64,000 nucleotides of DNA, taken from contig OX387197.1 in NCBI GenBank assembly GCA_947561715.1, forward strand, positions 19,018,266 through 19,082,265, in the 5' to 3' direction. The notes under the pieces are model-generated. The model worked only from the letters and a program-made list of their open reading frames with translations. It ran no database searches and was not told where the DNA came from. The stretch is from Ascidia mentula. Taxonomy: Eukaryota > Chordata > Ascidiacea > Phlebobranchia > Ascidiidae. Shown here in pieces: positions 1 to 64,000 of the stretch; position 1 is the first letter of the stretch; every line of letters begins with the position of its first letter. The position numbers and the translations under genes are program-made.

Positions 1-3000
1 CTGCAGTTCAACATAACATCCATGCATAAAAGGATGAGAAAGGCCTATATAATCCACTTGCAAAGTAATAAAACGCCCCTTGCTACCCATCAAAAAAGAA
101 ATATATTCACAATAAAAGCGATTAACGGAGGCTGTAAGTAACTGAGGACATTCATTTAAATACCGTGCAAAACGCGCGTTAAATTAATCGAAAAAGCTGC
201 TGTTTACTGCGCAAAAAACTACTAAACCCTGCAGCAGTCATTACATGGCCGAAAAATTACTTGGCCAAAGTCAGTTAAGGACCACCTATTTTGATGGCCC
301 AAAAATTCAGCCGTTTTGGCCAAGTACTCGGCCTGCGTCATTTGCGTCACTTCCATATTTGGTCACATGGCCCAAATACATGGACAAAACTCGCGACATG
401 GAAACATAGTATAAGAGAAGATAACAATGACATATACATATTTTTACACTAGTGATGTATGCTTTATCGTTTATCACAACCAAAATCCTAATTTTCTTTC
501 AATTTAAGCAGTTATTATTCAATTATTTGTATATAACTTATTCAGTTTTCATACCTACGCATATGACAAACTTCTCGTCGTTATCAACAAAATCCAAAAC
601 TTTCGACCAATAAGTCTCAAACAACCTTTTTGTTTCGTCGTAATATTCCATATCTTTTTTCAACTAAAGGTTTTTGGTTTCTGTTTCTATTATTAGATGT
701 GAAATACATTAACCACTTAAGTAAACAACTCCAATAGCAAGGATATATGTAGAACGATCTACGGCCATGGCGGGCATCTGATCTCCGCGGGACTCTTTAA
801 CACTACAACTTTTGCTGTTAACTAACCTTACGGAAACACATACAAACATTTAGCATGGGACAAGTGGGAGAATATGCTACGGTTCTGTGGTGGAGCAGAA
901 TCGTGAGCGAATTCACGTTTCACATATAAAGTAGCAACAACATTCACCATTTAGATCTCTTTTTTAATCGTTATTTTTTCAAACCTGAATCATAAACGTT
1001 TGAATTCAAAGGTGGTTTAATTAACCACAACTCCCAATCGGACATGTCATTTTTGGCCCATTCCGACCACAGAGATGCTTCTAAATTGTTTAAATTCTTT
1101 CACTTCAAAATTGTAAATACAAGTAGTTAATCTATAAACTATTACCTCGTGCCTTCTGCTCGTTTGTATTTGTGTCTTAAACCTGCAAATAACCTGCGGT
1201 GAAACCTGACGATAACTGATGCCATTTCAGTAACTATTCTTACAAACTATTTGCTTTAAAACTGAATCAGACACTTTTCACCCTGCGGGCATCGGGAGTT
1301 ACGCTGATGTGAACACATCAACACAAGACAGCTAGCGATAAGCGTGGAACATTTTGCATAGGACGCAGATGACGACAAAGTAGCGTTGTTAATGCAAAAG
1401 GCCCCGTGTCTGGTCCAAATCAATTTGCCTCGTCCTGGGGCGTTTACTAAAAATCTGCCTGACCTTCCAACAATTATGTTATCACGATTTCGTTCTTACA
1501 AAAGTTTTCGCTCCTCCTTAAAATCGTCTACGCTGTAAATAATCTCTAAAAAGTTATGTCGATTTGCTTTTTCTACGCAAGGAAACTATTTTCTGTCAAG
1601 AGCGACATTGTTGTAGTGTGTTTTTTTCTGGGACATCGCCAAACGCACCTGGTTGGGAAACATCAATTTAATTTCTGGCTTCCTGCCTTTTTTACTTATA
1701 TTTTTTTACGTATAATTGCCAATTGGTGATTAAATGGTTTATGGTTAAAGTGACAATTAAAAGTTGATGATCATTGGTTTGAAGCTAACCTGTGAGGAGA
1801 GATCGTTCAAGGTAACGAATGCAAAAAAACACACGAATTTTAAACATAAGTGGGAGGTACCGCGCGTCGGAATGACTCGCAAAGCTTTCAAATCGGAAAC
1901 GTCAAGAGACGGAAGGTACCCTGTTCAAAAATATCAAACTGTTATTGAATGTGACTTGCTTCTATCAACGTGGCACCACCCACTCATTCCGTAAATGCCA
2001 CAGACAAACTTGCGCGACTCGTTGAAGGTCAAAGACTTGTGACCAGCGTCCAGTCGAACCGCGCACTACTTTTCGCGTTATGGGCGGAGGTGGCTAAATA
2101 CTGCCTCAGAACAATACAGACGAAACGTAACAGTTTTATGTAAATTATATTTTTAACACATATAGCACTACATGCATTTAATGAGCGCTATCTTTAAACG
2201 ATTGCTTAAGTCATGGACTATATTTTTTCCTTTTCTGAAAAAGTTTTAAGATTATTGGGAGACAGAAACACCAGTTATAAGTGAATTATGCTTACCCCAA
2301 TTATGAACAAGGCAAATATAATTCACGGGTAAAAACAAATGAAAGAGCAAGAACTTTCTACAACTGAATATTCCTTTATAAATTCTTATAAACCAATTTG
2401 CATTCCAAACGGTTCTCAATAGGCCAACTTTAAAAAAAATATCATCGCACAAAACACTCACTGTATTCTAGGTTATAATTTACTCATTGTGCGAAGAGCT
2501 CGCCTTATATGTGGTGATAGATGGGCGCAGGTCTTGCCAGGTATCACATTTGAGTATGTGAAAAGCGTCACAATTTTTTAAAGTTGCTTTGTAATATTAA
2601 CATATCAGTGAACAACAACTTGGGCAACAAACGCATGTTATCTTGATAGGAAACCGTGTTCGAGGTCGTGTCCGTGTTCGCACTCTGGCTTGCAATCTAC
2701 TGCACCATGCGAGTCACGTGATCTGTTCGTGATCCCTTTGTGAGTGTATTCTTAACTGCATGCTGAATACACGCGTTTGTTGTATGAAGTAAAAAAAACA
2801 GTTTGCAACGACGTACTGTATGGCGACAGTGAGGTGCCAGGCCTTCAAAGTTCTGCTGTTACACTTTTTCTAAACTGTAGATGAAGCAATCCTGTCATAG
2901 CATACAAACTTTGTCTACGAGAGTCGAGATGCAAACATATTACAACCACTGGATTCTGTCCGTTTAACTGAACCTGCAACTTGCGTTGATAGGTTTATTT

Positions 3001-4457
3001 TTTTGCCTTTCAGTTATACGTCTATTGCCACAACACCAAGAGCCACGCAAAACTCGATGTATGAACGCGGGATATGAATCACCGGAAATGGTGTCGAAGC
3101 GGAAATGTGGCTCCGTGTGAAATTTACGATCCGAGCGCCGATCACAGTTTTCATCCTCTTGCATACTCTGCACAGTCCGCATGAGTGGTGGAAACTAAGA
3201 CAAACGCTGTTTGTACAGCAACATCAAATTTCCGTTGCGAGTTTGGATGTGAATGAGCCAGTTTTCATGTTCGGTCCGACACGAATCTTTTGGCGGGGAG
3301 TGAGACTAAATGAAAATCTTCAGTTGGCCTCTAATAATTCTCCCTAATGTTGTAACTTTTCTTCCAGTATGTGACATTGCATCATATTAAGAAGCGTTGC
3401 TACATGCACCCTTTGCAAGCATTCATCTTTTAACAAGCAACATTTGCCTGGTGTAGGGGCGGCAAAATATTTTAGAAATGTGAAATAAAGCCAAGCGAAT
3501 TAAATAAACTTCTTTGGACTCGAATCTCATATCTTCATAATAAACATTATGGTGACTTAAACTTTCTATAAGATTGATGCGGTATTCACCCGACGCATCA
3601 TCTTCCAGGAAATTAATTTGAAATTGCTTGCAAACGTTGTCACAAACTGTATTTCAAAGGCATTTGTTAAACAAAGTCGTCACCTACGCAAGCGAATAAT
3701 GTACAAGATGCAAAATAGCAAACCGTGTCATAGAAGTATAAAAATTAAGAAATACAAACAGTTATTCTTCATTTTTCACGATTTGTCGATTCAGTGGGTG
3801 CAACGTTTACGGCTGTATTGCAAAAATATACATTGAAAACAGCATGGGGCATTATTTGCAAAATCCGAAGCAAGTCAAGCACAATACAGATCAAAATACG
3901 GTTCAAAATTTGAAAAAGCGTAATGAACTTTTTTCAGGCAACTACATTCACATAAAACAACATGTAAGCGAAATTAGAAACACTTCACATTTTATTTCTA
4001 ATGATGTGCTTTTGCTTTCAAACAAAATCTGGTAATGTGATGACGTTCTTTATAGATATGGAGCCAACCACACTTCAAGCGAAGGAAATTTAACCCAAAT
4101 TTTGTTTTTCCGGTTTACAACATTTCAAATCTCCTCAAATCTAAAGTTGGCAATGCGCTCAAGGGCAAACAGGTTTATAATTTTTCGAAGCAAATCTCAT
4201 AAACCAATGCGTAGACTACGGATGTGCCAAAAACTTTATCGAAAACTGTGGCATGTTTCTCTATGTCTATGTGAGCATGGAGCGGGTCAGAAACAAACAC
4301 AATATCTAATAACAGGGAGTGGTGTGATTTGTACACTACAAAATTCTTCCTAAACTTTTCAGACATACTCCGTCCTGGCAGCGGAGTCTTTTGGCTTCAT
4401 ACCGCTAAAAAAGAAGTGTTTTGAATATATTACGGCATTGCTAACAAACGTTTTCCA
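1..4457. other. Left intergenic stretch, no supported gene
   Basis: About 4.4 kb of AT-rich sequence upstream (in plus coordinates) of the claudin terminal exon. Open frames here are all short (under about 85 codons) and lack recognisable domains, splice-linked neighbours or conserved motifs. I looked on the minus strand for further claudin second, third or terminal exons and found none beyond 4458-4684. Regulatory or UTR sequence of neighbouring genes could lie here. Confidence 0.5.
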
Positions 4458-4684
4458 CTATGTTAATAGTTTGTTTACAATTTTACCTGCTATGCTTGTA
4501 GCAGTTAATGTCAAAAATATTATTTTCGTTATATTGCTTGAAATTTTGTACAACCTTTGGGGTGGCTTGTACGAATATGACGGGTAAGATTCCTCTGGCT
4601 CGCTCCTCAAATTTCCGCATGCGCCGCAAGTGAGCAGCAAACCGGCTAAGATAGCTGTAACAACACGTGACTGCTGGATGAAAT
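4458..4684 (-). CDS. Claudin terminal exon: end of TM4 and cytoplasmic tail
   Basis: An acceptor ending CAATCAG precedes base 4684 and opens in phase 1, matching the third-exon donors. The frame reads a hydrophobic run (VVTAILAGLLLTCGACG), which completes TM4 and has the juxtamembrane cysteines usual in claudins, then a hydrophilic, tyrosine- and proline-rich tail (EESYPSYSYKPPQ). The open frame continues to a stop at 4458 through a hydrophobic stretch that does not look like a claudin tail. A possible donor (CAAAG|GTTGTA) just after the PPQ motif suggests that the true tail may splice to another exon. No claudin-type C-terminal YV PDZ ligand is seen in the unspliced reading. It is the only terminal exon I could find, so both third exons probably use it. 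Confidence 0.65.
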
Positions 4685-4974
4685 CTGATTGGTCGGTTCA
4701 AACAAAGGTTTCTTCAGTATAGTTTAGCTTGTTTTTCGGGGAGCTTGTGGTAGCGTTACGAATATCTACAGACGTGTCACCTTTCCATTTTATTTTTGGG
4801 CATATTTGAGACCAATTTTTAGTCCATTTAGCCAGAATATAAAATATCCAGATTAGAAAAAAAAATCTTAAACCCAAATTCGGATAACACTGTAGTCAAT
4901 GTGAAATTTAATAGTTTTAAGCTCTGGGAAGACGACGCAAAAATTCCCCTCCCCTTTGAAATTTTAGAACTTAC

Positions 4975-5112
4975 TTATCCCCCCACAAATCCAGCCAATG
5001 TAGAGACAGGAACCGAATTCGTATTTAAACGAGTTACTGGCTTTCATCGGGTCGTAGTAGTCCTGCGTTACTTGCACAGCAAACCAGATGGTTGTGGTGA
5101 GTGTGCACGCAC
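4975..5112 (-). CDS. Claudin third exon, copy b (ECL2 and start of TM4)
   Basis: 138 nt, phase 1 at both ends, acceptor GGTCGCAG and donor A|GTAAGT. It encodes the end of TM3, the short second extracellular loop with VTQDYYDPM, and the FKYEFGSCLYIGWIC start of TM4. These match the claudin ECL2/TM4 signature (EFYNP, then KxExGxxLYxGW). It has exactly the length of the exon at 5900-6037 and is about 40% identical to it by eye, so the two are old tandem duplicates. It is followed directly by the terminal exon at 4684. Confidence 0.75.
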
Positions 5113-5899
5113 CTGCGACCGTTTGTTTGGGGCAAATAAGTTTTTTGTGGGGGACATTTTGTCGCGACTTTGCACATGCGAGAAACCTGGTGTTTTATGT
5201 CGTGTTACCATTGAAAGAAACAATTAAAGGCGATTTTAAACAAATGGGTTTGTAACAATGCATTATCGCTTGATGCGTCCTTGTTGTTTAGCAAAGCTTT
5301 ACATTCGCTTTAATGTAAACAATGTAGTTCTAATCATTTTTAGTAAAGTACTCGTATACCTTGTGATTTCAAAATATTGAAATGCCGCAAATGAAATGTT
5401 TAGGTGGTAATTTCACTTTGTTGATGATCAATACTACAAAATCGATTTGCTTTTTGCATAGCAGTGTTTGGAAGAAACTTAAGTTGCGCAAAAGTGGGTC
5501 CCAGGTTATTTTAGTCGCGTGCAAAGTCGCGAAAAATTCCTTCTCTGATCAGCTAACACACGCCGTGCCAATCCAATTGAACGTTTCACTCGTGTAAGCA
5601 GGACAACAACCACACAAAGCGGGGCATGCAAAGATTAACCAAACGTGGCACAAGAGTTATTGGAAATAGCGCTCTGTCTGGAAAGCACACACTGAAGCAG
5701 GAGTTTGGGTAAAGCAATTCTTTTGATGGCACGATCATATTTTAATGAGCCGAGTTTAATGATATTCCTGACCATGTGGTAATTTTACACTTTTATGAAA
5801 CCCCCAGGGCCAGCATTTAACGTTGTCTTACCTGTTCCTCAATAAACTGATAGGTTACAATGAGCATGACGTTACCAGTGACATTAGACAAACACTTAC

Positions 5900-6037
5900 C
5901 GAGAGCCATGCAAACCCAGCCGACGTACAAGCAGGCACCGTACTCGTACTTAAACTCGCGGTTTTGATAGAGTGGGTTGTAAAACTCCATGGTGACTTTC
6001 CAAGCGAACCAGGAAACAGCAGCACCACAAGCCACTC
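5900..6037 (-). CDS. Claudin third exon, copy a (ECL2 and start of TM4)
   Basis: 138 nt, phase 1 at both ends, acceptor CACTGCACAG and donor G|GTAAGT. It encodes WFAWKVTMEFYNPL, close to the canonical vertebrate claudin ECL2 (VTMEFFNP), then FKYEYGACLYVGWVC entering TM4. No separate terminal exon for this copy was found between 5900 and 5112; one possible short exon near 5.56 kb would cut TM4 short and was not accepted. It therefore probably splices to 4684-4458, skipping copy b. Confidence 0.8.
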
Positions 6038-7159
6038 CTGTGCAGTGATTGTAAAGAGTGCATTCATGCAATGTTTCAAAAATTACCCAATCCACGTGTG
6101 AACGTGTAATAATACATCACGATCAACGATACAGAATTCACACCGAACTGGGAATCGAAGGAAATTTCTGGAAGCTGAAAACAAAACTTAGTTCTACGAA
6201 ATTTAATCCGATAAATAGTTGTTTTTTGTATGTTGTCATTTTCCAGAAATTTCCCTTACGATTAGGTTTGTGCCGCAAGCGAAGTTTGAAATTGTGTGCC
6301 ATGCTAAGCCGGGTCAAACAGAAAACTTCCAAATCCGATTTGGTTTGCCGATTTTGTTTTTATACAAATGTTTGTTCCAAGTTAATTACTGCATTCCCAT
6401 AAACTTTTTTAGTGCTTTCGCACAAGACTCGATTATTGTCCGAGAACAACACGTGATTTCCTTTTGTTGCCATCGCATCAGATTTGAAACAGAATTTTTT
6501 TTACACGTAATACAAATAATCTGTTTCCTTTTGCACAAAAATTTAACAATGTCCAAGAGTTTAAACCAGGGTATAAAAATACTTATGAGCGAATGTTTAA
6601 AATTCAATTTAGAAATACAGCAAACCCACTATTGACACATTTCAGTCAGAGGTAAGAATTCGCTGACGCACTAGTAGAAGGCGAGCCAGTGTCAACAAAA
6701 TCATTTCCCAGACGCGAATAAGCCTTCGGCAACATAATGTAACAAGCAGCCTTGTGTTTGCTAATGTTCAAAGGACCCCCCGGCTGTGATTGTGCCCTTA
6801 CATGGAGTGAGTTATTCCATGTGTAAACAATTAAACATAGTATTTCATTTTTAGACGAATACGACTCGGAGTAAATAGACAGCAACATCAAATTGTGCTG
6901 TATATGCAAAAAATCTAAACCGGTTCTTACGTATACCCAGAACAATCAAACGTAAATTAGTGAAGTTGCCTTGCAACATGGAATTCAAAAACAAATTTCG
7001 CCAACGATTGAAAAGCCTCAAACTTCCGTAGGGGATAAACGCAACCGAAAAAGGTTGTCCATGCTTTTCTAACATACAAAATATTGCGGGCGGAGCTTAG
7101 ATATTTAAACCGGCAAAACCAAATCGGATTGGATCCCATGCCACACGTGACTTTCTAAC

Positions 7160-7324
7160 CGGCCAATAGGAAACAGGCCCCCGACACGATGCCAATAATG
7201 GACTTGGAGCGGGCTTCGTTATCAACCATTGTTGTGCATCTTAAACTGACCATTCCGACTACGAGGCCAAACAGGGACGTCACAATGGCTATTACCATAA
7301 GGGCACGTTGCGCTTGGAGATCAG
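7160..7324 (-). CDS. Claudin second exon, copy b (TM2 to TM3)
   Basis: 165 nt, phase 1 at both ends, acceptor TTCCCTTCAG and donor G|GTTAGA. It reads SDLQAQRALMVIAIVTSLFG at the start, the post-ECL1 helix and TM2 of claudins (compare the family motif LQAxRAL), then a short loop and TM3 ending in LLAG. It is exactly as long as the exon at 8046-8210 and about 45% identical to it by eye. No first exon or third exon lies between the two copies, so they look like tandemly duplicated, mutually exclusive exons of one unit and not parts of two complete genes. Confidence 0.8.
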
Positions 7325-8045
7325 CTGAAGGGAAACGATAAGGAAATTACTAAATCGGCCAAAGTATTAAAAAATGGACTGACAAGCTGCTGCATGGTGT
7401 CAACGCTGAAAGTGTAATTTACACAATCATTTTTTAACATCGAACAACTTTCAGTTTTTCAGTTCCAAAATAACTTTCACATTAGAATTACACCAACACC
7501 AGCAGCCTGTCATGGCAAAGAGAGGTCGTGGTGCAAGGGTCGTCAATAACCTGGTAAAATTTTATGGAGCGGGAGTCCCGCCTGGCCCATGACGTATAGT
7601 TGTAAATTCATCACTACAAAGCAATAAGTTTGACGACCCAGCAGCCCAACTAACGACCTCTCGTCTGCTTCTGTCAACACCAAATGTAGCAATCAAAATT
7701 GCCGTGCTCACACACAAGTTTTACAAGCCTTTCGGCTGGGGTTTGTTTAATGTGTCTAAAGCCCATCAACATGTTTTGTTTTTACAACCCAATTTGTGCG
7801 TTAGCGGCTAGCGTGGATGCCTTGCATTTCTAGCAAATATGTTGCACTTAACGCTTTTAAATTACATGCTTTACTTTTTTCCGTATTTATTGCCAAAAAT
7901 AATGCGGGTCTCATTTTTTACATCCAGACATGGCAACAAAATACCTGAAGCACTTGGTGTGGACAGAAGGAGTCTCTACGCCGGAGAGTTGCTCACTGCC
8001 CGGCGTAGCTGACAAATATCACATCAAAAACATGCGCTAACCAAC

Positions 8046-8210
8046 CGGCAAGCATAAACAGAACGCCGGCAAGGAGCGACACACGGTTCTTGGACTTCGT
8101 TCCTGGTTCCACCATTATGGTACAGTCTAGACCCATGAGAGAAATGACCACCCCGAAGAAGGAAAAGATGCAGGCGATGCACATGAGCGCTCTGCAAGCC
8201 TGGATCTCAG
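8046..8210 (-). CDS. Claudin second exon, copy a (TM2 to TM3)
   Basis: 165 nt, phase 1 at both ends, acceptor CTCAAACAG and donor G|GTTGGT, the weakest donor in the locus. It reads SEIQACRALMCIACIFSFFG, then a loop with TKSKNR and TM3 ending in MLAG. The frame stays open past the donor for about 17 codons (WLAHVFDVIF...) to a stop at 7993. A retained-intron form would therefore end after TM3 and lack TM4. Confidence 0.75.
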
Positions 8211-9211
8211 CTGTTTGAGAGGAAAATGCGAAAAATTAAGTGTGAGGAAAAAACGTTTTCACTCGTGTTTTTTTGGTGTTAGTTTCATTGTTTCATTGTT
8301 TTGTTTGTTTTTTAAGGTTAAGGTGTGGATGGTAAAAGTGTTTTTGTGTGCATCATCGGTTTGTTTTGACATTTAGCCTGTGTTGCGAATTGTGTCAAAG
8401 TCGCCCGCGTAGCTGTGTATTATAAGGTTAAGTTGCCATACGAAAGCACAGTCGGCAACGTGCCAATTTCTTTGAAGAATTAACAGGGAGTGTTTAAAAG
8501 TGGATGGAATTTTCAGTTGGGCAATAAATTTCTCCTGTTTTGTAGAACCTACACAGGAACGTCCATCGCAATAAAGCGCGCTACAATAGTGCTTGGTTTT
8601 ATGGGAAACCTGCTTTCCAACCGTTATTGTTCTCCAATAGGAGAAGCCCGGAAAACCGTCTATTTCACAGCAGGTAAGGTAAACATGTCTTACGGTTAGT
8701 CTTATCCGACCGCTTGATGAGTACACGCGCTACAGTTGTGTACTCAGAGTGCAAACACTCCACGGAGAGCTTTATACGTTCTTTGTTGGAGTCATGCGAT
8801 CCTATAACCCAGCACCCACGCTTGAAAGCTCGATATTGATTTCCAGTCGCAAGTTCAAGTGCCACATTGTTTTAAATTTTGCACTTCATTGGCCCGGAAA
8901 CAAACTATGCAAAAAATCGTGAAGGTATTATTATAGGTTAAATATGTGCGAGTTAAACACCGCCGATTGAAAAGGCGTCTCTCCAGAAAGATTTCTGCCC
9001 TAAGTAAACGTTAAACGAAATGTTTTCACACGATATGCAGCAACAGCATTTGTAAGGCGCCGCTGCGGTCGTAGTAATTTGTTCAAAGCAAGAAACATGT
9101 TTTTTCGAAATGTAATTTTGAAATTTACACCCTTTATAACAAACAACCAATCTCGCATTTTGAAAACCAAATGACCTTTAACAAAAACCAACAAACAACA
9201 ATGAGACTTAC

Positions 9212-9437
9212 AATCCAGGCCCAGGATGCTCACATCATAGTTGTCGCACTGAAAGTAGCCGGCCCTTTGACTTATACAGCGCCACCAGAGACCTTGGTAA
9301 CTGTACTGACCCCGCAGGAACTGTTCAGAGCTTACTTGTGAGTTTCTTGACCACTCAGAGTAAGCTGTTGTGAACATGATTCCCGAAAAAGACACACCTC
9401 CAATCAGAAAGCCGACGATACCGAAATTCCCGGACAT
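9212..9437 (-). CDS. Claudin first exon A (TM1 and ECL1)
   Basis: The ATG at 9437 opens 226 nt ending in phase 1 at GATT|GTAAGT. It encodes a hydrophobic TM1 (NFGIVGFLIGGVSFSGIMF), the first ECL1 tryptophan in SEWSRN, and YQGLWWRCISQRAGYFQC followed by DNYDVSIL. This is the complete claudin W-GLW-C-C signature with eight residues between the cysteines. It is the first-exon copy closest to the downstream exons. The splice to second exon a (AT..S-EIQACRAL) restores normal claudin sequence. The approximately 1-kb intron that follows holds no other supported feature. Confidence 0.8.
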
Positions 9438-11331
9438 TTTTCGTTGAATAAAACCTGTTCTTTCACAAAATTATTACAACCCAACAGAGTTCTTGGCACA
9501 AATAGCACAAGCTTAGTACTGTTGTCTGCGCGGAATAAATTGTAGTTAGCGTGAACTGAGAAAAAATTTGCCTTGCCGTGAAATAAATTAAAGTTTGCCG
9601 TCTGCAACGTGTCTGCAATGATATTTTGTTTCTACCAAAATCATCATAAATCACGCAAACGCAAGCCAGAGTTTGGTTGTGCAGCAAACAATAAACCGCA
9701 CTCAAACAAATGTTTCAAATAACATAAATTATGCCTGGTTGATTAGCGTGTACATAACCTGTTTCACACCAATTAGTTTAGGTCTTCCCAAATCACTCTT
9801 CTTCTACAGTTACTTTGATTCAATATTACTATACACAATAGCTGGCCAACAACTGGCAAACTCCACCATTACTTTCAAACGAAATTTTCCCCTAATCCAT
9901 CGCAAAACACTGCGACGTGCCTGATATGTTGTACGCGATCGACGGAGTTTGTTAATAAGTAACTCTTGCGTCGGCTCTTGTACGAGCAACATTTTCCACA
10001 GCTCGGTATGCGACACACCGACAAGTTTCTACAAGATCCGATCCTCTGCAACTTGTTTATTACGCAAAAATGGTGTTTATCTGAGTTTTACTTTTCCTAT
10101 GTGTCATAATGACGTACATAGCTTGGAATGCTATCCTTGTAAACAAGGAACTCAGCACTGGTACAGTTGAAGCAAGCATGACGTAAGTAGGGAGGAAACT
10201 TACTTGTACATAAACATAAGAGATCAAACACAACGACCACAATAAAATATGCGGCAATCGCACATTTATTATTTAGTAAATCGTAATCCGCATTAAGATT
10301 TTGTTTGTTTGCAGCGGGAATAACTCAGGACAATTTTGAAAAAGTATTCAATTTGCCTTGGTATTCGCTGTCAGATGAGCCTAAGTTTTGAAAGTTATGT
10401 ATGTGTGTAGTTCATGTACGAAAATTGTAATTTTTCGGAGGCTTTCGTTTTGTATTGGGGATATCGATTTTCAAGCAGATTTGATCGTTTTGTGCGTTGT
10501 CTTGTTGTCAGGGGTTACGTATTTGAAATGTATGTTAGTGCTGTGGTTACAAAATATGCATTATTTCGATAGCTGATAAACAGAAATAGAATAGTAGCAA
10601 AGAAAAGGATAAGAAACGTAAACAATGCTTTGTGAGTAAGAAAAGGTGCAAATCTTGAGGTAGTCATCATCGAAGAGCAGGTAGCACAGTTTGTCTCCGT
10701 TGGTCTAGCATACGTGGCTAAGACATCACTGTCAATGCAATGCCACACAGCAGGTTCCGCGTTACGTAGCAACGACGAACCAGACTGCTGTGTTTTCTTG
10801 GTGGCATTAAAACAGAGGTGGACGGCATTTTGCTTCTATGCACAAAATTTTTTAACTTTTAACTCATCAGATGCGACACAACTTTAATCCCCTTGTTTTT
10901 ATTTCAAGTATTTTAATTTTATATTAAATTTAGTTTCAGCGAGACCATATCTAGCTACAAGAGACCCAAATTTACGATGTATTTTTTTTCTAGCAGGTCT
11001 GATATTTCTTTTATTACCTCCAGGGTTGTGGGCCACTTTCAAACGTGCAATTAGCCACTGCTGCTGGCGCATGCGCCATACGTTGGCAACCCCTGCACTA
11101 AAACTTGGCAGCTTGTTGGAGTGCAGGGGTTTAGTGTTTTACCCCTGCATTGGTCACCCGTATACCAAGTAAAAAAACTGATCGGGATTCGTGTCCAGGA
11201 CATCCTGGGTTGTAATCCCGGTGTGGTCAAAAAACAACACCGGTAAAACTTACCTTGACCATGAAACAACAAAAACAATCCCTGTTATTTTGAAAACATC
11301 GATTGAAACAATTGATTTAAGCGGAACTCAC

Positions 11332-11557
11332 TGGATGTGTAAATTGCAGCTTTTCCGTAGTTGTTGCAAATAAAAATGCCCCATTTCGGTGAGAAACATC
11401 TCCACCAGACACCATTGAATGTGGCTAGACGTCCCAGCAAACCGTCCGAGATCTGCCTGTTACTGTGCGACCAATCAGGAAAGGCACAGATGAAGATGAT
11501 AAGTAGGTGACAAGGAACTACAAGAAAGTAGCAGGCTGTGGAAGCCGCGCCTGCCAT
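11332..11557 (-). CDS. Claudin first exon B (TM1 and ECL1)
   Basis: The ATG at 11557 opens 226 nt, the same length as exon A, and ends in phase 1 at TCCA|GTGAGT. It encodes TM1 (ACYFLVVPCHLLIIFICAF), PDWSHSN for the first ECL1 tryptophan, and FNGVWWRCFSPKWGIFIC followed by NNYGKAAIYT. The W, GxWW and C-x8-C residues are all present. No second or third claudin exon was found between here and first exon A. Either it splices over exon A to the shared exons, or its partners lie outside recognisable similarity. Confidence 0.75.
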
Positions 11558-12753
11558 GTTTGGGTTTGACTAAGGGCAAAAGCAACAAATGCAAAACCTT
11601 TATACAAGCTTTTCTTTTTTCCTAAACACTAATTCACTAAAAAAATATATTATTGATTTGTTAGCTGTCTGAAACTAAAGATTTTAAACGGGGGTGGCAG
11701 TATAAAATATTAAACATTATCAGAACATTCCAAACATTATTTTGAAATTCTCTCGCAAAAACCGAACACGTAAGACTCGTAAAGTACCAGATGCGGGTTA
11801 AACAAGAAATTTCTGCGAGAATTCACTCGCAATTCGTATTTTTTATATAGTTATGTCATTTTTTAACAACAAGCAGTACTGTTTCTGGATTTTTAATTTT
11901 CTTACATCTATGAACAACGTTTTCTTATTCGCCTGTTATATTCTGGTGGTAACATTATTTGCTGCCTCTAAATGAACAAACCTGTCGATTTTAAATGTGA
12001 GTTATTTACACATAGCAATACTGAGTAATGAGACCCAACCACTATAAACTCGGAAATCCACTACCTTATTTTTTGCCCTCATAGAGCATGAAATCGCCAA
12101 TAATATCTATGTACTATACCTTTTTCATTATATCCCACACAGGCGGTTGAGTCGGTATCGTTTCAATGAAGCTACTGAATCGGTCTGTTTAGCGGTTATA
12201 TTTTTTCTAGAAGTGTGTCGTGCTTGGTGAAGTGGCGTGTTGGAGTTGCCGGGAAACAGGAGAACGAATGATTTAACACGACTGGGGGAAGATTATTGCT
12301 TTTCATTGTGTGCTTTGCGGAGAAGAAATCTTTACTTTTGTTTGCCTAGCTTCAGATAAAGACAGACGTGAAGAAAATCGAGTTTCACCATGGAAAAATC
12401 ATTTTCTTCAAAAGCATTTTCTTTGTATTTTTAGGCACGTTTTGCCACTTTAATAATGCAGGATATAGTTGTTTTTTTTAACAGAGATTTTGAACTTTTA
12501 CAGCAATAAAAGCTGAATAAGGGTTTTTAAAAATTGTTGTTAGATGATCATCCAAAACTTCTTCTAAAACGTTTAATCCTCTAAAAGAAAAATTTAGAAG
12601 TAGATCAAAGGTTTTATCAAAGAAGTTTTTCGTCAATTTTCAACTGAATCCATGCACCCTGTGTCAGTTCTGTGAAGGAACCACCAATGTTTTGCTCTGC
12701 AGGATCACCACAACTGCCGGGCACGCGTTTAGTCTTGCAACTTTCTCACTTAC

Positions 12754-13012
12754 CTCCCAACTGCATTGTAGGTTTTCCGTAGTTATCGCATTTAAAGGCG
12801 CCCTCGGAAGGACTCACACAGCGGAGGAAAAGTCCATTGAATCTCTTCATTCTTCCCATCAGATTTTCCTCCAGCTGCCAAGCGCTATGAGTCCAGTCGG
12901 GAAAGAGAGTCATCCAGCAGATAAAGTAAAACATCGCCCACATGAGTCCAAGACCACAGATGGCTTTTTTCTTTCCTCCGTGTTTGTCCTCATTTCCTTG
13001 GTCGTACGTCAT
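12754..13012 (-). CDS. Claudin first exon C (TM1 and ECL1), diverged motif
   Basis: The frame runs to a strong phase-1 donor (GGAG|GTAAGT). It carries a basic N-terminal extension (DKHGGKKK), TM1 (CGLGLMWAMFYFICWMTLF), PDWTHSAW, and FNGLFLRCVSPSEGAFKC followed by DNYGKP. The second ECL1 tryptophan is replaced by phenylalanine and leucine, unusual for a claudin; the two cysteines are kept. I chose the ATG at 13012 because its context and length resemble the other copies better; an in-frame ATG at 13045 would add 11 residues. Confidence 0.65.
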
Positions 13013-13094
13013 TGTATTGGAAGCAATCTTACTCTTAATACACAACTGGCACCTCTGAATAGAACAACAGTACTGAACATTAAACTATAATTTT

Positions 13095-13405
13095 ACTGGA
13101 AAAGGTCGAAACAGTGGCCATCTGCATCCAACTGTTTATACATATCACTGAATACATGTTATTGGCCCCATGCTTGTATATTATAGTGACACGGGGCCTA
13201 GAGGCATTATTTCTATAGCTTTTGGTTGTCCATACTGTTTCCTCCTGTTTTTTTCCTGATGGTTTCACATAGTTTGGAGCACATAACAGTGAAAGTATAG
13301 TCACCACAAAGTGGAAGTCTTTGCCTGACCGTTTGGCCGGCAAGATTCTTTATAGTCACACCAAGCTGCACTGATGAGACCTTGTAGGTCGTAGCAGATG
13401 GAATT
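13095..13405. repeat. Inverted-repeat element related to the 57.8-kb MITE
   Basis: The left end (aaaggtcgaaacagtggccatctgc, read in two parts around 13101-13125) and the right end (gcactgatgagacc then ttgtaggtcg around 13367-13390) match the two arms of the inverted repeat at 57706-57879. An internal stretch around 13295-13325 (caccacaaagtggaagtct) matches its centre on the opposite strand. About 190 bp of unrelated sequence separates the left end from the rest, so this copy is expanded or carries an insertion. It lies just upstream of claudin first exon C, within its probable promoter region. Confidence 0.55.
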
Positions 13406-14681
13406 TATAATTTAACCGTTACAAGCGCATCACAGTGTGCATTTTTGAATACAAAAGTCGGTATTTTTGAAAGAGTGCGTCATCAAGAGAATTAGGTTCG
13501 TAAGCTTATTACAGGATCATCAACAAATACCATGGTTCGGCGACACCTCAGTATCTGTTTATATAACCCAACATTCAGTTTCAGCGCAAATCCCAACACT
13601 ACACAAGCAACACTAAAACTGACCTACTATACTACTACTACTACTGCTACACTAGTCTTTTACCTTCTGCATAAACACAGAACTGTTTAAAATGATGTAT
13701 CAGTGAACTGCAAGTGGAGGAAAAAAATTGTGCTAAAACTTCTGTGTCATACAACTTGCGTTCATCGTCACTGAATGTTTATTTGCAAACGAAATGTTTG
13801 ATTGCAAAAAATTTTGAAAAATAAAACTTCTGTTTCCATCGCGCAATAACTTAATTTAGTAACATGTTTTCCGACAGCTAAAGATGCTCACTTTCCAGTA
13901 ATTATTTTATTTGTAAGGACTTTCGCCAGCATAAAGTCGTCCAGGCTACTCTGCCTACTTCAGTTTTTAGTCAATCATTTGGTGTAGCCACCATTTTGGT
14001 TTCTGCAGACTTCTCTATGTCAACCACGCAGTCAGTTGCACCATAAAAAGGTGGTTGCCCAGCAATGCCCGTGACAGAACCCAGCAATCAATCATCATCC
14101 AAGAAATGTTCGGTGAATAGTAGAAATCAGACTGAAAAGGGGAGATTTAGACAAGCTATATCTTATTAAACTTGACTGGTATTGGTCCCTTTTATATTTG
14201 TAAACGTTGAGGCGTTGTAATTTTTAAATGTGATAAACGTTATATTGTTGTAAGATACGACACTTGTTTGTAATTTTCTTCAAAGTGTTTTGCATTGCAA
14301 CCACATTTTTAAATTAGTTTGTGATATTTTGCGTGGTCAGTGAAGATTTTTTTTTGTGTGTGTGTGTCAACTAATAATTGTTGCATGCTAAAGATATCGA
14401 CCACGAGATGGCGCTGCGACAGCAGAAAATTCAAAGTTTGAAGAGCGAAGACAAAGTTTGAAGAGAGTCAAGTGTTAAACTTTGGTTTGGTTTCTTGTGG
14501 TGGAGAGTGCCGGGGTTTTATTTCCCTTATTTAAAAACGTGAAACCAGCATCTAAGCTGGCAAAATGCGTTTACCAAATATTTTGTAATTGTTGTCGTTT
14601 TACATACAAAGCATTTAAAATATTTTAGTCTTATCAACCTTATATTTATCAAATTAAAAATGCTTAACATACTACACTTAC

Positions 14682-14802
14682 ATTCAACGAAAATAGTCGG
14701 TTTCCCGTAATGGTTACATGTGAAACCTCCTGTCTTCATCGACATGCACTGCCACCAGATTCCGTTAAACGTCGGCATCCGTCCGTACAGAGGATTTGAA
14801 AT
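14682..14802 (-). CDS. Claudin first exon D, second half (ECL1)
   Basis: 121 nt from acceptor TATTTTAG (phase 0) to a phase-1 donor T|GTAAGT. It reads ISNPLYGRM, then FNGIWWQCMSMKTGGFTC and NHYGKPTIF. This holds the GxWW and C-x8-C part of ECL1. The first tryptophan is encoded in the preceding exon at 15876-15769, so only in this copy is the first-exon unit split by an intron. Confidence 0.75.
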
Positions 14803-15283
14803 CTAAAATATAATCTTTTGGTGAACCTTTTCGGCACAAAATTCCCAATCTGACATCATGACCGATGTTTGCGAATCAGAGTCTCGCACTCAATACAGCC
14901 GCTTGATAGCCCCATCTAGCGGTGACATAAAACATCATAGCTGCGACTCATAGCAGACGAAGAAAGGTTTTTGTTACTCGGACCTTTAGGTCTCATTAAT
15001 CTATTTATTTCCTTTCAGGTATCCTAGAAAAGAGCAGCAAAGGAAACTTACTGAAATATTTATCTTTAGACACATATTTACAACTTCCTTGTTATTTTTA
15101 TTGAATTGCGGACTTTTTTAACATTACAAAAGAGCATTTTGCATACATTTGGTACAAAACTGGTATTGCGCAACATCTTAGCCTCAATGCGAACATACAG
15201 ACGCTGTGCCCGATAACGATAACGGATGTGTACCCTTTTAACAACACATAACGCCAGGCTTCCTAAATAAACGCGCAGTCTGG

Positions 15284-15607
15284 TTAATTTGTAATAATGT
15301 CGTGACGGTACTTAAGGTCAATTATCGCACCTGCGTGTTTGCGCAAAGATGTGTCAACAACGTTTCGCCTGAACCAATTAAAAATATCGATTACCCAAGG
15401 CCAAAGTACGTGTTGCGATAAATTATTTGCACCACCCCAGTCAGGGTAACATTTTGCGCTCGTGTCACTCACAAGGACACATACCGTCAGATACATGTCT
15501 TTAAAATTACCTACCCATATATACTTCCTATTTAAAATGAAATCTAGTGACGTGCCGACATAGTTGTAGCAAATTGACAACATGCATTGTAACATAATCC
15601 ACAACAA
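15284..15607 (-). pseudogene. Degenerate claudin first-exon-like copy
   Basis: A 107-codon open frame contains a hydrophobic stretch (MYLTVCVLVSD), KCYPDWGGANN, which resembles the PDWTHSAW of exon C, and then IFNWFRRNVV about where the others have FNGxWWxC. Both ECL1 cysteines and the NYGKP end are missing, and no strong donor follows. It lies between the two halves of exon D, in that intron. I read it as a decayed duplicate first exon; chance similarity is possible because the match is short. Confidence 0.35.
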
Positions 15608-15768
15608 CGCCGCTGTATAATTTCACTCACCAGTTATGTTATTTTATCCCAAACACAACAACACACGATAAATTCTGTTTTCGTCGTGGAAAAATGTCGT
15701 ACAATAAAACACATATTACCTTAAAACCGAAAGTATGTTTGCGTAAAATTCGAAATATCGCCTTTTAC

Positions 15769-15876
15769 CTGCCAGTTGCTTTGCGACCAGTACGGTAATC
15801 CAGTGGCTGCCAGCATTCCGCAGTGGCTGAGATATCCCATCGCAAAAGCCGCCATCCTTGTTGCTGGACTTGACAT
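15769..15876 (-). CDS. Claudin first exon D, first half (TM1)
   Basis: The ATG at 15876 opens 36 codons ending at CAG|GTAAAA in phase 0. The peptide is MSSPATRMAAFAMGYLSHCG, then MLAATGLPYWSQSNWQ, with TM1 and the first ECL1 tryptophan (PYWSQSNW, compare PDWTHSAW in copy C). Joined to 14802-14682 it makes a 229-nt first-exon unit, close to the 226 nt of copies A and B. It is the most upstream member of the array. Confidence 0.7.
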
Positions 15877-18800
15877 GCTTATTTTTATGTATCGTTATAT
15901 TTATATCTTAATTTATAAGTAACGTTTTACCAGTATAAATCCTAAACGGCGTCTATCAACTTATGTACAACCAACATAATACAAAAAGACCTCATTTTGC
16001 TTGCCGTATCAAAAAAAACTATCCACAATATTAGCAATTACAAAAAAACACTTCACAACATACTCTCTGTCATTATACTACAATAGTCAGTTTCAAGATC
16101 TCTGAACATTTTACATGACTCTCAACTAATTTAATTTTGTTGTAACTACTCTACCCACAGATACTTATCACCCGAGACGCTTCTTTAACTAAAACATATA
16201 GCGTATTTGTTAAAAATGCCAAAATTCAACTCTCCAATCCTCAAAACGTCCGTAGAAGCGAAAAGATACAATCGTGGGACTCGCCGTCAGTGGATTCTCC
16301 GGTAGAGTAACCGCTTGCATGCAACCGAAGGCATTTTTTTTCGGAACAGCGGTACCGTGTGTTTGACGTCACAGTGGTTTTGGCAAATGACAGAGCAGAA
16401 ATCGTTGGACCCCTGCAGAATTTTGTTAATTGGGGAAGCGAAAAATATATTAGTCGCTGTTACATGCTGATGCTATCTGGAAAGTCGGTTAGTACGACAA
16501 TCATTAAGTAAGTTTGGGTTTGAGTTCTACCATTTCCTTAAATTATAAAATGATCACATACGGTTATATGATTTGCTATCTCTCTGTCTAACGATTGTGA
16601 AAGGGCACTTAAATTCTAAATGTGCACAACAGAGGCTGCATAAACTTACATACTCCGGCTCGTATGAAACGAAAACTAATAAAAGTAAGTGTACATTTAA
16701 CGAGTGAAAGAGTACAAATTAAAAAAAACTCTCACTACCCTTATTTTCTATATATTTGTCCAAATATTTCGCAAACGCGTATTCTGTAAACTGTGAACAC
16801 ACTTTTATTAGGTGCAAAAGCGAGGACAGTACAACTCTCAAGGCCGGAACCTTACGTAATCTTTGTATTGGTTACGCGACAAAAAACAACGCGAAGTTGC
16901 CACCACAACTTGTAGATGGCGGTCGGAATTTCCACGCAAAGAATCGTGTAAGTTGTCTTGTTGGAAACCATTTGACATGTGTAAACTGTACTGTATTTAG
17001 CTGAACTTCTTGTCTCGTCGGTTACGGAAAATTCTCCTGTGTCCGCATGTAGCTTATTGGTCGTTTAGTGATGCGCACCGACAATGAAAAAAAAACAAAT
17101 TCGTCTTATTACGGTGATTAAACTATAATGGAAATGAAATTTGAAACTCCAATAGCGCAACAAACGTAACCTCAAACAAAAGGAACCTGTGGCCAGGAAG
17201 TTTGTATAAAACATGGAAGTGTACGATTTAAACTCATCACCTCCTAGTCATTCTAAAAACATATTTGTGTTGTCTCGTGTAAGTGAGTTTATTTTGTTTT
17301 GTCAAGCACTTCTCTGCTGAAAATGTCAGCCACTGTCATCACAAAAGGTGTTTCTCACCGCACTTTGGTATTTTAGAACAAAGCTCGTTAAATCTATTTT
17401 GAACGAAAACAGCAAGCAGGATTTTTAAGATTCCGCATGTCAGAGGCCAAAAACAAGTACAAGTCTGGAACTTATGAACCCGAATCCCTTCAAACCCTTA
17501 ATATTGACGCAACAACGGAGTGCTGACGTCGCGGTCGTGGGCAAAACAGGAACAAAGGCGTTGCAGAAACACGATTCCTAAATAACAACGCATATTTGTT
17601 GTGATCTGCTACGCTCGTGCGCTCGCTTAACATTTTTCAGCTTCAAAGTTACACCCACAAAAATGTAACTTGTTTTGTGATTGGACCAAGCGGTTACGTG
17701 AGCCGAGTTCCGTACATAATGTACGCGGACTCCACGTCCGTTTCACGATCAGGACACGCTGCTGTCTATCTTGTTTCCGCCACCACGACAATTGTTTAAC
17801 TGATTTGAACTCTCGCTCATTTGAAAGTAAATTGGAAACAAACGAATGACGCACAAGACAAAAACTCTTAACAACGGCCAAGCAGGGATTGGGGACCGCG
17901 AAACATCATACAACTAATTGTAATTCGGAATACGGATTAAATGCTTAATATTTGAACAAATATATTCAACCGTCAGTGTGCTGTAAGGGTGTGCGCCGTG
18001 AGACAAGGTTAGAGAAGACGTAATCTGCAATAATTAGGTGCCTGTATCTGACATGCCCTCGTGTTTGCTCAAATGGCTTTCTTATCTGCAACTGCTTATG
18101 ACAGCATTTTTTAACCAGTGTTGCGAAGAATATGGAAAATGTGAATGTCAAAACCTATCCGATGTATATTTCGTTGTTAGTTGTACTACTCTGTCATAAG
18201 TTAAAACTGGCGTAAGCATTTGGCAGCAATCAATTTTTTTTGATTTGCCGTAAAGTCACAAGTTATGTGAAAAGGTTAAATGAGAAGGTTGATCACTGGT
18301 GTAAGTGTTAAATACGGGTTAAGCATCAATTTTACCTCTACGTAAGTGATTAACCTTTTGTTTTTTGTTAGAACACGCTTTAGGGGTTGGATACGGACAA
18401 GATGACAATTTAACTCGTAATACATTGCAACACAACTAATCACAGAATAAAATGTCTTGTCACACAAAGCAAAAAAAACCTAAAAATTATAAGATCACAA
18501 ATCTTGAACCTGTGGCTCGTTCCTCCCAGAAAAACAAACTAACACCAGACAAAATTGCCAAAAAGTCTAACGAGTGACGATTAGTTGAGGTCATATCTGC
18601 ACGTTTAACCCTTGGATGTCTAATGACAGCAATCAAAAAAACTAGGTAAGTGTTTATTAGTCAGCTTTATCCGTGACTTAAAATGAAAAAAGACGAAGGC
18701 ATAATCATCAAAGGTATGCGTTACGAGTTTTAGTATAAACGACAGTGTTAACTTTACAGTAATCAATTTCAACCACGAGTGTAAGCGAACAGAAAAACAA

Positions 18801-19162
18801 ATCTTGGACAGTGTCGTCAGAATTGCCATTTTCTGTAAACATGAATGACTACAAAAAACATGCATAACATATTTTTCATTAATAAGCTGGGGTACTAGTT
18901 ACATAATACAAAAATCAGTAAATACTCATGCTGGAATAAAGGAGAAAATACACCGGACAGAAATATTTCCCTCAGTGAAGCCATTGGCTTCAAAGGTGGA
19001 GAAAGGCATTCTTTGGTATAAACGTGCGAATGTTGCACTTGAGTTCAAATTCTACCTCATAACTTGTTACGCATTGTCTTTCTTGCTTAGAATGAATAGC
19101 ATAAGATCAATAACATTTAATGCAGGTTGTACTTTGGTGAATTTATCTGAGACGTCACCTGA
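15877..19162. other. Intergenic region between the claudin array and the Ly6 gene
   Basis: AT-rich sequence with only short open frames and no recognisable domain or splice-compatible exon. It should include the promoter of claudin first exon D next to 15877 and the 3' end of the Ly6-type gene next to 19163. Confidence 0.45.
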
Positions 19163-20267
19163 TTAAACCAGGAAATGTCGCAACAAAGTAAGTAAACAAG
19201 TGATCCATTTGACAGGACGAAGTTGCAGCCGTTCTGCATGACTAGTTGTAGCAGGGGCGGTGGTCGGTGGCGCCACGTAGTTGCAAAGCTCGCCCTTGCA
19301 GCAAGTCACTTGACAGTTTCTGTGATAATGGTATGTTAACCTTTGACAAAAACTACTTGGATTTGCGATTTCTTCCGTAGAGGCATCAACAGAAGTTCAT
19401 CAATTACAAAGATATGAAGGAAACATACCCAGACTTTAACTACACGTTATCCTAAACATGGTACACAGCAACCATGCATCAGTAACAATGCTTCCTAGCC
19501 GTATTAGATTTGTGGTCGTACACAATACCCGAAATAAATTGGTTCCGACAAGGTTGAACACTTACAGAGCTTGTAAATTTAATGAGCCGACGACGTAGGT
19601 ATTACAGTTCGCTTGGATATTGGTGCAGTTGGCTGGGCCACACTTGAAACTGTAAAACGTTTCGGGCAAACCTGCGGTAAAAAACAAACGCATTCTTAGC
19701 TCATGCTGGTTTAAAGCAAGCAGTATGATGGGGAAACCCACTTGACAAATATCAAATCTATCATTTGCTAATGCTTCGTCAGATGAAGAATGGAGGGAAT
19801 TTCAACATTTAAGTTACGTTCGGTTCGGTTTATCGGACCGGTTGGGGGGAAACACTATGCACACAACGAACATATTATTAGAGTTCTGTTATAGATATTC
19901 CCTAATTTTTTTACACTTTCAAGACATACACACTTTAGGTTTTTATCAACTAATTTGTAATTTTCTAACAACTACGACTTATTTTACTTCTTGAAATATC
20001 TTGAAATGCATTCAAAAACACCTAGAAAGTGTTATTTGGTAACATAAGTCTTATAACAACATAAAGTTTCAAAGTTGAATAAACAGAGCCCATACCTGGA
20101 TAGTTAAATGTTGCCGTGACACACTGAGAAGCTGTGCAGTTTATTTGTTTGACTTGGGATGACTTTTCACTTTGGGATCCCTCGTAACAACGTACTGCCT
20201 CGCACAATGTTGTTCCAAGGAGAATAAAGACCAGTGTCCGCGAAAGATTGTTCTTCGTCATCGTCAT
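19163..20267 (-). CDS. Ly6/uPAR-type three-finger protein, three exons
   Basis: Exons 20267-20096, 19671-19566 and 19319-19163 join in frame (phases 1 and 2) to 144 residues. The N-terminus is a signal peptide (LSRTLVFILLGTTLCEA). The mature chain starts VRCYEGS and has exactly ten cysteines, ending in CQVTCCKGELCN, the CC-x4-CN hallmark of LU domains. A Pro/Thr-rich linker and a weakly hydrophobic end (WITCLLTLLRHFLV) follow, which may be a GPI-anchor signal. Family members act as surface or secreted ligand-binding three-finger proteins; the ligand here is unknown. All junctions use GT-AG. The gene lies head-to-head with the vWA-EGF-ZP gene, about 2 kb away. Confidence 0.82.
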
Positions 20268-22393
20268 GTCAATTGCTTTTATGAAATCGCCTTTTTGACA
20301 AACGTACAGGTTTGTTTCGCGTTGTGTTTTACAAAATCAATACAGCACTACATAATATTACACCTGAGGAATGACTCCCAAGTGTTTAAAACGAAAACTG
20401 ACAGAACCTTATCTACAACTTGCATATATAAAACCTGTGAGTCTATTTGATAAGGCTACTACGTCAGAGTTGACATTTTACCTGTGATAAACTTAGGACA
20501 TCGAACTTTTAACCCTTTTGAAGCTATGTAAAGCACTGCTGGTGCAATTTCAACCTGTGATTATCATCAGTGTATCACACTGAACTATTGACAGCATCCT
20601 TTCCAAATTGCTTTTGTGTGAATCCACACACAAGGTACATTATCAGCAAACTGTAGATTGGATACGCCTCAACGTATTTAAGGTCACATGGATAATAACT
20701 TTCCATGGAATCCATAAGCTAACAGTAAAACAACAAGTGAGTGCACTGAGGCAACTGAAGGTGACAAATACTGCACTATCGCTGCCATGAGCTACTTCTG
20801 ATAATTTATCACATAACTACCAATGGGAAGTCGCGTATAATTTCCTGACACCACATAATCCGTGCTTACGATCACCCGGTAGATTTCTGCGGTAAATGAT
20901 GGCAGCTCAAATCATTTTGATTTTTTTTCAATTTTGCAACGTGCAGTTGGTTACCAGTAAAATATAAAAACAGATCACAAAGCAAAAGGGAACAAAACGC
21001 GTGCGAACACCAAATAACACAGTACACAATGTATGTAATAATAATTAAATAAAAATAGGTTTCAAGAAGCAGTACACTCATCTTTCCTCCTTTCCTCCTT
21101 ATCACAACAGAGACTTAGATACACAGGCGAGCAAAACACAACATATTTTTTACACGATGACCTGTAATCTTTTTTGCTTTCTTTTGAACCTAGTCTTGTG
21201 GCAATCCAAATGCAAATCAACATTGGCAAAACGTAACACACTTAGCCCATGTTACTTGCCGCAACATCATTTTAGGCTAAACATGATCACTCGTCCACGC
21301 TCGAAAAACTTTACCCTACGTATCGGTGAATGACACACTTCCCCCACTCTTAACAGGACTAAAGGGAAAAAAATCGTTCTGTAAGTCATGTTTCACTAAC
21401 TGCTTTTCGTTATTCATACCGGACCTGTCCATCAAATGACGCTTTATATACGCGTAGAATGACGGGCGCGGTTGTTTCAGTTTTGCTCAGACCATGTCAG
21501 TTACACATGGTTCTGATATGTCCATCGGTAGGTGAGTATTTGTCGCATGTCTACATATAAATTCTTGGGGTAAGTCTACATTCCGATGGTATCGTCATTT
21601 TTTTTCACTTCTCCCACTCAAACTGCAGCTTAAGTAACGTCCGTTTTAGCATCGACCAATTAGTTTATTGAAAAGTGGTTCAAAAACTTGATAAAAACGA
21701 ACAAATCTACTGTCGTCTAATTTAACAGGGTCTTTAATGAGCCTGCTCCGTCGTCTGTATTGCTCTGATGACAATTCTTTTCGTATCGACATTGCCTCAT
21801 AGCGAATAAAAAATATTTGTGCTAAAAATAAATTGTTAACGTCTGCAAGGAATTTGAGCAGGAAGATCACCAACGGGCACATCACTATACTTGATTCCAA
21901 GTAAGCATGAAAAGCTTCTTCTAGAACGCCAACACACTCCAATCAAACATCCATGCATCCTTCAGGCAGGCGCGGTTATTTCAGGTTAATTGTACCGATG
22001 GCTTACATTCCTTCACTTACCGACACAGGGCTTCAGGACCACGAAATCAGTTCCTTTTTGCGCCTGTGCGTTAAGGTTGTTTGTGGTAAGTTTACGGTGT
22101 TTTTGTACTTTGCATTTCCTTTCTTATTTTGGGCTTCCTTGGAAAAGTTTTCGTGTCTGCGCCGGAAAAGAAACAACTTGACAACATTGTGCGATGGATT
22201 CTTGGTAAGCAGCATTTGAGTTTCATAGTGTGACCTATAACACTGATAAACGTACAACAACGATACGCGCACACAGACTATATTTAAAACAACCTGAATC
22301 CTACGAAGTCCAAATGAACATGTTTTGGACAAATCTGTTAAAAGCGCATAAAGTGTTTACTGACTTGCAAAAAAGTGGTATGTTCTTTTAAAG
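20268..22393. other. Divergent intergenic region with possible upstream exons
   Basis: About 2.1 kb separating the Ly6-type gene (minus) from the vWA-EGF-ZP gene (plus). Two short plus-strand segments with good donors, near 22010-22079 (ending TGTG|GTAAGT) and 22159-22202 (ending CTTG|GTAAGC), could be upstream exons. Neither joins in frame to the signal-peptide-like exon at 22394, so I do not call them. Promoters for both genes should be here. Confidence 0.4.
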
Positions 22394-25300
22394 GTTTTTG
22401 CCGTTCGTGCTGATTTTTCTGCTGGGCACCGAAAAAAGTAAGTTACATGACGGCACTCATAATATAAGAACTTAAATTTAAATTGATATCTTGAAGTATA
22501 CTCTAGCCACCAGTAAGGAATGTTTATTTGTATTCCGAAGTCATGTTTTCCAGCAAATATTGAACTTAAACTAACAATCGTCGTTTCTGTCACAGAGATC
22601 TCCCAGGGACAAATGATCGATGTTGTTGAAAGGCGATCGTTGTACCGAAAGCAAATTGATCAACTCGAAATTGATAAAAATTGTAAGTCGTTTGTCATTA
22701 TAGTTATGAGCAGTGGTGGGATTCAAATTTTTTGTCAGCCGGTTCTATCACAAAAGTCATATTTTTCAGCCAGTTTTGTTACAAAAATCCATTGACAGTA
22801 GCCAGTAATGCTAACCGGTTCGCTGATCTCAAAAATTTCGTGAGACGGTTCTATGTAGAACCGGTGCGAACCGGCTGAATCCCACCACTGGTTATAAGTA
22901 TAGTTATAAGTATACTTCGCGTGTGGTCAAACCCGTGTTTGAATCAACATAACAATAGTTTTGATTTTCGCCACTGGTTATGTGCTTTGGTGAAGACGCC
23001 TTAAGTACAGTACTGTAAGTTACAAACGAATTGTATTGGTTATTTGAGTGGAAACACATCATGCTTGGTGGTTTATAAACACTCCTCTGACTCCCATAAA
23101 CTGCCAAACAACTTTAAACCAAATGTATTTGAAACCAACGATAGCGAACCAACCAACAACTAAACAATTTGACTGTGGTAAAGCGCCAATCCAAGCACGT
23201 TGTCTCTTCCCGATTATTTCCTGTCTGCCTTTGCGGTTTTCTCCTCTTGGCGCTCACTGCTCTGGAAACGCATCATGCGTGGTGGTATTATTAACTTTCA
23301 TATAACATGCTGGTATAGATTGTGTGGCTGCTGATAAGCTGTTGAACATCGCAATTTTGATGGACACGTCGATGTCCACCAATGGAGGTGTAGCAGGAGG
23401 CAATCACCAAGATTTCTTCAACACTGTTGATTACGCATTTCATTTGACTCGTGCTTTCGAATTAGATGCTGACAAAACACGGGTAAGTCATCGTAAACAC
23501 GGCGTTCATGTTGACCATAGAAATCTAACTGTGTGGCATATTGTCCGCTGTTAAGGTGGCACTTGCTCGTTATGTGAACAAAACTGAAGTGATTTCCAAC
23601 TTTAACGAGGGAACAAGTCACTCAGCTTTACAGCAAATATTCAGGCAACAATTGCCTCGGGTGTCCGGGAACCGTTTTAACACAGCAGAAGCTCTCACGT
23701 ACGCTGCGGAAAAGATTTTTACAAGTCAAAACGGAGTGGTCGACAATGGCGCCACTAAGGTAAACAATTTAATGTTGAGATGGTGAGCTTAGTACTCATT
23801 TAAGCGAATAACTTTTAACTTCAAGTGGATGCTACAAATGCGTGGTTTAGATTTATCCCCGGCTTTCCAGATTCTTGTTCTGATCACGTTTACCAGAGTA
23901 CAGAGCGATCTCCTTTTCATCAATGCAAGAAATAAAGTAGAGAATTCCGATTTGGTGGTATACGTAGCTGCAGTGGGAGAAGCGAGATTGTCGAGGGACC
24001 TGCTCATGTCGTTGGTGATCCAGGGTTTTACCGACTACATTGAGTTCGCCGTTTCGACGGAAATGGCCAGCAGCAACTCCATGAACATGGCTCTAATAGA
24101 TTAGTGAGTTGCTTTAATTTTTTAAGCTTTAACTGCGGCAATATAGGAAACTTTGTCGACAAAATATTACAAGTCTCACTTTAGAAAAACTGTTTTTTGG
24201 ACAAAACAGGTTTATATTGTTATAAGTAAAAGGTATATTTTAGTAAGACAACATGCAACAAAACCCTTGTTATATTCGATCAAAAAAATACGTTTTACCT
24301 TAACTATTCGTCGTCTCTTGTAGCCACGGAGGGTGTGACCAGTGTATTCCAAACCCGTGCGTGAACGGTACCTGCATGTCGCCCAAACGTTTTCAGTGCA
24401 AATGTGACGTTGGCTTTCAGGGATTGACATGCAATAGGACTGGTATGTTATTGTTCTTGTATTTGGAAGGTTCATTATATTTTACAAAAACCCAGTATGG
24501 AAAGAGCTTTAATCACATCGCCTTTATCAGCAGCTTAAAACGGCACAAAGTATACTTGAAAAAAACTTAACATTCGCTACTGGTTTGCAGATTATTGTAT
24601 CCAGGCAAACCCATGTCACGGCGAAACATGTCACAACCCAGTCGACAAAATTATCGTCTGTACTTGCACTAAACCAGGCCGGTACGGAGAGTTTTGCCAG
24701 TTCGTTGATCACTGCGAAGCGGTACCGAATGCATGCCTAAACGGTGGCACATGTCAAACCAACAGATCCGTGCCAGTGACCACTTGCATGTGTGCAACAG
24801 GATATTATGGTAATCGTTGTGAGCATGAAGATCCTTGTGTATTGACCAACTACTGCCTAAACCAAGGAGCTTGTTCTCACGACATTAATACGCATCAAAC
24901 TTCATGTACATGTGTGTTTCCTTTCAACGGTGCTAAATGCTCGAATTGCACGTGTCAGAACGGTGGCACTTGTACCTTGGCCGTTGCGTCTGGTCGCTGT
25001 CAGTGCCCGACAAATTGCAACGGAAGTTTATGCGAAAACTGCCTTCCCTACTGCACCATAAATCCGGGTGTGTGTCAGAACGGGGCAACCTGCAACAGCA
25101 CGGGTCTGACGTACAAATGCTTGTGTCCAGCTAACTGCGTTGGAAGGCACTGTGAGACCTGCAGTGGCGGCACGTGCAATATGCCAAGCACACCTTGTCC
25201 TCTTGGTCACATTTGCCAAGACCTTCCCTCCGGCGGGTTTGTGTGCGCATGTCCCCAGGGCTGCTCCGGTCCGAACTGTCAGCAGTGCAGTTATTGCGCA

Positions 25301-28300
25301 ACCCGGCCTTCGCCCTGTTTGAATGGGGGTACATGTGTCGACCGACCGCCGAACACTTTCGGTTGCATGTGCAAACCAAACTACTCCGGTCCTCTGTGCG
25401 AGGTTTACGTGTACTGTGAAAGCAACCCACAAGCATGCCGAAACGGTGGCACGTGTCAGAACGTGAATAACGACTTTGCATGTCAATGCCAACCTCACTG
25501 TAGCGGTCGCACATGTGACACGTGCCTTTTGCCGTGCGACCGGGATGCAAGTTTGTGTAAAAATGGAGCTGTATGTGAGAATATTCCGATGAGCTTGCGA
25601 TATCCCCAAGGAGGGTTTGTGTGTCTGTGCACCCATGGATGTTCAGGGACGACATGTGAACATTGCAATAGTTCTTGTACAGGGGTGGTATGTCAGCATG
25701 GCGGTAATTGTATTTCATCGGGATTTGGGCCCAGCTATTGCAATTGCACGAAGCTCTGTTATGGCCAGAGATGTGAAAGATGCTTACCATACTGTGTGAT
25801 CCATCCACTTGTCTGCGCCAACGGTGGTACGTGTCAGAACCTACCGGGTGGACATTACGCATGCCAGTGCACAGAGCAGTGCACTGGGCAAAACTGTGAC
25901 GTTTGCCCTTGTCAATCATACCCATGTTACAATGGTGGGACATGCATAGCGACGCAGGGAACCAACCCCAGATGTCAATGTACAAGTGACTACACTGGAC
26001 AAAACTGCGAGAGTGGTAAGTTTTTGTAAAACTAGATTGGATTATTGCGGTTATGTTTATGAATTATAACGTTTAGTATCATTAAGCTGTAGGTAATATT
26101 TTGAATTGTTGTTCAACTAAAGTAAATATTTAGCTTACCGTTACCAATGGGCTGTGCTTTGGTTTCATCAACTTGGGTTTTCGAATTCAGCTGGAAGTAA
26201 CAACCCCAGAAACCCGTGTCTCCCAAACCCGTGCTTGAACGGTTGCCTTTGCACGGAATCCTGTCGTCATTCTGGTGGTTACGTTTGCAAAGGATCGCTA
26301 GGGTTTATCGGAAAAAACTGTGAAATCAGTAAGTTTTGGACACGTATCTTTATCATGTTAACGCTTCTCTTTATTTTCAATGTAAACGTTATTGTTTTAT
26401 CAAGAACTATCATCGTCAAATTATCGGAACTTACTATTAATGGGACATATGTATTTACACTGATTTGTGAATATACAATTTACATCAAATCGTTGGCCAG
26501 TAAACAATAATTAAAACCCTTACACACACGCGCTAATACGCAATAACCAAAATTTTACTGACCTTTGTTTTGAAATAAAATGAAATGAATGTACCTATAT
26601 CCTTAATTGACCATGCGTGTGATGTGATATTTATGATCCATTTAGGTCCACCCAGTTTAGACTGCCTTCCACAGTCTATTACAGTTCGTGTTCCAGAGGG
26701 TTTCGCAAAAGTGAAGGCACGTAGTGGTAACAGTAGGATGGAGATGTTCGTTGGAAGTTTGGATTCTGTAAACCCCGCTCCCGGATGTTCCGGTAAGTGT
26801 TGTAATAAGAAAAATTAAGAAAGTTTTGTAGCGCTCAACCAGTTTAAGCAAGGCATTTTTACACGACTCCTCCCGACGCAACAAAGTTTTAAGTTCACCA
26901 CTGTTGATATTTAAGTTTTTCCGAGTTTTGTGAGCTTATCCCGACTCCAGGTGATTCTCCTGATTGGCAGAGCTATGTTTAACATTTTATATTAAAGAAC
27001 CCATATCTGCTAACTTTGGAAAACATTTTTCGTCAGTAAAACTGATTCAATTCAATCTCTCTTCACCAAATCACAACATTGACCAGTTCTGTCAAACGAG
27101 ATTGGGGAGAAAATAATGTTTTAATCCTTTGACGAGGACCTGCCTCAACAACAAAACAAAACTTAATTCGATTGTTCATATTATAGCCACCCAAACCATC
27201 AATGGCGATTATCGCATCACCATGAATCTTCCAACGGGGTGCGCTAACGTTAAAAGACAGAGAAGCGGATCCACGGATGCTGTGTCTGGCGAAGTCTGGA
27301 TGAACCTGCTTCCCAACGGCCTCCAGGGCTACAGCTTGGACATGCCGGTGCCGATTGCATCATTCGAATGCGTCTACGGTGGAGATTTAACTTTCGTCAC
27401 TTCTCTGCGACCTGTGTTAGTTGCAGTTCCTTTTGTTTGTATTAAAGAAATCCGGCTTTGTGTGGATTCGCACTACATTATAAAAACGTTCCGAAAAAGT
27501 GTTTGCCTGTTCGTTAATTGCTGTATTGATTGAAATCAATTTACATATTTTGGTATGAATGCTTTTTTTCAGTTTGGCGGAAATGCCCACAATCTCCGAG
27601 GAAATACGTTTCAAGCCACAAGTCAGTCTGTGCAAAACTTCTGCCTGTCCGACCACATGTCCGTCAGGGTTGTCGATAGATCGGGAAGCTGTGTACACTG
27701 TGGGTGAAATTATTCACGTCATGATCAGTTCAAAACGCTTGGGAAACTTTGACAACAGAGTTAGTGTACTCTGGTTAACCTTGGCTGCACAGCATGAGTT
27801 ATCACGACTACTATTTCTCATTAGGCCGCAATGCACGCAACCATCTCTCGTCTACGCATCTCCTGTGAGGAGTTTCCTTCACCAAACACACCTGGCCTTG
27901 AGCTCGTGAGCGGCGGATGCACTTCAACCAGACCGGATGTTTCCAACGTAAAATTCTCGCTCGGTCGTAGCGGAATTGATGACGTCATCTGCTTGTCGTT
28001 TAAGGCGATGAGGTTAGGAGTGTGCAAGAGTCGCTTCTTCCTTCACGCCGATCTGCGGATGTGTGCCGCCAAAGACCTTTTGGTAAATCAATAGTTTAAT
28101 ACATTGTTCCTCTTTCGGCCTGATGTAAGCTTTTATGATAGTAACGGTGGCGGCATTAATCGTTTCCATGCTTAAAACATTGTTCGGGTCTTGTTTATGT
28201 GGCAATTTGAAACAAAATCAATTTTTAATAAAAAAAAAGTCAAAAACGTCTTAATGTACCCACATGCTGTTTTTTTAAATCAGTCATTCTTGAAACATTT

Positions 28301-28828
28301 TTTCAGCCCTGTCCTCGTGGATCGCAAGTGCAGAGGTGTGTCAGGAGCAGACGAAAAAGAAGATCCAATTCTCCTAGCGAACCGGTCATTATTGGTCCTT
28401 TCTACGTGTTTGATGCGCGAACTACTATTTCTATGCTCAACTACACCGACCACGAAGAACACGAGGTTGATTTGATCGACGAAAGTCCAGAAAGTTCCCC
28501 AGAGCATGGTAAGTGGGTCGTGGGTACTACTTACTGATGCGTACTGCAGTAGCGCTATTGTAAAACTCTTCAGTGAGAAAAAAAACCTGTGTTTCCTCGA
28601 CAAAACATTTCAATCCCAATCAAAAGCTATAGTGTCAATACGTGAGTTTTTACCTTCGATACACAGACAACGAACATTTTTGTTTCAGATTACTCTATCA
28701 TGTCGCCAGCCATCATGAAATACGCGGTCATAGCCCTGTTTATTTTCATAACCGCCGCCGCTTCAGTTTGTGTTGTATTCTTTGTGCGACGATCGTCGGT
28801 CGCCAGTTCGTCTTACAGGATATCCTGA
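22394..28828 (+). CDS. vWA, EGF-repeat and ZP-domain membrane glycoprotein, vitelline-coat-like
   Basis: Exons: 22394-22437, 22596-22682, 23319-23482, 23556-23759, 23871-24103, 24324-24442, 24591-26015, 26191-26328, 26646-26792, 27187-27415, 27573-27759, 27825-28082, 28307-28508, 28689-28828; about 1190 residues in one frame. Order: a signal-peptide core (FLPFVLIFLLG); a vWA domain with the MIDAS DTSMS; about 14 EGF-like repeats, 12 in one exon; a ZP domain starting LDCLPQSITVRV; a furin site (RSRRKRR); a TM helix (YAVIALFIFITAAASVCVVF); a 13-residue tail. Known family: ZP proteins are cleaved by furin and polymerise in egg coats, and the Halocynthia vitelline-coat sperm receptor HrVC70 comes from an EGF-repeat/ZP/TM precursor. 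A role in the egg coat is inferred. The initiating ATG is unresolved, because the first exon seen opens in phase 2 and needs an upstream exon. Confidence 0.85.
22711..22890. mobile_element. hAT-like MITE in an intron
   Basis: A 180-bp element bounded by terminal inverted repeats CAGTGGTGGGATTCA and TGAATCCCACCACTG. Flanks gttatgag (22703-22710) and gttataag (22891-22898) agree at 7 of 8 positions, an 8-bp target duplication as made by hAT transposases. It contains subterminal repeats of AACCGG/CCGGTT type and no coding capacity, so it is non-autonomous. It lies in the intron before the vWA exon. Confidence 0.85.
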
Positions 28829-28895
28829 CATCATTTCTTTGTGTTTCCTTTAGCTGTTGTATCGTACAGCAATATGTGTATTTCAACGGCGGATA

Positions 28896-28901
28896 AATAA
28901 A
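28896..28901 (+). terminator. Polyadenylation signal of the vWA-EGF-ZP gene
   Basis: An AATAAA hexamer lies 68 bp after the stop codon, the first one downstream. Confidence 0.6.
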
Positions 28902-29591
28902 ATGCACAAATAAGCGGTGACGAGCATATTGATGAAAATTCTTCCCAAAATTCTTACCGAAACGGTTGAGAATCAGTAAGTGAAATTTTTCTCAAAACCA
29001 GTTGGAAACCCCCATGTCACGTGCCCACCAGTCATTTGATGTCGCGCATGGACTCTAACAATCCTCGGAAATAATTGCTGCGAAAGTGGGATATACTGTT
29101 TATTGCGCACAACGGCTGCCGATAAAATATGCTGTTTTCTTCACATTTACACGCACCCTATCAGAAGGATACGATATAGCGCTAATTAGATAAAAATTTG
29201 TGTACATAATAATAAAAACGTCACACCACCACAACAATTGGCTTGCATTGATATAAAGGCACTTAAAACGAAAACGTAGATTGCGGCAAAGCTCCACAAT
29301 TTGTAAAACAGCATAGTGATAGGAAATTAACTATGTAGCAGTGACAACGAACAAATCTTAAAACCTCCGTTCAAAGACACACTAACTAATAATTTACACG
29401 AAGATTACCAACCCAAACACGACCACGCCAATCCATAAACTTGTGAAAATGCAGCTATTTTCCAATGAAATATAACATATTCGCTAATAACGACAAACAC
29501 TTAACCTGTGTCACAACAGTTTGACGGCACACCTACAAAGCAAACCCTGCCAAAAAGCACAAAGTCCCGGTGACAACCCGACAATACATTG

Positions 29592-32500
29592 TTACACCTC
29601 CGGAATGACGCGACTGCCTGTTTTTACGCGAAAATTACAAGCGGGCGAATGCAAATACGCGCCAAAGTGGTTTCGCCGCTTGGAAGGGATCTTTTCCACT
29701 TCGTCTTTGACGAACATGGACGGTGGAAGGGTGCCGAGAGTTCTGAGTGGTTCAATGCTCCTCTGGCCGGTCCTCTGGTCAATGCACACCATACTGCAAC
29801 GGTTGCAAAGACCCGCGAATTCAAACTGGCATTCGCTACCATCCGTTTCAATTTTTAAACGTTTCCACGATTCCTCGTCGAAAGGCGCCGATCCCGATAC
29901 GATGAAGTTGGCCCTGAATCGGGCGGCTATGGAGTCGACATCCACAATTTCGGCGCTCCCGCTCTGCTCCATTGCGTTAAACACGTGATCGAGACTGGCA
30001 CGTGACAGTAGCAGATACTGCGCTTCGTTGGTTAGGGCCAGATGGTGACCATCGGATGTGGTGTGTCCGTTCGTGGGCGGTTTACGCTTGCTTGCCCGAC
30101 AGGAGTCCGGCAGTTTGCGCACAAGAGAGGCACTTTCACCGATGACGTTGGATAGCCAGTCAGAGGCCTCACAACCGCAGTCTATGCCAACAATTCTGCA
30201 CAAATAAACAACAAATTTTTTGTAATTTTTTCCGGGTAAAACATACATTGCAAACCTACAGATGATGGACTTTATCCCACCGACGATTTTCAGAGTAAAA
30301 TTACGGTATTTTGATTCAGACTCGATAAATCTTGTGGTTGTGTGAAAGTCACGTCCCTACTGAAGCCTCATATCGAACTTTCACATTAAATTTACATCGA
30401 AAAACTACAGCTGGTGCAAATGTGTATGACATGATGCTGGAATTTCTGAGAGTTTGTGAATAATTAACCTGTTTCGGGAATTCTACTCGGCATCATGCTC
30501 GCACTTTGGCGTCATTTCGTACATTCAATGGGATCACCGCATAGTTAACCAGTAACAGTTTCCATTTAACCCGTTGAAAGAAATATTTGTACCTGTCCCC
30601 GCACACTCTCGTATGACAGAAATCCGCGGTCACGTGATCGGAACCACTGCGTGGGCAGTCGAGCGGAACTTCGATGCTGTCAAAACCGTCGGCGCTGCGG
30701 AATGCAAACACAGCAAAAACTTGTTGGCAGAATTTGAGCTTTTAACGTAATTGCCTAAACGTATTTGTTGCAGCATTCGTTAAGCCTAACCGCTGACCCT
30801 ACCTCAGGACAAGCACAGATCTTTCCAGGTCAACGTGGGGGTAAATCATTGTAAGTTTGGTGTGTCTTTTTAGCGTTAGACATACTCCGTACTCGTTCAC
30901 TATCATCCAGTTTCGATCATACTTTAAACCAGTGTCGCTTATTTCCCACTCGTCTACCTATAAACCGCGATTGAAGAACAATCGTTGCAAAATAATCGTT
31001 ACGCACATGTAGTTGGTCAGCTATCATTTTAACTATGTTGTGGTCAACGGAAAATCCTGATTCTTAACCGTGAGCTTGTTATTAAAATATCTAACGTTTG
31101 CAAATATGGCACGCTGTTAATTTCCTTTTTAAAAAAAATTGTTGGCACGTCGACGGTTTTTAAGTCGCAAAATAATGACATGCCCAGTAGATGAAAAGTG
31201 TCCAAAATATTTTAACATTTAAAGCGAAATAAATTCACTTACGTCCATTCCCTGGCACGACTTGACGGGATAAAGAGTGATTTTCTCTAACACAACAGCA
31301 TCCGACTTCGCAGGTTCCATGTCAGATACAGTATCGTAAAACACTTCGGTAACCGGTGACTGTAACATACATTGCGAAAAGTCTTTGATTTGTGTGTTCA
31401 AAGTAATATTGTAACGCCATGTACTGTGATTTTATATTTAGGCATGTGTATGCATTCGTATGTTTTGAATACGTTGACTTGTCCGGTTTATCAAAAATAG
31501 CATATTTTATCATACGACCCGAAACAAATGTGCACCTTACCTGTATAAAACATTCACGAAGGAAAGAAACCAGCTTGTCAACATCATCATCTGTTGACAT
31601 ATAACCAACAGAAGCGCGAACCGCACCGACGGGATAACCGTCCACCAAATCAACGCTATCGCCACAAACATGACCACTCTGCAGTGACAAAAAATGTGAC
31701 CCATATTAGATTGTAACATAACAACTTGGATGCACTAATTTGGAACTATAAAGCACGTTGAGCTCTTAATTGGCTGCTGCGTGACCAGCAATTTTTCAAT
31801 TTCCTGTCTTACAAGACGTATTCTATTGGCCAGACAGGTTAAAAACAGGCTTGCGGTAAACTTGCTCGGACAAAATTCCAGAGCGGAGTTATCGGCAAGG
31901 GTCAATGAGACATAATATGACGTCACACAGGATACCTCGTACACGTGTTTCAGGCGTTGGGAATCGATTTCCAGGTGTGCGCTACATGCCCCCACATTGC
32001 AAAAACAACCTGCGCGCAGGTGAATGTTGCGGGACGACGCTAAGTGAACCACGTGATTGAATCCAATGAAACTGTGGATAAAACAAATCCGATATAAATT
32101 GTCGTTGGTACAATATCTAGTGTTCAAAACAACAATTTGAAATGGTCTGTACGGTCCCATACGGAAACACCACTCCTTTAACCAGACGGAATGTAAGTTA
32201 GGTAATAAATAAAAATACCTAAATATTGGTGAGATCGGTAAAATCAAATTTCGCCTAAAATTAAATTTTTATATCCTTGTAAATTTTAATTTGCCACATA
32301 TTTTTATTCAATAACAGCAGGTAAAACTCAATTGCATGAATCAAAAACACTCGTTGAAATATAAATATTTTTGCTAATTGATTTGACAAGCTGACGTCAC
32401 CTGTCATCGTCGCGCATCACATTGAAGGCCACAATGGGGCCCTGGGTAACGCAAGAATTGAAGTCTGTGTGACTGTAAACCTTGATAAGTGGTTTACCGT

Positions 32501-35134
32501 TTGCGTGGCAGAGATTCTGAAACGACCGGTACAGTCTGCAACAAAACACACAGCACTTTATTGGTTCGGTAGTTACTGACGGATTCTAATACTACATATG
32601 CAAGCGTTTGTAAGGTTTGTCAAGAAAGGTTGTTACTGGAGGTTCAATAGAAGCATGTCGGTCTTTTCATGAAACTTAAAAACGGAACCTAAGACAACTT
32701 TAGTCTTCTTGATAACGAAGCGCCTTTCAAGCATTAAGAAAGCAAGCTGAAAACTAACCTTTGTGTGAGGGCAAACGTATGTTGTGAAACTGAGATCATG
32801 GAGCCACAAATCTTGCTCAGTGCATCGAAACCATATTTTAAGGCAATGATATCAAGAAAGTTTGAACTGCCATCTTCCAACCTAAAAATGCGTTACTGGG
32901 ATACAACGGCTTTTACAAAGCAAGCAACCAAGAAAAATTAAAAACAACCAAATTATTCCATGCATTGCCTATAACGGGAAATTGTTTCTCAGCTTAGTAT
33001 TTGATTTTTAACAACCGACAATTAAATTACAGGTAGTTAGCTTCCTTTTCTATTTACCAAATTTCACCTTTCATGCAGTTCCTCACGAGGAATGTAGTAA
33101 TCGCTTTGAGCTAAATAACCGTTTGCCGTTCCACCGCCAAAATATTTCTTTTCCGTTAAAAGCTTTCCAGCACCTTTTTTAACCAACAACGCCCCAAGCC
33201 CTGCATAACGATAGCTAAGATATAAAGCATGTCAGGAGATAAGTACACGCGGTTTTGTGCACAAATGTTACAGAGCAGCGGTAAAAATGAAACTATTTGA
33301 GGAATAGTGTTTATAAAACATTGTTTTAGTACTGCTATCAGTTACAACCAGTTTACACATAATTCACAGATCGAATGTGTCCAGCGATAGTTAGCTAATG
33401 ATAAAAAAAATTTTTTAAAGAAAAATTGTTTCATACCTGTTGGAAAACCGAACATTTTGTAAAACGATAAGCACACAAAATCTGCCTGGTAGGTTTTGAG
33501 GTCGAGGTTGGACGTGGAAACAAAACCAGCGGCGTCCAACAAAACGGACCACGACTTTGGCCGTGCCTCTGTTCATAAAGATGCAAACATAAACACTGTA
33601 GCCAAAGCACAAAAATGCACTGGATCTAAAAGTCATGGACAGTTTTGTGGAGAGGGGGTAAACGACAACAAATACAGCTATATCAAAATAAAACATGCAA
33701 CAATTTGTGACTTAAAATAAAAAAACTAAGGCTAGTGTGCTTGCTTGAGTGTTTGAAGAAAAATATGTTGCTAATATATAATTTTATAACTGTAGGCATT
33801 GCTGTCAAGTATGTGACAATTAAAATGTAATATTTAAGATTACATAAAATATACAATATTTGTCACAAAATTCTACAAACTTTTGTTAGTAAATGCAACT
33901 ACATATTCCCTATATTACAAAGTGTATGCATGTTACCAGTAAGTTGCGATACTCCATTGCTTTGAACATGGCCAATCCACTCCAGTGGGTAACGGCATCC
34001 AGAGAAGTTGCTTTGTGCAGGAAAAGCAAACAAATTTACTGATCTACAAAACCACAATACTTTGACCCCAAACATGAAAGAAGATTATTATATATACCAT
34101 CATAAGACTTACTTCCCACCATCTTTGACACACTTAACATTGCATTTTACACTTGTAAGGTTGTAATGGGAAAAGGTAAATACATTCTTGGCAGAATTTT
34201 CAGGTTGAACCCTGCAAGACATGCGTTTAAGTGAATGTTTGGTATTACAGTGATATTTTTACAACTTACTTTGGTGGAGAAAAACAGAAGCAACTTGCAC
34301 CTTTGTCATAAGCCAGCTCCCGAACACCAACAATAGAGGTGTGATTGTCTTCAAGGTAAACAAAAGAGCTTTCTGCACATGACATAATATAGGTCAATAC
34401 TGTTTGGGAAAGATCACTCATTTAAAATAAGGTTCACAGGCTTCGCAGCCAAGGCGGTACGACTAAGCTGGATCAGTATGGTATTACTTCTGCCATTGAA
34501 AATAAATCAATTTTACATTGTAACTTATATTTTTACATGTAATTTTGCAAAAGGTTTAAATGTAACTTGCCTTCATTCCAAGGAAGGTACTGGCCCACCA
34601 TCTTCACTGCATCAGTACAACCAGAACAAAACACAACATCATAATCATCAAGAGTCACATTAAAATGTGCCAGGACTCTGCTTCTGACCTGAACACCAAA
34701 AAAGCGATGAGTTTTAATGTGAATATTAGAAATGCCCTGCCAAATTAACGTTGACAATTATTCTACCTGTAGTACAATGGCCCTTGTAATGTCGCTACTT
34801 GGGTTACCACTGTGTGGATTGCCATAGAGATTTTCCTGTAGATCTTTATTGAAGCTTTGCAGCTGACTTGAGGCAAACAAAGTGCTTCCAGCATGGTCAA
34901 AATAGAGACTATCTAAGCCAAAGAAATAACTTACATTGCACCAAGTTGTAAACCAATTGATGTAATGTATTTATACCCTTCTACTGAAAATTGCAAATTT
35001 TTTTTTCGATTAAACCAATATATTCACACACTTTTTACTTTGAAAAATAAAAGTTGCATACCTTTCAGTCTAGAAAATTGCTTTTCCCTGACAGAGTTTA
35101 AATTCCCTGGATATTTTTTCGTGGCAGACGGCAT
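29592..35134 (-). CDS. MOCOS: Molybdenum cofactor sulfurase
   Basis: Sixteen exons, all phases consistent, give 795 residues: 35134-35062, 34912-34767, 34688-34571, 34372-34270, 34211-34113, 34010-33937, 33568-33437, 33200-33068, 32881-32759, 32535-32401, 32071-31936, 31678-31541, 31359-31243, 30957-30803, 30694-30593, 30195-29592. The enzyme takes sulfur from cysteine and sulfurates the Mo cofactor of xanthine and aldehyde oxidases. The NifS-like domain shows LYFDHAGST, the PLP lysine in [11 protein letters not shown] (about residue 242) and the active cysteine region [11 protein letters not shown] (about 401-408). A MOSC N domain begins at [11 protein letters not shown], and the last exon is the MOSC domain ([24 protein letters not shown]). 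It is shorter than the vertebrate enzyme, mostly in the linker. The third intron has a GC donor (GAAG|GCAAGT). ATG 35134 is the first in frame and precedes the family motif REKQFSRLK. Confidence 0.95.
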
Positions 35135-36572
35135 AACGCAATATAACTTGTACAAACAGCAACTTATGCAAAAGCATCTAGATTACCCTGCAAAATATGA
35201 AGTTTCAGCTAAAACTACTTTCAAGTGATATACATTAAAACATCATAAAAACTTTAAAACACATGGCAAAATTTCTTGGGCAAAAAAGTCAAAGAAACTA
35301 AAATCATGCACCCAAGAACTGAAGGTTTACACATAGATCAAAGCCATCCTTATCACCTGTAACAACTCTCTGACAAAAACGTTGTTACAGATCACTAAAT
35401 TGATACACAAGTTTGAGTAAAAAGAATCTTAGACGCCCAAAGGCAATGTATTGCAGAAAATTAGCATGTTATGCAAGAGCCCGAAGCGTCAGTTATATAA
35501 CACCATAATTTTTTTCTGTTTGCAGTTACGTAACAGCCACAGCTATTTTACTTTACAGGGTCTGAAAAGAGATAACAACATAGGATAAATAGAGATCAAG
35601 GTGTATGTGGAATCGGTTTGCATGAAAACTATTGCGTTGAAGGTTGAAGGTTAGGAGAAAAGCGCTTCTTGCCTAATTTAAAACATTGAACTCAAACTTA
35701 AATTGTTCAACTTCATTTCGGGAAATCACCGGAAAGATGAATCAATCTTGAACCTTAGAATATATTTGCATGCTTGACTGCGTATTCAAACGCATGAATG
35801 CCTTCATATGAATATGCGTCACTTAATAAAATATCCTCGAATGCCAATAAATTGCTGCACATTTACTGTTTTGATCCAACAAAGTACACGTGTGCGAGTA
35901 AATTGCAGCAGCTCAGAAAATTGTTTTTGTTAAACTTGATTAATTACTTATTGTAAATTAATAGGGTCACGTATTTGGCGACTGTTAACAGGCGTAAAAC
36001 GTCTATTAGTTTCATGCGATTGTCATGTTTAGAGAAATAATTAACCTGGCATCAATACATTTGGAGAGTTGTTGTTTGTAAACACCCCGATTTTTTTGAT
36101 GAAATCGTGGTTGTAAAAGAGATCATTTTGAATGTCATTTGTATTGTGCCACCGAAAAGAGAAATTAAACGCACCCACAAAGTGCGCAACAACTTCGTTA
36201 AACATTTACAAAATCATCCACATAACTGCTGGGATTCGCATTTCTATTGTTCAAGCGAAAAGATGGACAAGAGGTTTTACTTAGATACAAATGATTTACG
36301 CCAGAAGCATGTTCAAAAGCGTAATGTTACCTGTCGATACAGACTGGAATAATTATGCACTTTTAACTAAACCAGGTATAGCCGCCGTGCACAGGAGTAA
36401 AGTAAAATTGCTTTGGTCACGTCAGCAACCTCTCATAACTTTGTAAACACAGTCGTTAAAGGGGAGTGCGTGATTTTTTAGACAAAGTGACTGATCTTTG
36501 TTGTTCGCTGTGACTAGAAGAATCCAAATTAAATCATAACTTTCGATTGAATGTGTATATGACAAGGACAAC
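35135..36572. other. Divergent intergenic region between MOCOS and CTR-A
   Basis: 1.4 kb between two head-to-head genes. The only open frames are short and unrecognised. It should hold both promoters; I see no specific motif to name. Confidence 0.45.
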
Positions 36573-38631
36573 ATGGATATGGGAATGGATATGGATATGG
36601 GCAACTCGTCATCAAGCATGATGATGATGTACTTTAACTTTATGATGCCCTTTACTGTTGTGTTTGACGGATGGAAAATAGACAACCAAGGAAGTAAGTG
36701 TTGTGACGTTTAAAGCACTTTTTTCATAGGTTAACAACAATACATGACAGATAAAAGTAAAACTATGAAAAATTATGTAAACCAGCAGTTCTTCGCCCGC
36801 AACTTGTGTTTGTCAATGGGTCCATTCAAAATTGTTCTTTTTAAACAATGTTAAAGATAGTAAAGTTAAAACAACCCAAACTTGACAGCTTTACTGCATA
36901 ATATACATTTACTACATCACCTTAAAACGTTACACAGGTTATACTTTTTGTGATGAAATTATTTATGACAGCGACTTTAATGCTTTCATGCAGTATGTGT
37001 TTTTTCGAGATTACAATTTTATAATAAAAACATAACACAATGATTAGCTAACAATACCAAGTATCTACGCCATATTGTGCAGAACTGATCGGTTCCTGCT
37101 TTGGCGTCGCCGGCATCGCGATGATTTACGAGATTCTGAAGAATTTTCGGCAACTCTGGGCGAACAAGATGACTCGACAATCTCGCCGCGTTTCCACCCA
37201 AGTAAAATCTGTTTGTTGGCGAGTGAAATTAACGCCTGAACAAATAAAAATTGCGGCCCTGGGTGATCCCGCAAACGCAAACAATTCGGTGGAAAAGTAT
37301 ATGTAACAGTGCGAGCTTGTCACGCATACGCAACCCGCAAGCAATGGTTTGGTGGCCGGATGTTTTTGATTGAGAGGCTCTTTTCGTTTTGATCACGAAC
37401 AAATGTAAACTATTCTGTCACCAATATCGCCAAAATTCAACATTACCTTCATAGATCCGTACTGTTCCTTGGGTCACCTAAGTGGATTAGTGGAAAAAAT
37501 TATTTTGCAACATGCTATTTCAGTGGAACACTGTAAATTATCAAATACAAAGTGATTTAAAATAAAAAAAAGTAAAATTGGTTCAATAGAGATCATATGC
37601 CCCAAAACATGTTTTGTCAAAGTCGGGTTCATTTCAGGATATGTTTTTCGTACGTTGACTTGTTCGTATTTACAAAGCAAATACAATACATGGCGAGGCA
37701 GGTTCAAAGTACGTATACAGTAAACACGTCTCGTGTCAGTACCTTGTTTAGAGAAAGTGTGTATGTAAAGTAAGATTAACTCGGTATAAACACCAGGTTT
37801 CACCTTCTACATCCGATTGTTGCCACGACAACGAAGATACAAGTGGATGTTCTCCGCCAACTTCGCCAAAGTTTTGGCTCGCCCACCTTTTCCAGAGCAT
37901 TCTGCATATGATACAGGTTGGAAATTGGCGTTTTAATGCAATTTAAATGTATTTGCTCACGTTACACTTTTATTCGTACGGAAAGGATGTTTAACTAAAT
38001 TGAACTCTTTTGATAAAGGAAACTGAAACTTAATCAAAGAACATATACGTTGATGTAAGAACACATATTACATTTTGATCTATATAAAAGTTTTTCAGAT
38101 ATTCGTGGCTTACTTACTCATGCTGATCGTAATGACATTTAACGTGTGGCTCTTCATCTCCGTCATTCTTGGCGCTGGATTGGGACACCTAGTGGCAGGT
38201 GGTATTTATACTAAGCCCGACGAAAATAAGGCGTCAAAGTCACAGCTCATCACAACTCGTGTCAAGGAGAAGAAAAGCGTAAGACCTTCTATTGCTACCA
38301 ACATTTTTGTGATTTCAGTTATGTGTACTTAACAACAAATTGGACAGATTAAGGTCAAAGTGTTTCGCTCGCAACATTTATTAGCAAGTTTAAATATAGT
38401 AAAACTCCATTTTGCTCAAATTACTTTTGGGGTTTTGATACAACCTGGTGCCTTCATCAGACGTAGCTTACAACAAAAGAATATACTAAAAATTTGGATG
38501 GGAGAGACCAATCTTGTTGTTGTTTATAGGATCCAACCAAACCCGAAAGTTCAAGACAATACGAGGAAACTTCGACTTCCAGTTCCGAATTTGGATCTTA
38601 TGACAATGCTGGCAACACAATTAAAAACTAA
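36573..38631 (+). CDS. CTR-family copper transporter (SLC31-type), paralogue A
   Basis: Five exons, 36573-36693, 37083-37201, 37797-37916, 38099-38278 and 38530-38631, give 213 residues. CTR proteins are trimeric plasma- or endosomal-membrane copper(I) channels. Seen here: a methionine-rich N-terminus (MDMGMDMDMG, then MMMM), the FNFMMPFTVVFDGWK stretch before TM1, TM1 in LIGSCFGVAGIAMIYEIL, the MxxxM copper filter in YLLMLIVMTFN in TM2, and GAGLGH (GxxxG) in TM3. The cytosolic tail ends SSEFGSYDNAGN and lacks the HCH end of human CTR1, so copper hand-off may differ. Exon 3 has a weak polypyrimidine tract. Paralogue B (46059-47499) has the same intron phases and two exons of identical length. 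Confidence 0.9.
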
Positions 38632-38988
38632 ACTACAATCATTCAAAACAATTGATCACTTTTTAAAAAAGTACAACAATGTTTTTTTCTTATTTTCATG
38701 CAAATGTAATAAACGCACATATATAGTTTTATGTCATTGTTACGGGGTTGAAGCCGCTGTTTTAGTTACACGTGAGGCTAAAGAAAAACTTAGTTGATTA
38801 TGCGATTATGGATTATCGAAGCTTGCTGATATGATAACTTAAGTCATGTGCTGTGTTCACGAACATTTTTCACTCTCTATAAATCAAGTCGTCCTTTCGT
38901 TTACTATTAAAGGGTGTGATAAAAAGTGATTGGTGTGCTGGAACACTCTACAGTATATCAATTCTAATTTAAAATGACTATAAAACCT

Positions 38989-39273
38989 ATGAGGTTTGCA
39001 GGCTTGGCAGACCAGGCATTGCAGCCTAGCTGGATCAGCCACTTTTTCCTGACAAGTCGGAGCAAGATTTGAAAAATCAAGCTCCGGGTGAGGTTTGAAC
39101 TCACGACTCTGGGCTAACTACAGAAGCTCAGTGGTTTCACGGGGTATATTGTGGCCAAGGTACACTGGTGCGCAAGCGCACAACTTGCCAAACAACCTTC
39201 ACATATACGCAGGGGATCTCTGGCTGATCCAGCTAGGCTGCAATGCCTGGGCTGCCAAGCCTGCAAACCTCAT
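38989..39273. repeat. Inverted repeat enclosing a tRNA-like segment
   Basis: About 53-bp arms (38989-39041 and 39220-39273) are near-perfect reverse complements (gaggtttgcaggcttggcag against ctgccaagcctgcaaacctc). Between them, the minus strand of 39088-39104 forms a perfect 5-bp T-stem with a TTCAAAC loop followed by CCGGAGC, a tRNA 3' half with a B-box-like sequence. No complete tRNA fold with a matching 5' acceptor strand is visible. A diverged fragment of one arm occurs at about 34431-34480. This is probably a composite SINE/MITE. Confidence 0.6.
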
Positions 39274-39890
39274 GATCGCGATACGTTAGCTGTGATCGCC
39301 AAGCAAGGACCTGCGCAGTGGGGCGATCCTGCCAATCATGCCATTGCATGAAATATTACTAAAACCTGACTAATGACGTGGGAAAAAAACGACATTAACT
39401 GAAATGTACAGACTTTTGGTCCACATTTGTTTAGTTAACATTTTCTAGCATGCTGTTGAGAAAGGTACAAACTGAATTGAATCCAACTATGTATGATTAA
39501 CCAAGCACAGCTGTCAAAATTTTTTGGCAAACGTGAAAACAACTGTTTCTAATATTTTACCGGAAGATATTTTAACTTGAGACAACCTTTTAGAGTTATT
39601 TCAATAATATTGTGATTTTTTCAAAAATTTGGAACATTTTATGAACAACTTTTTTGCGTAGTTCCTATGTTGAGAAATATGAGGCTAAAGCATTCATATA
39701 TCGGCCATTAAGTTTAGTTTTTTTTCCCCATTTTGAAAAAACCTTTCAATCAGCCCGACACCTAACGGTTGACTGTTGGCATAACAACAAAAATTTACTT
39801 TGTAAATGTCTGGTCTGAATTTGTTTTCGTATGTTTGTTACTTTCACGCATATTTATTTAAATTAAAGGCTGAAAACATAGACTAATGCA

Positions 39891-42800
39891 ATGTCAGAAA
39901 AGCCTGCATTTGAAGAAGATGCCTTTCAGGCGTTGGAAAAAGATTTTCAAGATGTGGTCAGCGAGCTTATGGGGGACAAAACTCTGGAAAGGCAAGTTGT
40001 CATATATGCGAAAATGTGTATATGTCTTCATAATATGTCGTCATATGCTCAACTTACTCATATTCTCCAACATTGGCAACCATTGTATCTCTGCTGTCTT
40101 CACCAAAACTGTTATATACATTTAATAGGTTTCGTCTTGAATATGAAAAACTCCATAAAGCTTTGAAGAAGTCCCATGAAAGCGAGAAACGTCTGATGAG
40201 CAAATGTCGTGAGCTGAATGCTGAAATTGTTACCAATTCATCTAAAGTAGCTCAAGCACTAAAACTTTCCCAGGATGACCAGGTTGCTGTTTTGTATACT
40301 TTCTTAGCAGTGAAGTTCCTAAAAATCTACATGGTTTTCATTATTGATGTATTCTCTGCTGATTTTGCTTTCTCGCCAGTTTTGCATAAAAAATGGAAGA
40401 TCCTTTGTACTATAGACCTTTTTAAAACAAACCCTAGTTTTTTAAAAACCTCATTTTGCAAGTTCTGTCAACTCGAGCATTGGGATGGGAAACACTGCTG
40501 AAGACAACCAATGCCTTGTTTACTGTTGTTTACTATGTTTAACAGTGTTTGTTGTGATAGGCTACAATTCAGCAACTCAAGCAGGAATTGGAAAAAGCTT
40601 GGAAAATGGTTGATGCAGCAACAGAGCGTGAGACGAGAGCACGGGAAACAATTCAAAGTCTGAAAATGGAAATTGCTAATCTCACCAAACTTGTAGAACA
40701 GGGTGCTGGACTCTCAATGGGCCAAGAACACAGGTATACATATAATGTTATGTTTCATGTAAAAAAATTGGTTGTGACAGTATTAGCTAAAGTGTAGTAT
40801 ACTGCATTTTATTATAATCTCTTTAGTGTCAACGAGCTCATCAAAATTAAAGAGGAAGTAACAAAGGAGCGAGATGATCTGTTGAGTGAAATTGCCAACA
40901 TGAGAGACAAATTGACCGCTGCTTCTGCAGCACAACTTAAAGCTGAATCAGATAGAGAAAATGCGGAAGTTAAGATAGCTGAGGTAACTTCATTGTTTTT
41001 GAATCAAGTTTGTACCTTGCTTCAAAGCTGTTTTTGTATTTCACATTTCATTAATATTATTTTAACTTGTATAATATGAGTATATTTAATTGAACTTTAG
41101 AAACGCAACTTTTATTGTTGTGAAAAATCTAGCCATACGATACTATAATTTTTTTTCTGCATAAACTTTGTAGTTTAGAAAAAATTGATACAAAGTAAGG
41201 TTGAAAAAAACGTGCTTCCAAAATTTGACAATACTTTATCATTCCTTTTTTGGATTTGTGCAGCTACAACAAGACATCCAGATGAAACAGAATGAGGTTC
41301 AGAGGGAAACAAGGAAGCGAGAAAAGATGGATAAGGAGCTTGCCTCTGAGAAAAAGGAGCTGGAGGGCAGAGCTGGAGAGATCAAGTCCTTGCAGAGTCA
41401 ACTACAAAGAAACAAAGATGACAACATTCGCCTTGAACAACAACTCAAGGAACAAAGGGTAAGAATCTTTATTTGCAAATTTTAAATTAAAACCTAAATA
41501 ACTTCTTCAAAAATCCACTGTGTACTTTGAATCTTACCGTTTCAATTTGCAAGCACTACCAGCCACAAATGTGTACATTATATATATGCAAGATTTTTGT
41601 TTGTTTATACAATTGTCCATTACACATGAATCCTTATATCATATCACAATGTTCTTTATTGCCGATTTTCAGATTCTTCATGAAAAAGCAGTTCGTGACC
41701 TGGAGTTGACAAACTCTCGCTTGACCAAACTTCAACAAGATTACCAAAACCAGATTGATGCTGCTGACTCACTTGCAACCGATAACCAAAATAAAGCTGC
41801 AGAACTTAAGGTTGTTTACATCTCACATGGTAAAACCTACCAATTTTACCAAAAAATTACTTGCAGAGTCACCAAAGTTTGTCATAATGCAAGTAAACAA
41901 CCATCTTTGTCACTTTTAATGACATATTCTTTCCTATTTCAGACATTGCTATATTGTTAAATTTTTAACTCTATGTAATTACATTTTCTTTCAGGCCAGA
42001 GAGGATGAAATTAATCAAATGCGACAGGAGACAACCAGGCTTACAAAACTTCGTGAAACCATACAGAGGCGCCTGCAACTAGTCGAGGAAAGTAAAGCTG
42101 ATGTTGAGGGACAAAAAGAAACATTGAGGGGACAAATCAGTGGATTGGAGCGAGGTTTGTCCATGTGAAACCTGTGTGAAGTATTTTGCAACTTTGATTT
42201 TGAAAAGGTTTTTCTGTATTCCATTTAGTTTTGAACCGATTTATATTATTTTTGCAGAACTCGATGCAATGAAGAAACAGGCTGAGGTTGATCGCAAAAC
42301 AATGGACGAACTTGTCAGAGAAAGAGATATCCTGAACAAGAATTGCCTCAAGGTATTTACAGCCACAATTGCAACTGTGGACCAGTTGATAATGTATTGT
42401 CACACTGCCATCACTACATTTGCCTGTTTTGAAACCTGTCATAATTTAAACTGAGCATATGTATAAACAGTTGCCTTATCACAATTTTTCTCATCTGCTT
42501 TAAATAAATAAACTAGACTTCGCTAACCCTTTAGCATTTGTCTACCAGGCAGCCAATGCAACTCAGAAACAGTTGAACTTGGTTCGTCTCCATGAGCAAA
42601 GCAAGAAAAACCTTGAACAAGAGATTCAAAACTACAAAGATGAGGCCCAGAAGCAGAGAAAGATCATTTATCAGCTGGAAAAGGAGAGAGATCGATACAT
42701 CAATGAAGCTTCTGACCTTACCCAAAAGGTAACTGTTGTATTTGATTTGGTTGTCTGAAATACGCTGCTTGGTGAAGCTTTAAAGGGTTACATTGTGTTA

Positions 42801-45558
42801 AGCAAATCAATTTAATAACGTATCAAAAATTTGGGGCATTAAATACAGCACCCTAGTTTACTGATTTTACACATTGTTTTGGTTTTAGGTGCTGCAACAC
42901 ATGGAAGATGTAAAAGTGCGTGAAATGCAAATATTTGACTACAAAAAGAAGATTGCAGAGGCAGAGACTAAACTTAAACAACAGCAAAATCTGTACGAAG
43001 CAGTCAGGTCTGATAGGAATTTGTACAGCAAGAATCTTATTGAAGCACAGGTAATGTGGTTATTTGTCCAAATCACAATTCAAACTTTTTGAATAGTCTT
43101 CTGCCAGTTGTATTGTGGTCTTAAAAAACAACAGTTTGTAGATAGTGTTCACATTTCACTCAATTACCTGCATAGTAATTACTCTTTTTTTGACAATTTG
43201 CTGTATTTACGAAACTTATATTTTGACTTGTGGTTTAAGGATGAAATAACAGAGATGAAGAGGAAGCTGAAGATCATGAACCACCAGATCGACCAGCTTA
43301 AAGAAGAAATAACCACTAAGGAAGCAGCTTTGGTTAAGGTCAACCTTGACCACACTAGAGTGGAGAAAGAAAAAGAAGCGCTGAAAGTAACAGTTTTTTT
43401 GTGCTCTTTTCTTTTGACTTATATTTTCAACGTATCTGTTCCAAGGCCGAACTTCAACGAATGAAGCAGCAAGCGGCAGAGAGCAAGACTCAGTTGGAGC
43501 AGATGGAGAAGGAAGTTGCCAAGCTACAGCAGGTCATTCGCGAGTCGGATGCTGAGAGAAAAAGACAGATGAAGGAACTTGACCAGGTAAACTTTTGGGG
43601 TTGACATGTTATTTTTTTTATGTTACGTAAATTTTTCAATGATAATTTTCACAATTTGACTTTTGTTTTCTGCTTTATTCCTTCATGTCCGATTCATGCG
43701 ACTATAAAACCTAAGATTTTAGTATATTCTGTGACAATGCATAGATTCAAACCAATACAGAAAACGTTACAAAGCCCATTGTGACGTAGGTAATCAGCGA
43801 GCGTGACATCCTGGGAACACAATTGGTGCGACGCAATGACGAACTGGCTCTCCTGTACGAGAAAATCAAGATACAGCAATCCACCCTGAATAAGGGAGAG
43901 ATACAATACCGGCAGCGGTTGGAGGACATTCGTATCCTCAAGCTGGAAATCAGGAAGCTCAGGAGAGAAAAAACGACCCTCACTAAGAGTGTTGCTAGCG
44001 TTGAAGACTTGCGGTAAGCCTAAATAAGGGGTTGCGGTGTTTGTCTTCTTGATGCAATGCTAATCTTGTATAATATCTTGCATTACAAATCATATCACTT
44101 TCCAATAATATTGCACGTTTCGTTTTCAAGCTATAAATCTCTTGTTTTTAAGTTCTAAAAACTTTCAGCTTGTTCTACTTTTTTGTCATGTGGTGAAACG
44201 GAGTTTAAATTTGTTTGTAGTCGTGAGGTATATCACACACAGCGGGAGCTACTCCGAGAGCGGACAAGATGCAAAGCACTTGAAGAGGAACTCGAGAATC
44301 CGATGAACATCCACAGATGGAGAAAGCTGGAGGGATCCGACCCGAGTGCTTACGAGATGATACAAAAAGTGCAGGTACAAATACATTGGGAATAGAATAA
44401 CTTCTTACACAGCTAGGAGTCCATCATTTTTTCGATACATTGGTTTCTTTTGTAGGCTTTGCAAAAGAGGTTGATCCAAAAAACTGAAGAAGTTGTTGAG
44501 AAGGAACTTCTTATACAGGAGAAGGAAAAGCTTTACATGGAGCTGAAACATATCTTGGCTCGACAGCCAGGACCAGAGGTAGCGGAACAGCTACGCATTT
44601 ACCAAGAGACTTTGAGAGGAAAAACCAAGCAAATGAAGGTACATATAAGTGGCTATGGTTTCAAAAATTGTCCATCACGTTATTGTCATTTAGTAGTTTA
44701 CATCATAAATGCGTGAATATCTGCGTGTTAAGTTATCTGCAGGGAGTGACACCGGTAATATGGTTGCTTTCCAATGCCATCAAATCTCATGAAAAAATTA
44801 TTTTGAACGATTCCAAAGTAAACTCTGTGAGCTGCATACAGATGGCTACTGTTTTGATCTATAACGTCTCGACAGTACTTGGTACATATACAGCTCACGG
44901 AATTGATATTATTGGCTTAATGCTTATTTATATAACTCCAAAATATCTTAACTCCCCTGATTGCTATGCCTCTTTCACTTGAAAGTGTAAGGGTATTTTA
45001 CTGATAATACTACTGTATCGTTAATGCGACTATTTCACTGCTTTAACAGAGATTAGCATCGGAATTGAACATGTACGAATCCCAGTCGTCTGAATATAAA
45101 TATGAGATCGAACGGTTGGCGAGAGAACTGCAGGATGTCAAGAAGAAATACTTCCTACACAAGAAAAAGGAACAACAGCAAAAGTAAGAACACATTCGTT
45201 TGCCGCAAAAATTACCGTTTTGTTTGTAAATCAATAACATTGCTGTCGATCTCATCAATTCCACAACCATTCATACCACTTACTGCTTATTAATCCGGCT
45301 GTTTAGCTGACAAGATCGTTGTAAATCACACCTTGCACTGTTGAGACCTTTTATGTCGAAACCAGTGACTGTGTCTGCAATTCACCATAAAAGCATGATT
45401 GACTTTATTGCTTATGTTGATTAATCAATTGTTTCAGGGATCGGGATAGGACCTTGGCACAGGCAGGGGCGCCGTCGATTCAACCGCAAAGATCGGACGG
45501 GCCTCGTTTTACTGGCGGTGGCTTCAACCTGAAATCCCCGCCAAAGGCTGCGGCCTAA
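39891..45558 (+). CDS. CFAP58: Cilia- and flagella-associated protein 58
   Basis: Seventeen exons, all in phase, give 872 residues: 39891-39991, 40129-40282, 40561-40733, 40827-40983, 41264-41458, 41673-41810, 41995-42154, 42258-42352, 42549-42728, 42889-43050, 43240-43386, 43446-43586, 43790-44013, 44221-44374, 44456-44638, 45050-45183, 45438-45558. The chain is coiled coil almost throughout. Segments nearly identical to vertebrate CFAP58/CCDC147 include EIQNYKDEAQKQRKII, QQNLYEAVRSDRNLYSKNL, RRNDELALLYEKIKIQQS and NMYESQSSEYKYEIERLA, and the C-terminus has RFTGGGF. Known role: an axonemal protein needed for ciliary and sperm flagellar structure. Intron 1 uses a GC donor (GGAAAG|GCAAGT). AATAAA occurs at 45662. 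It is flanked on both sides by CTR paralogues. Confidence 0.97.
45334..45385. repeat. Fragment of the 57.8-kb MITE family in a CFAP58 intron
   Basis: The stretch tgcactgttgagaccttt, tatgtcgaaaccagtgac is a diverged reverse-complement copy of one arm of the element at 57706-57879. Only one arm is recognisable. It lies in the last intron of CFAP58. Confidence 0.5.
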
Positions 45559-46058
45559 TCTGCTCTTCCGTCCTTGCTGTTTTGCTTAAAAAAGTCTATC
45601 GTATATTTGTCGCTTTTAGGTACTGTTAAAACAAACTGGCTTATCTGTGTTTTTGAATTAAAATAAATAAACTTTCTATGTTTTATGTTTGTCTTCTGAC
45701 ACATGTGACGATAGATGTTATTTTTGAAGTAGAAAGATATGACGTGCAGGTATTTAAAATATAAACCAAATTGTTTCATAAACTATCCGATGCAAAACTT
45801 TGTATTAGTTTTTGGCACAATTGCATGAGCGTATAAGCAAGAAAGACAAAAGAACTACGAGAAGTTTGGGTAAATGCATGAGCTCACAAATCTACACCAG
45901 AGTCCAATATACTACCGAAATGAATTATAGGCTGGACTAACAATTAAACGCGTTTAGCTGGAAAGGATCAAACAAACAAACACAAATAAAACAAAAAATA
46001 CAAGTGTTCAAATTAACGTTGCGCAAAATGCATAGAATAAATTGTCCAGAGATCTTTT

Positions 46059-47499
46059 TCAGTTATTTGTCGAACTGGCGGCGTTGTCGTATGACCCGAA
46101 TTCAGAGCTTATGGTTTCCCTGTATTCTTCTCCTTTGCGGTTCAGCGTCGCCTTCTGCAAGAGTCACCGAGCTGTTAAAAGGGCAAGCGGTATCCCCAGG
46201 CCCGTGAATTGTCAAGAAAAGCAAGTTTGATCTTACGTATTTTGTTTCCTGGACTTCTGGACTGATCAGACGAGTTGATGATTCTGTAACCTCTTTCGGA
46301 GAAGCGTAAACAGCCACAGCCACTAGGTGACCCACACCGGCGCCGAGTACGAGAGACACAAAGAGCCACACATTGTACGACATTGCAATAAGCATCAGCA
46401 AATAACCCAAAAATATCTGCAAATAATTTGATAACAAGTAAAATCAGGAAAGTAAGTAGTTCAGAAAATATATATATCGCAATGTATTAAAAGCATCGTC
46501 TGTTCCTATTACAAGTACACGTATCCTCACTTGTGCCATGTGTAAGACGCTTTGAAAGGTGTGAGCAAGCCAAAAGTTAAGGGACATCGGGGGACCGCAG
46601 TCGTTTGTTTGGTTTCCGTCGTTACAGGCATAGCAGAATGTGGGCATCGACAACTGCATAAAAAGGTATATAAAAGTGATATTGCTCCTTCTTGTAACAT
46701 GTGATAAGCTTCTACCAACCACAAGTTTGTTTTAGATACGTACCGGTTGTGAGAGGGCCTATATATGTCAAAGACCGCGTTTGCTTGTATTGACATGCGG
46801 GCAGGATTTGATGCCTTATCAGCTATCATATTGCGCGTGTATACATGGCATGCAAACAATAACGCCTATAATAACATATGTTGCTTTATTAGTAAGGAAA
46901 TCAATTCAACGCACTGTAACTGTCGTTTTGGCGTTACGAGAAATTATTGGGATCTTTACTGTTTCCCTTTAATTGCAACTTTTCCACATATTTTTTGCCT
47001 GTTATCTAAAGTGAGCTGTATAGAAGTCTCTTACCCTTGGTGACTGTTGGGCAAACCGGTGCGTCATTTTAAACGTCCAAACCCGTCGCAGGTTCTTCAC
47101 AATCTCGTACACAATGGACATCAGCGCAACGCCCAAGCAAGAGCAAATCAACTCTAAAGAAATATCCGGTACAACTAATTACTATCAGCAGCGGAAGTTG
47201 ATGTTTTTCGGGTACCATGCTCTTTGAAACCCGTAGTACACGCCAATTAGGGGTCTAGAATAGAGGTAGCTGTAGGTTACCTCGTGTAGCTTTCAATTAC
47301 ATTATCAAATCATTTGGCAAGTATGTTGGTTATTTTTACACACAAAAAAATCTTGTGGTTGCAACGACAAAAATAACAACACAAAGCGAAGATAAATCTG
47401 TTACGTACGTTCTTGCGTAGCAACTGTCCACTTTTCAAATACCAACGTGAACGGCATCATGGCGTTAAAGTAGTTCATACAAGTCATCGAAGTGTTCAT
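46059..47499 (-). CDS. CTR-family copper transporter (SLC31-type), paralogue B
   Basis: Five exons, 47499-47409, 47153-47035, 46653-46531, 46416-46237 and 46154-46059, give 202 residues. Motifs: MNYFNAMMPFTLVFEKW before TM1, TM1 in LICSCLGVALMSIVYEIV, a cysteine-containing loop (CYACNDGNQTNDCGPP) absent in this form from most CTR proteins, the MxxxM filter in YLLMLIAMSYN, and GAGVGHLV. The tail ends SSEFGSYDNAASS, like paralogue A. Intron phases (1, 0, 0, 0) match paralogue A and exons 2 and 4 have identical lengths (119 and 180 nt), so the two arose by gene duplication. The N-terminus is shorter and less methionine-rich, which may mean different copper affinity. Both paralogues are transcribed towards CFAP58. 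Confidence 0.9.
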
Positions 47500-48942
47500 C
47501 TCCACACTTGCATGTATTTCCAAACAAGCGATATGTCCTAGCTATCCCACTATGTTATTCTCCAGTTAAAATTAATACACTTTTCCTGTTTCATTGCAGG
47601 CCAAAACAAAGCTCAATGACTTTGTTGTAATGGCAAGTACTTATTGCTCCACTGCTCTGAGCACTTATTCCATATACAAGCATAGATACTTGATCGTCAA
47701 AGCGCCCTTCAGCAAAAGTTGAACTGCTGCAGTACGTGTTTCATGCGTAAATTCGCAGACTGACCGAGCGAGCGAAATGAATGATTATGATCAAATTATC
47801 ATAAACGTTATCTGTCCTCGCATCCGCGAAGTATCCATCAGGTGATTTTATATGCCATCATTTTTACATAACCACGCTTGCTCGCTCGTGACTGCACAGA
47901 CAGGCTGTAATTGCTCTGCAAACAAATTAAAACCTTGAGAATATCGCCTTCTGGCGTACGACGTAACGATCAACAAACTCCTAATCGAGTGTTTTGGTTA
48001 TGACGACAGAATTCATTTCATCTTGCTGTGCGGATATAAACTGTTCAAATACAGCCTGTCACATCACTTCCTAATTTAAAGATTTTTTTTTCAAAACAGA
48101 CATATGTTGGTTGGTTTACTACAATTAGACAGAATTAATCAACTATGCAGTAGCAAGCCAACCTACCAAAATTGCTGACAAAAGGAACTAATGGTTTTCG
48201 AATTTTTTTTATTGTCATGAGCGGTTGTGAATTTGCAAAACAACATGTAAAACCAATTATGTTTAGTCTGGCAGTTGTTACATTTTTGTCCAAGTCTCCA
48301 CAGTACAAGATCCTACTGCCATGTTAAATCCTCCCTAGACTTTTAAACACTCCCCCAGGAGTCCAAGTTTATCCTCCTTAGTTAAGTACTATGCAGATCC
48401 TTAGTTAAGATCCGTTAAGGTCCGAGTCCATAGTTATCTACCATGCAAAATGGTAATGTTCGTTATTTGACTGTGCTGCAGCATTGTATACCTTTTTAGC
48501 TAGAAATTTGTTGTTAATTGGCAATAACTGCAGTTTTGTATAAATGTGCTTGAGGCAAATTTGAAAAAGCATTAAAACAACTTAAAACACAACATGGCGG
48601 AATGTTTTAAATCAATTAGCAAGATAGAAGCAAGCCTAAAAAAGTAATTTAAACTGCTAACCATAGTCCCCAAGTGTTATCCAGTATAAGACATGTATCC
48701 ACGAACAGCTCCAACAGAGTGCATGTGGTTCAAACTAAAGGTCTCCAAGACTACTACTTAGCAAATGAACAAAGTTATTTCAAGAGACAGCATAAAACCT
48801 TAACCAATTCACACAATGAAAAACAAAAACATACAAAATTTTCTGTGTCCCTGCTTAGGTGACACACTAAGCTAGAGACATGTTACCAAATCCTTAAGCC
48901 AAGAATCATAGACAGTTTGTGGGGCTGGGGCATTCCAAGTGT
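47500..48942. other. Intergenic region between CTR-B and the SR protein gene
   Basis: 1.4 kb with no gene-like frame. Around 48340-48440 there is a low-complexity patch with two copies of ccttagttaag and several gtccaag/gtccgag variants, possibly a decayed repeat. Confidence 0.4.
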
Positions 48943-50316
48943 TTAGTATGGTGACCTTGATCTTGATCGTCTGTCTGGTGAGTGGTCTCTGGACCTGGAT
49001 CTGGATCTTGAGCGATTGCGAGGTGAGTAGGATGGTGACCTTCTTGGACTTCTAGACCTTCCTCTGGATGTTGATCGTGACTCCCGATCCAACTTCACCC
49101 TTATGTAAGAAGTTTCTCCCTGCAATATTATGTGTAGAAAACAATTCAAAAGACGTAATGGATCTTGCTAAGTTATCTATTTATCCAGATTTGAGTAGAT
49201 TTTCATGTTCAACTTCTGCATATACAGTTGGAGTTAGATACAAGTGTAATGGCAATTTTTATTCTTCAGAATGCAAAAGATGTATTACCTGTGTTCTCTA
49301 GTCAGACATTTGAAAGTCAATTTGAAACCTTTGCCTACCTCATGTGACTTAAACTTTGTGTCATCCAAGTGGCGCACAGCAAACTTCATGTCATCTTTGT
49401 TCACAAAATCCACAATGCCGCTGCCATCCTTGTATACATCAGAGTAAGACACATCCCCAGCCTCTCGCATATGGTCCTTTAAATCTTGCCAACTTCCTGT
49501 TGGCGGAAGACCTTGACCAAAGAATAAACTTTAAATTGATCAGTGGTTCCAAACCTTTTCTTGTCTGCGACCAACTCTTGAAAAAAGTTTTGTGTTGGAA
49601 CCATCCAATAAGATATTGTGACAACAAGATAATTTAAAAAAGAAGGATATATCAAGAAACAGGGTCATTTTTTTACCTGTAACCAAAACCCTGTACTTTG
49701 TTCTCTGTGAAGGCCCACCACCTCTGTCACCACCACCTCTGTCGCCACCACCTCTACCTCTGAAAGAGTTATGGTCAGACCTTGCAAAAAAGTTTGATTG
49801 TTTAGGGTGTTCCACGCGCACCCGGTACCCATCGAAGTTGTATCCATTTCTGCCACTTACTGCATCATCTGCATCCCTGCAATGAAGTGATAATTAAAAC
49901 AGAAGGATTTGTAAAGATAAGCTAATTTAAAACATGTACCCAGCAAAATGTTACATGTTACAGCCCAGTGAAATAAAGCACTCTCACTCAAATTTATTAA
50001 GGGAAAGACTTACCGCAACTTGTTAGTGCAATTGCATGTAAGTTGCCCGCCTCCAAAGCAGGGTTAATGAATGCGGAAAAAAGTAGCATGGGTTGCATTA
50101 GAGCATGTATGTTAACAAAATCACAATACTTCTAACAAATAAAAAAAATTACCTTGCATCTTCGAATTCAACAAATGCAAATGGTGGACCGCGGCGATTC
50201 TTTAAGGTGACGCCACGAATTCGACCATATTTATAAAACAGATCCTCCACTTCTTTTTCACGTACATCTGGCGGCAAGTTGCCCACGTATACACGGCTAT
50301 CACCGTGACCACCCAT
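48943..50316 (-). CDS. SRSF1: SRSF1-like serine/arginine-rich splicing factor
   Basis: Four exons, 50316-50153, 49876-49677, 49511-49339 and 49119-48943, give 237 residues. RRM1 has RNP2 ([10 protein letters not shown]) and RNP1 ([12 protein letters not shown]). A glycine-rich linker with RGGGDRGGG repeats follows. The second, pseudo-RRM has the invariant [13 protein letters not shown] of SRSF1/SRSF9, at about residues 128-140. The RS domain ([19 protein letters not shown] and more) ends the protein. Known role: binds exonic enhancers, promotes U1 and U2AF recruitment, shuttles under SR-kinase control. SRSF9 has a very short RS tail, so SRSF1 fits better. It lies head-to-head with MMS22L, 747 bp apart. 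Confidence 0.95.
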
Positions 50317-51063
50317 TATTACTACGACAGATATGTAACAGTGTACAGAATAACAAAACTACGGACTTCAATTTGACCACGCGGATATAACAAGCAGCCA
50401 GCCAACAATACAAATTGCAAAAGTAACAGAAAGAAAGAAAGCAGTCAAGTTATTGACACGTGACCGTGGCCACTCAACCATAATACCAAGTTTCGATCTT
50501 CGATTGATATTAGTTAACTAATTTCAACGTTTTATTTACCATTGCCAGTAAAACAAAATATTGCAAACGGGCGTTTTACAAAAAGGCTTTTTATCAATGG
50601 CTGTACTGCTTGTGACAGCGTTGCATTCAGAAAGAGACGAAAGATTATCTTTACCGACATACGATCTAGGAAGGCGTGTAACTTCTTTAGCCCACCTCAG
50701 ATCATCCTGGGAACGAATCCGAAATAGATTTTAATTTCATTTTACTTTTACAGTGCGGGACAAGCGCATAAAGGGCGCCATAGCCAACCTTGACCAATAC
50801 TGCTAGATTTGCGCCACCTGGTGAAGTTTCTGTCGCGGGAAATTTGTTTCCTACTAATGGTTTCATTTCGTTTTGTTGTGAGTTTTCTAGAGCCAATAAC
50901 ATGTTTTAAGTGGGCTGCATACCCAGCCACTGCATGAACACCACAAAGTGTAAGTCTTCGGCTATGGCCTAATCAAAAGCATTTTGCATGTTTTTGTATA
51001 TGCATTGCACTGTTTCAAAATTTAATCCTCTGTTCTAGCCTTTGATTCAGGCGGTTTATTAAT
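50317..51063. promoter_or_regulatory. Probable bidirectional promoter region of SRSF1 and MMS22L
   Basis: A 747-bp gap between two divergent start codons with no supported coding sequence. Both promoters must lie here or in upstream noncoding exons. I see no clear TATA box or named factor site. A CACGTG E-box lies near 50458. Confidence 0.4.
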
Positions 51064-54000
51064 ATGAATTTTGATGGCTCCATTACCCCACCCCTAACTG
51101 ATGATGAAAACGAAAACCTGGAGTCTTTGGAATTGGATTCTTCCCCAATTTTGCAAAAGAAAATGAGACTTGACATTTTGAGCACTGATGGGCTTGCAGA
51201 GGTACCCAGTAGCAGGATTGCAAATGACAACACAGTTATTGAGCATGTGGAATTGATTGGTGGATTATCTGGAGACAACATACACATGTAAGCCACATTG
51301 GAAAAAATTTCGGATAAATCCTCCGCACGCTTTTGCGAACATTTGCCGATAATCTGCGCAATATTAATTAGCTAATGCATTAACATAAGAAAAAACATTA
51401 CGATTGTCCGCACAATTAACGATCGCCGAAAAAAATCCTTCACATGCAAAAAGAAACTTTCTAATCTGGCATGTAAGTGCCCAATGATGCAACTTTTGTT
51501 TTCCATGACTGCTGTTGTTCGATGGTGTTTGTATAATTTAGCCTACTTGCAATCAGGGACTTTAGATTGGGTTTGTTCTGTGATTAAAAGTGTGTAAAAT
51601 GTTGAAGCAAACCCATGCAACATTTGATATGCAAACTTGAAGTATGATTGATAAGAATTGTTCTTCTGGCATTTAATTTTTTTTTTTTTACTTTAGAAAC
51701 TTAAATGCCAGAAGAACAATTCTTATCAATTAGTATGCCTGGCAGCAAAAATAGCAGTATATTTGAAGTATGACTATTTTTATTCAATATATTCATTCCA
51801 AAATCGACCTTTTCTAACGTCACTTGTTGTGCGTGACACAGGTGGAAACTTCTCTGTTGCAAAATTACGTTTGCAAACATTTATTGTTAAGAATACATGT
51901 TTCACTTATTCAAATAGAATCTGCCCAGAGCTGTCTGACTTTTTGCTTACGCATTCCTACATTTTGTAGAATTTGTATGGAGGAGAAATTCAGAAGTGAG
52001 ACAGACGTGAAAGGAAGGTTTTACAGAGGTGAGCATTGGTACTGACCTTACTGATGGAATTAATTTTTAAACAAATGTGCTTGTAGCACAATCTGGCCAC
52101 TGTTAATTCTGATTTTTATTTCTTAATAAGACACTTAAACAGAGAATAACATTATTTTGTTTTTAAGGTTTAACGCAGCTTCAAGGCCTGCAAAATTTGG
52201 AAAATGACAGTTCTATGCTGAAAGATGAAAGTGCCACCCAGTGTCTTTTAAAATTATTTAATGATATCAGTCTTTTTTGTAGTTCTCCCCACCCAGAAGG
52301 TTAGAATGTTTTATTTGGCTCAGTATTAATATATTTTGAGTTTGTGATCTAAAATACAAAATGCAAATTTAAATTCCTATTGTAAACAACGCTTTAAAAT
52401 TCACAAGAAATAAACCCCAGCTTTGAACAAATAAGACAGCCAAAGCTGAGATGCTTGATACATGAGCTGACATTTCAAACACAACTGTGTTCATCGTCAG
52501 CACTACTTTTGATGTAGCACTGATGATGAACACAGTTGTTTTTAAAATTTATGTATGGCATTGTGCTTTCTTATTCCAAGTAGTAAGCTCCAAGTTTACA
52601 CTTAGGCACATCCCTTGTACATATATTTTTTAGACTTAGTTTACACCATAAAGAAAATGTTGTGTATGCTGTGCAATGAACTGTCATCAATTGATCGATA
52701 CACACAAACTCCAGCATGCCGAAGTTATATAAAGAAGTACATAAGATCAAGTAAGTTCCAAAATCATCTGTAAGGGTATGTTGGCTACTTTGGCAGTTGA
52801 CCTCTAAAACTTTTTAGGTAAACCAACATTTCTTCATGAGTGCGATGACGCAAACCTAATTGATTACTTTCACTTCTACATCAAAAGCCATACCTGTCTC
52901 ATTGAAGTTGTACATCTTCTTCCAAATACACACCAAATATCAAAACTGGAAGTATGTATTGAGGATCTAAATATTGCTTTCTAGATCCAGTTGTTCAAAA
53001 GCAATGCATAGGGTGCAGCAACATGTCTATGTTTTAAAGTGTGATTGAGAATCATACAACATTTTTCAGATACTCCACTTCCATGGACAGCCGTTAAGTG
53101 AGTACACTGAAGTTGGTCACCAAATATGCAGCAAAGTTATCTTGGACTTATTGTCGACAAGCACAAATCTTTTCAAGCAATTTGTTGGCGAGGATAATAG
53201 TAAGTTTTTTATTTTTACCGAAATAAAGTTTCATTGGTGATTAAATGCAAAATAAATTTAAAAGTTTTGGCAGATATATCTTCCACCTAAAAAGCATAGA
53301 ACAAATTGACTATTTATTCACATAAGATTACATGTTTTGTGTTTAAGCTTCATTCATGTATTGGAAAACTTTGCTATCGAAGTCTCCATTTCCATGTCAG
53401 TGTTTTCAAGATTTTCTATCCACTAAAATTGCCAAGTTGGTTGGTGAACAGCAATTTTGGATTATCCTGAACACGTTGTTGTCAAACATTCTTTTAAACG
53501 CCCAATCTAAAAACAACGACCTGACAAACATCACAAGCACGATTCAATTTGAAGGCCTTTCCTCTGCCTTATCCTTTGCATGGTGGTGGATGAGAGATAT
53601 GGTTTGTGTTAATTAGTACTTTATTACTATGCCAATGACTTTATGTTTAACTACTGCTGTTCTTTTGGACTGGGGATGCACAACTCAAACCGTTATTCAT
53701 GCCTTATTGGTTGTTAACTATCTATCGCATGCCAAACACTTGTTACAAGTGACTTGTGTGATATTTTTTAGGGGCAATGTCCTAAAAAAACATTGTTGGT
53801 CAAATTCACCACCACATGCCATTTTCTAACCGGTGGTCTTCTAATTTTGACATACATGCCCATCCATGTAGTGCACCCCTGATATAAACCAACTACTGCA
53901 TACAAACAATGCATTTGTGAGGCGTCACAAGATCGTTCTCTTCCTAACTTACTGTTATTTACATGCTTTTTTCCATATAATATAGAACCCATTTATAAAC

Positions 54001-57000
54001 AGCAATACAAAGTCCACAAAAGATTACACAAATACTGTTACTTTCATAATCTTAATTGGATTTTTAACTTCAACATGTTTTTTTTCTGCAGCCATTTGAA
54101 TGTGATGCAAAATATCCTTTAAACCTTGTCTCTCGCCTTTTGCGCTTATCCTTACGAAACTGTGAATCAGAAGACGAAGTTCTTACCTTTCATCTCACCT
54201 GTTACCGAGACGTCATCAGGCACATGCGAAAACAATCAGCTCTACCTGTATGGAGTAGTGCTGAGCTTGCACCTTATCATCTTTTGTGGCATCATTACAG
54301 TCCAAAGTTTTTGTTGCCCAAAGCTAGAATCTCCACTGGCATAAGTAATCTTTTAATTTCTTGTATCGTGGTGTATTAGGTTGTTGTATCACTGGAGAAC
54401 CGAGTTTTGTGCTTGAAAAAATTGCAAACCACATATACTTCTGATCTAATAAAGACCAACTGCTGGTTTTTGTAAACACATAATTTATTAAAAGTAACGC
54501 TTTGTGTTAGCATGTTTAATTTTTACATATTATTTTACAACTGGTTAAAATTATGTAGCATCAGAGAACCACGTTGACTTTAACAGACAAATTGTGAAAG
54601 CCAACAAAATATATAAACCAAACTTTCTTGGTGTAAAATTGCGTATATATATCCTTATAATGATGGAGCTACACCAACCGCGTCAATTAAACTGATGATG
54701 GCATAAGTCTTTGCTAAAGTGTTTTTAAACATGACAATGTTAATAGCAATATGGGCCAGTATTTTTATACTCAGAATTATATTTAAATGTTTTTAAAATT
54801 TCAGACTAAGTGATAAGTGAATTGAATAATTCGTTGAAACATCTCAATTCCTGTTATTTACCACTTCTACAGGCATCCAGCAGTACTTTACTAAAGAAAT
54901 GTCAGTTGAGGATTTGTTGTCCAAATGTCGCAACTTAACCAACTTTGACTTCAATACTTCCTCCCACGATGATATTGACAGCTTCATCGTCTTCCTTAAT
55001 GTTCTTTCTATTGTAGCACAAGAAAATGGTGGAGAACCTTGGAGTAAAATTAGTGACAGGTTTGAAAATGTGACTAAATGCGTTTTTTGTTAATCTATGA
55101 TATCAATCCAGGCATCAAATGGATTGCTGTCAGTAAATAGGTTATGATGAGTTTTGAGTGAATGATATCCAACTAAAACCACCCTAACTATTTGTAACTA
55201 ATTAAACTATAGAGAAATAAAAAACATATACTCATTGCTTGCTTGCATATGTGTTTTTACACGTAGTTACACAACTGTGGTTTGCAGAGTTTATAACAGA
55301 TTTTTGCCTTTTTGTAATAAAGGTTGTTATCAAAAATCCAGTTGTCAACCTTAAAACACATGGATGAAGGGGCTCTACACCGATTCTTCTGTCTTATACT
55401 TGTGTTATTGATGTCATTGTCAAAAGTGAATGCTAAAAATGCACTTGAAGAGTGGTTAACGCTGATTGAAAACTCAAACCTTGCTGGTGGGAAATTTGCC
55501 TTTTCCACCCAGAAAGTGCTTTCAATAGGTTTGTTTTTGCATCTACATCATTGTGATTTGCATATTTTTTTTTATTACAACAACAAAATTCAGGAAAGCA
55601 ATACATAACAGCCTGTCGTCAGACCTAATCTTTATTTTTGCTGTGCAGGATTTTTTTCCATTGTGTCTATTTGCAATGAAAAGCAATTTTCATTTGAATC
55701 TATTGCCAAAAAGATGGCCAAAAGCTTCTCTGTCATTTGCAGGTACTTTGTCCCAACAATGAAGTGTCATTCCCAAACAATCGTACATATATATATATAT
55801 ATACATCACATTGGCTCTATCTGTAATCGGGGAATCAAAACATATAAACTTTAGAAGTAGACTAGAATCTAAAACAACTTGACTTGTTTAGGTTGTTAAC
55901 AAGTGATGCTAAAGCATCCCAACGAGAAGAAATATGGAAAATATTTACTTTGTATGTTGAAAACTTGGTGTCATTGCTTCAAACCTCTACAGTGCATTGC
56001 TTGGGCCAGGTACATAATTTTTGTTTTTAGTACCGGTATGTGTTTATGTGAGCTGCAGGCAGATGGCCACTGTTTCAACCTATAAGGTCTTTGCCACTCT
56101 TGTAGAAGATCTTGCCAACCAAATGGTCAGCCAGTGGTGACAAGACAATCACTGTATAGTTGACTTTTTTTGCAGGCAGAGTTATTAGAGCAAGGCAGTA
56201 TTAAGATGGTTCTTTCTTCTTGTCAACCACATGAAGAGGCATACATTGCATCTAATGTGTTTGAAATTCTAACTACTTTGAGGTATTTTTGTGGAAGAAA
56301 ACGTTTTCTGCATTTAAAACATAATTTTATGGACTTCAAAGAAGCATGTTCATTACCTGTAATAAATCACAAATTCATACAAATCATCTATGTGGATTTG
56401 AACAATCAGTTATTTAGTCATAATCTTATCCCATGCCTGTTCACTATATTTTTTTATCAACTATGTAGTGAATGGACAAAGGGAAAAGCTGTCAACAGCA
56501 GTGTGGTGTTGCTTTTTGATTGTATTGGCAAAGACATTATAGCATGGCTGAAGAAAGTATGTTCATCGAGTGAACCACCTACGGATTGTTGTGACATAAT
56601 TTGTCATTTATCCACCCTGTCTAACACAATGTAAGTTATTTAAGCAAGAAAAACATTAATCACATCTGAGGTACCTAAATATATATTTGCTGTTTTTGCA
56701 ACTTGTGGTTAAACACAGGGCATCAAAAGCACCAAAACAAATTACAATCCTTCTTGATCACATTTGGATCATTGTTAAATTCCTATTTAGAACATCCTGA
56801 TATAATGAAAAACTGCAATTAATGCAAACGATACAGATTTTTTTTAAATAAAGTTGTTTTTTTTCGAATTGTTGAAGAGCAAACAAAAGTCCTTTGTCTT
56901 TCAGTTGTTTTAGATATATAAATATATCGCCTATAATTTGGCATCGTCAGAATTGTATTGATACTGTCGATGCTGAATGATAGGTGATATATATATATCT

Positions 57001-59308
57001 AAAACAACTGAAAGACAAGTGACTTTGGTTTGCTCTTCGACAACTTGCTACTAAATCAGATACCAAGTCTTTGTTACCATAAGACTGTCAGTAGATTCCC
57101 ATACATGATTTTAAGAGTTCTATTTTTCTCCAAGGCAAATACTTTTGTGAAGACACAGCAACAACAATTTATAAATCGCATTTTTAGTTGACAACTTTTT
57201 CATTGCGTTTGCGACTTGTTTGTGATCTCCATGACATGTATAATTGTAGAAACATAAAGGATTCCAATTCATCTATATCATTTATGTGTCTGTGGAAATT
57301 CTTTGCAAGTGAAGGCCGAGTGAATCCTGCCATACGGTGTGCGTATCTAACAAATATCTTAAACAATGAATTGTTAACTAAAGAATCCTCACATGAGTTT
57401 GAAGAATTTGCAGTACAAGGCTGGATAAGGTGTTGTTACAGTCTGAATGAAGAAAATCTGCAAAATCTTAACAGGTATATATAGCAAAGTGTCGTGATTA
57501 GTGTCACTTTAATGTGTGTGTATTTTTGTATATTTTAGTTAAGTGTTTGTTATTTTCTCAAATGTCTATTGGTGGTTTAGATTATCCTGGTGTTTTTGCC
57601 AGTTCTAAAAATAGAAAGTTCTTTGTTATGTTGCACAGTTTACAAATAATACTTCACTTGGCTATTTTTTTATACCTACCAATTAAACTGATAAAAATGC
57701 TGGTTATTGTGTAAGCTGCAGACAGATGGCCACTGTTTCGACCTAAAAGGTCTCATCAGTGCAGCTGGTGTGACTTTCAGACGACTTTGCTGACCAAAAG
57801 GCCAAGCAAAGACTTCCACTTTGTGGTGACTAGTCCTTTTAGGTCGAAACAATGGCCATCTGTCTGCAGCTTACACAATTCATTGGCTCCACTTTGCTTA
57901 TCCTGGTTATTGTTTCAATTTATCACCTACAATGTACAACCTTATCACCGTTAATAGGGAAATAGTGAAGCTACATGTAATGCGTGAATTCAGTCCAGAG
58001 GAAGGAAATGATTTTAACTTAAACATCTTTGTAACGACTCTATTTCAACGATTCCAACAATCCAGGGTAAAGGAATCGGAATCTAAAAAAATATTTTTAC
58101 CAAATTTTGCCGTTTTTCATTTCAGAATTTTAAGGATCGTGTGTCTGTTTCAACTACGGCCTGTCGGTTGTTCATGCCAACTGTTGAAAGTGCTGTACGT
58201 GCTATCAAAGCACCTTCTGCTGATGTAAAAACAGTCATGTGTGCATACTGTTGTGTTGGCAGAATAATGCAGGAATGCACAAATCTGCTATTTTCAAGTG
58301 TAAGTAATAACAAAGTTGTTACCGGGAAACATTGGCCACTGGCGATGACACTCAGTCCCAACCTAAATTTCTTTCCAAGGGAAAATCGTCGTATGTATCG
58401 AAAGTGATGGAAAACTTTATTTTGTTATCAAATGCAATTCCGCTTTCTTCGTTTATCAACAATGCACTTCTTCATACCTTGCACAAGGTAATATTAGCTT
58501 TGCAACTGTGCAATCAAAAGCAAAGACTAAGATTACGATTTTGATCATTGTACTAAATTCATCAACATGCACAGTTCAACTTTATTGCATGTCAAGCTTT
58601 TTGTTCAAATTCAATCCCGGTTATTTGGTTTGGATAATAACTTGTTAACATTGGTTTTTAGTTTATTTTGGGCTTGCTTACTTTGGGCAAAAAGTCTATT
58701 TACCTGCAGAAAACCCTTACTGAGATTTTTAAACTGCACTTGACACGGTAAGTGCTTTAAATATGACCAGCAAACATCCTTTTGACTGAAAGTTTTCTTC
58801 GAGGTGGTCGTGTTTTACAACTGTTGGAAGTTCGAAATACCCTCATCCATTTTTAAAAATTCTTCTTCACCCAACTCTTACACAAGAGGACAAAGATTTG
58901 TTTCTTAAATACTTGCTTGTTAATTGCACAAGCAACAGCGCTGTAGACAAAATGACTATTGTAAGTGTGAAAAGTATTTGGTGTTTTGTTGTTTGAGTTT
59001 GTAAAGTTAATTAAATGTATTTTAAACACAATACCATAGGCAGGGGCACCACTTGGACATAATAATTTAACAGAGTTATTTGGGGATGTTTTATCTCTCA
59101 ACAACCTTAGTTTTCTGTGTAGATTGTGGAGCTACTACATTTTTGGCTTGCGCAACAACCAATGAATGACCAGAGTGATCCAGTGGAAAGTGATACCCTT
59201 CCTGGATTTATTCCATTACTACAGCAAGCACGGATACAACTGCGATTTAATCAGACATTGGTGGACAAAACCAACAATATTTTGCATAACATAAGAAACG
59301 CTTCCTGA
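51064..59308 (+). CDS. MMS22L: MMS22L homologue, DNA replication repair protein
   Basis: About 22 exons, all in phase, give 1112 residues: 51064-51287, 51970-52028, 52168-52299, 52634-52750, 52818-52951, 53070-53199, 53348-53601, 54092-54344, 54873-55059, 55323-55528, 55649-55742, 55892-56009, 56176-56282, 56469-56630, 56719-56773, 57188-57474, 57958-58066, 58126-58299, 58380-58487, 58662-58747, 58804-58960, 59123-59308. MMS22L with TONSL helps RAD51 loading at stalled forks. No catalytic domain is expected. Recognised by collinear similarity to vertebrate MMS22L: LHFHGQPLSEYTEVGHQ, ALSFAWWWMRD, AVQGWIRCC (about residue 819-827) and GKSSYVSKVMENF. The divergence is high, as usual for this protein. 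The exon at 56719-56773 is the least certain. Four inverted-repeat elements sit in its introns. Confidence 0.8.
51647..51730. repeat. Perfect 30-bp inverted repeat (hairpin) in MMS22L intron 1
   Basis: Arms 51647-51676 and 51701-51730 are exact reverse complements (attgataagaattgttctt...). They are separated by a 24-bp T-rich loop. AGTATG occurs just outside both arms and could be a target duplication. It is either a very young MITE or a hairpin RNA source. Confidence 0.75.
52480..52540. repeat. Short imperfect palindrome in an MMS22L intron
   Basis: acaactgtgttcatcgtcag is mirrored by ctgatgatgaacacagttgt, with a short centre (cactacttttgatgtagca) that is itself partly palindromic. No coding capacity and no clear target duplication. 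Confidence 0.6.
56048..56165. repeat. Partial copy of the 57.8-kb MITE family
   Basis: gagctgcaggcagatggcca and ctgtttcaacctataaggtc match the left arm of the element at 57706-57879 with several changes. The right part (agtggtgacaagacaatcac) is too diverged to pair well. It lies in the MMS22L intron that ends at the exon starting at 56176. Confidence 0.6.
56871..57044. repeat. Nested inverted repeat (MITE-like) in an MMS22L intron
   Basis: Outer arms gttgaagagcaaac and gtttgctcttcgacaac bracket inner arms tgtctttcagttgttttaga and tctaaaacaactgaaagaca, an AT stretch, and a central palindrome gcatcgtcag/ctgtcgatgc. About 174 bp long, non-coding. Confidence 0.75.
57706..57879. repeat. Inverted-repeat MITE, best copy of a local family
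   Basis: Arms attgtgtaagctgcagacag... and ...ctgtctgcagcttacacaat are near-perfect reverse complements over about 48 bp (one mismatch at cactgttt/aaacaatg). The centre includes caaagacttccactttgtgg. Other copies are at 13095-13405, 45334-45385 and 56048-56165. It is non-coding and lies in an MMS22L intron. Confidence 0.8.
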
Positions 59309-59342
59309 CAGAGCTCTAATTTCACATTTAAAACATATTGTC

Positions 59343-59348
59343 AATAAA
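59343..59348 (+). terminator. Polyadenylation signal of MMS22L
   Basis: AATAAA 35 bp after the MMS22L stop codon, within the short gap to the convergent AtuA-type gene. Confidence 0.55.
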
Positions 59349-59483
59349 ATATAATTGTATCGTCCCATGCCAATAATTGAAAGAAAATTGCACTGATAAC
59401 ATAGGCTAGAAGGAACAATAATTTATAACAACAAAATTAATACAGAAATCACAGTGCAGATTGGGTTTGGATGCTTCCATTAT

Positions 59484-61938
59484 CTATTTTGAAACCAAGA
59501 TATCAGGCAGATTTTCCAGTTTGATGTCGAGCAACATTTGCCCATAAGCCTTTCCCTGGGGGTCCATCCTGAGAGAAGCTACACCACCACCACCAAGACA
59601 GTTTTTCATCAAGAAATTAAAGCCGTTGATTCCAGGCAATTCGTATCTTATAACAGCTGGCTTCTCAGCATCTTGCTCAAACAGGTGCTCGAAGTACTTT
59701 TCCACTTTTTCTGCAGTCAAGTACTGTCTCAGATATGGCATGTATGAAGGGTGACGTGCCACTACCCCTATGTTGGCATGATTGCCTTTGTCACCACTGC
59801 GTGTGTAGGCCAAATCTTCCAATAGGAAAGAGCAACTACCAGACTCTACTGCTGAACTTTTTTTGCTTGTGGGCTCCTCTCGGTGCCCCAATGGATTGTC
59901 AGGAATGAGATGATTGACATCGATTTCTTTCTCTTGATAGATCACTTTTGCTGGCTGCTTAACCTTTGGGTAGAGGAATGAGTAGAGCTTTAACACTGGG
60001 GAAACTTTTGGTCTGCCGCCAACAATACCACAGAGACCAGGTGCCATTCCTTAATCAAAAAATATGTATCTGTTAATCTTTTGTAAATAAGAATGGTCAT
60101 GTGAGCTGAGCGAATGAAGGCAAACTTTCAAGTGAACATTTTTTGCCATAGAGCTTAACCACAATGTGAGTAAAGATATTTTTTTAACATTTGCAAATTC
60201 TTTAGTTTGGTGAAAAAAAAAATAACAACCTGTTCCAGCTGCTGCTATTTCCCTTGCAAAAAACTCAAGAGCCTTTTTATCATCATGTTCAACTGCTATC
60301 CAAACCACAGTCTCCCTTGGGCCTTCTTTGTCATCTCCATACTGCCGTTGGTTTTGTCCGAAACTTGTTTCATCACCAACTGCTTGAATGTGGACGCGCC
60401 GAAAATTGGACATGCCCAACTTTGAAAACAGCGTTCTTACTCTCCTGATTAAGCTACTTGCCGTCCTGTGTCCTGAAAGTGTTATAATCAGTTCAAATAA
60501 AATTCCATGCTTATTTATATATGTTAGTTTGCATTGGCAAGCCAAGTTTTACCAAACCAAACTTGCCAAAATGTTCAAAACGTGGCTGACAGATATTTAC
60601 CAGAACCAAATATTGATAGATACCTTTGGCAATTGCACGTTTTCCTGCTACACTGAACACAGCAGTGGTCCTGAATCCATCCAAGTAAGTTGCACAGACT
60701 TTAAAAGTTTCTGTTGGAGGTAGTCCCTTTGCCCCTTGAACAAGAACTTGATCCTTGCCCACCTCTGACATAGTCACATTTGAAAAGTCACACACAACAT
60801 CTGGTAGAATGTATGCCTTAGGATCACCAATCTCATACACTAATTGTTCAGCTACAGTAGCTGGGGTAACCATTCCTCCTGTAGATTCAGGTTTTGTAAT
60901 GATAAAATCTCCATTTGATTGGCAATCAGCAATTGGAAAACCAATATTTTCCCAATCTGAAACTTTCATCCAGTCAGTGAAGACACCTCCTGTTGACTGG
61001 GCTCCACATTCTAACAGATGTCCAGCCAGACTACCGGCTGCAAGCCTGTGAATAAAGAATAATAATTTGATGACTTGGATAAACACTGCTTTTTCATTAC
61101 ACAACGTTATAAGATTAGCTTTAAATACATTGGATTTAGTGCATATATGGTCTAACAATATGTATAGTTGTACTTCTTTAATATGAACAACCAACATATT
61201 TTCAGATGCTGTAATTTATGCAAGTGGGAGTTAATTTTCACACATAAAAGTGTCATCAACATGATATAACCTGTCATAATCCTGTATTTTCCAACCGAAT
61301 GAGTGCATGAGGGGAGCAAGGACAAGTGCGCTGTCTGTACATCTTCCTGTGATCACCACATCAGCCCCTAAATCGAGAGCCTGTCTAATTGGTTCGGCAC
61401 CAAAATATGCATTCATGCTCATCACCATCTTTGGCAAAGGCTCATTTGTGGCAAGTTCCCTAATTGATGCATCGAGTTGTTTTGATACATATTTTTGCAT
61501 CATGTCATCACCCATTACTACAGCCACATTAATGTCTTGACCCAGTTTGGCAGCCACATTTTGCAACATCATAGCACAGGCTTGTGGGTTTGTGCCGCCA
61601 GCATTGCTGATGACTTTGATCCCTTTCTCCTTGATGGCCCTAAGACAGGGGCCAATTGCATGGTGGACGAAATCCGGTGCATAGCCCATATCTTTGTTTT
61701 TCTGCTTAGCACCAGTAAGCAATGACATGGTTATCTCTGACAAATAGTCAGAGACCAGATAGTCAATGTTGCCTTTTTTCACCAACTGTTCTGTAGAAGT
61801 GCTTGTATCTCCCCAAAACCCAGAGGCACAACCAATGCGCACAGTTTTATTTGAAACAAACCGCACATGACCATTTACTTTAGGGTAAGTTGAATGCAAC
61901 CTAAGACCAGCAGACTTAATACTTGATAATCTGTGCAT
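59484..61938 (-). CDS. AtuA/DUF1446-family protein with C-terminal AtuA-like domain
   Basis: Four exons, 61938-61271, 61045-60624, 60472-60230 and 60049-59484, give 632 residues. The N-terminal DUF1446 domain shows RIGCASGFWGD, ISNAGGTNPQAC, VVITGRCTDSALVLAP and LAGHLLECGAQSTGG. The last exon carries the AtuA-like domain with RSGDKGNHANIGVVAR. In Pseudomonas, AtuA acts in acyclic terpene (citronellol/geraniol) breakdown, but its exact reaction is not settled, and the animal role is unknown. The N-terminus (MHRLSSIKSAGLRLHST) is basic and Ser-rich, compatible with mitochondrial import. An acceptor (TTATTTCTCACAG) ends 21 nt before the ATG, so a 5' UTR exon or a trans-spliced leader is likely. 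It converges on MMS22L with a 175-bp gap. Confidence 0.88.
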
Positions 61939-62391
61939 ACTGCCAACTACTTTTACTGCTGTGAGAAATAAGCAAATGAATTGTTTGTACAATTTATAAT
62001 GTCAAAAGCAAGTTTCAAAATTTATTTCTAACTACCAAATAATACATTGTTTGGTTGAAATACCATGTTCAGTTACACAAGAACAGTTTGTAAATCACTT
62101 CTTACACATGTTCAACATTTTGAACCACTGCGCACATGCACGATCCAAACTTTAAGGAAAAACACAACTATGGTTGCATTAAAGGCAATTTCCGAAATTT
62201 ATCCAAAATGAAAATTTTCGACCATTGAGTCATTCAAGTTAGGCTACATGTAAAAAGAACATAGGGACACATCTGGTACGAATCTGCATTCACGTCAAGC
62301 AATAATTACAAAACCAGCACTTCAAACAAACGAGGGGTGTGTAAACAACAGTTCATTGTAAACCCAAAGTTTGACTAACACATGCAAATAG

Positions 62392-62874
62392 TTATGCTAC
62401 TTCCAGTTTGGATGGCTCATCAAAATTATCAGTCAAGTCCGGCACATCTTCATTGGCATTTTCATCTCCAGCCACTGGGAATGCAGTGTCCTGATTCGCC
62501 GCAGCTGATTTTGGCACACTGGTTGCGAGCTTTTTCAAGTTGTTAATATTATCGGCACCAAGCTGATTCAAAATGCTTGGCAACATCTCCGTCAAATGCT
62601 TGTTTTCAGCATGCCCAGTCACCGCAAAAGTGTTGGCCCCTGGTGAAGCCTGAACTTTTGGGTTGTTAAAGTGAATCACAGTCCCATCATCCTTTATCAT
62701 GTTAACTTCTTCAATACCGGGAATGTTATTAACAGCCAGTTTTTTTAACGAGCTTTGTAGTTTTTTGTCATCGGTGGTGGCGGTCCTGTGAATAACCTTC
62801 TTCTTCCGTCTTGCAGAGCCCTTTCCGCCGATCCTGACTTGCTCCTGTAGTTTACTTAACTTATCTTTATTCAT
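62392..62874 (-). CDS. BTF3: BTF3, beta subunit of the nascent polypeptide-associated complex
   Basis: One uninterrupted 160-codon frame. It starts [19 protein letters not shown], followed by the basic ribosome-binding [11 protein letters not shown] and the NAC domain ([44 protein letters not shown]). The tail is acidic ([14 protein letters not shown]), as in other BTF3 proteins. Known role: with NAC alpha it shields nascent chains at the ribosome exit. The ATG at 62874 matches the family start; an in-frame ATG at 62940 would add 22 residues of non-family sequence. The coding region has no intron, unlike vertebrate BTF3. Confidence 0.95.
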
Positions 62875-63673
62875 ATTGGCGCGTGTGTGAACTTCGAATA
62901 TGACAAAAAACTCCTTTTTCCGACAAGTAGCAGATATCAAATCTCAAAACGGCGAATTTTACCAACGAGCCCAAATGTGTGGTCAACCGGAACAACACGT
63001 GCTTTGGGCGTATGTATCTTGAGCAAAGTATTTTCAGAATTTAACGTTTTTGAATGAACTGCAAGCCCACCTTTGCGTCGATTGCACAAATTAAAATTAT
63101 TTAATTGCTTGTGTCTTAATTTAACAACGTTTTGCGATGGAAGTGGTTAATTCTTCACCCCAATTAATTTTTTCCCACCTCTTGTTCTATCGCTTATTTA
63201 CGCAGCCAAGGAAAAATCAGTCGATTTTTTATTTCTGTTTAAATGCTAATAAAAACATCAACACACAAATTAGCATTTTAGAATTAACGATAAAGAAATG
63301 AATCGATTCTTGCGAGGCAAATCGCCTTCCTTCCTTTGCAAAGACTGATGTGCGATTATTATTAACAATAATATTTGCTGTCAGTTAACTCATAATTTCA
63401 TCAAACTTTGTATTTAAACTATATTTTAAATTGCTGCAATGTGTCTCTCGACATCACCACTAATGTTCATTAGTTTGGATAGAAATGCTTTTTACACTCA
63501 TCCGATTTGAAACGTGTGTTCATAGCTTTCACGTGTTGGCAGCAGCTGTCAATTAAAAAAATGTTTTCAAGACCCAGTGGTTTACGTAAAACAAAATTAA
63601 ATTTTTGTTGGTTTTAGGTTTTGCAAGTACAGCTTTTCGGATATTTAACCATTTTGTGTGAATCAAAAATACA
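62875..63673. other. Divergent upstream region of BTF3
   Basis: 800 bp with no supported coding sequence, between BTF3 and a possible plus-strand first exon. Moderately AT-rich; it should contain the BTF3 promoter. Confidence 0.4.
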
Positions 63674-63817
63674 ATGCCGAGTGCCAGGAAACATCGACGG
63701 AAGAAAATGCAACAAGTTCCAAGGAACAGAAAACAACTGCGGAAAAAGGAAAAACGGCAAAAAAGCACCAACATTGCATGGTACGAAGTCATGATGTTTT
63801 CCTTGCAGAATTTGCAA
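63674..63817 (+). CDS. Possible first exon of a basic protein, truncated by the window
   Basis: The ATG at 63674 opens 48 codons, MPSARKHRRKKMQQVPRNRK and onward, to a plausible phase-0 donor (TTGCAA|GTAAAT). The peptide is very basic (RHRRKK, KQLRKKEKRQK), like N-termini of nucleolar or ribosome-biogenesis proteins. No domain is recognisable and the next exon would lie beyond the window or in its last 180 bp. I do not name a family. Confidence 0.3.
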
Positions 63818-64000
63818 GTAAATGTCTTATAATTTGTTTTCTTTCATGTATTTGTCAAAAGATCTTATTTCAATTTTGTGTAAACAATTAAGGTTTTTAA
63901 TTTTTAATAGTCCTTTTTATATATAATGTATATTTTTGACATATATATGGATATATTATGCAAATGGACAATTTCGTAATGCCACTATTGGCTGTGATTG

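What the first reader, a model, noticed from the sequence alone, without database searches (positions are those of the whole stretch)
4458..15876. Claudin locus built as an array of alternative first exons over shared downstream exons
Four intact first-exon units (A-D), each with its own ATG, TM1, ECL1 and phase-1 donor, lie in tandem upstream of only two second exons, two third exons and one visible terminal exon. ECL1 sets claudin charge selectivity, so swapping first exons would change pore properties while keeping the rest. This resembles the UGT1A or protocadherin layout, which I do not know to be described for claudins. What is seen: exons, motifs and phases. What is inferred: that distal first exons splice to the shared exons.
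Basis: partly seen in the sequence, partly recalled or inferred. Interest (0 to 1): 0.87.

Follow-up and report, generated by a model that had tools for sequence, protein, structure and literature searches.

The report
Sea-squirt claudin gene with swappable exons
A sea-squirt gene for a tight-junction pore protein carries four interchangeable front ends and two copies of each of two middle pieces, so one gene could make many pores; front-end swapping is known from human claudins, but I found no report of it to this extent.

Summary
On the minus strand lie four claudin first-exon units (D, C, B, A), two second exons, two third exons and one terminal region, sorted by class.

Two annotated Clavelina lepadiformis proteins use different first exons (C and B types) and third exons (3a and 3b types) on identical second-exon and last segments. 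A Ciona protein matches D, 2a and 3a best. The same genome holds at least two more class-sorted arrays (3/2/2/1 and 4/1/1); in one, joining both third exons shifts the frame, so they must be alternatives.

No transcript of this species was seen. A's use and the choice between 2a and 2b are inferred; the Clavelina models keep 2a and 2b together, against strict exclusivity.

Contig lengths fit Ascidia mentula, not Ciona. New variant of a known kind.

The parts
15769..15876 (-). First-exon unit D, part 1 (ATG, TM1, start of ECL1); donor CAG|gtaaaa, phase 0
   Evidence: whole unit D 53% to Ciona (Ci1) and 64% to P0004 (Lg1)
14803..15768 (-). Intron inside ECL1 of unit D (phase 0); of five ordinary claudin first exons viewed, the four whose intron I could read by eye have it elsewhere, just before the GLW motif
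14682..14802 (-). First-exon unit D, part 2 (rest of ECL1, FNGIWWQC...C); donor T|gtaagt, phase 1
12754..13012 (-). First exon C (TM1 + ECL1, FNGLFLRC), phase-1 donor
   Evidence: groups with ClavC and P0008 (99/99)
11332..11557 (-). First exon B (TM1 + ECL1), phase-1 donor
   Evidence: ClavB 59%
9212..9437 (-). First exon A (TM1 + ECL1), phase-1 donor
   Evidence: nearest are first exons of the C67 array (44%); no partner found in another species
8046..8210 (-). Second exon 2a (TM2 + start of TM3), 165 nt
   Evidence: Clavelina 2a 69%
7160..7324 (-). Second exon 2b, 165 nt
   Evidence: Clavelina 2b 81%
5900..6037 (-). Third exon 3a (end of TM3, ECL2, start of TM4), 138 nt
   Evidence: Clavelina 3a 71%, Ciona 64%
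4975..5112 (-). Third exon 3b, 138 nt
   Evidence: Clavelina 3b 62%
4555..4654 (-). Shared exon 4 (end of TM4 and start of tail), phase-2 donor AAAG|gttgta chosen by the alignment of the tail
4359..4404 (-).
   Evidence: tail agrees with C67 exon 4 (...KPPQKSANPNRTEYV) and Clavelina (...STKTEYV)

Best explanation
This is one claudin gene of an ascidian, probably Ascidia mentula. Each transcript takes one of four first-exon units (TM1 + ECL1), then second-exon and third-exon copies (TM2/TM3; ECL2/TM4), and ends in a shared exon 4 and exon 5 carrying the PDZ-binding tail. The class-sorted order, compatible phases and conserved copies indicate that the array arose by exon duplication inside one gene. 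Joining of different first and third exons to the same other exons is seen in annotated Clavelina gene models. That each first exon has its own promoter, that 2a and 2b are usually alternatives, and that the swaps change pore charge and contacts are inferred. One-of-each choice would give up to 4 x 2 x 2 = 16 proteins.
For: Order and phases. No convincing private exon in 83.9 kb (best other match E 0.092). Clavelina P0001/P0002: C- or B-type first exon and 3a- or 3b-type third exon on identical 2a+2b (109 residues compared) and an identical last 44 residues. Among the rows compared, copies score best with their namesakes across species: reciprocal for B, 2a, 2b and 3b with Clavelina, 3a with Ciona and D with P0004; C, ClavC and P0008 form one group. 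Ciona F6WVA9 finds this locus's 3a, D2 and 2a as its best genome matches for those parts; for exon 4 the match is weak (E 0.01). The layout recurs at C67 (3/2/2/1) and C69 (4/1/1, exons 3 and 4 fused); in 29.7 kb around each no further match is better than E 0.17. At C67 both third exons end in phase 0, as the single exon 4 requires; 3x+4 and 3y+4 are open, 3x+3y+4 is not, and 43 nt separate them. All 11 first-exon units of the three loci end in phase 1.
Against: No transcript of this species was seen. Both Clavelina models carry 2a and 2b in series, against strict one-of-two use of exon 2. Exons 2 and 3 in the window are multiples of 3, so frame does not force a choice there. Unit A has no cross-species partner. 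Of the copy groupings only C passes both support thresholds. Donors of 2a, 2b and exon 4 begin gtt, a weaker form (weakness recalled). I do not know how the Clavelina proteins were annotated.
Confidence: 0.78

Rival explanations
1. Exons 2a and 2b are both kept in series, at least in some transcripts, so the locus makes a longer claudin with two extra membrane segments; only first and third exons are alternatives.
For: Both Clavelina models contain 2a+2b in frame. Exon 2 copies are symmetric here (165 nt) and at C67 (159 and 162 nt). Hydropathy of P0001 and P0002 shows further hydrophobic stretches.
Against: Ciona F6WVA9 and P0004 have a single exon 2. In the AlphaFold2 model of P0001 (mean pLDDT 52.9, 7 rows) the 2b TM2 helix at 151-169 is poorly predicted, but so is ECL1, so this says little; the control fold never ran. 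Gene predictors can join mutually exclusive exons (recalled).
Confidence: 0.2
2. One promoter with an upstream non-coding leader (or a trans-spliced leader) feeds all four units, which are then alternative second exons rather than true first exons.
For: By eye, B and C have pyrimidine-AG stretches before the ATG. Spliced-leader trans-splicing is known in tunicates (recalled).
Against: With an 18-site acceptor matrix, the best sites before the ATGs of A, B, C and D are equalled or beaten by 27-67% of random places (14-88% over all 15 ATGs tested). The matrix is weak (several true sites score near zero), so this is inconclusive.
Confidence: 0.25
3. Separate tandem claudin genes whose private exons 2-4 were missed, or which lost them and are decaying.
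For: Whole claudin genes seem to stand in tandem elsewhere in this genome (L045, L046, L050).
Against: Sorted order, no convincing further exon in 83.9 kb, intact frames and splice sites, copies conserved in other ascidians for all but A, and shared segments in Clavelina.
Confidence: 0.05

Closest known systems
CLDN10 (claudin-10a/10b)
   Same: Exons 1a/1b exchange TM1 and most of ECS1 and leave the rest identical; ECS1 charge differs (10a 7+/1-, 10b 4+/5-; PMC6862131 passages). Here ECL1 charges from the signature W are A 4+/4-, B 5+/1-, C 6+/4-, D 3+/1-.
   Different: Two first exons in the major isoforms, and no duplicated exons 2 and 3 that I know of; here four plus two plus two. Orthology to CLDN10 was not tested.
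CLDN18 (18.1/18.2)
   Same: Alternative exons 1a and 1b (PMC9153115 passages).
   Different: Two first exons only.
UGT1A and clustered protocadherins (recalled)
   Same: Tandem variable first exons over shared downstream exons.
   Different: Downstream exons are constant there; here exons 2 and 3 are duplicated too. Separate promoters are not shown here.
Dscam-type mutually exclusive exon clusters (recalled)
   Same: Internal exons duplicated side by side, one copy taken per transcript; required by frame for the third exons of the C67 paralogue.
   Different: Two copies per cluster; exclusivity in the window itself is not shown.

Membership tests
Claudin (PMP22/EMP/MP20/claudin, PF00822) | Match to the family profile | tested here: met
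4 of 4 joined isoforms of alignment A1 match PF00822 at E <= 0.001; member 1 scores 85.3 bits against a cut-off of 26.7.
Claudin (PMP22/EMP/MP20/claudin, PF00822) | ECL1 motif W-LW-C-C (as in PMC7140793) | tested here: met
   W and both C are present in all four units; A has GLW, B GVW, D GIW; C has GLF, and so have ClavC and P0008. B, C and D thus each vary one motif position
Claudin (PMP22/EMP/MP20/claudin, PF00822) | C-terminal PDZ-binding YV (recalled) | tested here: met
   TEYV on the new exon 5
Claudin (PMP22/EMP/MP20/claudin, PF00822) | Forms tight-junction strands | not testable with these tools
   Needs expression and imaging
Claudin gene with alternative first exons (CLDN10/CLDN18 type) | Two or more coding first exons joined to the same downstream exons | tested here: inconclusive
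   Met in the Clavelina gene models P0001 and P0002. In the window species only layout, phases and conservation were seen, no transcript
Claudin gene with alternative first exons (CLDN10/CLDN18 type) | Separate promoter for each first exon | not testable with these tools
   No transcript starts available; acceptor scan inconclusive
Mutually exclusive exon cluster | Only one copy per transcript | tested here: inconclusive
   Third exons: required by frame at C67, one per model in Clavelina. Second exons: both kept in the Clavelina models
UGT1A/protocadherin layout | Variable first exons over wholly constant downstream exons | tested here: not met
   Exons 2 and 3 are duplicated here; the C69 paralogue with 4 first exons and single later exons does have that form

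The most novel reading that the evidence does not exclude
Ascidians run a combinatorial claudin system: several paralogous loci, each with sorted arrays of alternative exons, choose ECL1, TM2/3 and ECL2 modules independently, and some transcripts keep both second exons to make a six-pass claudin with no vertebrate counterpart that I know of.
Probability: 0.2. Interest if true: 0.82.

Novelty: new variant of a known kind. Interest (0 to 1): 0.62.

Why it matters
Humans have 24 claudin genes (PMC11203038 passage); this sister-group chordate may get part of its pore variety by exon choice within single genes. Exon borders fall between functional modules (ECL1 for charge, ECL2 for contacts), so module swapping can be tested directly. 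Most copies are conserved between this species and Clavelina or Ciona, which suggests that the isoforms matter, and gene models may mis-join them.

Tried and rejected

Led nowhere: acceptor scan before the ATGs; AlphaFold2 and Foldseek of P0001, a weak model whose nine best matches are claudins with TM-scores of only 0.30-0.37 by query length; repeat finders. The control fold of P0003 never ran. The first scored only the 8000 candidates sharing most words, so relatives may have been missed.

Search for prior reports: (20 of 84 papers listed; 2 of 2; 12 of 28; 1 of 1; 15 of 547; 4 of 4) showed no title or abstract start about a tunicate claudin gene with exon arrays; of these papers I looked inside PMC11203038 alone (passages). 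One search lists a medaka pmp22 paper with alternative first exons (PMC2714311, listing only). The library lacks most subscription journals, so absence is not shown.

Full report
What is there. Reading the minus strand from 15876 downwards, four coding first-exon units (D, C, B, A), two second exons, two third exons, exon 4 and exon 5 lie in class order. Units A, B and C are single exons of 226, 226 and 259 nt; D is 108 + 121 nt around a 966-nt phase-0 intron. All four end in phase 1, the second exons are 165 nt and the third exons 138 nt, and the junctions 1-2, 2-3 and 3-4 are phase 1. The 4 joined isoforms that I scanned, of 16 possible, match PF00822, and their profile finds 12 distinct solved sequences, all named claudin (claudin-19 best, E 1.5e-42).

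Correction at the 3' end. A broad exon-4 profile gave a sub-threshold hit (E 0.47) just beyond it. There an acceptor is followed by ...GMKPKDSAARTEYV and a stop. Joining from AAAG|gttgta at 4555/4554 restores frame and a tail that aligns with the Clavelina and C67 tails. Other donors in the interval also keep frame, so the exact donor is a judgement from the alignment.

Is it one gene? Outside the known exons the best matches in 83.9 kb are E 0.28, 0.42, 0.32 and 0.092 for classes 1 to 4. The sorted order is one of 3780. The strongest evidence comes from other species. Clavelina lepadiformis P0001 and P0002, both listed with a 12,235,537-base contig, have C-type and B-type first exons, 3a-type and 3b-type third exons, and are identical over the 109 residues of 2a+2b that I compared and over the last 44 residues. 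They are gene models; I have not seen their reads. Ciona F6WVA9 and P0004 (1527-base contig) have D-type first exons with 2a-like and 3a-like exons. P0008, of unstated species, is a further C-type exon that seems to run on past a phase-1 donor (the donor is inferred from the residues SK). Between the window and Clavelina, identity with the namesake is 59-81% (six copies: B, C, 2a, 2b, 3a, 3b) and with any other copy of the class 50% or less. A has no partner and D none in Clavelina.

Recurrence in the genome. C67 (L040, minus strand) has first exons at 7925-7700, 5788-5563 and 4947-4731, second exons at 4017-3859 and 3676-3515, third exons at 2768-2638 and 2594-2464, and one last exon. Its third exons are 131 nt, so both together shift the frame, and 43 nt is very short for an intron. 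C69 (L043) has four first exons over single later exons, and L047 has two first exons 4.9 kb apart over single later exons. What look like complete tandem genes also occur (L045, L046, L050). The genome searches score only the best candidates, so I give no total of claudin loci.

History. B, C, D and their relatives form one group (91/99, below the threshold for full support); A sits near the C67 first exons (44% to 67F1). Only the C group passes both support thresholds; B 90/74, 2b 95/78 and 3b 91/86 fall short, and 2a, 3a and D are unresolved. By score, 67_2x is nearest to 2a and 67_2y to Clavelina 2b, which hints that the second-exon copies are older than the C1/C67 split, but the scores are low.

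How it probably works. Choice of first exon sets TM1 and ECL1, choice of third exon sets ECL2, and exon 2 sets TM2 and the start of TM3. By analogy with CLDN10 (PMC6862131 passages) the differing ECL1 charges should change ion preference. Seen: anatomy, phases, conservation, shared segments in Clavelina models. Inferred: promoters, use of A, exclusivity of 2a/2b, pore effects.

Source. C1, C2, C67, C69 and C73 are 27,920,005, 19,883,144, 22,722,200, 22,343,712 and 15,447,500 bases; the Ascidia mentula table lists 27.92, 19.88, 22.72, 22.35 and 15.45 Mb (PMC11109543 passages). Four of five agree to the printed digit and one differs by 0.01 Mb; the total is 195.8 Mb in 79 contigs against 197.0 Mb in 95 scaffolds. 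The other contigs were not compared.

Noticed in passing
window 24560-26026 +: Open frame of 489 aa with EGF-like repeats (PF00008, E 7.4e-29).
   Followed up: no
window 61234-62001 - and 59487-60050 -: Frames matching AtuA (acyclic terpene utilisation, PF07287) and the AtuA ferredoxin-like domain (PF23544), probably exons of one gene.
   Followed up: no
window 62395-62943 -: NAC-domain protein (PF01849), BTF3-like (name recalled).
   Followed up: no
window 29595-30356 -: MOSC-domain reading frame (PF03473).
   Followed up: no
window 19166-19396 - and 20025-20336 -: Two frames with a Cys pattern like Ly6/uPAR proteins by eye; no Pfam match.
   Followed up: partly
G000 C69:14508500-14518400 (L047): Possible further claudin array with two first exons 4.9 kb apart and single later exons.
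   Followed up: partly
G000 C2:1167225-1430263: 14 of the 55 claudin-like matches lie in this 263-kb stretch, probably a tandem cluster.
   Followed up: no
P0001 and P0002: Clavelina gene models keep 2a and 2b in series; either a mis-join by the annotation or a real longer claudin.
   Followed up: partly
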